A stretch of DNA of 64,000 nucleotides from Cladosporium sp. IMV 00045 (lineage: Eukaryota > Ascomycota > Dothideomycetes > Cladosporiales > Cladosporiaceae), in assembly GCA_001931905.2 (NCBI GenBank), contig MSJI02000853.1:89375-153374 (forward strand), read 5' to 3'. The notes beneath the pieces were generated by a model, which had not been told where the DNA came from, made no database searches, and saw nothing but the letters and a program-made list of their open reading frames with translations. The position numbers and the translations under genes were made by a program. This document shows positions 1 through 64,000 of the stretch, piece after piece (within the stretch, counting starts at the first letter, position 1; each line of letters starts with the position of its first letter).

Positions 1-793
1 AAGCTCGCGTACTTGTGATTCTTGGCTGGCGGACAAAGGAATGGGCTTCCGGTGAGGATTGAGAGGAGTGCCATCAGGCGCTGTTTGTGTTGTCATCGCT
101 GCTGTGGCTCTCGTGTGGTTCAATGGTGGAAGGCTGTCGGCGCATTGAAGTTGGTTGAAGTCGGAGGCGGAAGGTCAGGTTCGCCCGAGACTGACCGAGA
201 GCCCGCCGACGACCTCGAACCACGAGGTATTTACCTTTGCGCTACAGGGAACCTCACTTCACGATAGGAACAACGAATATTATGACCATACAGTCGCTCG
301 TTTGCCTGACAGAAGCTGTAGTCTCCCGAATGACACCGTTGGTGACTATTGGTCGAACGTCTGTTTCGCCTATGCAGTCGTCATTGGGAGGGCTATCTGC
401 TTGTGTGCTAGCCATGAATAAACAGATTCTAGAATGATAACATCGACCGAACGAGGAAATGGCACGCTATCAAAGCCATCGGCGTGACGCCGGAATGACT
501 TGAACCGTCTGCGATTCTCGGATCCCAAACGCACTTGTGTGCTCAGCCTTCTGTGCCATGGCAATACCTGTAGGCCTGCCTCAGTATGCGGGCCAGAGGC
601 GCCGCGTGATCCAATTGCAGCTGGTGGCGTGGTTACAGACCCGATCTGTACAGGAAGCTGACACAGTCAGCCTCGCGAGGCTCCCGCACGTCTACCTCAT
701 AATGTGGCAGCTCCCCGGCCTTGGTCAGAAATTGGATGGTCTATGTCCAATATTCTTCAACAACCGTCGCTCACCTCTTACCCATAACTCGAA
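1..793. other. Intergenic, no gene seen
   Basis: Only short open frames without recognisable protein character on either strand. It forms the upstream region of the NLR-like pseudogene that begins at 794. Confidence 0.5.
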
Positions 794-3700
794 ATGGCGA
801 CCGGCACTGAGGCCATCGCTATCGTTCAGCTCATCGACGCCTGCATCGGCATTACGTCGACGATCATCAACATCGGAAATGCCGTCAAAGATGCCCAAGG
901 ACTGCCTCCAAAGCTCAAAGAGCTGTCCGAGAAGATCCCTGCCATCGATGACCTACTGAGCGATGCACGCCAGAATTGCGAAGAAGGGAAGGTTTCCGAA
1001 TCCGCTGCTGAAAGCGCAAAACCGCTTCTTCAGCAGTGCGAGAAGGCCTTGGGTGAGTTGCGGGACATCTTCAGGAAAGCCTGTCCGAAAGATGGGGACA
1101 ATCGTGGGAAGCTTCTCTGGAAGGGAACACGGGCTGTCTTTCTGGGCAGGGAAAGCAATGTTCAGAAACTTCTCATGACGATTCAAGACAACCTGCGACT
1201 ACTGGAGCAGAGAAAAATTTACGAAATTGGCGATAAGCTTGATGAGCTGTAGCAGATCACAAGAGCTTGGCCGTGACGACCCTGGCAAATATGCGCATTC
1301 CGGGAGCGGCAATATTATCGCAAACGAAGGAGGAAACCCCACCAACAACATCCATAGTGGCACTGGCGATGTCATCCACGCGGGAACTTATTACAAGGGA
1401 AACCCGGGTACGTAAGTGCAGGGCAATGTGGCTTTCTTATTGGACGAGGTGTCTCTCTGATGAGACATGGCATTTGAAGGATCTCGGTATACTGCTTAGG
1501 GGTTACGCAACAATGTATTAGGCAGTATGGCATTTCATGACAGATGCCAGCAGCCATCCGTATTGCTCCACACATCTTATAAGCGTCAACCTCAATTCTG
1601 TCAATGTAGTTAGAGTGCACAACCCGTCCAACACAGGCCATGCTAACACTTAGTTTAACAGTTTTCACGCAGTTTGTGAACCAAAGTTCCGAACAGCAAG
1701 AAACACCTCCACTCCCAACATCGAATGTTCCCTTCCGACAAAATGCGGATTTTGTCGACCGTGCAACATTGACTGAACAAATCCATACCAAGCTGTCGGA
1801 CTCGGCAAGGGCTGCGTTGGTGGGACTTGGTGGAGTCGGGTAAGCATCAATCGAGCCGGGTAAATGGCCGCGCTAACGACAAGCAGGAAATCACAGCTTG
1901 CGATCAAGTATGCCCATCAAATGAGACAGCAAGACCCGAAATCCTGGGTGCTCTGGATACATGCCAGCAATGCAACACGGTTCGAAGAAAGCTTGAGAGA
2001 CGTTGCTGATCTGATCAAGCTGAAAGGCAGGTCTGATCCCAAGGCAAAAATCCTACTGCTATTCAAGAATTGGCTGCGTGACAACCGCGAAGAGAAATGG
2101 TTGGTGATCCTCGACAACGCTGACGATGCTGACTTTCTTGTGGCAATCCCGACGGATACCGATGAGGATCATTCTACACAAAGACCAATAGACTACTTCC
2201 CTTCATCTGACCATGGCTCACTGTTGATCACATCCCGAAACAAACAGGAGGCTTTGAAGCTAGTCCAGCGCAACGAATTGATCCAAGTGAAAGCAATGAG
2301 TGAAACTGAAGCAGAAGAGCTACTCGACAAAAAGCTTGGACTATCCGGCTCGGACAACCGACGCCTGGCTGTAGCACTTGAGTGCATACCCTTAGCGATC
2401 TCTCAGGCGGTAGCGTACATTGGTGAAGTGGGTTCGCTGTGTTCCGCCGGCGAGTACTGTGAGAAGATCAGGAAAGTCGCATGTCCCGACTGAGCCTTCT
2501 CCAACGACACGATCCAGACCTCAACCGAGACCGAGAGTCCAACAACTCAATCCTTCTGACCTGGCAAATATCATTCGAGCGTGTTCTTGAAACTAGGAAA
2601 TCTGCCGCCAACTTACTGTCAGTAATGAGTTTTTGCGATCGTGTCGCTATTCCAGCAACGCTCCTGCTTGAGGGTGTCGAAAACAACGATTCCTGGAACT
2701 CCGAATTTGAGAAAGATGTCGCAGTCCTTCGGAGCTTCTCGTTCATCTCAGAAACTGCGGCCAAGCGAACGTGGGAAATGCACAGGTTGGTCCAGGATGC
2801 AATGCTGATCTGGCTGAACGCCCAGAATGTGTTCGAAAAATGCCGTGATATATTCATCCACTGCCTTGACGAATCGCTTCTTGACGGCTACGAAAACTCA
2901 CGAGACCTACGAGCTGGTCAAAGATTGTTCCCTCATGCTAAGATAGCCGCGCAATATCGACCGGCAAGCAGAGATGCGCTTCTGGAATGGGCTTCAATCA
3001 TGCATAAGTCTTCTTTGTATCTGAATGAGCGAGGGGATCACATCGAAGCTTTGGAAATGGCGCGTGCGTCGAAGGATGTGAGAACAGCACAATTGGAACA
3101 AGACAACGAACTGACAGCAAGAAGTCTTAATATGATGGCGATGTCATATTGGCTCGAGGGACAATTCCAAGAAGCAGAAAACTTTCCAAGAATGGCGCTC
3201 GGGATCAAAGAACGCGTACTGGGAGCGGAAGATCCGAGCACACTCCACTACATGGACAATCTGGGACTAATTCTCCGGGACAGCAACCAGCTGGAAGAAG
3301 CAGAAATACTTCTGGGGAGGGTCTACAAGATATCGCAAGCGAAGTTTGGAGAAGAACACTTAGAAACAACCCACAGCTTGGTAAACTTAGCAACGATGCT
3401 TGGGAAACAGGAACGATAGAAAGAGGCAGAAGAGCTTCACGCAAAAGCTTTGCGGGTCAGACAGGCGGTATTCGGAACAAAGCATCCAAAGACGATACAC
3501 AGCATGCATTTGTCGGCAAGGACCTCTTCATTACAAGGAAAATGGATGGAGGCAGAAGCTCTCCAGTCGGAAGCATTAGCCTTGGCGAAAGAGGTGCTTG
3601 GAATGGGGCATCCAGATACGTATAAGTATATGAGGAATCTTGCGCTCGTTTACCATGCACAGAGACACTGGGTGGAAGCAGAGGGGCTGTATACACAAGT

Positions 3701-3956
3701 GCTCGATGGATTCAAGAAAACTTTAGGCTTACGGCACTCCGACACACTTGAGGCAATCCAAGACCTAGATGTCATCCAGCGGGAAATGAAAGAGCATGCA
3801 ACGCCCAAATCAAACGAAGAAATGACCTTGGCAGACCGCAGCAAAGAGGCGCCGTCACTCGAAAACGGCAGCATGGTGCCAGGAATGCCTTTCAGCAGTA
3901 GGACCGGCAGCCCTACCAGCGAATGTGGAACGGTGTTAGGGGGAAAGAGAACATAG
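794..3956 (+). pseudogene. NLR-like STAND receptor (SesA-like N-terminus, NB-ARC, TPR), decayed
   Basis: The intact family are cytosolic NTPase receptors of the fungal NLR type that control non-self recognition and cell death. The N-terminal ~150 residues (794-1250) are helical and resemble the SesA/NACHT-N type domain of fungal STAND proteins. A Gly/Asn-rich linker (about 1300-1400) follows. After an intron at about 1408-1661 comes a P-loop split by a second intron (1840-1886, branch CTAAC): GLGGVG joined to KSQLAIKYAH. NB-ARC features follow (WLVILDNADD about 2099-2128; GSLLITSRN about 2217-2243), then four or more ~42-residue TPRs (about 3030-3750). Four lesions break it: TAG at 1250-1252, a frame change at about 1260, a frame change at about 2474-2478 (one base missing in an A run) and TAG at 3417-3419 inside the TPRs. 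Homology continues across each lesion. Both TAGs fit C-to-T change at CpA (CAG to TAG, TGG to TAG), as RIP produces. Exon boundaries are inferred by eye. Confidence 0.75.
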
Positions 3957-4446
3957 CAGGCATGTCTGAGACTGACGTCTGTTGCATCATGTGCAGCATC
4001 TTGGATGGCAGAAAAGCCTCGAAACATATTCATGAGGTAGTATTGACAGAAACACTGCGTTTATGCAGAGACAGTTTACACAGATTCGTTCCAGAGATGA
4101 GCATTAGTATTTCTTCAGAAGAACGAGGGCTTACTTTGTTAAATGTCGCTAACCTAAGCCGGTGTCAAGCCACAAAAGAGTAGTGTCACTATTTGATATT
4201 GGCAGATAACATAATCCCTTGATCGAATGCTTCTCCATTGAATGATACAAAACACACAGAAATTTTCGCTCAGCCCGACTTCGATAAGAAAATCTTTCTA
4301 GATTCGAATCATGCCAGACGAGCGAAGCAACGAGCCAAAGGAGCGACTTGAACCTCGTCCGTCTTCACACAGGCCCTTACCTCATCAACCAATGCCTTCA
4401 ATCTTTGGGTACCCTAAGCTAATCGACTGTCCAGATGTTGCAACAT
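3957..4446. other. Intergenic, no gene seen
   Basis: This lies between the 3' end of the receptor pseudogene and the 3' end of the convergent LPMO gene. No feature was recognised. Confidence 0.5.
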
Positions 4447-5534
4447 CTAAGCCCTGAAAGAGCGGCGAATGTACTGCACCTCGCAGTCCTGCTGGTTGGC
4501 TTGGACGGGAGCGCCGTTGTTTGAGTCAGAGCCCCAAGAATTCTCATGCTGCTGACTCTGCTGGCTGTTGTCGCCGTTGGAGGGTGCACCCCAGGAGTTG
4601 CCTTGCTGCTGCTCGTTGCCGTTCTCAGTGGAGACGCTCTCCTCTTGGGAAGAAGACTCAGAGTTGGAGTTGGAAGATCCGGAAGAGCTAGAGTTGGAAG
4701 AAGACGAGGAAGATTCGCCGCCGTTGACAACGGTAGCATCGCTGGACCCATCTGCCGAGCCCCACGTGGAGCCACCAGGAATGAGAGCCGGGCCGACAGT
4801 GTAAGGGTATTCGGAGACGTCAGTCCAGATGTTGAACATGACAGCCTCGTCATCGGGCTGAACACCACCGGGAATGCTGATGGTCTCCATATCGGGAAGG
4901 GAGTCGACGGTGGAGCCCTCGACCTTCAGCTGACCGCAAGCGTAATAGTACTCAGCGCCATCCGGGGAGCCCTGAGCGCCGTGAATCGCAACATGCTCGA
5001 CGCGGACGAGGTACTCGCCGTCGGGAATGGTTTCCGGGATCGTGAAAGAGATGCCGGGCTCGCCCCAGGTGCACCAGGCGTCGGTCAGAGCTCCCTCGTT
5101 ACCAGGGTCGGAGCAGAAGAGAGTGTCCTGGATCTTGAACCATTCGCCGGAGCCGTCGTCGGACTTGACGTCGTCGGAGAGGGACATGTAGACCTGGGCG
5201 GGGCCTGGATTGTCGTTAGTCAGTGCACCTGTTTGTGAGAGCATGGGCGTGACATACCAGGGTGCTCGATAGAGTTCATGCCAAAGGCACCGTTGAAGGC
5301 AACAGAATCACCCGGGCCGACGGTGTAGACATCGGTGTTGGCGCCGCTCTCACCACCGGGCTGGCAGCGGAAGTCGTTCTCGAGGATCTCCTGACCCTTG
5401 GTGGGCATGTAGCCACGAGTGTGCTCACGGATGTAGCCAGTGCCGATCTCTTCACCGTTCACCTCGAGCCTGTCGAAGGTGTAGTGAGCGCGCACAGCGG
5501 CGGCGAGAGCGATAATGGAAGCGGTGGTCTTCAT
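4447..5534 (-). CDS. AA9 family lytic polysaccharide monooxygenase (secreted)
   Basis: Copper enzyme that oxidatively cleaves cellulose or hemicellulose outside the cell. Two exons (5534-5258 and 5204-4447) flank a 53-bp intron with GTATGT donor and CTAAC branch point, giving 344 residues. A signal peptide of ~16 residues would be cut before HYTF, leaving His17 as N-terminal copper ligand. The second copper His is H91 in IEHPG-PAQVYM, encoded across the intron. The conserved VEHVAIHGAQ segment and the axial Tyr (Y179 in EYYYACGQLKV) are present, so the active site looks complete. After ~residue 225 a long Ser/Asn/Gln-rich tail with NSWG repeats replaces a cellulose-binding module, and the protein ends RRSFRA. 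A TATA-like motif in the 5' region (about 5718, minus strand) is plausible. Function is firm at family level; the substrate is unknown. Confidence 0.9.
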
Positions 5535-7343
5535 TTTGGAAGTATGTGTTCTGAGGTGGTTTTTTTGAGGAAAATGTGTGTGAAAGGATTGGGAATCAAT
5601 CTTCGATCAACGAAGATGAATAACGAATGAATGAGTCTGTAACGAGAGAATGTTGCTGAAGGAAATGTACTGAATGTGTTTGCACAATACAACTTACATG
5701 CTGCTGGAGAGCGCCCATCTTATACCGTGACACACAAAGTAGTCAGACGAGCGCTAAGCCAGACTTCTTCCCTGCCCATGTCGATATCCATCTTGGCCAC
5801 AAAGTCAGATAGTCGGAAACGAGCGTGAACTCCACTCGCTTGGACTGACTAGGCGCCTTGTCGAATGTACCAAGCGAGCAAAGTGCAAGGCGCCATGTGT
5901 TATTGTCAGAGATAGATTTGACAGTCTTCTCGAAATGGATCAAAATGTGTCCGAGCGAGGTGTTTGGCAGGAGTTTGCGACAGTCGGCTCGCTTGTGGCG
6001 TCTCGTCTTTTGTCCACCCCGGACATGGTTCTTGACGCCAGTGCGTCTGCGTGGTGGGTCGCTTGCTTGACCGAGGACTCGGCGAGATTGAGGTCGTGTA
6101 TCTTGGATACGAGATGCAGACTTTGATGATCTTGGAGAGAGCTTCCGATTTGGATGCCGCGGCCTTCTGCGAGGGGAGTCAATGTTACAGCACCAGGAGT
6201 CAGGAGCTCACACCTGTAGCATTCCCAATCAATGAACTCGTGCAGTCTTGGGCATCATCTTGTCGCACTCTCAAAGTTTGCGCATTAGCAACAAAATGTC
6301 GCTTGCACGGTTCTGACGGCCTTGGCGTTTCAGGCTCTCTGGCCAGCCATCCACCTCCATCGATTTAGATTGCACCCAAGTCGATGTTCTCTGGTGTTTC
6401 CCCACCAAGCGTTCGATCGAGCATTAGCGATTCCGTGATAGAGTTTTTTTTTTGAGCTTTTTCGGGCGTTCGTCAAGAAGCGTAAAGCGCCATTCGGGTC
6501 ATCCATAAGGCAGGGGACTGCCGTGTCGTATTGCTCGTATTGTGGCAAGTCGCTTGCGAATGCGAAGCGTGCTGTTAGACCAGAGAGATTCATCCGTTTC
6601 CCAAATTGATGAAATGCGCCTTCCAAGGTAAAGAGCAGAGAGATTATTGTTGAGAGCCGTGAAAGGGTGGAGACCTCGGCGCGTCTCTACGAAGGATGAA
6701 GCGGCCCGTGATTGCCGCTTGTGCTCATGGTCGTCAGAAGATGTCTAGACATCTGAAGTTGATGTTCGATAATCTGGCAAGTAGAATGTAATCGCTTTCG
6801 ACAATACACAAGAAGCAAGTGAAGTCAAAATAACACCCATCAGCTTGGGTGATAGGGTTAGGGCACACAGTAGGGTTGGTGGTACAGGGCTTTGGGGGTG
6901 CAGACTTCACGTCTCAGTTTCCCACGAGCATCATTGCAGATGTGTATATATACAGTAACTTTCGATGAACAGTCCCGAGGATTAGTCAAGCTTACCAGTG
7001 GGCATCGTTAGACGTTGCAAGAGCTATCATTGGTTTCAAATACCCACGCGACTCTGCCCGGTCAAAGAGTTCTTGCGCCATACTACGTCGAGTTATTGTT
7101 TAGGACATAGAAGGTTCTGATGCCATACACACATTCAAAACGCGTAGACTGGTTAAGAAAGCATATGGTGTATTCTAGGTACTGTTCATTGAAGTTGCTT
7201 TACGTTAAAGCAGTGGATGGAGAACAGAAAAGCTTCACTGCCTCTCCTCGCCTTGTTCAACTTCTCCCTCATTTCGCAATCCACCATAACAAGCGCAACG
7301 GTTTCGACGTCGTCCCAATTCAACCCAGCACAAAGCATCTCCA
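5535..7343. other. Intergenic, 1.8 kb, no gene seen
   Basis: Holds the presumed AA9 promoter (right end of the LPMO gene). A TG-rich patch with a single TAGGGTTAGGG lies near 6855 and a T run near 6446. Open frames here are short and unconvincing. Confidence 0.45.
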
Positions 7344-9524
7344 TCAAGCGACGACGAACGTGTTAGCATCCCAATCATACTTCCTCCCCAGCCTACCCGC
7401 CAAAAAGAGCAGCTGGTACCCCTCAACCTCAGACGCATGCGGCCTGTGCAATGTGATCGGTGTGCCGTTCATTGAAGCCGACGGGGTGAAATGGTACATT
7501 GAACCCCAGCGGGGCGTCATGGAGAAGCCCAAGTCCGCCATCGCGGATTCGAAATCTGCCCATGCCGCGGAACCGCGTGCTTTGGATTTGCAGAAGAGGT
7601 TGGCGAAGAAAGACGCTGTTGACGCTTTCACTGTGAACCGCTGCGGTGGCTCGATCGGTGCAGGCGGGGGGATATCTGGAGGAGCTGCGATGGTGTGGAC
7701 GGGCGATGTGGCAGGACGTGTCTTCTCTTTTGTTTTTTGAGGAGTCGGATGCAGATCGACCGAGGATGGTGGATCTGTCGGGAGCGGGACGTACGTCGTT
7801 TGCTTGTCGGCTTTGTCCTTTTTGCCTTTCGCCTGTGTGTACATCTCTTCTAGGTCTCGCAAGGAGTCTTGCACGGTGCCGTCATAGAGAGCCCCCAAGG
7901 TTGCTGTTCCCGTTTCTTTGAGAATGAAGTCATCCAGTGCGGTGACAGCATCGCTAGCTGTCTGCGATTCGAGAAAGTCGTCTGTCTTGGATAGGGAGTC
8001 TCCAAAGTCGGCCTCCGCTTTCAGGTTGCTCAACTTGCCATCCATCTCCTTGGATCGAGCGGTGAATAGAAGCCCAGACTTGCTTGAGGCGGGTACCATG
8101 GGAATCGTAGTGGACATATTGTATATGAAAGTGACGATGATGACCAGTTCTCCCAGCGCAGCCATCTCCGGGTCGCTGAGTTTCTGCTGGTCTTCTAGGT
8201 ATAGAGCATGGTGCTCGTCCAGCTTTTGTATCCATTCCAGGGCGGCGTCAGGGGCAGTATCCGGATGACAGAGTCGAAGGATGTAGTGGAGGTGGGGGTT
8301 GGAAACAGTACAGTCTCCTGGCTGTCCCTTCATAACGATCTTTGACTGACCCGTGGAATTGTTTGTGACGCGCCTGAAACGCTTGCTCGCCATGCGTGGG
8401 GTCGGTGCAATCCTGTGCTTGAAGCTAGCTTGACTCCGACGATACTCGAGGTGACATGCGTTCGAAAGCTCTTGTTTGATGAGGGTTCGTTTGATCTTGT
8501 TGGGCGCGTCTTTGAATAGCTGGAGAAGACGAATGATGTAGTCCCAAATCGCGACGCATTTGACGGTCGTGGTCATGGTGTCGAAGAAGGCTGCATGTAT
8601 GTCGCGATGCGTGAACGCCGGAATGGTTCGGCCTCGATCGTCAAAGACGAGCTCTGCGCGACTTGAAAACGTGGCGTTGACACCTTGGTGGAGTACAACC
8701 GGCTCTGATCTCAGAAGATGTAGGAAGTCTTCCAGTGCGGCCTTCGACTCCGTCGCTTGCTCACATAACTCTGTGATGGAGCTCTTGGCTTCGACTTTGA
8801 GGTTATAAAGCGCAGCAGACAGTGCTTTGTTGACACTCGTCTCGGGGGCCTTCTGAGCGATCGTTTCGGATGCTAGGCCAAGTGTTTTTTCTACGACATC
8901 ATTGAGTAGTCGCAAGAGCGTTGCTTGTCGGAGTAGAATTGCATTACCGACTCCACACGATGCGATGTAGCGATCGGCATATGCTGGCGGCAGACCTGCA
9001 AACAGCTTGGTCGCGTCGTGATGCTCGAGAGTCCGTCCGTACATTTTGCCGTCGAGAAAAACGACCTTTGCTCCGTCCGGGGCTTGCTGTCTATTCGGGT
9101 CTACTGTCCCGTTCATCGCCTTCTCAACCGTCTCTCGGTCCCCAAGCGCTCCATCAGCACCGTTGTCAAGCTGATCGGGTAGTGCTGTCAACGCTCGAAA
9201 CTTGAAGATGTTCAGAAAGTGACTTGGCTGGGAGCTCATGTCCCGCACGTTGTACTCTGGGATGAGAGCGCAGAATTCCGGATTAGTGCGATCGTAGCGT
9301 GTTTTAGGTGGCTGGCTACCGACGCAAGCCTGTTTAACTGCTTTCTCGCGTTGCTTCTTGGTGAACTTGTGCCAAAGGTTGTCCACCTCCATGCCGACGT
9401 TGTGATATTTCTGCGCGAGATCACGATGCAACACTTGCGGATCCGGAAAAGCCATCTCTATGACGACCCTGACTTCTTGCAGCGGCATGGTAGCAGTGTG
9501 ATCTTGACCTGGAGTCTGATTCAT
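7344..9524 (-). CDS. Ipa-like fungal protein with C-terminal HicA-like domain
   Basis: Single-exon protein of 726 residues of unknown function. The frame is open upstream to an ATG at 9740, but the first 72 residues look like read-through of leader. The Met at 9524 (MNQTPGQDHT) shortly precedes the conserved start of the family, so it is preferred. The N-terminal part (LHRDLAQKYHNVG, then IPEYNVRDM) matches from memory a set of Pezizomycotina proteins sometimes named 'ipa protein'. Residues ~640-726 hold the family's small C-terminal domain: W-x-D-F-x-x-A-M-x-x-L-G-F, G-S-M-Y-H-F, H-R-P-H and G-R-x-x-x-Y-D-W. It resembles the HicA/dsRNA-binding-like fold with the GS..F and H-x-P-H core. A Pro/Lys/Thr-rich linker precedes it (~residues 575-640). 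No signal peptide or membrane segment is seen. Family assignment is moderate; biochemical role is unknown. Confidence 0.7.
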   Translation of the reverse strand: MNQTPGQDHTATMPLQEVRVVIEMAFPDPQVLHRDLAQKYHNVGMEVDNLWHKFTKKQREKAVKQACVGSQPPKTRYDRTNPEFCALIPEYNVRDMSSQPSHFLNIFKFRALTALPDQLDNGADGALGDRETVEKAMNGTVDPNRQQAPDGAKVVFLDGKMYGRTLEHHDATKLFAGLPPAYADRYIASCGVGNAILLRQATLLRLLNDVVEKTLGLASETIAQKAPETSVNKALSAALYNLKVEAKSSITELCEQATESKAALEDFLHLLRSEPVVLHQGVNATFSSRAELVFDDRGRTIPAFTHRDIHAAFFDTMTTTVKCVAIWDYIIRLLQLFKDAPNKIKRTLIKQELSNACHLEYRRSQASFKHRIAPTPRMASKRFRRVTNNSTGQSKIVMKGQPGDCTVSNPHLHYILRLCHPDTAPDAALEWIQKLDEHHALYLEDQQKLSDPEMAALGELVIIVTFIYNMSTTIPMVPASSKSGLLFTARSKEMDGKLSNLKAEADFGDSLSKTDDFLESQTASDAVTALDDFILKETGTATLGALYDGTVQDSLRDLEEMYTQAKGKKDKADKQTTYVPLPTDPPSSVDLHPTPQKTKEKTRPATSPVHTIAAPPDIPPPAPIEPPQRFTVKASTASFFANLFCKSKARGSAAWADFESAMADLGFSMTPRWGSMYHFTPSASMNGTPITLHRPHASEVEGYQLLFLAGRLGRKYDWDANTFVVA

Positions 9525-11140
9525 GTTGGTGGAGTTGGCTAGGAATCGCGAGGTGTCAATACAACAAAGTGCTTGCTCAGCGGCGTTGAGATGGATGTAG
9601 AGGGAAGAGTGTGAGAGGAAGTAGAAGCTCGCTTGAAAGACACCGTTACGAATTGTGAACTGTAGATTGAAGTGCGCGTTATGTGCAGCGCTAGCACTTC
9701 GGTCCTTAGGCAGGCGACATCTGCTGCGTTCACTGATCATCTAAGGAATGGGGTATGAAACATCACATCTACGGTGGGGTTCCCGGGCATCTGGATGGAC
9801 AGGTAGATTCCTCGATCAGGCATCAGCAGAAGCCGCGGATTGCCGCATCCAAGAGTTGTCACGCACCTCCTATCACGTCACACTCTTGTTGATATCGCGT
9901 CGCACTCTTGTTGAGATCGCGTCTCACTCTCGACGGCCGGACAAATCCAAGGGTATCAGAGCAATTGTTCTGCACCAAAGCATGCATTCTAATGAGTATC
10001 GACTGCACGCACGGTCTTTTCATATGAGGGAATCCTTCGTGGCTTTCTATTATCTGGGCACTGGACAGATGTCAGCGTCGCTAAATCTTTTTCTCGGCGT
10101 TGTTTCTTTCGACGAACTAAGACTTATTACTGGTTCTCAGCACTGACAAGCGTAATAGAAGCAGTTAGCTTAGGAGTAGATGGATGAATTTCATTGACTA
10201 ATCACACACCTTTGTTGCCGGACCACGTGTGTGTTGGAGATGAAAGAACTTATCGATGCGCTGCCTTTTTGTGATCATTGTCCTAGGATGAACATTTACG
10301 ACTGATTGATAGCACGCAATGATTAACGAGCATATATAACTTATTAAATGTAAATTGTGTCTTTTGACGCGTATCTACCTGACTGCTTGATGTCAATGAA
10401 AGCACTCTATGCCATTGTCCTCGACATTTTACACTTACAGATGGCAAGCAGCGATGGGCATCTTGCTAACAGTCACTGACTCCATTGATCGATGCGGCAC
10501 CTTCGATGCCTGATGTCCAAGCACTTAAGATATGGCAATACATATGCGTTCTTTGCATCCATTTCCCCCAATACTGGTCTTGCTGGCTAACAGCACCGAC
10601 CAACCTGCTGGGAGACACCAACCTCTCACTGTTTCGGTCAGTACCCTTTACGTCAAGGTTGACAAGAGTTCGGCATCATCACATCAATGAACACATGTAT
10701 TTGTGTATTTCAGTGACTGAAAACGGAATGCTTTTGCTAGAGAAGAACAAAGAAGGAGGCGTGGTGACGTCTGCATAAGCCTAACCCAACGGTCTGGAAT
10801 GCACTCGGACCAAGGACCGTTGATAGGCTGTTGCGATAAGGTACAATAGTGGATCATCCCCGCGTCTGTGGAGAGAGGTCGAGTCCAGTCGAGTCCACAC
10901 GAGGCTGAGCGAGAGCTGATAGATCCTCGCTGACCTAAACATCACCATCCCACCAGTCCGGTAACCTCAAAATCTACTAATTCAATCGCCAATACCAACA
11001 TACCCACGCGAAGACACGCGTCTGAATCGCAAGCCAGCGACGATTCTGTTTCCCACCGTCGCCAAGCCAGCCGCTGCTGCATACGGCCGAGATCGCGTGA
11101 CGGCTACTTACACGCCCATTGCCGTTGGCGGCCGCGCCTC
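9525..11140. other. Intergenic between divergent genes, 1.6 kb
   Basis: It separates the Ipa-like gene (minus) from the phosphodiesterase gene (plus). It holds a small tandem repeat at 9879-9934 and two adjacent copies of GTCGAGTCCA at 10879-10898. No protein-like frame was found. Confidence 0.5.
9879..9934. repeat. 22-bp tandem repeat, about 2.5 copies
   Basis: Units at 9879-9900 and 9901-9922 differ at only two positions; a degenerate third start follows to about 9934. Core CACTCTTGTTGA.ATCGCGT. Its meaning is unknown. Confidence 0.7.
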
Positions 11141-13111
11141 ATGAACAACACTGAAGAGCATGGATTCACCTCTTCTGGCGGAGAGTCAGCGTTGCGGCGC
11201 AATCTGGACGGCGCCCGAACCACTTCGTTCGGCGGCGGCAACAGCAACAGCGGCAAGAGAGGGAGAGGCAGTCGTGCCGGTCGCAAACCGGCTCTGCAAG
11301 TGATATGCCTAGGCGCGAGCGGCGGACCTAGCGAGGAGAGTGTCACTGCCTTCTTGGTACGAAGTGCTGCAACGGAATGGGCGAAAAGTAGCATACTCGC
11401 AGTGGACGCCGGCAGCCATTTGGCGCCGATCACTAGAATCGTCGAGAGAGACTTTGCTCTCACCAAGCAGCAGGCAGACGCAGAGGAAAGACATGAGGCT
11501 GCAAAGGGAGTTCAGACGCCTTGCTTGAGCCAAGATCTCGCGAGGACATCGCTGTCTCCTACACAAGACATGGAGGGAGATACCGAGAGCTCCGATGCTG
11601 AAGAAACGCCCAAACCGGAACCCATGTACATGTCGCATGGGCCATTCACTGGGATGAGACTACCACATGCTTCTGCCAGAGCAAATGCGCTGCATCTGCT
11701 GCAGACGTATATCTCGACTTACCTCATAACACATCCCCATCTGGACCACATATCTGGATTCGCGATAAACACGGCTGCCTTCCACGCAACCTCTAAGCCA
11801 AAGACCCTTGCGGCTTTGCCTGGCACTGTTGACGCCGTCAAGCGACATATCTTCAACGACGTCATTTGGCCAAACCTTAGCGACGAAGACGGCGGTGTAG
11901 GATTCGTCACTTTCCAACGGTTAAAGGAAGGTGGTGATCCAATGGTGGGCGAGGGCGAAGGGCGTGGATACATCGACGTCTGTGATGGCTTGGGCGCGAA
12001 GGCGTTCAAAGTCAGCCACGGTGTATGCACCAAGTCTCCTCCGGCACACCAACACCGTGGCAGCATTCCCAACATTGCAGACACCAATCATGGAGGTTCC
12101 GCAGATCTGACTGGCCAAAATCTGGCGCGTTCTATGTCGCAATACTCTACACCCGGTACTCCCGGACCAACGCCCAGGGCAAGCTTCCACAACAACCAAC
12201 CGTCTCCGCATATGCATCCGCAGGAAGGGTCCTGCGTTGTGGACAGTACAGCGTATTTCATCCGGGACAGTGAAACAGGCAGAGAGATCCTCATCTTCGG
12301 GGACGTGGAACCGGACTCACTATCACTGTCCCCTCGCACCCACTTGATCTGGGCAGAGGCATCTAAAAAGATAGCCAGCGGCTGCCTGACGGGCATTCTC
12401 ATCGAATGCTCCTACGACGACAGCCACTCAGATGAATACCTGTTTGGCCATCTCGCTCCTCGCCACTTAATAACCGAGCTCTGCGCACTTGCATCTTTAG
12501 TCCGAGAAGCACGCTTCCAACTCGAAGCGGAAGACAGGTACATCAAGAAGCGCAAACGCTCCGGCATATCCAGCGGCGAAGTCGCACGCCATGCTGTAGG
12601 CGAAAGCGAGCGAAAACGCAGCCGCAGCCTTGCAGGCCGAACGGTGAGCCAGAACCACCGCCGCCGCAGCGAGCCCGACCATAGCATGCCCGACTCACCT
12701 CCGATGCAGGCCTCCACAGGCCCACCATCCCCTTCTAATCCCGCCTACCCAACCTCAGACGCAAGCCCCGATGTCCCAATGTCCCCCATGTCAACCTCCC
12801 ACCCTCACTACCACGCGCAAAACCGCCCGCACTTCGGACCAAACGGCTTCACCAAAGCGAGCACATTTGACGTGGGCAACCGAACCAATCTCGCACAGGA
12901 GACGCCCGCGAACGAAGAACCCTGGGAGCCGCCTTTGAAGGGCCTGAAAGTGGTGGTCATACACGTCAAAGATACTTTCAAGGACGGACCGCATGTGAGT
13001 GAGGTCATTGAGGAGGAACTGAATAATTACGAGCGCGCGTTGCAGGAGGATGGGAAGGGGTTGGGGTGTGAGTTTGTTATTTCGAAGGGTGGGGAGGGAT
13101 ATTGGTTTTAA
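11141..13111 (+). CDS. PDE1: Class II (low-affinity) 3',5'-cyclic-nucleotide phosphodiesterase
   Basis: Hydrolyses cAMP to AMP, ending PKA signalling in the cytosol; the family includes yeast Pde1 and Aspergillus PdeA. Single exon, 656 residues, longer than the ~370-residue yeast protein because of Ser/Pro/His-rich and basic inserts. Features in order: a β-lactamase-like start (LQVICLGASGGPSEESVTAFLV, residues ~52-73), VDAGSHLAPI (~88-97), the metal-binding H-x-H-x-D-H at 198-203 (THPHLDHISG), a second metal region LIFGDVEPDS, ILIECSYDD, HLAPRHLITEL, and the C-terminal VVVIHVKDTFKDG typical of the family. The start is the first ATG of the frame. The inserts (~120-165, ~300-375, ~465-585) look disordered. 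The gene is intact and lies beside the gasdermin locus, tail to tail with it; this seems fortuitous. Confidence 0.92.
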   Translation: MNNTEEHGFTSSGGESALRRNLDGARTTSFGGGNSNSGKRGRGSRAGRKPALQVICLGASGGPSEESVTAFLVRSAATEWAKSSILAVDAGSHLAPITRIVERDFALTKQQADAEERHEAAKGVQTPCLSQDLARTSLSPTQDMEGDTESSDAEETPKPEPMYMSHGPFTGMRLPHASARANALHLLQTYISTYLITHPHLDHISGFAINTAAFHATSKPKTLAALPGTVDAVKRHIFNDVIWPNLSDEDGGVGFVTFQRLKEGGDPMVGEGEGRGYIDVCDGLGAKAFKVSHGVCTKSPPAHQHRGSIPNIADTNHGGSADLTGQNLARSMSQYSTPGTPGPTPRASFHNNQPSPHMHPQEGSCVVDSTAYFIRDSETGREILIFGDVEPDSLSLSPRTHLIWAEASKKIASGCLTGILIECSYDDSHSDEYLFGHLAPRHLITELCALASLVREARFQLEAEDRYIKKRKRSGISSGEVARHAVGESERKRSRSLAGRTVSQNHRRRSEPDHSMPDSPPMQASTGPPSPSNPAYPTSDASPDVPMSPMSTSHPHYHAQNRPHFGPNGFTKASTFDVGNRTNLAQETPANEEPWEPPLKGLKVVVIHVKDTFKDGPHVSEVIEEELNNYERALQEDGKGLGCEFVISKGGEGYWF

Positions 13112-13889
13112 TGTTTTGAGTTTTGGCTTTTGGTTTGGGGATCCTTTTCTGGATGGCTTTGGAGGGTTCTTTTTAGTACGATGGGACATTCTGGATGAAA
13201 AAATTGGGATTGGAGGACGGGAGGAAGGCCTGGATTGGTTGGGAATGGGATAGGATGGCATGGGGTAGGATGCCTTTCATCTTGGCATTGTGGGCACCTT
13301 TTGATGTTTGGGTCTTCTCAGGTTTCGGACTCTTTTCTCATTTGCACTTCGTCTTGACGATTTCGGGTTTCTGGTTTCCTTGATGGGATAAGCTATGGGC
13401 GATGGTGGGAGGCTTGGGTTGATACCCGGTCGGGTGGTTGGGTGGTTTGGAGGTTTGTCTTTGGTTTTTTGTCATCATTCGTCTTCTTTCAGTCACTTTA
13501 CCTTCTCGGCTGCTGTGTTAAGTAAAGATTGTTCGAATCCATCGACAGTTATCGGCTACGTTCTCACATCTTTCTGAAGTGATTGAAGCCTGGTGATTGG
13601 GATTTTGCCTGTACCAAAAGAATGCATTGCTCCCCACAAGGACTTGGAGATGAGCAAACAACTGCTTCTTTCGATCTGTTTAGGCCCTTGATTACGAAGC
13701 TTTTCGGCCTTTCATTGTGAAGAACAAGAAGGAGTAATAGAAATATTATTGTTTCCTCCGAAGTCGGCCCGGTCAACATTCTAAACATCCATGCCATCGA
13801 GCTTTCTCTTATTCTGCTTGTTCATCCGATCCCATCAGTCAACCCTTGACCATGCATTCCCAGTTACTTTCTTCAGCAAACCATCAATC
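13112..13889. other. 3' region of phosphodiesterase gene, T/G-rich
   Basis: Holds the presumed 3' UTRs of two convergent genes. It is T/G-rich on the plus strand and has no protein-like frame. Confidence 0.5.
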
Positions 13890-14995
13890 TTATGCGTCAT
13901 ACTCATCATCACTATCCGACTGACCACCGGAGAATCTGCTTTCGAGCTCCGCTTCAAGCTCCTCCCTCTTTCGCCCTACGTACTCGGGAACAACCACCGC
14001 GGTCAGCGGATCTTGTTCGTCATCCATCGCGTACTGGAGACCTGAGGTCGAGGAATCGCGGGTCAGCTCTTGTTTGAGCCGTTTGTGCTCAGCGAAAAGC
14101 TTTGGAGTCAGCACATGTATGCGGCATGTTAGCATCGAGCACTCACCTCAGTTCTGCGGAAGAAGCCTGTGCGGAAGGCAATTCCACTCATGAACAGTAC
14201 CACGCCGGAGTCCTTTTATTATCAATTTTGCGACATGGCAACTCTGGTTTCGGCATGCTCACGTCTTTGTACTTGATCCAGGTCTTGTCAGTCCCTTGCT
14301 CCCACCATCGCAACGTAGGGCTAGCCTGAAGCACATCTGCTACGTTGGCCTGCACGCCAACCGTGGCCGACGATTCTGGGGAATGAAGTACTGAAAGAGC
14401 ACAGCTCTTCGCAGTGTAGGTCCCGGTGATCACCCAAAGAGTCCGCTTTTGTTTGGAGAACTCCTCCCAGTCATCAAGAAGCTTACGCATGTTCTGCGGG
14501 TCTGTCACCCACGTACAAGCCTTTAGATCCCTTGTCAATTGGCTGCACTTGATGTCTCCAGCGGTGATGAGAACTGCTCCCGCGCCTCTCTTTGTGCCGA
14601 AACTCATGGTGAAGCCGCCAGAGATAGGAGCATCAGGAATACTGACTGCATTAACCACAATGCTGCAGCAAGAAGGCCCGGATAGACTTACTTAGCTTTC
14701 AGGCTGGCTTCAATGTTCCTCTCCTGGACGCTCTCGGACAATTTGATGGGCCATTCAATCCCAGCTTGATTATCTGTTGTTATCAGCCTCGTTGGTGGCT
14801 TCCATTCCTCATCTCAAGGCTCTTGGGTTCCACGTTGGCGATGTCTACAATGTTCCTCCAGTGACCACTTTGGTTGAAGTAGCCGCAGCTTCCTGGCTTT
14901 ATGGAGCTTCCTGGTACCTTGAAGTAGAGAGCATGTCCCTCTGGATGGTTTCGGAGCTGTCTGGCGTAAACCTCATTCAGATCTGATCCCGACAT
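13890..14995 (-). pseudogene. Fungal gasdermin-like pore-forming cell-death protein, one frameshift
   Basis: Homologue of the fungal gasdermins (RCD-1 of Neurospora, HET-Q1 of Podospora). These form membrane pores and kill the cell once activated, in HET-Q1 by cleavage of a short C-terminal tail. Four exons can be read: 14995-14692, 14641-14263, 14212-14147 and 14099-13890. The introns are 50, 50 and 47 bp with GTAAGT, GTGAGC and GTGAGT donors, and phases agree, for ~318 residues. Family marks are an N-terminal YARQLRNHPEGHALYF, PGSCGYF followed by G-x-W and VDI, then WPIKLSESV, GAGAVLI, a Trp-rich TLRWWEQGTDKTWIKY block and GVVLFMSGIAF. The C-terminal ~65 residues are charged and would be the regulatory tail. 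Within exon 1 the frame changes at about 14814-14822 with no possible intron; conserved sequence continues in the new frame, so one base seems lost. The gene is divergent from a caspase-like protease gene. Confidence 0.8.
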
Positions 14996-15308
14996 GGTAA
15001 AAATCGCGCCGCTTTCTTTAGTCTTTCGTTGCCGAGAGATTGAACGAGAATGTGGATCTAGAGTTCTTACTCATGTCGGGCTGAAAGACAGGTCCCCGTT
15101 GGCTTGCCGAGGGGCTTGTGGGGTGGTACATTGCTGCAGAACGGATGTGCATAAGCGAAGGTGCATATGAGTGGCGTTTTCGCAGCCCGAGCTGAGAATC
15201 AGCAATGATCACACAAACATCGATAGCCAAGTCGACATCTCTACACTTCGCTTTCACAATCCACGCTCTAGAATGTTTGCAATGGAGAGAGCTTGAAAAA
15301 CAGCAAAT
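14996..15308. promoter_or_regulatory. Shared divergent promoter of gasdermin and protease genes
   Basis: 313 bp lie between the two start codons, which point away from each other, so both genes probably share control. No clear TATA box or factor site was recognised. Confidence 0.5.
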
Positions 15309-17403
15309 ATGGCACGGCAGATTGTCCTGAGACAGCGATCCTGTTCCACAACGGATATCGGCATGGCTCAAGGTTCACCGTCCGACTTGGACTCCTACTA
15401 TGTTCAGCCTTGCAAGCATCATCCGGTCGCTCCTCAGTATCCCGATGGGAACGCGACCCAACATCTGCAGAACCTTTCAGAGTTTGTCAAGGCAGTGGCA
15501 GAAGGTCTTTCGATACTCACTTTTCCACGTCCGGAGCAACCCTACGCGAGTGTGCATGCATTGATGATCAGCTGGGAAGATGATGATCTCGGAACTGAAG
15601 CAGATATTCAGCGTCTCCAATGCCTTTTCGAGACAAAGTACAGATTTTCCACCACTCACTTCAAAATACCTTCCAGCAGGAATCCAGAAATTGACCTCGA
15701 CCTAGCGATTGCGAAAACAAAGGCACTGTATGGGAGAGAAGATGACGGGCTTATCATTCTATACTATGGCGGTCATGGCGAGATCGACAGAACCACGCAA
15801 CACTCAGTCTGGAAAGCTTGGAAGTTTCCACCGAAACATGTACATGCAGCCTCCTCGCCCCAAATCGACTGGACCGAGGTTCAAGAAAACGTCTTGAAAT
15901 CCAGAGGAGATGTACTTTTCATCCTTGATTGTTGCTATGCCTCTGGTGCTGTGCAGAACTTTGACCAAAAGTATGGCGTCTATCAAAACCAAAAGCGGCA
16001 ACGAAATTTCTTGCTGGCTTGCGGCAACGAAAAGGCTTCCAATCAAAACACATTCACGAAAGCCGTAATTTTACGAGTTGGAACACCTCGACACACCGTC
16101 GTGCACAGTGTACTCGCGCCATCACAGAATCGTGGCAAATAAAGCAATACACCAGTGGACCACAGCGCCAATCCACATAGGCGAACAAAGCATTGTGCTG
16201 GCGCCGCTTCCCCTCCCCGAAGTTCCATCACCAACCGATCAGCAGCAAGTGGTCTTACGCGAGGAGAGCCTGCTTCAAACGAAGTCCCGATGCAGGATTC
16301 TGATATCTGTCACGCTGACCGAATTTGGCACACAATCCCCCGGGGACGCCTGGGTAGAGTGGTTTAGAGATCATGCTCCGGCGAACATAGCAGCGATCGA
16401 TTTCCTTGACGTAGTCAGGCCTGTGGCTGCCCTTTCCAGTAACTCGGACTACCTAATCTTTAGGCTCCCAGTATCGGTCTGGAATGCCATGACACCTAAC
16501 CCCGCTATCAAGTTCCTATCGATTGTTTATTCCGACAACGTCTTGTATCACGGTGCTGACGGGTCGCGAGGGAAAGCTGCGGTGGAGACACCGGAGGTTC
16601 GCGAGATATCCCAGGGGCGCTTTGGTCAGCTCTTGAGAAACGACCCACTTGCAAGACACTTGACCTCGTTGCCAAATCCGGTGGACCTTCACCATCAAAC
16701 AGTTGCATCATCGCATGAATTTGACGAAGAACCAGACTTCCAGCGGGGAAGAGAGACGCGGGCAAGCGAAAATACACAGCGACTGACAGTAAACACGGAG
16801 AATCCTCGCTCTACCAATAACGAGATTTCACGTAAGCCCTCAAGCTTCTATGGATTGGGAAAAGTATTCTCGACGGTGTGGTCTGAGCCTGCTGGGGAAT
16901 CTGACGAACAATCTCGAAGTCCTGTCCGTCTCCCATTTGTAATACCAGGAAGATACGGCGGAGATGCCATAGCCAGAGTACAAAGGTTTGTAGTCATCAG
17001 AGAAGGTCTTTCTTATTGCAACGTCCTTCCTATCTCAACTCACGGCGAACGAGGCGTAGCGAAGCGGGGATTGGTCAAATCTGAGCATTGCATCATATAC
17101 ACCGACAAATCGGCCGCAACCCAGCCAGGAGAGCAAAGTATGATGCCGAAGCCAATTCGCATGGATCCAGAATCACCTGTGGGCATCCTACATCCAATGT
17201 CTCGGCTTGATCTTGCGAGGGTCATGACTCTCGATCACAATCTGAGAGTGTAATCTCTCGGCAAGATCAATGAAGATTCTATGCAAGAGCTCATGCGACA
17301 ATTCAAGCATGTTTGGCGAAGGCGCACGGCTCAGGGCGCTCTTGAAGCTTCTATGAGGAAAGTTGAAGATTACAGCGCCGGACGGGACAAGGAACCGGAC
17401 TAA
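15309..17403 (+). pseudogene. Caspase-like (C14) protease fused to DUF6590-type domain, broken
   Basis: Predicted cysteine protease of the caspase/metacaspase clan. Residues ~83-260 form the domain: HALMISWEDDDLG, a catalytic His in LIILYYGGHGE (~15751-15783) and a catalytic Cys in DVLFILDCCYAS (~15909-15945). Beyond a Ser-rich linker, the C-terminal ~150 residues match DUF6590 (GKVFSTVW near 16858; RFVVIREGLSYCNVLPIS near 16984; HCIIYTD; PMSRLDLARVMTLDHN). Two lesions are seen. One extra T in the T4 run at 16069-16072 shifts the frame just downstream of the protease core, and homology resumes at once in the new frame. A TAA at 17251-17253 then cuts the DUF6590 domain, although the frame stays open with fitting sequence to a stop at 17401-17403. 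The start is the first ATG; a second lies at 15363. Neighbouring gasdermin suggests that it was the activating protease; that link is inferred. Confidence 0.75.
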
Positions 17404-17923
17404 GAAGAAGATGAAAGCGATGAGTAAGAACGTAAGGGATTTTGGGAATGGATTGGTAACGAGAGCACAAAGCTCGATCTTCGAACGGTCTTTTAGTGAT
17501 GTGTCGCCGGATTTCTGGATTTTCATTGCACTCGGAGGAAATGCATGCACGCTGCCTTTGGATCACTTCTGGGATGTGGTTTCTCTAGAATCAGCTGATG
17601 GCAGAACGGAGACATTACTTAACGTTGATTTTCGCAAGAAGCCCGTCAATTTCGTACACCATCAGATGTGTCGCCTGGTGGGTTCTTCTTGAATGCAATC
17701 CTGCTATATCAAGATCGGACTTAGCTATTTTGTGTGAATAGACACATTTACATGCACATGTGGTCAAACCCTCTGTTAACGTCAGGTCCCACTTGATTCC
17801 CAGGGACTCGGAAGCGACGTGAAGCTTAAAACCTTAAATTCCAATTGAACTTCCCGAAGTGTCAAGCAGAGCCTCAAACACGACTTCTACATACACATCT
17901 AGACACGTCACGCCCTCGCAACA
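17404..17923. other. Intergenic, no gene seen
   Basis: The 3' flank of the protease gene and 5' flank of the CYC2-like gene. Open frames here overlap the end of the pseudogene and do not look like protein. Confidence 0.45.
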
Positions 17924-19165
17924 ATGCGACCCAACATCGCCCACACGCGAACGCTCGCGGCGCGAGCAACTCAACAATGCCAACGAACCGCAACTCGAAC
18001 GACCACCCGGAGCTTCGTCCAAACCACCCGCCTTCGCAACCAACAAATCCCCCACTACGAACCGCCATCCCCCAAAGACAGCAAAGGCAACGACGCACGC
18101 CTCAGCCGCTTCTCCAAAATCCTCGGCGTCTCCATCGGCCTCGTAGTAGCTTTCGGCTACAGCACCTACAAGCACAAGAAAAAGAACGAAAACGGCACAG
18201 CAGGAAACGGAAATGAAGTAGGCGAAGACGGCTTCGTGAAATACCGCCTCGCAGGGCGCGAAGACATCTCCTCCACCTGCTCGATCTTCACCCTCCGCCC
18301 CCTCTCCGCAAACAGCAAAGGCATCGACTTGAAAACCACCACCACACCCTCAGCCGACCCCTCTTCCGCCCTCACAATCCGCAGCATCCTCTTTAAACAA
18401 CCCCAACTCCAAATCGCGCGCGCCTACACCCTCCTTCCCCCCTCCCCCTCCCAGCCGCCCGAAGAACTCCGCTTCCTGATCCGCCGCGAACGCAACGGCG
18501 AAGTCTCCTCCTACCTTCACCGCCTCCAACCCGGCGCGGAAATCGAGCTGCGCGGTCCGACCGCAGAATACACTCTCCCTCCCGCTACGCGCGCGCGCAA
18601 GATAATCTTTCTCGCGGGCGGTACAGGCATCGCTCCCGCTTTGCAAGCTGCTGAAGCAGCTCAGACGCAAGCGCAGGGCGCGGACGTGCACATCCTCTGG
18701 GCGAACAGGCGAAGGGAAGACTGCGAGGGCGGGAAGAGCGACACGGTGCTGCCGAGCAGTTCGTGGGGCGAGACGGTAGCAGGCTGGTTTAGCCCGTTCA
18801 GTACGCCAGCGAAAGACGACTCAGCGCAAACGACAGCGGTGGAGGGCCGGGCGAAGAGCGATGTCGTGCGTCGGCTTGAGGCGCTGAAACGCGCTGGCGG
18901 GGGAAGAGTTGCGGTCGATTACTTCGTGGACGAGGAGGGGAGTTTCATCCGGCCTGTGGATGCTACGACGCTGGTGAGGGGGGCGTTTTCGCCGGAGAGT
19001 GAGGGCGAGGAGGGGAAGGATTTGTTGTTTGTTTCGGGGCCGGAGGGGTTTGTGAGTGCGTGGGCGGGGAGGAAGGAGTGGGTTGGTGGGATCGAGACGC
19101 AGGGGAGGCTGGGTGGGGTGCTTGGGAAGTTGGATTTGAGGGGGTGGGAGGTCGTTAAGTTGTAG
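17924..19165 (+). CDS. CYC2: CYC2-like mitochondrial FAD-linked oxidoreductase
   Basis: Inner-membrane flavoprotein related to yeast Cyc2, which supports haem attachment to cytochrome c. Single exon, 413 residues. An Arg/Thr/Gln-rich presequence of ~45 residues without acidic residues suits mitochondrial import. One membrane segment (~66-81, ILGVSIGLVVAFGYS) is followed by basic residues. The ferredoxin-reductase-like fold shows the FAD motif RAYT (166-169), a second FAD-contact region ELRGPTAEYTLP, and the pyridine-nucleotide motif GGTGIAPALQ (232-241). The end GWEVVKL is typical of this family. Length fits fungal homologues. A cytochrome-b5-reductase-type enzyme is the alternative, but presequence, membrane segment and C-terminus favour CYC2. 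Confidence 0.8.
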   Translation: MRPNIAHTRTLAARATQQCQRTATRTTTRSFVQTTRLRNQQIPHYEPPSPKDSKGNDARLSRFSKILGVSIGLVVAFGYSTYKHKKKNENGTAGNGNEVGEDGFVKYRLAGREDISSTCSIFTLRPLSANSKGIDLKTTTTPSADPSSALTIRSILFKQPQLQIARAYTLLPPSPSQPPEELRFLIRRERNGEVSSYLHRLQPGAEIELRGPTAEYTLPPATRARKIIFLAGGTGIAPALQAAEAAQTQAQGADVHILWANRRREDCEGGKSDTVLPSSSWGETVAGWFSPFSTPAKDDSAQTTAVEGRAKSDVVRRLEALKRAGGGRVAVDYFVDEEGSFIRPVDATTLVRGAFSPESEGEEGKDLLFVSGPEGFVSAWAGRKEWVGGIETQGRLGGVLGKLDLRGWEVVKL

Positions 19166-19516
19166 ATGTACTGTCAATATTTGTGGATGCATATGAGTGT
19201 GTGTAGAGATATGGAGGTATGTATAGCGTGGCGGGATGCCGACTTGTACTATATTATGTTGATATCTTTTCTCTGTCATTGTCAGATTGATTGCTGAACA
19301 TATTGTACGGCTTGATTGTGGGAAGTAAAGAGCCGCGGGTTCAGCAGCTGCAGGTTTTGATATCTTTGCTTTTCTCATATACCTCTACTCCTTTTCAGAA
19401 TTAGGCAGATCGTGATTCTGATACGTCAAAAGCCCAAGACGGGCTCTGCAACAGACGAGATAGATAACTCAGATCCAAATCTAGATTCAATACCTTCCAC
19501 CCCTCCCACATACCTT
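19166..19516. other. Intergenic between convergent genes
   Basis: 351 bp separating the 3' ends of the CYC2-like and palC genes. No gene recognised. Confidence 0.5.
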
Positions 19517-20998
19517 CTAGTAATAACTACTACTCGTCCCACTCCTCCCAACCCCATACTCAGCCGCCGTGCCCGGAAACGCACCCACCGGCTCCGCAGC
19601 ACCAGGACTCGCATACCCACCAACAGCAGCACCACCACTCTCACTCCCACTATCCTCCTCGTCCCCACCAAACACCCCCTCAGCCTTCTCAACCGGCGCC
19701 CTCAACTGTGCGAGCTCAACCGCATCAAGCCTCTCCGGCGCCCAAGTGAGGGCAGTCAAACAATCCCTCCCCGTCGGAATTTGCGCCAGCAAAGGTTCAA
19801 AGTCCGGTACGATCTGCACGTTCACGGCGCTATTCTCCCTCTCCCATTTGACGTCTAGCATTTCCACGACACGCGCCTCCTCCAACCGCCCAGCATCGAG
19901 TCCCCACTCCGCGCCGCCCTTTTCGACGCGTCGATCTTCGCGCCGCTCGGCCCAGCTTTGCTTTAGGCCGCGGAGACCTTTGCGTTCTGACGACGAGGCG
20001 GAGGAAGAGGATGGCAAGCCAAGCTCGCGCTTCGCGGCGTTCAGCCAGGCGAGAGCTTCGCCTGTGTTTCCTGAGAGGTCGGCGTTGATGGCTAGGAAGC
20101 GGATTGCTTTCGCTTTGGCGGTGCGGCGGAGGTCGTTGGCGTAAGTTGTTAGGCCTTCGTCTAATTTGCCGGCGGGGCAGCGGGCGAGTAGACCGTGGGC
20201 TTGCGTGGCGTGCTCTGCTGCGGCGAGGGAGATGCGGGCATAGAGTTGAGCGCGGCCTTTGGGGATGGATGGCGCTTTGTACATCCAGTCTGTGTTGTTG
20301 TCGTTGCGGTCGTCGGCGACGGCGGCGGCGTGGGCGTCGTCTTTGAGGAGGACGACGAGGGTTGCTTCCGCGAAGGCGAGGGAGGCGAGGCCTGTGATTG
20401 TTGAGGGTTGGATGTCGGGCGGGGAGCCTTTGGAGGAGGCGGAGATGGTGGGGAGCGTGAGGATGAAGGTGTGGATGCTGTGGGCTGTGAGGAGGTGTTT
20501 CATTGCTGTGGTGATGGTGCTGGTTCTTTGGTCGGGGGAGAAGACATTGGTGCCGTAGAGTATGCGGAGTTGGGAGCGGGCGAGGAGGGTGTAGGTGTAT
20601 GCCAGGGAGGAGAGGGTGAAGGCGACTTCATGATGTAGGCCGGTGAGTTTGGGGCGTGGTGGTTCTCGGCCTGGGAGGGATGCAGAGAGCGTGGTCCGCC
20701 ACTCGACTTCTAGAGGTTTGAGGATTTCTACTTCGACTTCCTCCGTGCCGACGTCGCGGTATCCTGAGGCCGTGTTGAGGGCGAGAAGGTAGGGGATATA
20801 GGCATTGGCAGCATCCTGTACGGCGGGTAGATGTGAAGGTTGGTCACGTGGGGCGAGACGTTTGTGTTTCTTCAGGGCATCTTTGAAGACGCTGCGTTTG
20901 GTTGTGGCCAGTAAAGGTAATGAGGGGTGTGTGGTGCTGGAGAGGAAGTCTGAGAGATTGGTAGAGCTCGTGGTTGGCAAAGCAAAGGGAAATGGCAT
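19517..20998 (-). CDS. palC: pH-response regulator PalC (BRO1 domain)
   Basis: Component of the fungal ambient-pH (Pal/Rim) pathway. PalC binds ESCRT-III at the plasma membrane and helps bring about cleavage of PacC at alkaline pH. Single exon, 493 residues, close to the usual length. The start MPFPFALPTTSS and the segments HPSLPLLATT and ALKKHKRLAP are characteristic. The BRO1-like helical region contains TGLHHEVAFTLSSLAYTYTLLAR (~116-140), and the C-terminal part carries the family's LDVKWERENSAVNVQIVP. The end is Ser/Gly/Ala-rich. A single GCCAAG (PacC-type core) occurs upstream at 21124-21129 on the minus strand, which alone is weak evidence for PacC control. Confidence 0.88.
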   Translation of the reverse strand: MPFPFALPTTSSTNLSDFLSSTTHPSLPLLATTKRSVFKDALKKHKRLAPRDQPSHLPAVQDAANAYIPYLLALNTASGYRDVGTEEVEVEILKPLEVEWRTTLSASLPGREPPRPKLTGLHHEVAFTLSSLAYTYTLLARSQLRILYGTNVFSPDQRTSTITTAMKHLLTAHSIHTFILTLPTISASSKGSPPDIQPSTITGLASLAFAEATLVVLLKDDAHAAAVADDRNDNNTDWMYKAPSIPKGRAQLYARISLAAAEHATQAHGLLARCPAGKLDEGLTTYANDLRRTAKAKAIRFLAINADLSGNTGEALAWLNAAKRELGLPSSSSASSSERKGLRGLKQSWAERREDRRVEKGGAEWGLDAGRLEEARVVEMLDVKWERENSAVNVQIVPDFEPLLAQIPTGRDCLTALTWAPERLDAVELAQLRAPVEKAEGVFGGDEEDSGSESGGAAVGGYASPGAAEPVGAFPGTAAEYGVGRSGTSSSYY

Positions 20999-21755
20999 TT
21001 TTTTTTGTTCTCTTGTTTTGCTGTTGATGAGTACGGGCGGCTGAGGGGTGTTGTTGACGTTGCTGCTGCGAACTGCGGGGCGGACATATGGAGGGCAAAG
21101 AAAGCCAATGTGAAGCTGCTGTCCTTGGCGGGCAGAGGAGGATCCAATTCACTTACGGTGATCTATACAATCTTGTACTATCATGAACAAGGTATTACGT
21201 GAAAGATGGTATGCTCTTCTCGATCAGTACACTTGACCTGAGGTTAACTAGAGGATTGTCCACGGATACTAGAGAAAAGTGTGGTGAAGGCTCATGAGAG
21301 TTACGTTTCGACGGATCTGGCGTCCTTATGCAGATCATTCAGTTTGTCATCCGCGCCATCCGCAATGATACCATGATCAGTCAATTTAAGCTTAATATCA
21401 AGGATAAGAAGGTTGTTGGCAACAGCAGGCAGGCGGGAGGAAACTCGCACGAAAGAACGATGGTGATAGACATCCTCCTCCGAGCAAAAACCGAACTTGA
21501 ACCTTCGGCTTGCCCCAGATCTCTCCGCAGCCGAGGCAAAGGAAGGAGCGACAGACTGCTCGGTATAAGCAGAGCATTGGCTGGCTTGTGACGGCTGAAG
21601 CGGCGCTCTTCTTGCTCTTGTGATATTTATTATTGATTCCTTCCTCTTCCAATATCACCACTCAAAACCCTCTCCCCTTGTCACGCGTCTACCCTGCTTC
21701 ACCCATAGATACACGCCTCGCCTTTTGTAGCAACACACCTCTCCCACTATACAAC
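20999..21755. other. Divergent intergenic region, no gene seen
   Basis: Between palC (minus) and the acyl-CoA dehydrogenase gene (plus). Promoters of both are expected here; only short frames were found. Confidence 0.5.
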
Positions 21756-23166
21756 ATGGCGCCACTCGCCCGTACCCTCAGACCGCTCGCAAGAGCTGCC
21801 GCTTCTTCCACCACATTACGCTCTTCAGCAGCTCGCGTGCCTTTTGTACGATCAGCTCCAGTGTAAGCAAGACTTCAATACAGCAACAGCAACGCCCATA
21901 CTCATCCTCTTTCACAGCTCAAGATGCCTTTCCACCACCGCCAGGAAGAGCTACGACACAGACAACATCACCACCGAGGGTGAACCCTTCGACCTCTCCG
22001 CCATGCTCCCAACTCCTATCACCCACTTCAGCGAAGTCGAACAAGCCATGGCCGACACAGTCTCAAAGTTCGCCAACGAAGACATCCTACCCAAGGTCCG
22101 CGAGATGGACGAGAAGGAAGAGATGGACCCGGCTATTGTCGAGCAAGCCTTCGAGCAAGGTCTCATGGGAATTGAGATTCCTGAGAAGTATGGTGGTGCC
22201 GGCATGAACTTCACCGCAGCGATCGTCGGTATCGAAGAGCTCGCAAAAGTCGATCCTTCTGTCTCAGTCATGGTCGACGTGCACAACACCCTCGTCAACA
22301 CCGCCATCCTCAAGTACGGCAGCGAGCAGTCACGCAAGAAGTGGCTTCCCAAACTCGCCACCAACACCGTCGGTTCCTTCTGCTTATCTGAACCCGCTTC
22401 CGGCTCCGACGCCTTCGCCCTCAAGACCAAAGCCGAAAAGACCGCCGACGGCTACCGCATCAACGGCAGCAAGATGTGGATCACCAACTCGATGGAAGCT
22501 GGCTTCTTCATTGTCTTCGCCAACCTCGCCCCCGAGAAGGGCTACAAGGGCATCACCGCCTTCGTCATGGACAAGGAAACCAAAGGCCTGTCCATCGCCA
22601 AGAAGGAGAAGAAACTCGGCATCAAAGCCTCCTCTACCTGCGTCCTCAACTTTGACGACGTCGAAGTCCCTCGCGAGAACCTTCTAGGCGAGGAAGGCCA
22701 GGGCTACAAGTACGCCATCGGCCTGCTGAACGAAGGCCGCATCGGCATTGCCGCGCAGATGACCGGCCTGGCACTTGGTGCGTTCAGCAACGCCGCCAAC
22801 TACGTCTGGAACGACCGCAAGCAATTCGGCTCGCTCGTCGGTGAATTCCAAGGCATGCAATTCCAGCTTGCGCAGGCCTACACCGAGATTAGCGCCGCGC
22901 GCGCACTCGTCTACAACGCCGCGCGCAAGAAGGAGGCCGGCGAGGACTTCGTCAAAGACGCCGCCATGGCTAAGCTGTACGCCAGTCAAGTCGCCGGTAA
23001 AGTCAGCGGGCAGGCTATCGAGTGGATGGGCGGCATGGGATTTGTGAGGGAGGGCCTGGCGGAGAAGTTCTGGAGGGATTCGAAGATTGGCCAGATCTAT
23101 GAGGGCACGAGCAATATTCAATTGCAGACTATCGCGCGTCTTTTGCAGAGGCAGTATACTCAGTAG
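21756..23166 (+). CDS. Mitochondrial short/branched-chain acyl-CoA dehydrogenase
   Basis: FAD enzyme that makes the α,β-double bond in short or branched acyl-CoA during fatty-acid or Ile/Val/Leu breakdown. Exon 1 is 21756-21862 and exon 2 is 21918-23166; the 55-bp intron has a GTAAGC donor and CAG acceptor, giving 451 residues. Exon 1 encodes an Arg/Ala/Ser-rich mitochondrial presequence (MAPLARTLRPLARAAASS). Exon 2 carries the family signature GSFCLSEPASGSDAFALKT, then WITNSMEAG, the central β-domain, and the C-terminal helical domain with QIYEGTSNIQ, whose Glu is the usual catalytic base position of the short/branched-chain group. All expected segments are present. Substrate range cannot be settled by reading. 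Confidence 0.92.
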
Positions 23167-23634
23167 ATTGAAAGGGATTAAAACTGGTGTGATAGATTAT
23201 GTTCAAATGAATTATTATTTCAATTTATGTCGTACTTGTGCAAGTCCACTTTCTCACATCTTCTAATAATGATAACAAGAACGCAAGCGAAGCATCTTCA
23301 CATGCGAGAAACCCCGCAGCGGCGGCATCAAGCACTGCCAGCCTTGTGGACCCTTTGCGCGGCTGGACCTCGACGCCAGCTCAGGGCGGCCTGGCGGGCT
23401 GACTTGCTTATTATTGCCTGAACCCTCCACTGCACACCTCACTTACATCTTATCTCGTATACTTGTATTTCTCACTAACCGCCCTCCGCCTGTCTCTGTC
23501 TATACAACACCCCACCCTCACCTCCAACACCTCCCCCTCTACATCCACCCGGATCAGAGAATTATCACCTTTCCTACTGCCTAACCGAGAAAGAAAGACA
23601 CACACACATATACCCTCACCCACCCACACACACC
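23167..23634. other. Intergenic; CT/CA-rich leader of the kinase gene
   Basis: Pyrimidine-rich sequence from about 23470, ending in short CA repeats (23600-23634) just before the kinase ATG. It is probably promoter and 5' UTR. Confidence 0.5.
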
Positions 23635-24879
23635 ATGTCGCAGCCCCAAGCGCAGGTCCAGCCCTGCCGCTACAAGACGGGCAAGACGCTGGGAGCCGGC
23701 TCCTACTCGGTCGTCAAGGAATGCGTGCACATCGACACTGGCCGCTACTATGCCGCCAAAGTCATCAACAAGCGCCTTATGGCCGGGCGCGAACACATGG
23801 TGCGCAACGAGATCGCCGTGCTGAAGCGCGTCTCTATGGGTCATCAGAACATCCTCACGCTTGTGGATTACTTCGAGACTATGAACAATCGTGAGTGAGG
23901 ACTTGGCGTCGCTTCTCCATCCACATCTTCATGAGCATATGCCTTACTCACACTCAATCCCACAGTCTACCTCGTCACCGACCTCGCCCTCGGCGGCGAA
24001 CTCTTCGACCGCATCTGCCGCAAAGGCAGCTACTTCGAATCCGACGCCGCGGACCTCATCCGCGCCACCCTCTCCGCCGTAGCCTACCTCCACGACCACG
24101 GAATCGTACACCGCGACCTGAAACCCGAAAACCTCCTCTTCCGCACGCCAGAAGACAACGCCGACCTGCTGATCGCCGACTTCGGCCTCAGCCGCATCAT
24201 GGACGAAGAGCAATTCCACGTGCTCACCACAACCTGCGGAACACCAGGCTACATGGCGCCGGAAATCTTCAAAAAATCCGGCCACGGCAAGCCCGTCGAC
24301 GTCTGGGCCATCGGCGTCATCACCTACTTCCTGCTGTGCGGCTACACGCCCTTCGACCGCGACAGCAACCTGGAAGAAATGCAAGCCATCCTCGTCGCCG
24401 ACTACAGCTTCACGCCGCTCGAGTACTGGCGCGGCGTCTCCGTGCAGGCCCGGCAGTTCATCAAGCGCTGCCTGACCATCGACCCGACGGCGCGCATGAC
24501 GAGCCACGAAGCGCTGTCGCACCCGTGGATCGCCGGGCCGGAATCCGACAGGGGCGAGGAGGACTTGCTCCCGACTGTCAAGAAGAATTTCAACGCGCGC
24601 CGCACCCTGCACAAGGCTATCGATACGGTCCGCGCGATTAATCAGTTGCGTTCTGGCGGTTTGGGCATGATGGACGGGGCGAGTTCGACGAATCCGAAGC
24701 GCGTGCAGGACGAGGACAAAGATGGCGACAAGGAGATGCAGGACGCTTCTACGTCCGTGTCGGCTGCGGATGGGAAGGGCCAGAGCGAGGGGCAGATCGC
24801 GGAGCAGCAGAGGCGGATCGACGAGACGAGTAGGGGGTTGTGGGACGGGGGGATGCAGAAGGCTGGGCAGGCGGCTTGA
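23635..24879 (+). CDS. cmkA: Ca2+/calmodulin-dependent protein kinase I-type
   Basis: Ser/Thr kinase activated by Ca2+/calmodulin. Two exons (23635-23890 and 23966-24879) with a 75-bp intron (GTGAGT...ACAG) give 389 residues. The kinase domain has the glycine loop LGAGSYSVVKE (19-29), Lys42 in AAKV, HRDLKPEN (134-141, Asp136), DFG (157-159) and the activation loop TTTCGTPGYMAPE, whose Thr is the likely CaMKK target. After the kinase core, VKKNFNARRTLHKAIDTVR is the basic amphipathic autoinhibitory/calmodulin-binding helix of the fungal CmkA group. The tail is acidic and Gln-rich and probably disordered. The start is the first ATG in frame just after the CA-rich leader. Confidence 0.92.
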
Positions 24880-25376
24880 TTTGCGCGGTGAGATGGGGTT
24901 CTCACTGGAACTTTTCTTTTTATCAGGGGAATGGGGCGTTTGATGGGGCATTTTGGGCGCATCATTTGGGCGCATCATTTTCTTTTTGTTTCTTTTCCAT
25001 TGTTATCTAATGATCTATGATCTATATATTTCCTACCCGGCCGGCTAGCCAGGCAGTAAGCGAGCAAAACAAGCAAAGCAAAGCAAAGCAAGCCAGCGAG
25101 CAAATTCTCTCACATTCAGATTCAGCACAAGCCGATTGTTGCGAGGGCAGAAGTCTATCGAGAGGATGATGTGTGTCCACCGAATAATAGATGAAAGAAA
25201 CGTGAAGCCCAGCAAGGGAAAGACGGGTAAAATCGAGAAACGCTATCAAAATACCAAAGTAGAGTATGCAATCGACGATTCGAAAGCTGAGGACTACGAG
25301 TTTCTAATTCTACGCACGACCGTCCTGTTTCTCTCCCTTCTCGCAGTTCCCCCATTGCAACAAACAAACAACCTCG
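24880..25376. other. Intergenic with AAGCA microsatellite
   Basis: 3' flanks of two convergent genes. Four perfect AAGCA units lie at 25071-25090. No gene recognised. Confidence 0.5.
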
Positions 25377-28300
25377 CTACTGCTGAGTCGAAGGACCATC
25401 CTCCTCATCAGCCGTAGCAGCAGAGCTAGTAATACTCAACCCACTCACACTCGGCGCCTCACCAGCAACAGCGGCAGCATTACTCCCCGCATTCTTCTTC
25501 TTCCCCAACTTAAGAGCCGTACTCCAAGAACGCGAACCCCTCTGCCCCCCACTAGCATCCCTCTCCTTCTCCCCCCTCAAACTGCCCTGACTCGCGCTCA
25601 GCGCCTCCTCGTCATCCTCATTCGTCACCGCGTCCGGCGCGAGCAAGCGGGACTTATCGCGCTTGAACGTCGGCAGGGAGAACATGCCGCTCGAGCTCTT
25701 GCGCGTGAGCTTGCTCATGAAACTCTCCTTGCCGAAAGACGACGCGCTGCCGGCGAGCATGGGGGAGGCGTTGGAGTTTGACGTGGCGGCTTCGGAGGCG
25801 TTGGAGTAGGAAGGCGTGCGTGCCAGGTCCATGCTGTTGCGCACGGATTCGGGAGCGTGGGACGATTCGATGGTGGTGGTGCTGCGGGCGTCGCGGGATT
25901 TGCGAGATAGGGGCGGGGAGGAGTCGTCGATTTCGCTCGGGAGGAGGGTCTGCGCGTTGCTGGCGCCCGGGGTGGTCGCGGTGCTTTCGGCTTCTTTCAG
26001 CTTTTCTTTGTCTTTGCTGCTGAGGCGGATGGAGGAGAAGAAACTCTTAAAGTCTTTGGCGTTGGGGTTGAGTTTTGCGTCGGCGTCGGCGTCGTCTGCT
26101 GCTGCGGTTTCTTGCTTGGCGGATTTTTGCTGCAGGCCGGGAGGGGGTTTGGTGCCGATCGGTGCTAGGTGCGGCTTTCTGTCCGAGTCTAGGGCGTCGG
26201 AGTCTTCGTCTTCCATGATGTCCTCAGGCGGGCCGGAGGCGCCGTGTTGGACTGAAGGTCTTCTAGAGGGGTGACGGGAGCCGTACATGCGTGACTGCTG
26301 GCTGCCGAGAGGGGCGTTCCATCCACCGCCTCCGAAGGAGAGTGGACTGCCACGAGCTGCGCTGGCAGCATCACTGGAAGGCCAGGCATCGACTCCCCAG
26401 CGGCTACTGTCAAAGCTCGGACGTGGGAGCTCAGAAGAATGCGTCGATCCTGGACGAGGTGAAGCAGGGCGGCGGCCAAGGAAATTCGAGGGCCATCCAT
26501 CATGACCCTTGTCTCTATTAAACATGTTGTTCAGGTTGTTCAAGGCGAATGGAAGCTTTTTCGTTTGGGAAGTAGGCTGCTTTGGGCTGTTCTCAGCTCC
26601 ACCTTCAGCGTCGCCCAGAACGTCACCGAACATGGTTCCCGAAATCGAGCTGTTGCGTCTTCTAGCTGCAGAGTCAAGTCCTGGAATGCCTTGATCTTGT
26701 CGAGGCATGGACTGGGACTGGACTTTACCCAGAGCCGGTCCGGCGCCATCGTCCATGGATGAGTTCTTAACACGGGGTTTGATGCCGAACATACTACTGA
26801 ATCTGCTCCCCGCATTCGCACTAGAATTTGCGCGGTTGGATCTGGTAGAGTGAATTGAGCGACGGTCGGAGTCCATGTAATTGTCTGGCGATGTTGGGAG
26901 ATTATTCTGGGAGTGGCGAGGCGAGGCGAAGAGACTGGGCGTTCTACTAGGTGGCGAGGTTGGTGAAACAGGCCCAGGACCAGGGTAGTCTTGCTGACCT
27001 GGTTGAGCACCTAGACCAGGAAGACTGATACCACCCAGACCGGGAAGCGCTCCAAGACCCGGCAGCGGCTGGACATTCTCGGCAGCGTGTCTGCTGTCAT
27101 CGCTGGAAAATAGATCCGCCGGGAGCAACTCTGCACCAGCGCCAGGACTCATGGGTGCACCTCCAGTAAGGCGGTCCTTCTCTTCTTCGCTCATGTTCAG
27201 TGACTCTGTAGGGCCGGGGATTGTCATTCCATTATGAATGTTGAGGAATGGCGCCGCAGAGAAAGCTGTCGAAGTCAATCCGCTGCCGAAAGGCGAAGAT
27301 GAAGACACGGGTGGGAAGTTGCCCATGCGTGGACTGTCGTTGCTCGTATGGCGACTGCGCTGACTGTCTCCCCGTCTGATGCCACGTTCAGATGCTGGAG
27401 GCGGGCTTGGAAACTCTCTCGCAGCAGAAGCAGCAGCGGCTTCCTCGGTTCGTCTTCTTTCCGCGCGGACGTTCTCCAGGTATTTGGCTTGTTGGGAGTG
27501 GAAGTGCTTGGCCCTCTCGAGATTTTGCACAGCGCCAGCGTATTGATGTTGCAAATCAAGGCGACGCATGTAGAAAGTCCTGTCTTCCTCGACATCCTGC
27601 TGAAGCTGCTGAACTAGACTTGGCTCTGGCTCTGCGCCATTGGGAGAGTTGTTCTTCGCCGCGCGTTCAAGCTTCTTGATCTCAATGTTAGTCTCGCGGA
27701 CTTCGTCGTCCAGAGCCTTCAAAGCAGCTGCATCTTGAGTCTGTTGCTGACGAAGCGTTTCCTTCTCAATCGCCACCTTCTCCAGATATGCCACTTTCTG
27801 CTGCTTGAGATTTTCCAGCTCTTCCTTGAACTGTTCCGTCTCCTGCTCCCAACGAACCATATCATCCTTGAGCTTCTGCCTTTCTTGCTTCTTCGCCAAC
27901 AGCAGTTTCTCCTGCTTTGTCCGCTCGTTCTGCGCTGCTGTATTTTGTCTCTCCAACAGGTTGACCTCCCGCTTCAGATTACGATTCATTTTGTCCTTCT
28001 CTTGAGCATCAGCTTTCAGTGCATCCCGCTCTTTAATCAACTCATCCTTGATTCTTGATTCTTCCTCCTCCTCTTCCTTCGCGATCCTATCGCTCTCATC
28101 AGTTTCGTGCCTAACAGAATTCAGTTTCTCGGTGAGTTGCTGGACGAGCACCACTTCAGAACCTTGAGAAGGATCCTGGTCGACATCCTGCTTGCCGTCA
28201 AGACCCAAAGTTGAAGGAGACGGGCGTCGTCCAGTGATGCTACGCTTATGAAGTCCACCGGTGCTATTCTCACGGGTCATGGGCGGAGCGATGGTATTCG

Positions 28301-28949
28301 GCGAGGCGGGCGTGAAGTCCTTCAGCGCACGGAAGGGCTTGACCTGGGGCAGGACGTGGTTTGCGTGCTCATGTTCGGCATCGTGAGTCTCTCCAGAAAG
28401 TCGGTAAAAGTCTCCTGACGAGGCGTGCTTGGTGCGAAAACGGATTGGTGCGCTCTTAGAGCTGAAGTCTAGACTGTTGACAAGCGCGACACGGACGACG
28501 TGAAAGGCATCTGGTTGGAGTCCGGTAATGGAAACGGCGGATTCGTGAAGCGATACAGTGTCGATGATAGTTCCGTTCACGTGGATCTCATACTTCAGTG
28601 TATTTCTGTGCTTCTGCTTTTCAGGCAAAGACCAGTGGATGACAGCACCATCAGCCTTCACTCCAGCCAAGTCTATGATGGGAGTGAAGGGAATGTCAAA
28701 GCCGAGGAGGGAAGCAAGCTCGTCCAATGGTTTGTTCAAGACCTGGTAGGCGCGGTAGGTGAGCCATACCAGGGCAAAGGCGACACAGACAGGCTTGAAC
28801 CAGAAGGCCAGAGGGAAGGCTAGAGCCTGGGCGGAATACATGAGGCGCGAGGACCAGAGAGTGTGCGGGAGGAGACTGTGGTTGGCGTGACGGGAGTCGT
28901 GGAAGAGGGCTCGCTGGAACTGCGAGGGCGTGGTGACCTGCGCGGCCAT
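25377..28949 (-). CDS. Membrane-anchored fibronectin type III / coiled-coil protein
   Basis: Large fungal protein of 1190 residues in a single exon, without known enzymatic function. Residues ~40-67 form a hydrophobic membrane segment near the N-terminus. Residues ~90-175 fit a fibronectin type III fold (AVIHWSLPE... ITGLQPDAFHVVRVAL... PIRFRTK). Residues ~285-535 are a long Lys/Glu/Gln-rich coiled coil. The remainder is Ser/Pro/Gly-rich with PGLGALPGLGGISLPGLG repeats at ~645-665, and looks disordered. The likely picture is a membrane- or ER-anchored scaffold whose coiled coil dimerises. The start (MAAQVTTPSQFQ) is the first ATG and gives a sensible N-terminus. A filament- or tether-type role is only inference. 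Confidence 0.75.
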   Translation of the reverse strand: MAAQVTTPSQFQRALFHDSRHANHSLLPHTLWSSRLMYSAQALAFPLAFWFKPVCVAFALVWLTYRAYQVLNKPLDELASLLGFDIPFTPIIDLAGVKADGAVIHWSLPEKQKHRNTLKYEIHVNGTIIDTVSLHESAVSITGLQPDAFHVVRVALVNSLDFSSKSAPIRFRTKHASSGDFYRLSGETHDAEHEHANHVLPQVKPFRALKDFTPASPNTIAPPMTRENSTGGLHKRSITGRRPSPSTLGLDGKQDVDQDPSQGSEVVLVQQLTEKLNSVRHETDESDRIAKEEEEEESRIKDELIKERDALKADAQEKDKMNRNLKREVNLLERQNTAAQNERTKQEKLLLAKKQERQKLKDDMVRWEQETEQFKEELENLKQQKVAYLEKVAIEKETLRQQQTQDAAALKALDDEVRETNIEIKKLERAAKNNSPNGAEPEPSLVQQLQQDVEEDRTFYMRRLDLQHQYAGAVQNLERAKHFHSQQAKYLENVRAERRRTEEAAAASAAREFPSPPPASERGIRRGDSQRSRHTSNDSPRMGNFPPVSSSSPFGSGLTSTAFSAAPFLNIHNGMTIPGPTESLNMSEEEKDRLTGGAPMSPGAGAELLPADLFSSDDSRHAAENVQPLPGLGALPGLGGISLPGLGAQPGQQDYPGPGPVSPTSPPSRTPSLFASPRHSQNNLPTSPDNYMDSDRRSIHSTRSNRANSSANAGSRFSSMFGIKPRVKNSSMDDGAGPALGKVQSQSMPRQDQGIPGLDSAARRRNSSISGTMFGDVLGDAEGGAENSPKQPTSQTKKLPFALNNLNNMFNRDKGHDGWPSNFLGRRPASPRPGSTHSSELPRPSFDSSRWGVDAWPSSDAASAARGSPLSFGGGGWNAPLGSQQSRMYGSRHPSRRPSVQHGASGPPEDIMEDEDSDALDSDRKPHLAPIGTKPPPGLQQKSAKQETAAADDADADAKLNPNAKDFKSFFSSIRLSSKDKEKLKEAESTATTPGASNAQTLLPSEIDDSSPPLSRKSRDARSTTTIESSHAPESVRNSMDLARTPSYSNASEAATSNSNASPMLAGSASSFGKESFMSKLTRKSSSGMFSLPTFKRDKSRLLAPDAVTNEDDEEALSASQGSLRGEKERDASGGQRGSRSWSTALKLGKKKNAGSNAAAVAGEAPSVSGLSITSSAATADEEDGPSTQQ

Positions 28950-29888
28950 GTGTCAGGCCGCGTGGTCATGTGATGTGTCCAGGGGAGTGAAGTGAAGTGA
29001 ATGAGTGAAGTTGTAGTAATTGGTGCAGTCGGTACTGGTTTTATTGGTATAGGCGAAATATGTGTAAGAGAGGCGTTTGGGCAGCTGTGAGAGGGCAGCA
29101 CTGGCAGATGGATTCCAGAGTTAGCGCCCGCCAGCGGCAACTCGCAGAGCGGAAGGATTAAGCTTTTGCGCCTTAGCCGTGCCTTCTGTTTATGGTAAGA
29201 ATTGTGAGAGGCAAGTCTGCCGAGGGAAGTGAAGTATTGCTATTACTTGAGGCATGTCCATTCAGCAAGATGCATTCGTCGCGTCTTCTTGAGAGGTTAC
29301 TTCCTATCTCGGACATATTCAGCTTACGTCCCTGGAAGCCCTCATTGATCTGTTGCCTTTCAGCCAGGCATGATTCTTCTAATCGACATGACTTTCTCAG
29401 CCTCAAGGATGAGACTGGATGAATATCTGAGACCTGCTTTTACATATATGAGGACCTCTGGACAATAGCTGGTCTCCCCTACAAGTATCTGGATATCACT
29501 GTCACGGCCATTCGATGGTAAAGACTGCTTCCACTGGGTGAACAGGCCAAGATATCGATCAAATCTATCACTCCCGCCCACCCGGCCAGACCAGCGACTT
29601 GGATCTCTTGCCGGAATCAGCCGGGACGCGGAGACGAGGTGGAAGGAGATATCGTGGGGAGATCCACTTGACTCGAGCTGCTGACGTCCAAGCAGCCAAG
29701 GTCCTTTCACGCGCGAGAGAGCTCTCCAAGCACTGGACTAGACCAGTCTACTTCATGTGACTGTTAGTGAACGTTCCACTAAACGACTCCCTTCCAAATC
29801 AATACTTCGACTGGTAGTACAGCTTCTCATATTCCTCTATTCCCTTCATATACCTCTTCAAACCCCTCACAAGCTCTAGCCAGGAGCA
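28950..29888. other. Divergent intergenic region, 0.9 kb
   Basis: Between the fibronectin-domain gene (minus) and MCT1 (plus). Promoters expected; no convincing gene. Confidence 0.5.
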
Positions 29889-31160
29889 ATGTCACGCTCC
29901 GCGATCCGCCTCACATCATCAACATCAATACACCCACCCTCAAGCCTCATATCCCTCCCTTCCGCCCTCCGACCAACAATATACACCAGAAGCACAAGCA
30001 GTACAAACAACACACAGACCCGCCACAATGCCACCAACACCACTCCATCCAAACCCAAACGCCCACGCACCGCCCTCTTCTTCCCCGGCCAAGGCGTACA
30101 AAGAGTAGGCATGACAAGCGACTGGCTGGCCGCCTTCCCACGAACAGTCCAACCGATTCTCGACGAAATCGACTCGACCCTCAACATCTCCCTCTCCAAA
30201 ATCATTGCCGACGGCCCCAACTCCCTCCTCACCGCGACCGCCAACGCCCAGCCCGCCATCATGGCGACCAGCATTCTGATCCTGCGCGTTCTCGAGCGCG
30301 AATTCGGCTTCAAAACCGACGAGCGCATCGACGTCGTCCTCGGTCACTCGCTAGGCGAATTCGCGGCCCTCGTCGCCGGCGGCTACCTGCGCGAACCCGA
30401 CGCGCTGAAAATGGTCCGTCGGCGAGGCGAGGTGTTCGAGCGCTGCTCTCGCGACGTCGGGGAAGAAGTCGGCATGGTAGCTCTCGTGAGCGAACCGGAA
30501 CACATGGCCAGCATGGTGAGCGCGATCCACGATTTCCTCGGCCACGCCAGCGAAGGCGCCAAAGTAGACGCGGGCGTCGCCTACGACTCCCCAGTCGTGG
30601 AACAAGTTCTTATCGCAAACGTCAACGCCAAAAACCAAATCGTCCTCTCGGGCAGCATCCGACGGATCAACGAGCTGCTGACGCACCTGCGGCAATTCGC
30701 AGGCCACGACCCGCGCGCCGTGCGCCTGAAAAGCGACTCGCCCTTCCACTCACCCTTAATGGCACCCGCGGCAGATATGATGAAGCGGATGCTATCGCAA
30801 GACTCACCGACCGCCAAAGGCGAGAGCGTCGTGCTCTGGCCCGGCCGCATCCCCGCCATAAGCAACGTGACGGCACGACCTTTCGCGAGCAAAGAGCAGC
30901 TTAAAGACCTGCTCGCGCGGCAGGCTGTGGAAACGGTGCTGTGGCATGACAGTATTGTCTATTTGCACAAGGAGGACAAGGTGAGGCGGTGGATTGGGAT
31001 TGGGCCCGGGAAGGTGGGGAGGAATCTTGTGGGTAAGGAAGTGGGTATGAAGGGTGGTGTTAAGGGTGGTGGCGTTTGGGGCATCAGTGATCCGAGGGAG
31101 ATTGAGAATGTGCTCAGGGAGTTGGATATGACGGAGAGTGCGGAGGAGGAGGACGATTGA
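29889..31160 (+). CDS. MCT1: Malonyl-CoA:ACP transacylase, mitochondrial
   Basis: Transfers malonyl from CoA to acyl carrier protein in mitochondrial type II fatty-acid synthesis, the pathway that supplies octanoate for lipoate. Single exon, 423 residues. Residues 1-~58 are Ser/Thr/Arg-rich with no acidic residues, a mitochondrial presequence. The acyltransferase fold shows FPGQGVQ (65-71), AQPAIMATS (~120-128), the nucleophile elbow GHSLGE with Ser154, an Arg in RRRGEVF, and the catalytic His in PFHSPLM (~286). The C-terminal GIGPGKVGRNLV is also typical. Length is a little above the yeast Mct1 because of the presequence and charged tail. Confidence 0.9.
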   Translation: MSRSAIRLTSSTSIHPPSSLISLPSALRPTIYTRSTSSTNNTQTRHNATNTTPSKPKRPRTALFFPGQGVQRVGMTSDWLAAFPRTVQPILDEIDSTLNISLSKIIADGPNSLLTATANAQPAIMATSILILRVLEREFGFKTDERIDVVLGHSLGEFAALVAGGYLREPDALKMVRRRGEVFERCSRDVGEEVGMVALVSEPEHMASMVSAIHDFLGHASEGAKVDAGVAYDSPVVEQVLIANVNAKNQIVLSGSIRRINELLTHLRQFAGHDPRAVRLKSDSPFHSPLMAPAADMMKRMLSQDSPTAKGESVVLWPGRIPAISNVTARPFASKEQLKDLLARQAVETVLWHDSIVYLHKEDKVRRWIGIGPGKVGRNLVGKEVGMKGGVKGGGVWGISDPREIENVLRELDMTESAEEEDD

Positions 31161-32654
31161 TGTGACTGATGGGTGCTTGCATGGATGTTGTATATATGTA
31201 GTCGATGCATGACTTGAGCATACTGCATTGAATAAGGGCGGAGAAGAATGAGACGATTGGAAGTGGATGAACCCACGCCATGAATACTATCTTAACGCAA
31301 GAAACACCATCTGGAAGAAATTCTTTCGTTTTCGTGGCTCTTCCATCACTTGCAAAGTTGGGCATGTCTACAAAACCTAATCTAGGCATTCCTATCGCAA
31401 GGTGGCTTAGTAGTGGGCACTTGTAGCTATGATGAAGAATGCGTGGCGCTCGTACCCTCTAAAAAAGTATGAAGTGGCCGTTCTATAGCGATACATGTAC
31501 AACAAAAAGAAATATCAATTGCGCTGCTCTCTTTGGCATGCCTTGACGCGACCAAGGCAGGGTCACCATTCATTTGAGTAGTCACCTCAGGTCACCTCAT
31601 CACTTTTCGTCTTCCGTGCCTACCGACACACCGGTGATGTGAGCACCTATAGTGAGGGGTACTCAACTTTTGTCTCGCGTCGAGTTGCAATTACTGCATC
31701 CGAGTGTTGCGAATGTCCGCGATCCAACATCCGGCTTTCGCATGAGCTTTGGTACTAAGTCCTGCGAACCGTAGAATCGGGATTGTGCCAATGGTGCAGG
31801 AGGTGGTGTTCGCGTCGTGATAAGGCCTCAGAGTTGGTCGTATTGCATGAGCGCCGAGCTGCTGGGATCAATGCTATCACAAGCCCGCAGAGAAGATTCC
31901 TTGGAATGTATGTTGGCTTGGTGAAAGGTGCTGGAAGGTCAATGCATTTCGGATGGAGAGAATGTCTTTTACGAGAGGATCTGCTATTAGTTGTCTGATG
32001 TGGTAGAGTAGACCGTTGGTGATGAACCGTCAATCTTGATCGCCCGTGATTGGTTGTCCTTTCCCCCGCGACTGCCCCTGGATGGCTTCGCGAGAACATC
32101 TCACTCCATCTGCTTGTTCTTCCTCTTCCCTTTCATCGAATATCTTCTCTTATACCCATGCTCGGCAACCCAGAGAATTGTTTCGCGCATCCCTACAGAA
32201 AGTGTCATATCCCGCCGCCATGGTACACATGAAGTACCATCCTGTTCCCATGCCGAGTCCGGCACGAGGTCCGTTGGGGAAGATACAAAGCCAATACTTC
32301 GTCTATGAGGGGCTATAACACAACGAGCTTAAGAGACATTCTTTCGCGCGACCCCATGGCACACAGTTCTTCCGGCAGTCAAGGGTCTTACTGAGCACTC
32401 CGAACCTCATCTTACGCGCAATAACGGTCTCTCATTATCTTGTCTCCCCAGGCAAATTCAATTAACGCGTACACTCGGTAGATACTCGAGTGATATAAGG
32501 CTAGGGGCAGCGTATAACAGCCTAGGGGTTAAGTATCCACGTTTGTTTTTTCTTTACATCTTCGCGTGGGTATTCCAAATTGCAGGTATTGCAAATCGCA
32601 GGCCCTTCTCTGTTTCGTTACGTTGTGGAAAAAAAGAGGTGAAAAGGTACACCA
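31161..32654. other. Intergenic, 1.5 kb, no gene seen
   Basis: Both strands carry only short frames lacking protein-like composition. The right end holds the promoter of the rhodopsin-like gene. Confidence 0.45.
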
Positions 32655-34044
32655 ATGGCGGAAATGGATATTGAAGAGCTCGCAGCTCAGCGATCCACCA
32701 TCTCGGGCCACGCCTCGCAGCTCTCCCTCTACGCCGTCACCGTCATCTTCACCATCCTCGCCTGTCTGGCCATCATCGCGCGTGTATGCGCTCGCACGTT
32801 CGTCGCTAAGCAAGCTGGTTTCGACGATGGATTGATCCTGGTCTCTGGAGTCTTCTCGATCGTCTTCTGCATCACCACCTACAAGCAGACCGAATATGGC
32901 ATGGGCAAGCATGCCTGGGAATTTCCTCCTGAGGACAAGGCTTTCATCGCCGCATGGTTCTGGGCATCTGTTTGGACATATTATGCTGCACTGGGGTTGA
33001 CGAAGCTTTCGATCATGCTGCAATATCTCAGGATCTTCCCGCAGATCAACTTCCGCAGGTTGTGCTATGGCATGATCGTGATGATTATCTTGTGGACTCT
33101 CTGGACGGTCTTTAGCGCGCTGGTCATGTGTGTTCCCATTCACGTATTCTGGACAGCCGAGGACTTCTTCAATGACCCGCGTTGTCTTCCACGCCTGGAG
33201 GTCTGGTGAGTTGTGCAATGCGCCTATGCTCGAGCAAGTCCCATGTAGCTGACAAGCGTAAAGGTACACCAATGCTGCCATCAACATTGTGACTGATATT
33301 GCCACCGCTCTTCTTCCAATCGGAGTCATCAACAGCCTCGACATGCCCAAGCGCCAGAAGACGCTCCTATTCGCGGTGTTCGGCGTTGGCTTGATGTGAG
33401 TAGTCGCTTTCCTATAAAATATCTGCAACATAACTAACATCTCCGTCCACAGCACATGCCTCATCTCCGTCCTGCGTCTCGTCTACATTTACCCCATGGC
33501 CGTCAACCCCGACCAAACCTGGCACTCACCGCTCCTCTGCATCTGGTCCGCGGTCGAAATGAACGTCGCCATCCTCTGCTCATGCGCGCCAACCCTTCGC
33601 TGTCTGATCCAGCGCTTCTGGCCCAAACTCCTCAACTCGCTGCCTTCCAGCTACGGCTCGTCCGCCCGCCGTTCCAAGCGCGAAGACTCCGCTGCTACTG
33701 CCGTCGCATCCAACGGCACCACTACCTCCAGCTCCAAGCACTCGATGTTCAAGTCCAAGGATGTTGCGGAGATCGAAGCCATGCCAGTTGAGAACCATGA
33801 GATGGAGGACCAGCGGAACGAGACACCTCCCGCCGAGCGCCTCACTTTCCGTCGCAGCCTATTCAGTCCGTTTTCAGGTACCACCAATTCGAGCCTGGCT
33901 TCATGCTACGGTGGCAAAGCCGCTGCTGATGAAGAAGAAGCTCTCTGTGCGCGCGTGGGTCCGCCACAGGGCAGAGAGGTCGGCTTCCAGGCTCAGGCGG
34001 AACCTCAGGGTATTACCAAGACTACGGAGCTGGAGGTTCGCTAG
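32655..34044 (+). CDS. Rhodopsin-like fungal integral membrane protein (PTH11/SAT4-like)
   Basis: Seven-helix plasma-membrane protein of the large fungal family with the conserved 'rhodopsin' domain; some members act in surface sensing. Three exons (32655-33205, 33264-33395, 33453-34044) with 58- and 57-bp introns (GTGAGT donors) give 424 residues. Helices begin at residue ~25 (LYAVTVIFTILACLAIIARV). The family marks are R-x-x-x-R after helix 1 (RVCARTFV), GFDDGLIL, YGMGKHAW in the first outer loop, KLSIMLQYLRIFP, and the D-x-x-x-x-LLPIGVI helix in exon 2. The C-terminal ~150 residues are hydrophilic, Ser/Thr/Glu-rich and presumably cytoplasmic. No CFEM domain is present. Ligand and pathway are unknown. 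Confidence 0.85.
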
Positions 34045-35271
34045 AAGGCGGACGGGTTTGTAAGGCAGGCTTGGTCTTTCTTTTGCTTCTCTGTCTCTCT
34101 TGTCTATCTAATCTCAATACCCACGGGCTGAGTGGATAGTATCCTAACATTTTTTTAGTCATATATTGGCCCGATCTACGTCAATGTAATATTTTTGTGG
34201 AAAACCAAATGTCCGTCAAGGCAGCTGACTTGAAAAAAAAAAAAAAAAAAAAAACCGCTATTTCAGGGTAGTGCTTGACTTCTTCAGAATGACGCAGAGC
34301 AACACTGCACCAGGCTCAGGTTTCTACAGGACGCGTAACGACGAGAGGAAGATGAACGCAGCGGCGAGGGGTAAAACATCAAAGGCGGTGGTATGAGACA
34401 TCTGATTCACCTGGGAATCCGACTTTCGTCGTTGACAAGAAAAAATCGCCAACTCGATCACAGAAGTGACAGCGCGACCCAAACAAAACACATTGCAGGT
34501 AAGTTCGCTTTTCAATTACTTTCTACAATCCAACCATCATTCGCGTTATCGAAGCAAAGTCGCATATCATTGTTCAAGATGTTCGACGATGTTGATAACC
34601 GTTGCCAAGCGCATGGTAAATTGATGGCTAACTCTAAGACACAGTTTGACTTTCCCCAGCAACCTCACTTTCCGAATTGGGCAACATCCTAATCTTAAAC
34701 CCGAAATGGACTTCAGCATCGCTGGTGTGGCTGATATATCGAAAGCAAAATGCATTCATGATGCCAGCACGAGCCAGGCCAACAACCATGCGCCTCACAT
34801 TGCAAGTATTAGCCCAAACACTCCCCCAGTCACCATTGACCAGCCACAAACGGGTTTCACATCCAGGCATCGAGAAAATGCTTGTCTACACTGCTAAGCA
34901 CGCCAATGCCCACGTCCCTGCACTCTTCTTTCCATGTGGCTGTGGAGCGACCTCCCCCATGGCCAGCCACGAAAAGTGTATATGATTGCGCGGCCGTCCT
35001 ACAGATCGTTTCGATGCGGCTCTGAAGGCATCATCTTCATTGTTGATCAATGGAGCGTAGCGTATCGTCTTCACGATGCTTCAAGCCTGGTGGCTGACAT
35101 GGCACAGGTGGTTGGTACCAAGGAAAAGTAGATATAGATGGCGAAGGAGTGCTCCATCGTCTGTTCCATTCCAGCCAGCAACTCTCTACCCATCCTCGAA
35201 GACTCTTCTGATCATCTTGTTCTCACTTGGTTCTCACAAAGATTTAGCTTGTGCACTACCTTCACAGCACA
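34045..35271. other. Intergenic, 1.2 kb, with A22 tract
   Basis: Contains a run of 22 A at 34233-34254 and otherwise no recognisable gene. The right part is the presumed promoter of the AA10-type gene. Confidence 0.5.
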
Positions 35272-36111
35272 ATGGCACCTTCATCGCAACAACTCTTCGC
35301 CCTCTTCGCATTGGGTCTCCTTTGCACTCCCCAATACGTCAACGCACATGGATACATCACCACGCCCCCATCACGACAGGCCTCTTGCGCAGATGGATCT
35401 GTTGAAGAATCCAACTGCGATGGTGTGACATACGAGCCTCAATCCGTCGAAACCCCCAAAGGCGCCCCCTTTGAGCGAGACGTCGGCGACCAAATCTGTA
35501 ACGGCGGAGGCTCTCGCTTCGGCGCCCTCAACAACGCCGGCGACGGCCTTTGGCCACAGACATCCATCCCAGCATCCGAGGACCTCAACCTCGAATGGAA
35601 AATCACCACCGCCCACAAGACGCAAAGCTGGGTCTACTACATCACCAAGCCAGGCCTTGAGCCCGGCAAAGCCGTCACCAAAGACGACTTCCAGGAAGAG
35701 CCCATCCTCGTCATGGACACGGACCACGACGCCCCGCCAGCAACTGTGAGCCACACGATCCCCGCCGACGGCTTGAGCGATCATAGCGGCTACGCCATCA
35801 TCTACGGCGTGTGGTCCATCGGTGACACCGGCAATGCTTTCTACAACTGTGTGGACGTCAACATCGAGGGCGATTCGGCTTCGGAAGCGGAAGAGCCTCC
35901 CACTTCCACTTCTTCGTCGAGCGCAACTGCAACGTCCTCAACAGCAGCGGCCTCAGGAACCGGCACCAGGGCTACCGGCACGGCTGTCAGTGGAACTGCA
36001 GCGGCGAGCATGTCGACTTCCACCGGATCGGCTGTGGGCTACGACCCCAATTCCAACTCGACCGTGCTTACGCTCTCTGGTCGCAAGATCAAGAGGAGCT
36101 TCTGGGCTTGA
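35272..36111 (+). CDS. AA10-type lytic polysaccharide monooxygenase (secreted)
   Basis: Secreted copper monooxygenase of the chitin-binding type 4/AA10-like fold, acting on chitin or cellulose. Single exon, 279 residues. The frame is open a little upstream, but the ATG at 35272 begins a clear signal peptide (~25 residues) cut before HGYIT, leaving an N-terminal His. H-G-Y-x-x-x-P-P-S-R-Q is the usual opening of the family. The second copper His is in ITTAHKTQSWVYYITKPG, and WSIGDTGNAFYNCVDV carries the axial Phe region. After residue ~205 comes a Ser/Thr/Ala-rich linker that is probably O-glycosylated, then a short conserved-looking end, KRSFWA, that resembles the end of the AA9 protein at 4447. 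No carbohydrate-binding module is present. Confidence 0.85.
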   Translation: MAPSSQQLFALFALGLLCTPQYVNAHGYITTPPSRQASCADGSVEESNCDGVTYEPQSVETPKGAPFERDVGDQICNGGGSRFGALNNAGDGLWPQTSIPASEDLNLEWKITTAHKTQSWVYYITKPGLEPGKAVTKDDFQEEPILVMDTDHDAPPATVSHTIPADGLSDHSGYAIIYGVWSIGDTGNAFYNCVDVNIEGDSASEAEEPPTSTSSSSATATSSTAAASGTGTRATGTAVSGTAAASMSTSTGSAVGYDPNSNSTVLTLSGRKIKRSFWA

Positions 36112-37145
36112 GGGATATGAAAGGGTGGGATCGTTTGGAGTTCTGTTTTCGTGTTCACTCAAAAAGCACAATACCCTCTGCATCTTTTCGCATTTTGTTG
36201 GAGTTGGTGGCCAATTTGATTTTGTCGTTCTGATTTTCTGGGGTTTATTCTTCGGGTTGAAAATGGGCGTTTCGTTTAATACCATCGGTCGGCATTGGGG
36301 AATTTCCGTTCAATCTTGTACAAATCTAATGTATAAATCGTCTTCACTAAATGTTTCCTCATCCAGGAAATCCCTCCATTGACCCATTTGATCTCATCGC
36401 AACACCATCAAAGTCAAGAGCACTTAACACTGCGCGAGCTTTGCCCTTGATAGGGGATGTAGCTCACCATCAGCCTACACAATTGCACCATCCAGCCGAG
36501 CCAACTTCATCGATTATGATCACGACTAGCCGCTGCGAACTGACACCAATACTTTGGGTGAACAAATAATCCACACGTCTGAGTATGACTCGGACCAATG
36601 AGAATCAATTGCAGGTTTTGCTAATCCATAATACCCTCAAATTACGCTGCTCGAAAGTCGGTGGAGTCAACAGCATTGGTAGCCCGGCGAAGCGAGAGGA
36701 TATCGATGGTTCTAGTAATCGACACACCTCCTCGGAGATACACATTACCTCTCTATGTTGAGAGAAAGTGACACTACCCTCGCTCACTATGCCCAGGAGC
36801 TGCGGTTCCAACGCTCAGCAAGATAGAATCGTAAGAGACAATCATGCCAACGCTATGAGGCTCAATTCAGTGAGAACGATCATTTCCATCTTCGAGCTTG
36901 CAGGACTCAGTTTCTCTTTCGGTAAAATCTCATCTACGCTCTAGGCATCAATGCACAGGACTTGCCCAGTGCTTGGCTACATATTTCGTCGGGTAGTTCG
37001 ATCAACATTTGGGACATTGACGTGATTACTTTGGTGTCGATTATCGCCTCAGATCGTTGTCATAAATGTCACATCTCCTATCCCCATGTCTCTTCGCGAC
37101 TCCGTCAGATAGAAGTCCCTCAATTTGTACGAAGCTTTTCCGACA
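36112..37145. other. Intergenic, 1.0 kb, no gene seen
   Basis: No protein-like frame on either strand. Separates the LPMO gene from the transporter pseudogene. Confidence 0.5.
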
Positions 37146-39395
37146 ATGATCGCTGAAAAAGACACCAACCTCTCCATTCAGGATTGCCTAAGAGACTCGG
37201 GCCCAATCTCACCCCAAAAGCCTTCACACAACAAACAACCGGGCCACAACGATTTGGCATACATCGAAGGCAGTCCCAACCGCGACCCCGGCCCCGTAGG
37301 ACCAGCCATAGCTCGCTTCTGGCAACGGCGAAACGACGGCCTCACACTCGACGAAATCGCCACGCAGCCCTCGGTCTTCGACGACGAAAGACTAGCAGCA
37401 CTGCACCACCCAAAGCCTCAGTACGAGAGCATCCACCGCTTCGATCCGAGTGAACGATGGACATGGAGGGAGGAGATTCCGCTCATCCGCCGGATGGATT
37501 GGCGGGTCACGGCTTGGGCGGCGATTGCGTTTTTCGCTCTAGATCTTCCGAGGGGCAATATCAGCCAGGCTAATAGTGATAACTTTCTCGAGGACCTTGG
37601 GCTCGATACGAATGACTTCAACACGGGCCAGACGCTTTTTCGGGTGGCTTTCTTGTGTGCGGAATTGCCTTCGCAGCTGGTCAGTAAGAAGATAGGTCCA
37701 GACGTTTGGATCCCTGGTGAGTGGTTGAGATTGACCTGAGCTTGAGATATCACGATGGAGCTGATACCTGCAAGCTCAAATGATCATGTGGTCCCTCGTG
37801 TCTGGAGGCCAGTTCTGGCTCAGCGGAAGGGCGTCGTTCTTCGCTTGTCAAGTGCTCATCGGCCTACTCCAAGGTGGCTTGTAGGTGAACAATGGAAAGA
37901 AAGCCAATGCATACACCCGTTGACACTTCAGCAGCATTCCGGATTTGATATTGTACATGTCATATTTCTTCAAGGGCATTGAGCTGCCGTTCCGCCTTGC
38001 AACTTTCTACCTGACAAATCGTATGACTGATGTGGTTGCTCCGCTGATGGCGTACGGTCTTCTTCGCATGCGTGGGATTCATGGCAGGGAAGGTTGGCGA
38101 TGGTGAGTTGGTGCACCTTTCGTCATCATGTCTCCATCTCTTCAGCTGACTTTTGCGATGCTAGGCTGTTCCTGGTCGTAAGTATACAACATCGGTTCTT
38201 TTCCACAGACCAAGTCTAACTCTTACCAGGAGGGGATCATCACATTGATAATCGGTATCTGGTCCGTCTTCGCCATGGTCCCAGGCCCCACCCAGACGAA
38301 GACATGGTACCGACCGAAAGGATGGTTCAATGGAAGAGAAGAAAGTCAGTACCCTCCTGAGAGTTATCGCCTGAAAAGTTGGCTTGCTGAGTCCTTCCTC
38401 CATCCCAGAAATCATGGTCAACCGCATCCTCCGTGACGACCATTCCAAATCCGACATGCACAATCGCGAGGGCATCACTCCCAAACTGATGTGGAAAGCT
38501 TTAAAAGATTACGACATGTGGCCGGTGAGTGCATCGACATTCACCATCTTCCTGGCAGATGTCAAGAGAACCAATTCGATAACGAGTTTGCTAACTGCAT
38601 CCTCATAGCTCTACCTAATAGCCCTAACCTACGGCATCCCCAGCGGTCCACCCGATCAATACCTCACGCTAAATCACCGCCGCATGGGCTTCGACACCTT
38701 CCAAACGAACCTCTAAGCATCCCAGCTCAAGTCCTAACAACCATCAACGTCCGCAGCCCCAAACCCCCGAACCCGAGCCCAACAAAGCTAACAACCCATC
38801 GCGCACCCAGATGATGATCGTGACCTACGCCTCCGAGAAACTCAACCAGCGCGCCTACTTCGGCATCTTCTGCCAGATCTGGATGCTGCCCTGCGTCGTC
38901 GCCCTGCTGCTCGAACCCATTTCCTCCTCGAACCCTTGGCCCGTCTATGCCATCCTGACAACTCTGCTCTCCTTCCCGACCTCCCATCCGATCCAGATCG
39001 GCTAGCTGAGCCGCATCTCCCGCAGCACGAGGACGCGCACGGTCTCGGCGGCGCTGTACAACATGTTCATCCAGGTGCAGATCATCATCAGCGCGAATTT
39101 CTATCGAGAGGAAGATTTGCCCGATTATCGTATGTGGAAGGAATGTCTCTGTGCTTTCGATGGCTTTGGACCGACTGATGATTCCGATTCCGATTCAGGG
39201 AATGGGAAAACAGTCCTCGTAGCCGTCGCTTCCTACAATATCGTCCTCTACTTGCTCGTCAAAGCTTATTATGTCTGGCGGAATGGGAGCAAGGAGAAGC
39301 AGTGGAAGCAATTGTCGCTCGCAGAGCGGCAGTCGTATTACGAAACTACTGCGAGTGAGGGGAACAAACGGTTGGATTTTCGATTTGTGCATTGA
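37146..39395 (+). pseudogene. MFS transporter, allantoate permease (Dal5) family, decayed
   Basis: Intact relatives are 12-helix anion:proton symporters for small organic anions (allantoate, nicotinate, pantothenate). Exons readable by splice sites and phase are 37146-37716, 37775-37880, 37935-38102, 38165-38177 (13 nt), 38230-38344, 38409-38524 and 38609 onward, with further exons to 39395 including a 69-bp intron at 39130-39198. Family segments are present: RMDWRVTAW, ALDLPRGNISQANSDNF, FRVAFLCAELPSQLVSKKIG, FKGIELPFRLATFYL and the closing LDFRFVH. Two lesions are seen. The frame runs into TAA at 38714-38716, where one C seems lost, and the conserved reading continues one frame over (LSIPAQVLTTIN). 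A TAG at 39003-39005 stands where Trp is expected, consistent with a G-to-A (RIP-type) change. The substrate of the ancestor is unknown. Confidence 0.75.
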
Positions 39396-40017
39396 GCTGG
39401 CGCGTCTGAGATATTTCGTGGGGAGAGGTTGGTGGGTTGTGAGGGTGGTGCTTCATATCTTCTTCATATTCCCATTGCCTCTTCGAAGCTTTGCTTGAGG
39501 TACAATCAACAACCGATCGTGTTGACTGCAACTTGTGATCAGACATCATTCCATGCGATACAGTTCAGTCCAACCAGTCCAATCCAAGTTCTGCTAAATC
39601 AGAAAAAGCCAAAAGGCTCTGTGTTAAACGGCTGATGCATACCTACATGTAACGTAAATCGCACGCAGTATCCATGCCGCTTCTGATCTGATCATGCTTT
39701 CATTTCGATTTTTATGATTACTTTTTCTCGAAAGTGATTTTCATTCTGAGTCCTCTCATTCCCTTGCTTGCGTGTCTGCTTTCCTCCATTTTGCTTCTGT
39801 TGTACGCCATGTGCACCCTGCTGGAAAAAGAAAAAGACCCGACTGATCCGCTTGAAAAACAGCCAGAACCCATGAATTAAAGAAAACTCCGACCCGAATG
39901 CTACGCTTCCGAAAGGAAAAAAAAAAAAAAGAAAAAGAAAAAGCATCCCGAAAACAGCCTCTCTCTCGAGTCATATACACCCATCGTCCATTCTTCTTGC
40001 AATCGTCCATGCATCCC
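39396..40017. other. Intergenic between convergent genes, A-rich patch
   Basis: Includes an A/G-rich stretch at about 39915-39945. No gene recognised. Confidence 0.5.
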
Positions 40018-40806
40018 TCACATCAACTCCACCGGCGGCCTCGAAGTGTGCACGTACTTCACATCCGAAGCGGGCACGGGGCTGATATCCCCCGGACTAT
40101 CCGTCGTATCCTCAACCGCAATAGCCGGCAGGGCAGGCGAATCTCCATGATCCTCCGGGTGATAGACGACAGTTCCCGTGCCGGAGCGAGTTCTCGTCGT
40201 GCTCGGTCTGAACTCATCCTCCAAGCTGCCAGTGTTGTGGCTCGTGCTCTCCATCCCCTCCATAGCATCCATGGGTCCCGGTCTAGCCTGCAGTTTACTC
40301 AGAGCGGCGGCCAAATCCTCCGCATGCACTTCCTTGTTCGGCGGGTCCTCGTCGCGCATCTCCCAGCCCATCGGCGGCGACGGGGGAGGGGAGATGAAAA
40401 ACAGCCTGTCGCTCTTGGGGAGGTGGAGGTATTTCTCCTCGTCGCCGATCTTGGTGTGCTGGCCGAAATAGACGCGGGCGCGGTTGCCGAGAACGGACTC
40501 GCCGTCGAGGACCTTGCGGATGGCCACGGCGTCGTCGACCGTGTAGAAGGAGACGACGATGCGGCGGAAGGATTTGAGCGGGGCGAAGATGTGAATTGTG
40601 GCGTGGTCGTTGATGGCGCGGGAGATGCTTTCGAGGACGGCGGAGGTGAAGATCTCGAGGGATTGCAGGTTGGTTATCAGGAGGGTGTTGCTGGGTGGGG
40701 TGGGTTGGGAGAGGGGTGGGAGGTCGGAGAGGTCGAGGGAGAGGTTGTGGTGGTTGTGGCGTTTGGAGGGTGAGGCGGATGGTGGGGTTGAGAGGTCCAT
40801 GGCCAT
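40018..40806 (-). CDS. RCN1: Calcipressin (regulator of calcineurin)
   Basis: Binds calcineurin and tunes Ca2+ signalling. Single exon, 262 residues, normal for filamentous fungi. Residues ~40-120 form the RRM-like fold (NTLLITNLQS, FAPLKSFRRIVVSF, ARVYFGQHT). The family hallmark follows: LPKSDRLFFISPPPSPPMGW (~129-148), the conserved ISPP-x-SPP phospho-motif, then EDPPNKEVHAEDLA. The C-terminus TSRPPVELM may serve as a PxIxIT-like calcineurin-docking site. The tail between is acidic and Thr/Ser-rich. The second Met (MDLS) is a possible alternative start. Confidence 0.92.
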   Translation of the reverse strand: MAMDLSTPPSASPSKRHNHHNLSLDLSDLPPLSQPTPPSNTLLITNLQSLEIFTSAVLESISRAINDHATIHIFAPLKSFRRIVVSFYTVDDAVAIRKVLDGESVLGNRARVYFGQHTKIGDEEKYLHLPKSDRLFFISPPPSPPMGWEMRDEDPPNKEVHAEDLAAALSKLQARPGPMDAMEGMESTSHNTGSLEDEFRPSTTRTRSGTGTVVYHPEDHGDSPALPAIAVEDTTDSPGDISPVPASDVKYVHTSRPPVELM

Positions 40807-42164
40807 GTTTGTGTTGAGTGAAGTGAGGTATTGAAGTGAGGTGAGATGAGTGATGTTGCCTTTTGTTTGGTGTTGTAGGTCGGCGGGGTGGCGGAGTAGG
40901 TGTTTGTGTGCCGCAGGAGGGTTGTGTGTGTTGCTGGTAGAGAAGATGGTAGGGGAGAGGGAGGAGGAGGAGGCGCAGAGAGAGAGATATTATGTGGTGG
41001 TGGTGGTGAGGTGGATTGCTCTAGAACATAAGAGGGTTGATTACTGTCATATAATAAGTTCACTTGGCCTCTCGTCCACAGCTGCTGCGCCTGCATCCAA
41101 CTTGCCGCTGACGTCGCTCAAGCAAGGCTGAGCAGATGGCAGTGCCAAGAGCACAGACGGCACGTGATCAGTCCGTTGTGGCTGAGAAAGAGAGAGAGAG
41201 ACACTCGAGAGACGAACTGAGTAATGCAAGCGCCGGGAGAGGCCGACGGCAGCGGAACGTCACGGAGCGGCCCAGTCACGTGGCTCATCGGGAGCCAGTC
41301 CCGATACGGCCATCCCACCCCCCGAAAAGGAAAGGTGTGAAGGTGCGAGACGGCGTGTGAGAGGATTCGCTTGGGAGATGGTCGATAAAGTAGGCCAAGG
41401 GATGGATGCATCATGCACGATGGGCCGATGCTGCTCGTCTACCACCAACACAACCACACATCAGTCCATGGAGAAAGCTCCAGATCTCGCTGCTATGCTT
41501 CCACCCTCTATAACACCGGCAGATCCCGTCTTGACAGTCCCATCCTTCCACCACAGCCAAAGATGGTCGGTATGATCCATCAGCCTTCCCATTCATCCGA
41601 GGAGGCATGGCCAGACAACATTCTGTCCAGATCTTGTACCAATAAATCCAGCAGAGCATGGCAGAAATGATACAGCATCGCCCAAGAGCTCCCTGGCCGT
41701 CATCGTCACCGAGAACATTAATAACATATATATCCCATCATGACCATCGCCATCATCAAGCGGGCCGACTGGGATTTGAGATCTACTTACCGAACTTCTC
41801 TGCGGCCTGTGCGAGAAGTTTAGAAAGGTCTCTCAGCCTCTCTCAGGCCAGCCTTTGTGCCTCTGTGCCCTCTCATGCCCTCCCTCTCTCTCGCCCTCCA
41901 AGCCCACTGATCGCCCTGAAATCAGCTCGCGTGGGCAGCTAAAGCTAGCGCCCCGATTCGCCCACCTCTGATGTTACTCTCAATCGCTGTCTCTTCCACA
42001 TTATTATTACCACTACCGAACCGACCTTGCTACTGCCACCCCTAGTACTACTCCTCGCCTGTCTGTCCGTCTGTCGGTCCGCGTTCCCTCTTTACCGCCC
42101 GTAGAATACTACTTCCTTCCGCCACATCTCCCAATCCCTTCACATCTCACCACATCTCTGCACC
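40807..42164. other. Divergent intergenic region, 1.4 kb
   Basis: Lies between calcipressin (minus) and the methyltransferase (plus). It holds GTG and GA microsatellite patches (about 40995-41010 and 41187-41201) and a C/T-rich leader from about 41990. No gene recognised. Confidence 0.5.
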
Positions 42165-43267
42165 ATGTGCCCGCCAGATCCTGATCTGGGAGCTCAGGCC
42201 TTGGCAGCCCAGGACAGTGCCAGCGAGACTGACTCGGGTTACGGAGACGAGACCGCGCTGTCAACCGCATCACTCCAATCCAGCATATTCGACTACGAAG
42301 AAGAGTATGGCCGCTCATATCACGCCTTCCGCCGTGGCAAATATGTCATGCCCAACGACGAGCGCGAACAAGAGCGCATGGATCTCCACTACCACAGCTT
42401 GCGCCTCGCCCTGGGGAACCGCCACTGGCTAGCACCGATCGAAAAACCCACTTCCATCCTCGACATCGGCACCGGCACGGGCATCTGGGCCATGGACGTC
42501 GCCGACGACCACCCCTCCGCCCAAATCCTCGGCATCGACCTCTCACCCATCCAACCCACCGCCGTCCCGCCCAATTTGGAATTCCAAATCATGGACGCCG
42601 ACGAGCCCTGGACGGGTTTCGAGCAACGCTTCGACTTCATTCACACCCGCCTCATGAACGGCTTCAGCCTGAAATCCTGGCCTTTCTTTTACGAGCAAGC
42701 CTTCGCCTCCCTGCAACCCGGCGGCTGGGTGGAGAACCAAGAATTCTCCGTCGCCTTCGGCTGCGACGACAACACCGTCCCCGAAAACAGCGCGTGCCGC
42801 CGCTGGGCCGACCTGTGGGAAGAAGGCGTGTCGAGATTCGGCCTCACCGGCATCTGCGACCCAGATAAGATGAAGGCGGCCATGGAAGCCGCGGGCTTCA
42901 TCAACATCTCCGTCCGATTCTATCGCATGCCCATCGGCGCATGGCCGAAGGACAAGAATCTGCGCCAGTCCGGTGTGTTCAACGTAATCGGTCTTCTCGA
43001 CGGGCTCAGCGGGCTGAGCCAGAGGGTCTTCACGCGCGGCTTGCAGTGGAGTATTGAGGAGATGGAGCTTCTGCTCATGCAGGTGCGGGATGAGTGCAAG
43101 AACCGCAAGATTCACAGTTGGTTTCCTATGTGAGTTGTTGCAGTCCTATTCAAGAATCATGATTTGAAGGAAATGACATTTCAGCTAATGTTTGAATCAG
43201 ATACGTCCTCTCCGGACAAAAACCACCCCTGGCACCCCTGCCGACGACGACGACAAGCCCCGCATGA
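42165..43267 (+). CDS. SAM-dependent methyltransferase, LaeA-like
   Basis: Class I methyltransferase of the fungal TAM/LaeA-like group. Exon 1 is 42165-43129 and exon 2 is 43201-43267, with a 71-bp intron (GTGAGT, branch GCTAAT), giving 343 residues. The family order is complete: a Ser/Asp-rich N-terminus, YGRSYHAFRRGKYVMPNDEREQERMDLHYH, SAM motif I ILDIGTGTGIWAMDVAD (~97-113), GIDLSPIQP, FDFIHTRLM and the LQPGGWVENQEF strand. The second exon supplies the usual end YVLSGQKP. LaeA itself controls secondary metabolism, but the genome of a Pezizomycete holds many such paralogues, so the role is open. No biosynthetic cluster is seen around it. Confidence 0.88.
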
Positions 43268-44154
43268 TGATACCCCCAAACAAGGCTGGCGACTTTTTGG
43301 ATGATTATTCGATTCTTATCTCCTGGTCTCTTCGTATCCCTTCTGTTCTTTTTGGACAAATGGACCAAAATATATTCCTAATCCCCTGCTGATTCTTCCC
43401 GCTCTTTTCATTTCCTTGCGTCGTCTTCCTCCTTTCACCTTTGATTCTTGGTCTAGATCTACATACTTGAAGATGGGATTTTGTATATACCCGAACAGAT
43501 CAACGAAATATTTAGGTATTAATAATGACAATAAGAATATCAACAACACTCAGCGTTCTGCATCAATTCGCTGAACAGTGTTATAAAGAATTCATGTGGA
43601 CACAAGAACGATTCGATTGCCAGGACGAGAGAATCAGGGGCACCGAAGAAAAAAAAAAAAAAACAATAGATTTCTAGTCTTCGACCACTCTTCCCTAGCC
43701 CTATCCTTCCCCAAAGATCAACTATACTTCCCTCCGCCTTCTTTCCAATTTTCGTCTACGCGTGGAAACTCTCCCTCTGAGCATCCAAAANNNNNNNNNN
43801 NNNNNNNNNNAATCCAAAAAAAAAAAAAAAAAAAAAAAAAGATGATACTTGATATCGACGCACATTTGCTTGCTGGATAAGATGAAGAATTGAAGTTTTT
43901 TTCTTTTGTTTTCCTTTTTCTGTTCTAGTATTTCAAGCCCTTGACATGTAAGGAGTCAGGATGTGTCCTGCTCTGAAGGCCTCTCACATCCAATGATCTA
44001 AAAATGCCCGTTCGGGTTATGATGTTTGCACAAAGAAACAAGTGCAGAGAGAAAACTTCCCGTCCTCACATCATCTCCATGGCTATCGTTCCATTCCAAC
44101 ATGCCTCCGATGTCTCCAATGCATCCAATGCCTCCCTTTCCCTGGCCAACAGGT
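43268..44154. other. Intergenic with assembly gap
   Basis: Holds A-runs (about 43650-43663 and 43816-43840) and the N gap. No gene recognised. It separates two convergent genes. Confidence 0.5.
43791..43810. other. Assembly gap (20 N)
   Basis: Twenty undetermined bases beside a long A tract. The true gap length is unknown. Confidence 0.99.
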
Positions 44155-45591
44155 TTACAACTTCGAGCTCAAAACCGTCCTCATCCTCTTCTCCACCGCC
44201 TCCAAATACTCACCGGTCGTGACATACTGGTCCTTCTTACCACAAGCAATAGCAAGATCCTTAGTCATGATGCCCTGCTGGTCGACGACGTGCACGCACG
44301 CCTCCTCCAGGCTCTCGGCGAACTTGATCACCTCGGGCTGGTTGTCGAGCTCGCCGCGCTTGGCGAGACCGCGGGTCCAGGCGAAGATGGACGCGATCGG
44401 GTTCGTGGACGTGGGGTTGCCTTTCTGGTGCTCGCGGTAGTGGCGGGTGACGGTGCCGTGGGCGGCTTCCGCTTCGAAGGTTTTGCCGTCGGGAGTGACG
44501 AGGACGGAGGTCATGAGGCCGAGCGAGCCGAAGCCTTGCGCGACGATGTCGGATTGCACGTCGCCGTCGTAGTCTGGGAATTGTTAGTTTGGACCGCTTT
44601 TGGAGAAATATATTGGCGGGTTTGTGGGTGATAGCAGGGACGACAAGAACTCACTCTTCATGGCGATAAGCATGCCGCCGTCAGACTTGATCATCTGCGC
44701 GACCATGTCGTCGATGAGACGGTGCTCGTACCAGAGGCCCTTGGCCTCAAACTCCTTCCTGTAGTCCTTCTCGTAGATCTCCTGGAAGATGTCCTTGAAG
44801 CGGCCGTCGTACTTCTTGAGAATGGTGTTCTTGGTCGACATGTACATGGGCAGCTTGAGGGAGAGGGCGTGCTTGAAGGAGGCGTGGGCGAAGCCCGAGA
44901 TGCTCTCGGCCGTGTTGTACTGCGTCTGCGCCACGCCGCCCTGCGACGCCTCGTTGAACTCGAACACCTGGATGGCCTCCGGCTTGCCGCCCTTGGGCGT
45001 GAAGACCATTTCCAGCTTGCCCGGGCCGTCGATCACCTTGTCCTTGGCGCGGTATTGGTCGCCGAAGGCGTGGCGGCCGATGACGATGGGTTTCTTCCAG
45101 CCGGGCACGAGGCGGGGCACTGTGGGGATGACGATGGGCTCGCGGAAGACGGTGCCGCCCAGGTGGTTGCGGATGGTGCCGTTGGGGGACAGCCACATCT
45201 GCTTGAGCTTGAACTCCTCAACGCGCTGCTCGTCGGGCGTGATGGTGGCGCACTTGACGCCAACGCTATACTTCTTGATGGCCTCGGCGGCGTCGAGGGT
45301 GACCTTGTCGTTGGTCTCGTCACGGTAGGGCAGACCCAGGTCGTAGTACTTGAGATCGACGTCGAGGTAGGGGTGGATGAACTTGTTCTTGATGTCCGAC
45401 CAGATGATGCGGGTCATCTCGTCGCCGTCCAGCTCGACGATCGGGTTCTTGACCTTGATCTTGGGGATTTGCGAGGCCATGGTGCGGCGCTGGGTGATTT
45501 TGGCGGCGACGGGGCGGGAGAAGGGCGAGCTGGCGGTGATGATGGGTTGGGCGGCTGCGAGGCGCGTGGCGAATGGTCGGAGGGGAGACAT
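44155..45591 (-). CDS. idpA: NADP-dependent isocitrate dehydrogenase, mitochondrial/peroxisomal
   Basis: Converts isocitrate and NADP+ to 2-oxoglutarate, CO2 and NADPH. Exons 45591-44655 and 44573-44155 flank an 81-bp intron (GTGAGT, CTAAC branch), giving 451 residues. Residues 1-37 are a basic, Ala/Ser-rich mitochondrial presequence. A second Met (M38, [22 protein letters not shown]) begins the mature-type protein. Signature parts are [50 protein letters not shown] and [23 protein letters not shown], with [13 protein letters not shown] for NADP. The protein ends SSKL, a peroxisomal PTS1 signal. Use of the two Met codons would give mitochondrial and peroxisomal/cytosolic forms, as known for Aspergillus idpA. 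Confidence 0.95.
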
Positions 45592-47000
45592 TGCTGGAGA
45601 AATTGGAGATACTATTATAGCAGAAGTTTTAGGTCCAGATGGGTGACGTTCCCGGGGTAAGGTTGGGTAGAGGGGCGATTCGGAACGGCTTCTCTCTGTG
45701 CTTGTTGAAGGACCTCGGTGTTCAAGAGAGCTTGGGAGCTGTCAGTCTGCGACTAGCCGTCCGGGCGAAGTGAACTTGAGCTGCTTATGCGGGGAAGGAA
45801 CAACCGATGTCGGAGATCGTCCGTGTGAATTGATGAGGGTGAAGAAAGTTGATTCACTCGGAATACCGCCGACGATGCTTGTGATGGGGCCTTTTCTGGG
45901 CAGTTTGAGGAATTCGTTTCCGCCATGGCTCCGAGGAAGGGCCATGCGCGCCATGATCGTCGACTTTCACGCCCTGATAACATGTGCCCGGGGCTCTTGA
46001 TGTCTCATGCAGATGTGGTAACAGCCTGAAGACGGCAAACGCTCTGAGCGATGTCGTCACGCTTTGACCCTGCATGCATGTATGTGCGCTTGGATGTTTG
46101 TTGTTTGCTGCTGGTGGCTGCTACACCCTGGGTTATATCCGCTTCAGTATTGCGCCTATATGCCCTCCTGCGCGACATCTTCCTGTCACAGCCGCAAATC
46201 AAGGCCTTCTTTAGATGTGTGATCCAGCACTGCTTGGGGGTTGTGGTTTGTACCAGCAGAGGCCATGGCTGTCACCATTCGCCCGGTGAGAGCAAGGAGT
46301 TGTCCGAGCAGACAAGATTATTTGATCAAAACGCTAAGGACACTGACGATGTTGATCCTTGACAAGACCGATGTGTCTTATCTGGGCCATGCGACACGCT
46401 TTCCGTGGCTGTGACTGAGGTCGCAGCAATCGTGGATTACCATTCCTGGACTCCCGCTTGACTTCATCTTCACTTTATCTTGACTTCACCTCGACCTTTT
46501 CGCAAGTCCGCGCGTTGGACCTTCGACATCTCCTACTACATATCTAGACAAGACAATGGCCGCAAAATCTTTCTTGTACAAGACGCGAGACGAGGCGCCT
46601 TTCTGACAAGTGCGCCATGTGATTTCGCCCAAAACACATTCCTCCTCTCTTGCGGTGGGGATGGAATGCACCTTGTCACAAAGCGGCATTCATGCTCACA
46701 ATCGCCATGCACAGGGGGGCCCTGACGTATCATGATTGAACCGTCTCTTGGCCTACCATCTGGAATGCGGTCTCCATACTGGAGGTAAGTATTACAATAG
46801 CTCTGTTCAAACCATGTGCAGTTTTTCTCTATGTTTACTTGGCCAAACATCATTTTCCAATACACATCAACCTATTATACCCGAAACTTTCCTCTATCAA
46901 ATCAACATCAATTCGACATATCAGCATCTCTACCATTGACCTTTTCCAACAGAAGCAAGACTCGCAGGCGGAAAGTCACGTGCTGGCTCAGGCTGCCGCG
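45592..47000. other. Divergent intergenic region, promoters of idpA and wetA
   Basis: 1.4 kb without a convincing gene; open frames are scattered and overlap each other. The wetA-proximal part holds AbaA-type hexamers. Confidence 0.5.
46441..46767. promoter_or_regulatory. Four CATTCC hexamers (AbaA-type elements) upstream of wetA
   Basis: CATTCC occurs at 46441-46446 and 46637-46642 on the plus strand and at 46663-46668 and 46762-46767 on the minus strand, 230-560 bp before the wetA start. CATTCY is the response element of the conidiation factor AbaA, which activates wetA in Aspergillus. Function here is inferred. Confidence 0.4.
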
Positions 47001-48779
47001 ATGGCTTCCCTCCACCAGGCGGCTTCCCTCCAAATCCGGCCACACAACAAAGAGTCCGACTGGTCAAGCTTCTGCAACAATGTCTTTGAGGAGTACCTCG
47101 ATGACGACGAGCTCTTTGGCATCGACTCAGGTTATTCGCACAACAGCCGCAGCTCGGACGATTCTGGCCAGAATCTCTTTGACTTCTCTGGATCTTCCGA
47201 ACAAAGCGCCCACACCGCTGGGACTTCGCCTATACCTTCCGGAGAGCGAGTGGCGGACCCTCTGACCCCGACATTAGAGGCTCAACAGCCTCAAGCCAAA
47301 GAGAGTGTTGGCTTCTGGCAGCGCAAACTGCGGGCACTCGAGCAGAACGCCGAAGAATCAGAACACAAGCACCAAGTACTTCGACCGACCAAGTCACATC
47401 CGGATTTCTTGAGTCTTGGGGGGCACCCATCTCCGCCTGCCATCCCTACCTCTCCCACAGATCAGACCCTTTCGGTGCAGCGACGCCGAGTTTCACGCCC
47501 TGCTGCCGCAAACGGAAAGAAAGCGGCAGTTACATCAGCAGCCCGCTCGGTATCGCGCGGTAGACCTTCAGGGGTTTTCAAGGTTGCCTCAGCAGCTGTG
47601 ACCTCGAATCCTCAGGCGACACGCCGGAAAGTCAGCACGTCGCCACACAAGATGATGAACCCCTCTCGCTACCGAGCCGGTTTCAAGGATGTCTGGACAG
47701 ATAAGCTCGAGCACAGCGCCGATCCTAAAAAGTACCAACTGCGGATGCCATCACATGCTCAGCAGCGCCTCACGCTACCGGAATCGCCGCCGCCTTCGGC
47801 CAGGATTGCACAAGACGAGTTTGCTGCTTTCGGGGCGCCTGTAGCGGTGATGCAGGCCAATCCTCTGCCACCTTACGATGCGGAGTTATCGCCGTTGACG
47901 ACTTCGTTCCAGCAGCAGGCGAGAATCTTCACACCAGTCGAATCGCCCTTGTTCGAGCCTCAGGACAATATCTCATACTTTGATGCGATTCCACCTGTGC
48001 CTCCCCTGCCCATCAACAACTACGGCTTACAGACGGTGCCGCTCAATGATAGCAGTCCTACCTTTCCAGAGCGAGCGTCTTCACTAGCCGCGAATAGGAT
48101 TGGGTCCTTCGATTTCGGATTCGGTAGCTCCGCGGCCGACGCGGACAACTGGGCATCTACTGCGCTCCCCAATGGCCCAGTACCAGAGTACACGGCTACA
48201 GCATTCCACGATCCATTTGCTGGCTTGGAACACTCCATCCTCCCAACTACGGAGCATCATGACGCTCTCGCAGACGGCCTAGGCATCAGTCTCGATCCAA
48301 CTCTGGTCTCGGGCCCTTACAACGCAGTAGCAGACGTGGCCCCTCTCCCAAACACTGACTACCCACCAAACGCAATTCCAGCGCCAAACGGCCTCCCCAG
48401 CACCCCTCACCGCCGCTCGCGCCAGCGCTCTGATTCACCCTCCCCACCACTCACCGAGCCGCGCAGCGGGCGCCGCGCCACCCGCGTCCCGTCCACATCC
48501 CGCTCGCGCTGCGCCTCTCGCCATCGCAGAGCAAAATCGACAAACAGCACGCCGCGCCGTCCTGCGGCATCCGACAAGAGCGGTTTCGTGAATTTCACAC
48601 CGCACGACAGCACAAAGATTCTCAGCGGCGTGGCGCCTTCGGGGAGTTCGAAGACCAAAGCGCGCAGGGAGAAGGAGGCTGCTGACAAACGAAGGCGGCT
48701 GAGTCAGGCTGCTGTTAAGGCTGTTGTTGATGCGGGCGGGGATCTTGATGGGCTTGCTAAGGCGGGCTTGCTGGCTTGA
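47001..48779 (+). CDS. wetA: Developmental regulatory protein WetA
   Basis: Nuclear regulator acting late in conidiation (BrlA-AbaA-WetA chain), needed for spore-wall maturation. Single exon, 592 residues from the ATG at 47001. The frame is open upstream without another ATG, and a short upstream exon cannot be excluded. The N-terminus has an acidic DWSSFCNNVFEEYLDDDELFGID region. A middle segment PHKMMNPSRYRAGFKDVWTDKLE is conserved in the family. The hallmark C-terminal domain is present: GFVNFTPHDSTKILSGVAPSG, then SSKTKARREKEAADKRRRLS and AAVKAVVDAGGDLDGL. The rest is Ser/Pro-rich. Possible AbaA elements lie upstream. Confidence 0.88.
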   Translation: MASLHQAASLQIRPHNKESDWSSFCNNVFEEYLDDDELFGIDSGYSHNSRSSDDSGQNLFDFSGSSEQSAHTAGTSPIPSGERVADPLTPTLEAQQPQAKESVGFWQRKLRALEQNAEESEHKHQVLRPTKSHPDFLSLGGHPSPPAIPTSPTDQTLSVQRRRVSRPAAANGKKAAVTSAARSVSRGRPSGVFKVASAAVTSNPQATRRKVSTSPHKMMNPSRYRAGFKDVWTDKLEHSADPKKYQLRMPSHAQQRLTLPESPPPSARIAQDEFAAFGAPVAVMQANPLPPYDAELSPLTTSFQQQARIFTPVESPLFEPQDNISYFDAIPPVPPLPINNYGLQTVPLNDSSPTFPERASSLAANRIGSFDFGFGSSAADADNWASTALPNGPVPEYTATAFHDPFAGLEHSILPTTEHHDALADGLGISLDPTLVSGPYNAVADVAPLPNTDYPPNAIPAPNGLPSTPHRRSRQRSDSPSPPLTEPRSGRRATRVPSTSRSRCASRHRRAKSTNSTPRRPAASDKSGFVNFTPHDSTKILSGVAPSGSSKTKARREKEAADKRRRLSQAAVKAVVDAGGDLDGLAKAGLLA

Positions 48780-49690
48780 TGGAGAGGAGGCGAGGGCGTG
48801 CTTGTGTATTGACTTTTTTCATGTCCTGAAGGATCAGATTAAGATGTGTGATGGGCCATGTGTTGGCTATATTTCTTCGCTATAATCTGTATATGAATGA
48901 GATGACGGCAGAAATCTTTTTATCTTTAATATGTTGAACGTACAGCACTAGCTTTACCGCTCGTTGTTGAGAAGCTCAGCACAAATCTCGAAAGTGTCGT
49001 TGAAGTATGAAAATAATCTGTAATGCTCTAGTGATATGACGATAGATGTAGCGTGATGAACTCAATGTCAGGACGAGTCATGTAATGAAAGGAGCGATCT
49101 TTCACCCTAGGATTATTTCCGCTTGTTTCGACTGTCGCATTTTAGGTTCAGGGTACCGAAAGTTATTTACGTTTCAAATGTTTCTCTATATCACGCATTG
49201 TAGATTGCATTTTCATTACTGTTGTGATACTTTCAAAAGCCTTGTAACGATCTCTTCGTCATCGTCAAACGATTTCAGGCAACGTCAATTTCTGTCACGT
49301 GCGGCAGCGACGCGCAATGATTTGGAGAAACATCCTTGTAGGCGAATAGGCGACATGGGCTAATCATCCGAAAAACATGGCACCTTCTCCAAAGAGCCCC
49401 GGGTCCCCTAACGCTGAACTCAAAACTATCTCCAGCCTGACTATTAAATCTAATACTCTCAAGTTACGACGCAGCTTCGCGGCGGATTTCGCGAATCTGC
49501 AAGACCTCAAACCGGCCTTGAGTCGTCTTTCAACAAAACACAGCCAAGGCGACATCACACGCAGCCATTTTGGTAGCGTAGTCATCTTCTTATCAGAGAC
49601 AAGCGCTGACGTGCTCTACGAACGGGGTTTCCTATCGCCCACGCTTTCCGTCTGCCATTTTGAGCGTCGAAGAGACGCTGATTCGCTTTC
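48780..49690. other. Intergenic or possible upstream exon of kinase gene
   Basis: A frame from 49377 (MAPSPKSPGSPNAEL) runs past the chosen kinase start in a different frame and could be an upstream exon. Otherwise nothing was recognised. Confidence 0.4.
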
Positions 49691-52600
49691 ATGGCGCCGA
49701 CCATCCGACGATGTAATGAACATGGCGGCACAGAAAGCAAGGAAGCAAGAAAGCAGCGACTGTTCGAAAGCCGACGCGAGCGCGAATTCTATTCCTACTA
49801 TGAATCTGTTCTGGCCTATGCGAGTAAAGGACCTAAGTTTTGCGACCTTCACGATCCAATGCTTGCAGCTACGCATGAAGCTGTATGCTCCATGGACACA
49901 ACACTCACGGCTCTCACTCAACTTGCCGCTTTGCGCCTGGGCGCTAAGAGGTCTATGATCTTTTTCTTCGACTCCGAATACGCCTATGTCATTGCTGAGT
50001 CGACCAGAACGCTCTCCCTGCACAATGCAAAGGATCATGATCCAGGCGATTCGTTATGGCTAGGCTTTACCAAGATTCCTCGAGGGCTATCAGTGTGCGA
50101 GGTCACTGCAAATTTGCCTGTCAACGAGGGCTCCAATGCGCAAGATCCCGACACCAACAGAATCGCCCACATAATCAACGACCTTACTGAAGACGTCCGA
50201 TTCTGCGACAGACCATACGTAAGCGACGGCCCAAAAGCGCGATTTTATGCTGGCGTTCCGATCTCCACACCCAAAGGCATCAACATTGGCGCGATCTGCG
50301 TGCTGGACGACAAACCTCGTGATGGGCTTGAGCTCGGTGAGGTCGAGCTTCTTCAGAGCTTAGCATCAGCGGTCATGTCGCATCTTGAGATGGTATCCTC
50401 TCGATCGACATTCTGAGTCCCAAGGCAAGCTTCACTAATACAATTATCTAGGTGCGAATCAAGGAAGACAACCTGCGCAGTCGTGACATGAACACCGCGC
50501 TTGGTGCATTCGTCGAAGGCAAATCAGACCCGCGAGACTGGTGGCATCGCAGCGGTCGTTCCCGAACAGATGACGAAGGGCCAACTGATAGCGGGCCTCG
50601 AGAGCCACGCATACAAACATTCAGTGACAGAGTACCGAAGACCCCGAACGCCATTGATCAACTGGCAGAGAACTTTGTAGGGGATGGATACTTCGCAGCG
50701 AGCAGCGAGCGTGGAGTCAGTGCAAACACTGAAGCCACACGCACTCACAATCTGTTGTCCGTCCGATCGCCAACCGAGGCCCTGCCACCAAACGGTCCGA
50801 ACGTTGAGTCAAGAAAGGAACCTGGTGGTCTAGAAAGACCTCGTTCACCGGCCAATGCCAAGGAGGATGATACAGAAGACGATCTCTCGTCTCGAATCAA
50901 AGCCACGGCGAGTCGCGCTGCGGGCTTGATACAGAAAGGCTTAGGTGCTGACGGTGTTCTCTTCTTGGATGCGAGTGTCGGCAGCTTCGGCGGGCTCATT
51001 GATGGCGCACAAGGCCTTTCCCAGACCGAAACAGAGACAGAGGGTTCACACGTTTCTGACGTCGGTACTCACTCGCGGAAAGATGGTTCACAGCGAAGAA
51101 AGCCTGCTACGAGTGTCAAGTTTGCAGAATCACCAAGGCATAGCGGTGTTTTGGGGTCCGCATACTCTACGGACATCGGACCCCAAGTTCGGGAGGCGAT
51201 AGAGCAAGCCAAGTTTTCAGAGCGGACTCTGAGAAGCCTGCTGCGACGCTATCCAGACGGCCAAGTCTGGCACTTCAACGCTGACGGTGAAGCTTCTGAT
51301 GAAGACGATAATGCATCTGACGAGGGCTTTTCTACCGACGCTGGCGATTCCGGAGGGTCTGAACTGGAACAGAATATTTCCCCATCGAACAAACGTGCAG
51401 CCAAAAAGATACGCTCGAGGAAAAGAGACGGGCGTGCTATTCAGAGCATTTTCCCCGGCATCAGAAGCCTTGTGTTCCTCGGAATGTGGGATCCTCACCA
51501 TGAACGATGGTTTGGAGCTTCAATTATCCTGAGCTATTCTTCTACGCGCATGTTTTCTGCTCGCAGCGAATTGAGTTACCTGGCGGCTTTCTGCGATGTG
51601 GTCCTCGCAGAAATATGGAGACTCGAGTCACAAGAACTCGGACGATCGAAAAGCGACTTCATCTCTTCTATCTCTCACGAGCTCAGATCTCCACTACATG
51701 GCATCTTGGGCAGTGCCGAGTGCCTTGAGGAACATGAACAGAGCTCGCTCAGCCGTGAGTTGATCCAATCCATCAATTCGTGCGGCACCACACTTTTAGA
51801 CGTCGTAAGTTTTCAATCCTCCAGCAGCCAACTTCCCCCTCAGGAAGCCATATCAGCATTCTAAACACCTTCCGATTCGTACGGTATAATTGACGGAGGA
51901 TACAGATCAATGACTTATTGGAATATTCACGACTGAACCACGGCACGCAGAAGCGGAGAAATGAGAATACGCACAAAACCGCAAGCGTCCGTTCTCAAGC
52001 GAGCACCGCTAGCGACCCGTCAACGTCAGAGTCTGGTGTCATGGTGAACAGCCTGACCGAAGATGCTGTTAACGCCGCTTGTCTAGGCTTCGATCACCAA
52101 ACTGTCAGGCGGAAACGCAAAGGCAAGGCCAGCAACGAGGATCCCGCTGTGCTGAGCTTGAGCATAGATGAGGCTCAGAATCCAGACTGGCTATTGTGCA
52201 TTCCTAAGGGCTCATGGAAGAGGATTTGTCTGAACCTGGTGCTGAATGCCCTCAAATATACACCTTCTGGATACATCGGTGTCACCCTGCGACAGAAGTG
52301 GGCACAGAAGAAGACTGGAAGCGAGCAGACAGCACTGGTGGAGTTGATTGTAGGCTTCATCTTGGTTTATCATGTCACTGATTGGCTTAGACTAATGTTC
52401 GACTACAGGTTGAAGACTCCGGCATTGGCATGTCGGAGGAATTTCAAACAAAAAGTCTTTTCCGACCATTTAAACAGGAAAACAGCTTGGCTTCAGGCAC
52501 TGGACTTGTGAGTTGCTGCAATGCTTTGCGTCTTTTGAGATGAGCACTGATAGGTCTTGCAAGGGATTGAATCTCGTCGCCCAGATCGTCAAGTCACAGG

Positions 52601-54027
52601 GTGGAACTGTTCACGTGCGGAGCGCTCAAGGAGTTGGGACGACCGTCACAGTCTCTGTGCCCCTCCAACGCCCTTCAAAGAACGTAACAGGAGCGACTCC
52701 CGCTAAACCCATGAATTTCTCTGCTCTGAACGCGAGCGTTGGATTTTTCGGATTTGACACTCGAGATACAGATCCGACGATGGAAGCGTCAAGCTCAGAG
52801 GCGAACGACCGGCTTCTCAACAGCCTGAAAGCAAGCTGTGAGCAATTGGGCTTGGATGTGTCATCCGATGGCCATACTGCGAACACGAACCCAACAATCC
52901 ACATCGTGCGTATGGAGGTAGTGGACAGACTTCTCCGAGACGGCAAGGCTACGCGGGATTGTTTGCCTCTTGCAAACAATCTAGGGTCTCCGGTGATCGT
53001 GGTATGCCCTAGCCGGGACGCCGCGTTGAAGTTTCGAGATTCGCCCATCGCAGCAGGTCTTCCTGTCAAACTGCATTTTGTATGGGTCCCAGTCGGGCCA
53101 CTGAAATTGGCTGGTGTAATTTCCGATTGCTGTATGTTCTTCTGCAGCCTCCCGGGCTGTTTTCACTGAATATGTACAGCTGACGCTCCTATAGTGAAAC
53201 GGCGCACGAGCGATGACCGTAATGTAGCTTCTGCGGCGCCCGCAGAAGTGTCAATATCAAGTACTGCGATCAAGTCTACGCAGGTCTCACTAGAGAGCAC
53301 AAATGACATACTCGCCGCAGACGCACTAGCAAGCGAAAGCAGCGCGAAGCCTGCTATCGCATCGACAAACACGGAAGTGGTGCATGCAAAGGACGAAGTA
53401 TCTCAACCACCGAGGCATAGGAAAAGTGGCAGCGAGAGCTCCCCAAGGCCTGACACTGCCTCCATCCAGCTACAAACTCAGCTCGGCCGTGCTATGACCG
53501 ATCCGTACCGCGGTACAGGTGCGCTCTCGCTGTTGCTGGTAGATGACAACGTATGGTGTTCCCCAGAGCCCTTCCCATTGGACATTCCGCTGAGTGTGCG
53601 AGTCCAGGCCATAAATCTCCGTCTCCTGGAAGTCTTCGCCAAAAAGGCCGGTTATTCATATCGCACGGCGCGCAACGGCCAGGAAGCGGTTGAAATATAC
53701 GAGGGAGCTTCGAGGTCTGCAAGGTCCTCTGACGACTCATTGACATCTAACCCTGGCAACGGTACTGGCCCGGCTGGCAAGCCCCAAGTGGTTCTGATGG
53801 ACATCAACATGCCTGTCATGGACGGATTCGAAGCGGCACGAGCAATACGTCGATTCGAGACGGCCAGCGGGAGTCCAAGAGCGACCATTATCGCCATTAC
53901 GGGACTGGGCGATACTTCGGCACAAGAGCAATCGTTCACCAGTGGCATGGACTTGTTCTTGACGAAGCCGGTCAAGATGAAGGAGGTGACGGGCATTCTC
54001 AAGAAGGTCCAAGGCACCGATACGTAA
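49691..54027 (+). CDS. Hybrid histidine kinase with GAF domains and receiver
   Basis: Two-component sensor kinase that would signal through a phosphotransfer protein. Seven exons by splice sites and phase: 49691-50392, 50452-51804, 51906-52349, 52409-52507, 52564-53131, 53180-53550 and 53608-54027, giving 1318 residues. No membrane segment is seen. The order is an N-terminal REREFYSYYESVLAYAS segment, a GAF domain (DVRFCDRPYVSDGPKARFYA, GAICVLDDKPR), a long Ser/Asp-rich linker, a second GAF-like part (RAAGLIQKGLGADGVLFLDA), then HisKA with the phosphorylatable His in SDFISSISHELRSPLHGILG. The ATPase domain follows, with N-box (NLVLNALKYT), G1 (VEDSGIGMS) and G2 (ASGTGLGLNLV). The C-terminal receiver has LLLVDDN, VVLMDINMPVMDG (phospho-Asp) and FLTKPVK. 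The fourth intron separates VDDN from its partner strand. The start could lie upstream at 49377 with one more intron. Confidence 0.88.
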
Positions 54028-54288
54028 AGACTAGTGCTATGGTTGGAGGTTGGTCGAAAGGATTTCGCTGTGTTGATTCCAGAATATACAAAGGACTTAT
54101 TTTGCGCGGCGCAAGCTCCTTCTCAAGGGAAGATCTGGGGCAATGTCATGCGAAAGATGTCGTCTTCATGCCTTCTTCTTCATCCCCCCGCTTGCACTAG
54201 GTCGCAGCGTGAGTCGTAAGCTCCCGCCGCAGGATCGTTTAGTTGGCGGTTGGCTTGATGACGTTTTGAGGATTTTCGTGCGAGAACC
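54028..54288. other. 3' flank of histidine kinase gene
   Basis: No gene recognised. Confidence 0.4.
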
Positions 54289-55460
54289 TTAAAAGTAGTG
54301 ATCGTTCGCGTCGTCGAATTCATGTTTCTTGTCGGCTTTCGCATCGTGCTGAGGGTCGGTCAATGAGTTGATGGGGATTAGGCGTGGCTGTGTTGTTGGG
54401 GAGGCTGAGAGCGAGACCCGCTGTCGGTACGCAAGACTGTCTGCCGGAGGCCGAGCCTCCATACGTGCTGTGGCAGGGCCAAACCAGCCATATAGAGGCT
54501 CTTGGGTATGCTCCGGCACCTTCTGGTGCACCAGTGATCCCTCAAGCTGATATATTCCCATGCACCATTGCAGTTCCGACTTGTGGATTTCCATCGCGCA
54601 CATACTGTCCGATACCAGAGCCGCTACTCTGCTTAGGCTTACTGTCGTGTCGAAGCTTTGGATACAGATGAAACGCAGCGCGCCGGGCACGCGCGGTAGC
54701 TCCCCTGGCTCGTTGCTCTCGTACCAATCTTCTGACAACCATCCTGGCAGTCCATTTATATGGGTCGTCCGAAAGTACTCGATAGCAGAGGGGCTACAAA
54801 AGCCGAAGCGCATAATCTGCGGCGCCGAATCTGATCGGAAGTTGATTAACAAGCGGGCTTTTCATTTGGCTTGGAGAGGGCAGTCAAGATGGCCATGGAC
54901 GAACACTCAGGGATTGAAGAAGGTCTTGATGTAGAATCAAGATAGCGCAGATCTCGCGCGTAGTAGGGTAATGGTTTTCCGCACAATTCCTCGTTGGTCC
55001 ATGACAATGGTGGTGAGAATACTCGCTCCAGTCTCCCGCCAAAGCGAAACGGAAATTGGCCTTTCAGCAATAAGATAGCAGATGGGGCAGAGCTGAATTT
55101 GGTCGCAACCGCAATGTTTGTTTCGTCTGGAGGGCGATGTTCTGCTATGTCTCCGATAGGCGTGTATATTGCGCCGCGGTTGTAGGGACTCGATGGAAGA
55201 TGACGATGCAATCGTTGGTTTCTTTCCAGAAGTGGGATGCGCGGGAGGAGAACCTCAGTAAGGCAGTGCTCTCCCTCGTGGACTTCCATCACAGCCTGAT
55301 CGATTTGATTAGCAAAAGAGTGATAAGAAGAGAATGTGAGGGTGTTGTACAAGCCATCAATGTCTCCTCCACTACCACTTGCAAGCAGTGGGGAGGGGAG
55401 ACCTCCCCGTGTGGCATCCATTCGACCATCATCTCTTCCAATCTCTAGCAGTGACGTCAA
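54289..55460 (-). pseudogene. Hypothetical gene, possibly frame-shifted; strand uncertain
   Basis: Two long open frames on the minus strand (204 residues from 55460, then 187 residues ending at 54289) abut at about 54846-54852 in different frames. Loss of one T in a GCTTGTTAATC context would join them, so a single broken gene is possible. I recognise no family. Against this, the plus strand from 54560 reads DLWISIAHILSD...LLRLTVVSKLW, which has an F-box-like spacing of Leu and Val-Ser-x-x-Trp. Only one reading can be right, and neither is well supported. Confidence 0.25.
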
Positions 55461-56769
55461 AGCCCGAGCAGATATTCAATTATACAAATACCCGACCCTG
55501 GGTAAAGGTGAAATGTTGTAGAACCGCGTCCGCCATGTGGCAGGGCTAGTCATTTGGCATGATAGGTGCAGAAACGCATGCTCCCCACAAAAGAATCGAG
55601 ATTTTGGCATGCAGAAGACAGCGAGGAGTCCATGCTAGAGCATCATGACGAACGATTAGGAGCCCTTTCCGACGATGGACAATCAACTTGGCGATGAAGT
55701 CATTGTCACGTAATATATCAAGGCTCGCTTATCCGTCGTGCAATTCACAGCGATGTTTGTGAATACTTCGTATGATATATGTCTATCGTTTTCGTCTTCT
55801 GTTGCCTCGAGTCATCGCGGTTCATGATATCACTGCACGATTTGAAGCTGCCTCTTTCATCCCACTCTTGGTTGCCTTGTCTGTGAATGAACCAACATCT
55901 ATTACCTGTTAAGTCGAATGGGAATTGCCCTCCCTTGTTAGGCCATCGTCGCAAGAGATTGTTTGTGTGGTTAACAGAGATCCAAAGTAATCCCTGCGTC
56001 GATGAATTATAATCAAGCTCAGTTTCTCGAGAGTCATTGGATACTGAGATTGATGTCAAAAGACTGGATTGTTCATTGCATGGTAATTGCATAGCGACGA
56101 AAATAAGTACAATGCCAACATGAAACGATAAGCTTAACAGAAGTTCAAAAATGCCGAAGACTCGAGCCTGCTAGCGATTGAACCGTCGACCGCACAAATG
56201 AAGCGAGGAAGAGCGAGAACAACAAGACATTGAGCGTGAAGGCGCGAAAGGAGCACGATGCGCGATCATTACGAAAGAGAGCAAGAACGAAAAAATAGGT
56301 AAGAGGGGACAAACAGTGACAATTCGTCGCGATGGGTTATTGAGAGGCATGCTCATCCACTGACTCAGCGAGTCACGCTTGCTAGAGAAAGATAGCTCCC
56401 ATATCAGTAATGGGGTGAAATGGCGTACCTCAGCTCCGACCTTGTACGCGTCCACGGCATGACGCTTGCGAGCTTCGCACTCTTGAAGAGATTTATTGTG
56501 GAAAACGGACATGGATTGGTCAGGCTATACCACCTACTGACAGCAGTGCCTACGGCCCGTATGGAAAGCGTTAATTGTCGACTAGGCCTCCTACCGAGAG
56601 CGACCGGACGGTCGAATTGACACTGCAAATGGCTTTTCATTATTCGTGATGAATCAAGCATTACTAGTTAACGCCTGGCCGTAACGTACTTTCAAACATC
56701 GTCGCTGGCTCCATCCTTGACTACGTTCTCAATGGTAACACTGACTCCGAGACTCGCCCTTGAGCCCAC
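55461..56769. other. Intergenic, 1.3 kb, no firm gene
   Basis: A very short spliced frame on the minus strand (56512-56337) was considered and rejected. Nothing else stands out. Confidence 0.4.
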
Positions 56770-57109
56770 TCAAATTCCCTCCTTGTTTGCTCTGGCAGAG
56801 GTTTCGTGCTTGTGCTGATCGATCTTGTCACCGCCGGCGTCGAGAGCGCCCGAGACACGGTCAGCAAGGGAGTCCTGGCCGGGGACGTTGCCCTTGGCCT
56901 TCTCTTTGTTGGCTTCCTTGCTGGCCTCGGCGGTGTTGCCTTGGACGGATTCAGAGACGTAGTTTGCTGCGTTCTGTGGCGGATTGCGTTAACGAGTTGT
57001 TCTTGCTTTGGTCTCTTTGCAGTTTGGTTGGGACGATGCATACCTTCACAGAGTTGACGGCTTGGCCGACGAGACCCTCGTTGGGCTTGTTGACGTTAGG
57101 TGCAGACAT
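56770..57109 (-). CDS. GRG-1/CCG-1-like small glucose-repressible stress protein
   Basis: Small hydrophilic protein of 89 residues resembling Neurospora GRG-1 (CCG-1), abundant on glucose starvation, stress or in conidia. Exon 1 is 57109-57044 (MSAPNVNKPNEGLVGQAVNSVK) and exon 2 is 56973-56770, separated by a 70-bp intron (GTATGC donor, ACAG acceptor, GTTAACG branch region). The body has alternating Ala, Asn, Lys and Glu: NAANYVSESVQGNTAEASKE, ANKEKAKGNV, then LADRVSGALDAGGDKIDQHK and a closing HETSARANKEG. This is the usual GRG-1 pattern, including A-x-D-A-x-G-D-K-x-x-Q-x-K-H-E. The composition is that of an intrinsically disordered, LEA-like protein. Molecular function is not known. Confidence 0.78.
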
Positions 57110-58442
57110 TTTGGTGTTTGACTGTGAAGCTTGGTGAAGACTGTGGGTGGTTTTGTTTATTGGCAGGTCGGTAAGGTATGGGTCTGTATCAAAGAAGGAG
57201 AGGAAAATATTGGAAACATTCAGCGAGCGGGGAAGTTGAAATACATAGAGGGTAACATGGGAAACGAGGCACATTCCGATAAGCTCTGCTCCTCTTTCCA
57301 TAGCTCTATCGTCCGTGCTTGTGGGGTGATGTTCGTCAGGCACATGTGATCGTGTTGTGATCGAGGTCTAGACTTGATTGGTCGCAGATGACGTTGACTC
57401 CGTTGCAGTGATCGTGGCCAGAGCCGTCTGAAGCTCGATCGTCTCGAACAAGTGGAGAAGTATCGTGGTTTTGCAACATAAGCGATGGCTACATATGGTT
57501 AGCTCTCATGCAGAGTGACGAATGATCTGCGTTGCCCCCTGGCTTGTTTGAATATCCATGTGGCTTGCGAAATGCACTGCCTCCATCATCATGCTTGCTC
57601 CTACGCTGGTATTCGCTCAATACCACGATGCGCAGCCTGTGACTCTTCTGACAAACACATGAGAGACTGCATCACGTAATAAATCCTTGCAGAAACGCTC
57701 TCGGCATGCCTCAATAGCCATCTGGATACGTGCTCCCCCTCCCCTTGGACGACCGGGTGCTATGAAAAGAATACAGTTAGGCTACATCAGAATGGCGGCT
57801 AGGTCCATCTTGTATGCGATGCTGGCATCTTACGGACATCACAGCCACGAAGGACGACGATTCTGCAAACGACGGCGCTTACTCGTATGCAATACCGCAA
57901 AGTGTCCAGCCGGTGTTGCAGGACCGGAATCACTGGCATGAAGCGGAATCACTGTCTTCTCTGCATTGTCATGCTTCGCTGTATGGGTGGCCATGATGAG
58001 AAACTACCACGACTGCTTTTCCTTTTTTGAACTTCGCCTGGACAAACATCTCGACTACAGAAGAATTACGTTACGATGGCTTCGGCCAAGGCTGCCAATG
58101 TGCCGGTTCGAAGCTCTCTCTCGACAGGAACACTGCTTTGAACAGCTCAGCCTGCAATGAGAGCTTGCAAAACCAACCACTCAAACAACCACTCAATCCT
58201 CCGTCACTGACGCAAGATAGGGTGTTTTGTTGAATTGGCGGATCTGGTGCCCCTGTCACCTGTACTGCCGCGTCTCTGGCCCCGGGTTTTGCAGACTACA
58301 TACGATGAACATCCATCAGGGAAACACAGGCATACAAGGAATGGAAAAGCTTCATTGACATCCGCTACAGATTTTCCCGGGTATCATACACGACTTGAGG
58401 GGTATATCTCAGCAATCTAAGCCGCACTCGTCTATCATTTCT
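57110..58442. other. Intergenic, 1.3 kb, no gene seen
   Basis: Upstream region of the GRG-1-like gene and 3' flank of the esterase gene. No protein-like frame. Confidence 0.5.
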
Positions 58443-59708
58443 CTATACCGAATTTGCCAGGAAAGCAACAGCCATCGAAAGAACCAACCAAGAAGAGAGC
58501 AAAGGACCACAAGACGCCGCACTCGATGAGGTACCTGAAGAAGTACCGCCTGACGAGGTGCCACTAGGCTTCGAATCGCCAGTGGTGGCAGAAGCGGCCT
58601 CTCTCGCAGTCATATTCCAATCGGCGAAGAAATCCATGAAAATCTTCGTTGCGCTGATCGGCGTCTTTTTCTCATCCATGGGCCATTTGTGGCCCAGATC
58701 AGGGACGTAATAGGCCTGCACCATGCCTGCGCTCGCGCCTTCGCCGAAAGAGTAGTGCACGACATCGGTGTTCTCAACCTTTGATGTCGTATTGGTTGAT
58801 CCAAGGCCATCTCGCTCGGCCCAGGCGGTGATGAAGTGAGGGACGGATGGAAGGCAGGAATTGCGACGCTCTCCGCCTTTATATTTGATGACTTTGTCGC
58901 GACCGCCGTGCGTCACGATGATGGGCACTTTGGTCCCGTTGTTGTCGCAAGTGATGGCCACGGTGTCCGCGCGGCATTCCCCCTTGACGTCGTTCTGATA
59001 GTAAGCTCCACTGGCCGCTGCGAAGGCTGCAAACTTCGTGGAAGCTGTTGCATCACAAGCAAGGACATTTGCGACAAACCCGCCGCCGTTGCTCAATCCC
59101 GAGGCATAGACTTTCTCGTCGTCAATGCAGAAGGCCTTTTCGATGCTATCAAGCAGCTCCAATGTGAACTTGACATCGTTGACGTGGGAAGTCGGATCGC
59201 CTTGCCACTGGCCTTGGCCTTTGCTATTTCTGCCAGACGAGCGATCGCCTTCGTCGTCATCTTCGTCCCACTGCCAGTCATCGTCTTCATCCTCATCCCC
59301 ACTCGACTGTCTTCTGAGCTTCTTTGCGCCGTCATTCTCATCTTGAGAGTTGGACGTGCTGTTTGTTTCTGCCTGGGGGAACACAACGATGTAATTCGTA
59401 TTGAAGTCCGGGTCTGAGAGCTTTGTGATCTTTTCCTGGCGCTCGGCGGTCTTTCCACGGCCAGCAAACGACCAGATCAGGCCAGTCGGCGTGTTAACGT
59501 CGTAGTTCTCCGGAACGTGAAGCAGATAGCGTCTTGTAGAACTGTCCGATGTACCGAATGTCATGTCATTGCTCTTGCCTGTCTCGCCTTTGTTAATTCC
59601 TTTGGGTAGGGGCTGGCCACAGCCCGGACTTTTGGCCGCATGGCCCGTATCGATGGCCGTCAGCAAAGCCGACAAGAGTAAAAAAAGACGCATGATGTAA
59701 GAAGTCAA
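58443..59708 (-). CDS. Feruloyl-esterase-like (CE1) hydrolase, GPI-anchored
   Basis: Secreted α/β-hydrolase of the CE1/poly(3-hydroxybutyrate)-depolymerase-like group, which includes fungal feruloyl esterases that cut ferulate from plant-wall arabinoxylan. Single exon, 421 residues. A signal peptide (MRLFLLLSALLTAIDTGHA) begins at the second Met (59693), a likely alternative start. The mature start SPGCGQPLPKG is typical. RRYLLHVPENYD and LIWSFAGRG (oxyanion region) precede the nucleophile elbow GLSNGGG (Ser206); an Asp in THGGRDKVIKY and a His in PDLGHKWP complete the likely triad. An acidic Ser/Asp/Trp-rich insert (~118-165) lies between strands. The end is Ser/Thr/Gly-rich followed by a hydrophobic tail (LLSSWLVLSMAVAFLANSV), suggesting GPI attachment to wall or membrane. 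Confidence 0.82.
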   Translation of the reverse strand: MTSYIMRLFLLLSALLTAIDTGHAAKSPGCGQPLPKGINKGETGKSNDMTFGTSDSSTRRYLLHVPENYDVNTPTGLIWSFAGRGKTAERQEKITKLSDPDFNTNYIVVFPQAETNSTSNSQDENDGAKKLRRQSSGDEDEDDDWQWDEDDDEGDRSSGRNSKGQGQWQGDPTSHVNDVKFTLELLDSIEKAFCIDDEKVYASGLSNGGGFVANVLACDATASTKFAAFAAASGAYYQNDVKGECRADTVAITCDNNGTKVPIIVTHGGRDKVIKYKGGERRNSCLPSVPHFITAWAERDGLGSTNTTSKVENTDVVHYSFGEGASAGMVQAYYVPDLGHKWPMDEKKTPISATKIFMDFFADWNMTAREAASATTGDSKPSGTSSGGTSSGTSSSAASCGPLLSSWLVLSMAVAFLANSV

Positions 59709-60302
59709 GGAAATTCAAATGAGTGACAGATGGTATATTCAGTCGGATAGCCAAGAGAGCAAAACGGGAGTCTAAGCTATATAAAGTGAGATTCAAAGCA
59801 CTTCGAAATCACAGCAAGCGAGCAAGACAAAGAGGAAGCGTCGACGCATTGTTTGGGAACCCAGGGATAAGGCCCGACAACATTCAACACAATACTAAGC
59901 CTGTGATTGGCTGCATTTACGACGAAGGCGAAGCTTTCGGGATCATGAAGCTTAGCGCGGTACTTTACGAGGAGAATGATCTGGCGTGACAGTTTTAAGG
60001 CAAGCCACAAGCCGCAGGGGACGATACCGCATTGCTTTTAAGAATGGCCACGCGGCCGGTGTGAGCCACGCAATCAAAGGCAATTCGTTATCTTGAAAGA
60101 AACCTGATATTGTATGTTGTGAGTGAGAACGCAGGCGTTAATTGCGCGTGACGAATCGTATCGGACTGGCAGAAATCGCTCAGATGAAGACATGTAGGTT
60201 CGAGTAACGACAGAAAAGTAGTTCGACAGCGCTCTCAGTCCAGATTTCAGTGCTGAGCTATACCCAGGGGTATGTTCTTGAATCGTAGTATATACATATA
60301 TC
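59709..60302. other. Intergenic, no gene seen
   Basis: Upstream of the esterase gene and downstream of the transcription-factor gene. One 88-residue frame on the plus strand lacks any recognisable feature. Confidence 0.5.
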
Positions 60303-62138
60303 TCAGCCTAATGGTGCCGCCGCTCTAGGTTTTGAGAACCCCTCTCTGTTGACCAAAAACCAACTCTCACCTGCTTCTAACACCCCTGCATCGTTTTCGA
60401 TGACATAGAGCATACGGCCATGATCCAGCTTGTAGAACTCGTCGCCTTCCTCGCCGGACTCGCAGCCGCAGAAGACTGCCTCTCGAAAGCGAGCCTTTCT
60501 TGGTACGTCTTCACATTTTAGGTTCCCAGTCACTGCGGGATTCAATGCTCGAGCTCGTGCTTCTTCTTGGCCGACAAAGTGCTGGTAGTATGCGACCAAG
60601 TACGGCATATCGAATACGCCTTTCATCTCAATCGACGATAAGACTTGTATTCCTCGGCGCCTGATACTCGAGTCTCGGCATTTCTCTATCACGAGACTAA
60701 TGCAAGAGGCGAGGTTGTTGCCAAGTTGGGATAGATGTGGCAGACTGCGGTTGATACATGCTTCTTTGGGAGCCTCGTTAGCTTGAAATTGCATATACTG
60801 CTCCGCAAGGTGAATGGCTCGCTCGAAGTATGCCAGCAGACTATCGTAGTGAGTTGTGTCGTGGCCTTGTAGCACTAGTAGCAAAAACCAAGCTTGTAGA
60901 TATTGCACCTCGAGAAGCATGGTCGGCTTCGATTGTGAGTCTGCTGTGATGAAAAAAGAGAATGCTGTCCTCCAGCGCTCGAGATTAGACATCGTCTTAA
61001 GGATTCTCTCGCTGATCGGAGATGCAAGATCTCCGTATTCACTGCCTAATGCGAATGCCCAACAAAACTTCGCGCACTCGTGAGTTAAAATTCCCTCGGC
61101 TGTTTGCTGCGAATCTAATCTCCTCATAGCCTTTTGGATGAGGTAGTCGTCGCACTGCGCGACCTCACTGCAAAGAGCATCTAGGTGGACAGATGCGTCT
61201 TTGTGCGATTGGAAGTGGTTCGGCATTCTGTCCTTGCAAACAGCATTCAGTGGCCAGACGTTTCCTCCATAATGAAGGTACCCCGAGACAAGCCAATCCG
61301 AAGCGAGGCGAAGGAAAGCTTGAGTGAGCGCATTGGCGATGGTGGCCTGGTCCATAGTAAGAGTCAAAGCCGGGAGACCTTGCGAATCGTGTACAGCTTG
61401 CTGTTCGTGAGTTATCGCGAGAATGCCAAAGCCAGCCTCCAGATGTTTCAACGCCAATTCATCGTTTCCGCATATTACTTCGAAACAAAACAGCAACAAT
61501 GTGGCGACTAGAGTCGTTTCTCTCGCAATCGCAACGCCGACCTCAGGCGTACGATCAATGTACCTTCGTAGAGCGACAATGGCCTTGTGATATTGTTCGA
61601 ATGGAGCGGCGAAGGCCTCCGAGTCAGTTCCAGGTTCTGATGGTGAGTTCTTGAGTGCACGGTGCAAACTCCCGAGGGCAGATACTGCACGATTGATTGT
61701 AGGCTCTGTGGCGGCACTGGAGAAGATGATGCTAGACCAGGGCAGCCCGAGATCGCTTCCAGGGAGGTCTTTTGCCGTAAAGGTGTAGAAAAACTCGAGA
61801 TTCATAGATTCGAAACCATTGGTCCCTGCCGCGCCATTGGGACCAACTTGCTTGGTTATCTGAACAGGCCTCGGTAGTAGAATGGCGTAAGGTGCGCGAG
61901 CCTCGATCGGCTTGGGATTTGCATAGCTGCATTCACGGCCTGCAAGCTGACACCGATGGCAGGATGGCCTTTCCTCGCCACATTTCACATGGCGTGCTCT
62001 GTCGTATCGTCGGCGAATGAACACATCAAGGCACTAGCCATTAGGGACGGATATTAATACTCACTTGCATGTTCGACAACCCGCCCTAGTCTTGGGTCTG
62101 CTGGCACGCCGTCGTACTTTCGTCAGTGCCGAATGCAT
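60303..62138 (-). CDS. Zn2Cys6 fungal transcription factor
   Basis: Nuclear DNA-binding regulator. Exon 1 (62138-62065) and exon 2 (61998-60303) flank a 66-bp intron (GTGAGT) that splits the zinc cluster, giving 589 residues. The binuclear cluster is C-R-T-C, then six residues to the next Cys, GEERPSC, HRC and QLAGREC: all six Cys are present with normal spacing (~residues 21-48). Basic residues precede it (KVRRRASRPKTRAG). The remainder is the helical regulatory region of this class (e.g. residues ~95-150 ALGSLHRALKNS, IVALRRYIDR). Without the short first exon the zinc cluster would be incomplete, which settles the start. The target is unknown; the divergent or adjacent esterase gene is one possibility. 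Confidence 0.85.
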
Positions 62139-62720
62139 CAAGCTTTCCTCAAGCTATCGCTAAATGCATGGTTTTTTTCTTGGGTGATGTTTCATGATCA
62201 TAAGGCTGGATGTTTTTCGTCGAGGGCGGCCGCGGGCTCCGACTGACCGCAACAGCCGTCTCATATATTCAAGTTTATTTTAGCACTGCCGGGCGCCGCG
62301 CGGCATTCCGTCGTATTATTAGAGGCGGTGCCCAAATAGTCTCAAACTTTGACCTCGCTTCGTGCGGCCTTAAAAGCTGACATTTGACAGTGCTCTGGCC
62401 AGCAAAATCCCTCGTAAAAGGAACCAATGGCTGGCGTCGTTAATTAATCACGCCTACCGAAGGTTCGGTGGCTGTCCAGCGCAGCTCTCATTTCCTCCAT
62501 GTACCCAAGCTTGTGTATACGAGATGGCATTTTATATTATCCCTGGTATGCCAACGAAGATGTGGGTTGTATTTTCAAATAGCGAGACTGTGTCGATTAA
62601 CACGCCTTTCTGCCGAATATCGACTTGAATCTTGCAGAAGACTGCATATCGTTGTCAACGGCGAAGCAACCACGACTTTTCTAGCCGCCGATCGCTATCC
62701 TCGTCATCATCTGTGTCAAA
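62139..62720. other. Intergenic, no gene seen
   Basis: Upstream region of the transcription factor gene. A GC-rich patch lies near 62220-62310 and AT-rich parts nearby. Confidence 0.45.
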
Positions 62721-63170
62721 ATGCTTCGAGCAGTTCTCCCCACCAGAGAATGGATCGCCAGGATCACACCAGAAGACACACTTAAGGAGATTGCCGCAAA
62801 TAGCATACCACAAGCAAGGACTGTCTGGAACGACGAATTCGATAATGTCTTTGATCTTTCACGCACGAGCAGTCATACCGGCCTTTCTCGGAAACAACTT
62901 TGTCGCATGCAGAAGTCCATCAGCAATCATTCACACGGTGGATCAGTACGAGACATCGGACAGCGAAACTCGCTGCTTATCGACGAATGTTTCGTGGACG
63001 GACTTGTTGAAGGTGTCGACGCTGTTTTGATGGTGTCCCTTGTGTTGGCAATTGTCGCTATGGCCCTGACGGCCATTCATTTCCGCCTGCGACTGTGGCG
63101 ATCAAAGCGGCGGGCTCAATTGGCGTATCGGACGCATAACGAACAACTCGACACGAAGATGGAGGCATGA
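62721..63170 (+). CDS. Hypothetical single-pass membrane protein
   Basis: Single frame of 149 residues from an ATG. The first ~100 residues are hydrophilic. One membrane helix (VDAVLMVSLVLAIVAMALTAI, ~100-120) is followed by a strongly basic segment (FRLRLWRSKRRAQ), as in a type I-like protein with a basic cytoplasmic side. No signal peptide and no known family were seen. It may be a real small gene or a chance frame; the helix with flanking basic residues is the only support. Confidence 0.35.
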   Translation: MLRAVLPTREWIARITPEDTLKEIAANSIPQARTVWNDEFDNVFDLSRTSSHTGLSRKQLCRMQKSISNHSHGGSVRDIGQRNSLLIDECFVDGLVEGVDAVLMVSLVLAIVAMALTAIHFRLRLWRSKRRAQLAYRTHNEQLDTKMEA

Positions 63171-63654
63171 GTTATCATGACCTCAGGTACACATTGAAGG
63201 CGGCGAAAGTCCCCAGTATGCGGTCTCGGCCACGTTTCTGCGAATATGAGCCGGACAGGACTCGATCACTTCTTGGAGACTGCATTCGTCAGAGCCTTCT
63301 AGAGTATTCCTTTTGAGTGGTCGCACAGGACATGAGCACGATGAGGATATACCCATGATTTTGCTTATCAATGCAAGCTGTTTGCTTACCACCTATCAAG
63401 GCCCAAGCCTTAAAATGCCCGCTCAGTCGCTGTGGAAACATCGGTTCTTCCGCGCAGAAGCTGAAATTTCTGACTGGATTAAGGAATAAGAGAGGCTGCC
63501 GAGGTCGACCATTCGGCATACGAATGTGAAAATGTAGTCGTCGAGGTAAAATGAAAGAAGGGTCGGCCATATGTACAAAAGTGCCAAAATTAAAGATTTC
63601 CTGATTTTTACCATAGTGCCGAAATCCAAATTTAGGCTTATTTATATTAAAACA
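63171..63654. other. Intergenic leading into AT-rich repeat
   Basis: No gene seen. Base composition drifts to AT-rich from about 63580. Confidence 0.45.
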
Positions 63655-64000
63655 TACTATATTCCATTATTTTTAATAGTAATAGCCCCTAAGAATATAT
63701 ATTACCTCGTTTACGTAATAGAAGAATACTAAAAAAGGTACGTAGGCCGCCTACGTATTTATCTCGACGCGTAGGTAGATTAGATACGCGATTAGCAAGC
63801 CGTTAGTTAGACCTATAATTAGATACGTATTTATATCGAAGAGGCTACCGGTATACCTCTTACCGTTCGAACGTTTAAACGTAAGATAAAAGAGATAGGA
63901 CTATCGTCTCGCCTTTTTATTAAGGACTCGCTATAACTTCGCGCTATTATCTTAAACGCATACTCTAATCTTCGCCTTACGGATACCGAGACCGTAGCTA
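63655..64000. repeat. AT-rich, RIP-mutated repeat remnant
   Basis: The sequence is rich in TpA (TATA, TTA, TACGTA) while CpA and TpG are almost absent in the last ~290 bases, although CpG persists. This is the pattern left by repeat-induced point mutation. It is likely the edge of an old transposable element that continues past the window; the family cannot be told. Confidence 0.7.

What the first reader, a model, noticed from the sequence alone, without database searches (positions are those of the whole stretch)
13890..17403. Divergent gasdermin / caspase-like protease pair: a fungal pyroptosis-like module
The minus-strand gene has the marks of fungal gasdermins (GHALYF, PGSCGYF, GAGAVLI, Trp-rich block). 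The plus-strand neighbour, 313 bp away and divergent, has a caspase-type His (YYGGHGE) and Cys (LFILDCCYAS). Known: HET-Q1 is activated by the subtilisin-like HET-Q2 encoded beside it, and fungal gasdermin genes often neighbour protease genes. Inference: the caspase-like protein was the activator and cleaves in the charged C-terminal tail. A caspase-type partner recalls the animal caspase-gasdermin axis.
Basis: partly seen in the sequence, partly recalled or inferred. Interest (0 to 1): 0.92.

Follow-up and report, generated by a model that had tools for sequence, protein, structure and literature searches.

The report
Broken fungal gasdermin and caspase pair
A fungus that seems to have two subgenomes carries, at the same place in both, a head-to-head pair of a gasdermin-like (pore-forming) gene and a caspase-type protease gene; the pair looks damaged in both copies, and the two protease copies differ far more than the genes around them, as seen at fungal self/non-self recognition loci.

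Summary

New here: each of the four genes carries a lesion in this assembly, and the protease is a sharply bounded island of divergence. Flanking genes have dS 0.24-0.43; the protease is saturated. Protease trees keep the two copies apart (AU p 0.03, 0.002), the gasdermin exon keeps them together. Six control comparisons with other gasdermins and their partners give dS 0.07-0.29. I read this as the relic of an allorecognition cell-death locus whose protease carried old allele classes. Cleavage and pore formation are inferred.

The parts
14813..14995 (-). Gasdermin-like gene, N-terminal coding part (starts MSGSDLNEVYARQ), open in one frame down to 14783
   Evidence: frame break at about 14812
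14692..14813 (-). Gasdermin-like gene, second coding part (DEEWKPP...EASLKA), in another frame than the first part
   Evidence: the C831 copy reads the matching stretch in one frame; the donor at 14691 is my reading
14260..14641 (-). Gasdermin-like gene, main exon (IPDAPISGGFTMSF...WIKYKDV), core matched by the gasdermin profile
   Evidence: relatives also by NF051890; splice sites are my reading of the sequence
14147..14212 (-). Gasdermin-like gene, small exon (DSGVVLFMSGIAFRTGFFRRTE)
   Evidence: same stretch in C831; splice sites are my reading
13890..14099 (-). Gasdermin-like gene, last exon: charged C-terminal tail (LFAEHKRLKQ...SDSDDEYDA), proposed inhibitory tail
   Evidence: the 85-aa frame that holds it is 82% identical to C831
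14996..15308 (.). 313-bp divergent intergenic region between the two start codons
15309..16090 (+). Caspase-like gene, first frame: N-terminal leader and caspase domain with His (15774-15776) and Cys (15930-15935)
   Evidence: PF00656 1.2e-5; motif columns; fold of relative P0017
16069..17250 (+). Caspase-like gene, second frame: conserved middle part and DUF6590 domain, reached only after a frame break; the two open frames overlap at 16069-16139
   Evidence: PF20233 4.1e-34; relative P0020 is open across the break
17251..17253 (+). In-frame TAA inside the DUF6590 domain
   Evidence: C831 and P0017 continue here
17254..17403 (+). Remaining coding-like 3' end of the caspase-like gene
15250..17750 (.). 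Island of divergence between window and C831: 48-76% identity per 250 bases, most flanking bins about 80-98%
   Evidence: dS
10934..13111 (+). Flanking gene: class II cAMP phosphodiesterase, control for synonymous divergence (dS 0.26)
17903..19165 (+). Flanking gene: FAD/NAD-binding oxidoreductase, control for synonymous divergence (dS 0.34)

Best explanation
The locus is the relic of a two-gene cell-death module: a divergent fungal gasdermin (the pore-forming executioner) and, head to head with it, a caspase-type cysteine protease that acts as sensor and trigger. In working relatives the protease would be switched on through its variable C-terminal domain (DUF6590 here; HET or Tle1-like phospholipase elsewhere) or by meeting a product of another strain, clip the charged C-terminal tail of the gasdermin, and let the rest insert into the fungus's own plasma membrane. 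The protease carried old, strongly different allele classes (or old paralogues) at one chromosomal place. The genome behaves like a hybrid with two subgenomes that brought in two such classes, and in this assembly the module is damaged in both. Shown here: kinship, architecture, synteny, lesions in the assembly, divergence island, gene-tree conflict. Inferred: activation, cleavage, pore formation, role in allorecognition.
Against: The window's own pieces match no model in PADLOC or NCBIfam (0 of 3; the main exon again); only relatives do, far below curated cut-offs. PDB sequence searches with two window exons, the exon profile and one relative find no gasdermin. Comparison of the exon alignment with C407 alone was meaningless, and the exon profile scores C407 no better than 219 of 2000 shuffles and RCD-1-2 no better than 25 of 2000. 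In one search four unrelated PADLOC models match one row each, three of them better than bGSDM and one equal. No gasdermin fold could be predicted. The protease model is of low confidence outside the caspase core. Old allele classes and old paralogues with reciprocal loss are not told apart. The lesions rest on one assembly without reads.
Confidence: 0.72

Rival explanations
1. Birth and death of tandem copies: an ancestor had two old caspase-like paralogues beside the gasdermin, and each subgenome kept a different one. No balanced alleles and no allorecognition role are needed; the module is an ordinary gasdermin defence unit that decayed.
For: It would give the same pattern of saturated protease divergence with quiet flanks; a review describes birth-and-death evolution of fungal gasdermin genes (PMC10197012, passages).
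Against: The own-genome search with the window's first protease frame finds one copy on each of the two contigs and only distant ones elsewhere (second frame not searched). Gasdermin exon divergence is also raised (dS 0.56) and falls to 0.18 at the far tail, as expected of linkage to an old allele.
Confidence: 0.3
2. The minus-strand gene is not a gasdermin but another small protein that happens to travel with a caspase-like protease, for example its inhibitor or substrate.
For: Single gasdermin model scores are weak and below curated cut-offs, and the window's own exon has none; PDB sequence searches and the fold of the exon fragment are negative or uninformative.
Against: Three gasdermin models (NCBIfam, PADLOC, and the profile built here, which are not independent of each other) pick the same stretch around LWVITGTYTAKS, in a register that agrees with RCD-1-2 and C407; the partner is a caspase-fold protease, as in known fungal and bacterial gasdermin clusters.
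Confidence: 0.14
3. The genes are intact in the organism and the lesions are assembly errors, so the module works in this strain.
For: One assembly only, no reads; the protease copy on C831 has a 695-aa open frame behind its early TAG, and a 643-aa protein identical to it is called in other contigs (P0016).
Against: Each of the four genes of this module carries at least one lesion, among them a missing 5' end of about 290 bases in the C831 gasdermin, while the neighbouring phosphodiesterase and oxidoreductase frames are long and open and the seven other gasdermin-like matches of the genome have no stop inside (one of them, on C110, is short).
Confidence: 0.12

Closest known systems
HET-Q1/HET-Q2 (Podospora anserina gasdermin and subtilisin-like protease)
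   Same: Two-gene cluster of gasdermin and protease, with a short C-terminal tail as the proposed inhibitory part
   Different: The protease here is caspase-type, not S8. Gasdermin-like frames beside S8 genes occur elsewhere in this same genome (C407, C936, C110). HET-Q facts are from passages of reviews; the original paper was not held.
Fungal gasdermin/CHAT protease clusters (19% of fungal gasdermin genes, PMC10197012 passages) and Aspergillus fumigatus hetB, a CHAT protease (PMC11138114 passages)
   Same: Caspase-related protease beside a gasdermin; the authors call hetB the first proof of a CHAT protease in heterokaryon incompatibility
   Different: The protease here matches Peptidase_C14 and not CHAT, and ends in DUF6590, HET or a Tle1-like domain. 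Whether hetB acts on a gasdermin is open in that paper, and whether the published survey already holds this subfamily could not be checked.
RCD-1 (Neurospora gasdermin)
   Same: Gasdermin core around VTGxxxA; two antagonistic allele classes at an allorecognition locus
   Different: [quoted passage not shown] here the divergence is strongest in the protease.
Animal caspase-gasdermin axis (caspases 1, 4, 5, 11 and GSDMD)
   Same: Caspase-fold protease and gasdermin as partners
   Different: Only a short tail instead of the large animal-type inhibitory domain, a protease fused to its own extra domains, and no shown cleavage.

Membership tests
Fungal gasdermins | Sequence kinship with gasdermins over the pore-forming core | tested here: met
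   Weak but consistent: NF051890 in 8 of 17 rows, the window's own exon not among them; genome-own gasdermin profile in 17 of 17, the window exon 3.2 bits with 1 of 500 shuffles as good. PDB sequence searches negative.
Fungal gasdermins | Gasdermin fold | tested here: inconclusive
   Only one exon could be folded, pLDDT 35.
Fungal gasdermins | Short removable C-terminal tail | tested here: inconclusive
   A charged tail of about 69 residues follows the core (my splice reading), but no cleavage can be shown.
Fungal gasdermins | Gene clustered with a protease gene | tested here: met
   Window and C831; three contig-length matches, which are indirect because the contigs could not be fetched.
Fungal gasdermins | Pore formation and cell death | not testable with these tools
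   Needs expression.
Caspase family (Peptidase_C14) | Profile match, caspase fold and His/Cys dyad | tested here: met
   PF00656 above cut-off for the window frame; fold of relative P0017; dyad in 28 of 28 rows. Against: of 10 relatives scanned 2 are above the cut-off, 5 below it and 3 (P0017 among them) have no C14 match; nor has the C831 protein, which matches an NCBIfam caspase domain at 5e-6, below its cut-off.
Caspase family (Peptidase_C14) | Proteolytic activity and cleavage specificity | not testable with these tools
   Needs assay.
CHAT proteases | Match to the CHAT model | tested here: not met
   No CHAT match (E up to 1; E up to 0.1); a SAVED-CHAT structure is rank 15 in the fold search behind caspases.
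HET-Q2-like S8 proteases | Peptidase_S8 domain | tested here: not met
   No S8 match in the window or C831 protease.
Heterokaryon incompatibility loci | Old, trans-species allele lineages with a narrow footprint | tested here: inconclusive
   Island and non-sister proteases found, but only two copies of one genome and mostly unnamed relatives; old paralogues not excluded.
Heterokaryon incompatibility loci | Causes incompatibility between strains | not testable with these tools
   Needs crosses or transformation.

The most novel reading that the evidence does not exclude
The caspase-type protease is a trans-species allorecognition determinant with old allele classes, and the hybrid diploid lives because the shared gasdermin executioner was disabled in both subgenomes: a fossil of a defused incompatibility, in which hybrids form or persist only after the cell-death executioner is lost.
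Probability: 0.22. Interest if true: 0.8.

Novelty: new variant of a known kind. Interest (0 to 1): 0.55.

Why it matters
Fungal gasdermin/protease clusters are known, but which partner diversifies, the pore-former or its trigger, is to my knowledge open. Here one locus gives conflicting histories for the two partners, with controls in the same genome. It also joins two fields: fungal self/non-self death and hybrid black yeasts. If parents of such hybrids have intact, different versions of this module, the idea that hybrids must first lose their executioner becomes directly testable.

Tried and rejected
PDB sequence searches with two window exons, the exon alignment and relative P0005 gave no gasdermin. 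AlphaFold of the main exon with 15 rows was useless (pLDDT 35), and the structural look at it listed no gasdermin, which says nothing about the fold. Comparison of the exon alignment with the single C407 protein was meaningless. Weak genome hits C496, C854, C908 and C646 to the exon were looked at and judged unrelated, since the alignments lack the core motif. The bGSDM hit on C932 (E 0.049) was not followed beyond an ORF listing; its fetched stretch L032 was not read. Scans of viral and prokaryote contigs with the exon alignment gave no relative. More distant caspase-like genes of the genome (C712 twice, C102, C33) have no exon relative in the fetched stretches (best E there 0.76). The first dS of the gasdermin exon (0.77) was rejected because part of the C831 row is out of frame; recomputed as 0.56. 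Literature: searches (terms around gasdermin with metacaspase, trans-species polymorphism, Hortaea, Cladosporium, Dothideomycetes, pseudogene, hybrid) listed 10 of 415, 10 of 1,363 and 8 of 1,040 papers, none of which by title or abstract start reports this locus; DUF6590 is in 0 papers. The library lacks most subscription papers and Clave 2022, so this is no proof of novelty.

One search used a wrong record as window and was repeated correctly.

Full report
What is there. The coordinates hold. On the minus strand a gene of about five coding parts (my splice reading) runs from an ATG at 14995 to a stop at 13890. On the plus strand, 313 bp away, a gene starts at 15309. The plus-strand frame 15297-16142 matches Peptidase_C14 (25.6 bits, cut-off 21.4) and the frame 16069-17253 matches DUF6590 at 4.1e-34. 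The minus-strand pieces reach no Pfam cut-off.

The genome. The window lies in an unnamed assembly of 49.87 Mb in 954 contigs. About 20 kb of contig C831 match window 4339-24239; outside the pair and the far end of the gasdermin gene the blocks are 88.6-92.2% identical. That fits Hortaea werneckii, whose reference assembly is 49.9 Mb with two subgenomes 89% identical (PMC5952469, passages); the species name and the word homeologue are my inference. C831 carries the same divergent pair in the same place: the gasdermin-like exon is 68% and the protease 63% identical in the amino acids matched.

The minus-strand gene is a gasdermin, by weak but agreeing evidence. Of 17 exon rows 8 match NCBIfam prok_gasdermin (best 0.013), the window's own exon not among them; three other models match one row each, one of them at 0.012. 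PADLOC bGSDM matches 1 of 17 at 0.032; four unrelated PADLOC models match one row each, three of them better (0.0018, 0.0021, 0.01) and one equal. With the bGSDM model I found an open gasdermin-like frame on C407 (1.2e-6) that matches RCD-1-2 in the PDB (0.0019), and with C407 six further frames in the genome. A profile of these seven plus the RCD-1-2 fragment matches 17 of 17 exon rows (E for one comparison 1.3e-6 to 0.0043); in 11 of 17 rows no shuffle of 500 did as well, in the other 6 between 1 and 7 did. The window exon has 3.2 bits and 1 of 500. The rows are related and the profile was reached through the bGSDM model, so these are not independent tests. The aligned core is LWVITGTYTAKS against VYMVTGIMVARG of RCD-1-2. 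The exon profile against RCD-1-2 alone is matched by 25 of 2000 shuffles, against C407 alone by 219 of 2000. Direct PDB searches failed, and the fold of the exon could not be predicted.

Co-occurrence. Besides C831, three gasdermin-exon proteins and three protease relatives report the same longest contig to the base (8478, 15354, 7819) and the same sources, among 17 x 25 = 425 pairs (the window's own P0001, and P0037 for lack of a contig length, were left out); one other pair lies within 1%. The contigs could not be fetched, so this is indirect.

Damage in this assembly. Window gasdermin: frame break near 14812. C831 gasdermin: about 290 bases including the start are missing, plus a frame break in the main exon. 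Window protease: frame break near 16070-16140 and TAA at 17251. C831 protease: a TAG in the N-terminal leader, which relative P0020 reads as coding; a 695-aa frame stays open behind it. Relatives open at these places exist (P0017, P0020). Reads were not available.

Divergence island. Per 250 bases, identity between window and C831 is 48-76% from 15250 to 17750; elsewhere most bins are 80-98%, with dips in the bins at 6750 and 7000 (74%), 13000 (78%), 14750 (76%) and 19250 (63%). Flanking genes: phosphodiesterase dS 0.26, oxidoreductase 0.34, BRO1-like 0.25, and the ORFs 7347-9740 0.24, 21709-23163 0.24, 4450-5307 0.43 and 7111-7737 0.38 (the last, 110 codons, overlaps another ORF and may not be a gene); three ORFs of the same listing that overlap these genes in other frames (dS 0.02, 0.02, 0.14) were left out. 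The protease pieces have pS 0.76 (saturated) and 0.66 (dS 1.6), with dN 0.23 and 0.44. The gasdermin main exon has dS 0.56 and dN 0.07 over 95 codons; the tail frame, which includes some intron, 0.18. Low dN against dS points to constraint before the loss. Controls: three gasdermin pairs (C407/C814, C936/C386, C110/C110) and three pairs of their partner genes (a DUF7580 frame, TPR and TPR-S8 frames) give dS 0.07-0.29. These pairs are presumed homeologues; synteny was not tested beyond the partner genes and neighbours, and the two C110 copies lie on one contig and may be a duplication. S8 domains were seen beside C407, C936 and both C110 copies, TPR only beside C386, DUF7580 only beside C34; for C814 only the DUF7580 frame was looked at.

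Gene trees. In the protease trees the window copy is sister to P0020 (starred) and groups with P0017, P0019, P0021, P0022 and the Cladosporium fusiforme protein P0024, while C831 stays outside. For the caspase part the separating forks are supported but not starred (86/79, 92/89, 81/80), and one clade of window, P0020 and C831 is rejected with AU p 0.030 (8 of 28 rows left out as identical, near-identical or long-branched; the tree with 27 rows has the same order). For the middle part the seven-row group without C831 is starred (97/94) and the clade is rejected with p 0.0019 (20 rows). In the gasdermin exon tree (18 rows, 94 columns) window, C831 and P0002-P0004 are together (83/90, not starred) and a protease-like split is rejected (p 0.006). 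The tested groups were named after seeing trees, and it is not known that the exon and protease relatives come from the same organisms.

Reading. A protease with old lineages and a sharp footprint beside a less divergent executioner recalls the heterokaryon incompatibility genes of Aspergillus fumigatus: there trans-species alleles are reported for several het genes, variation between allele classes reaches only some hundred bases beyond the genes, and hetB is a CHAT protease present or absent (PMC11138114, passages). In PMC10197012 (passages) a pseudogenisation route to allorecognition is proposed with het-Q1/het-Q2 as example. I therefore take the locus as the decayed relic of such a module. 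Old paralogues with reciprocal loss remain a serious rival.

Novelty. Fungal gasdermins next to caspase-related proteases are published (passages of reviews; Clave 2022 not held). As far as these searches show (listings only), new here are the C14-type protease family with exchangeable ends, this divergent gasdermin subfamily, and the island with damage in both copies.

Noticed in passing
L028:1309-2169 and L030:6431-9117 (contig C407); second copy on C814 (L034, L041): Open gasdermin-like frame divergent from frames with DUF7580 and Peptidase_S8 (taken as one protease gene): a HET-Q1/Q2-like pair. A second copy of the gasdermin (92%) and of the DUF7580 frame (95%) lies on C814.
   Followed up: partly
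L035/L043 (C936), L036/L044 (C386), L037/L045 and L039/L046 (C110), L038/L047 (C34): Five more gasdermin-like frames; TPR-S8 protease genes lie near C936 and both C110 copies, a TPR frame near C386, a DUF7580 frame near C34.
   Followed up: partly
P0033-P0037 (Elasticomyces, Rachicladosporium): The same caspase-like module is fused to a HET domain (P0035) or to a Tle1-like phospholipase domain (the other four), as if effector or sensor ends were exchanged.
   Followed up: partly
P0044: A gasdermin exon start that runs into unrelated sequence after LLITAG, perhaps a truncated or rearranged copy in a metagenome.
   Followed up: no
L024:7587-8780, L023:7563-8213 (C712), L026:4034-5176 (C102), L027:1384-2664 (C33): A second, more distant group of caspase-like genes without an exon relative of this gasdermin in the fetched stretches; the C33 copy lacks the GGHG and DCC motifs.
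   Followed up: partly
window 6750-7250 and 19250-19500: Two small dips of identity between window and C831 (74% and 63%) outside the pair.
   Followed up: no
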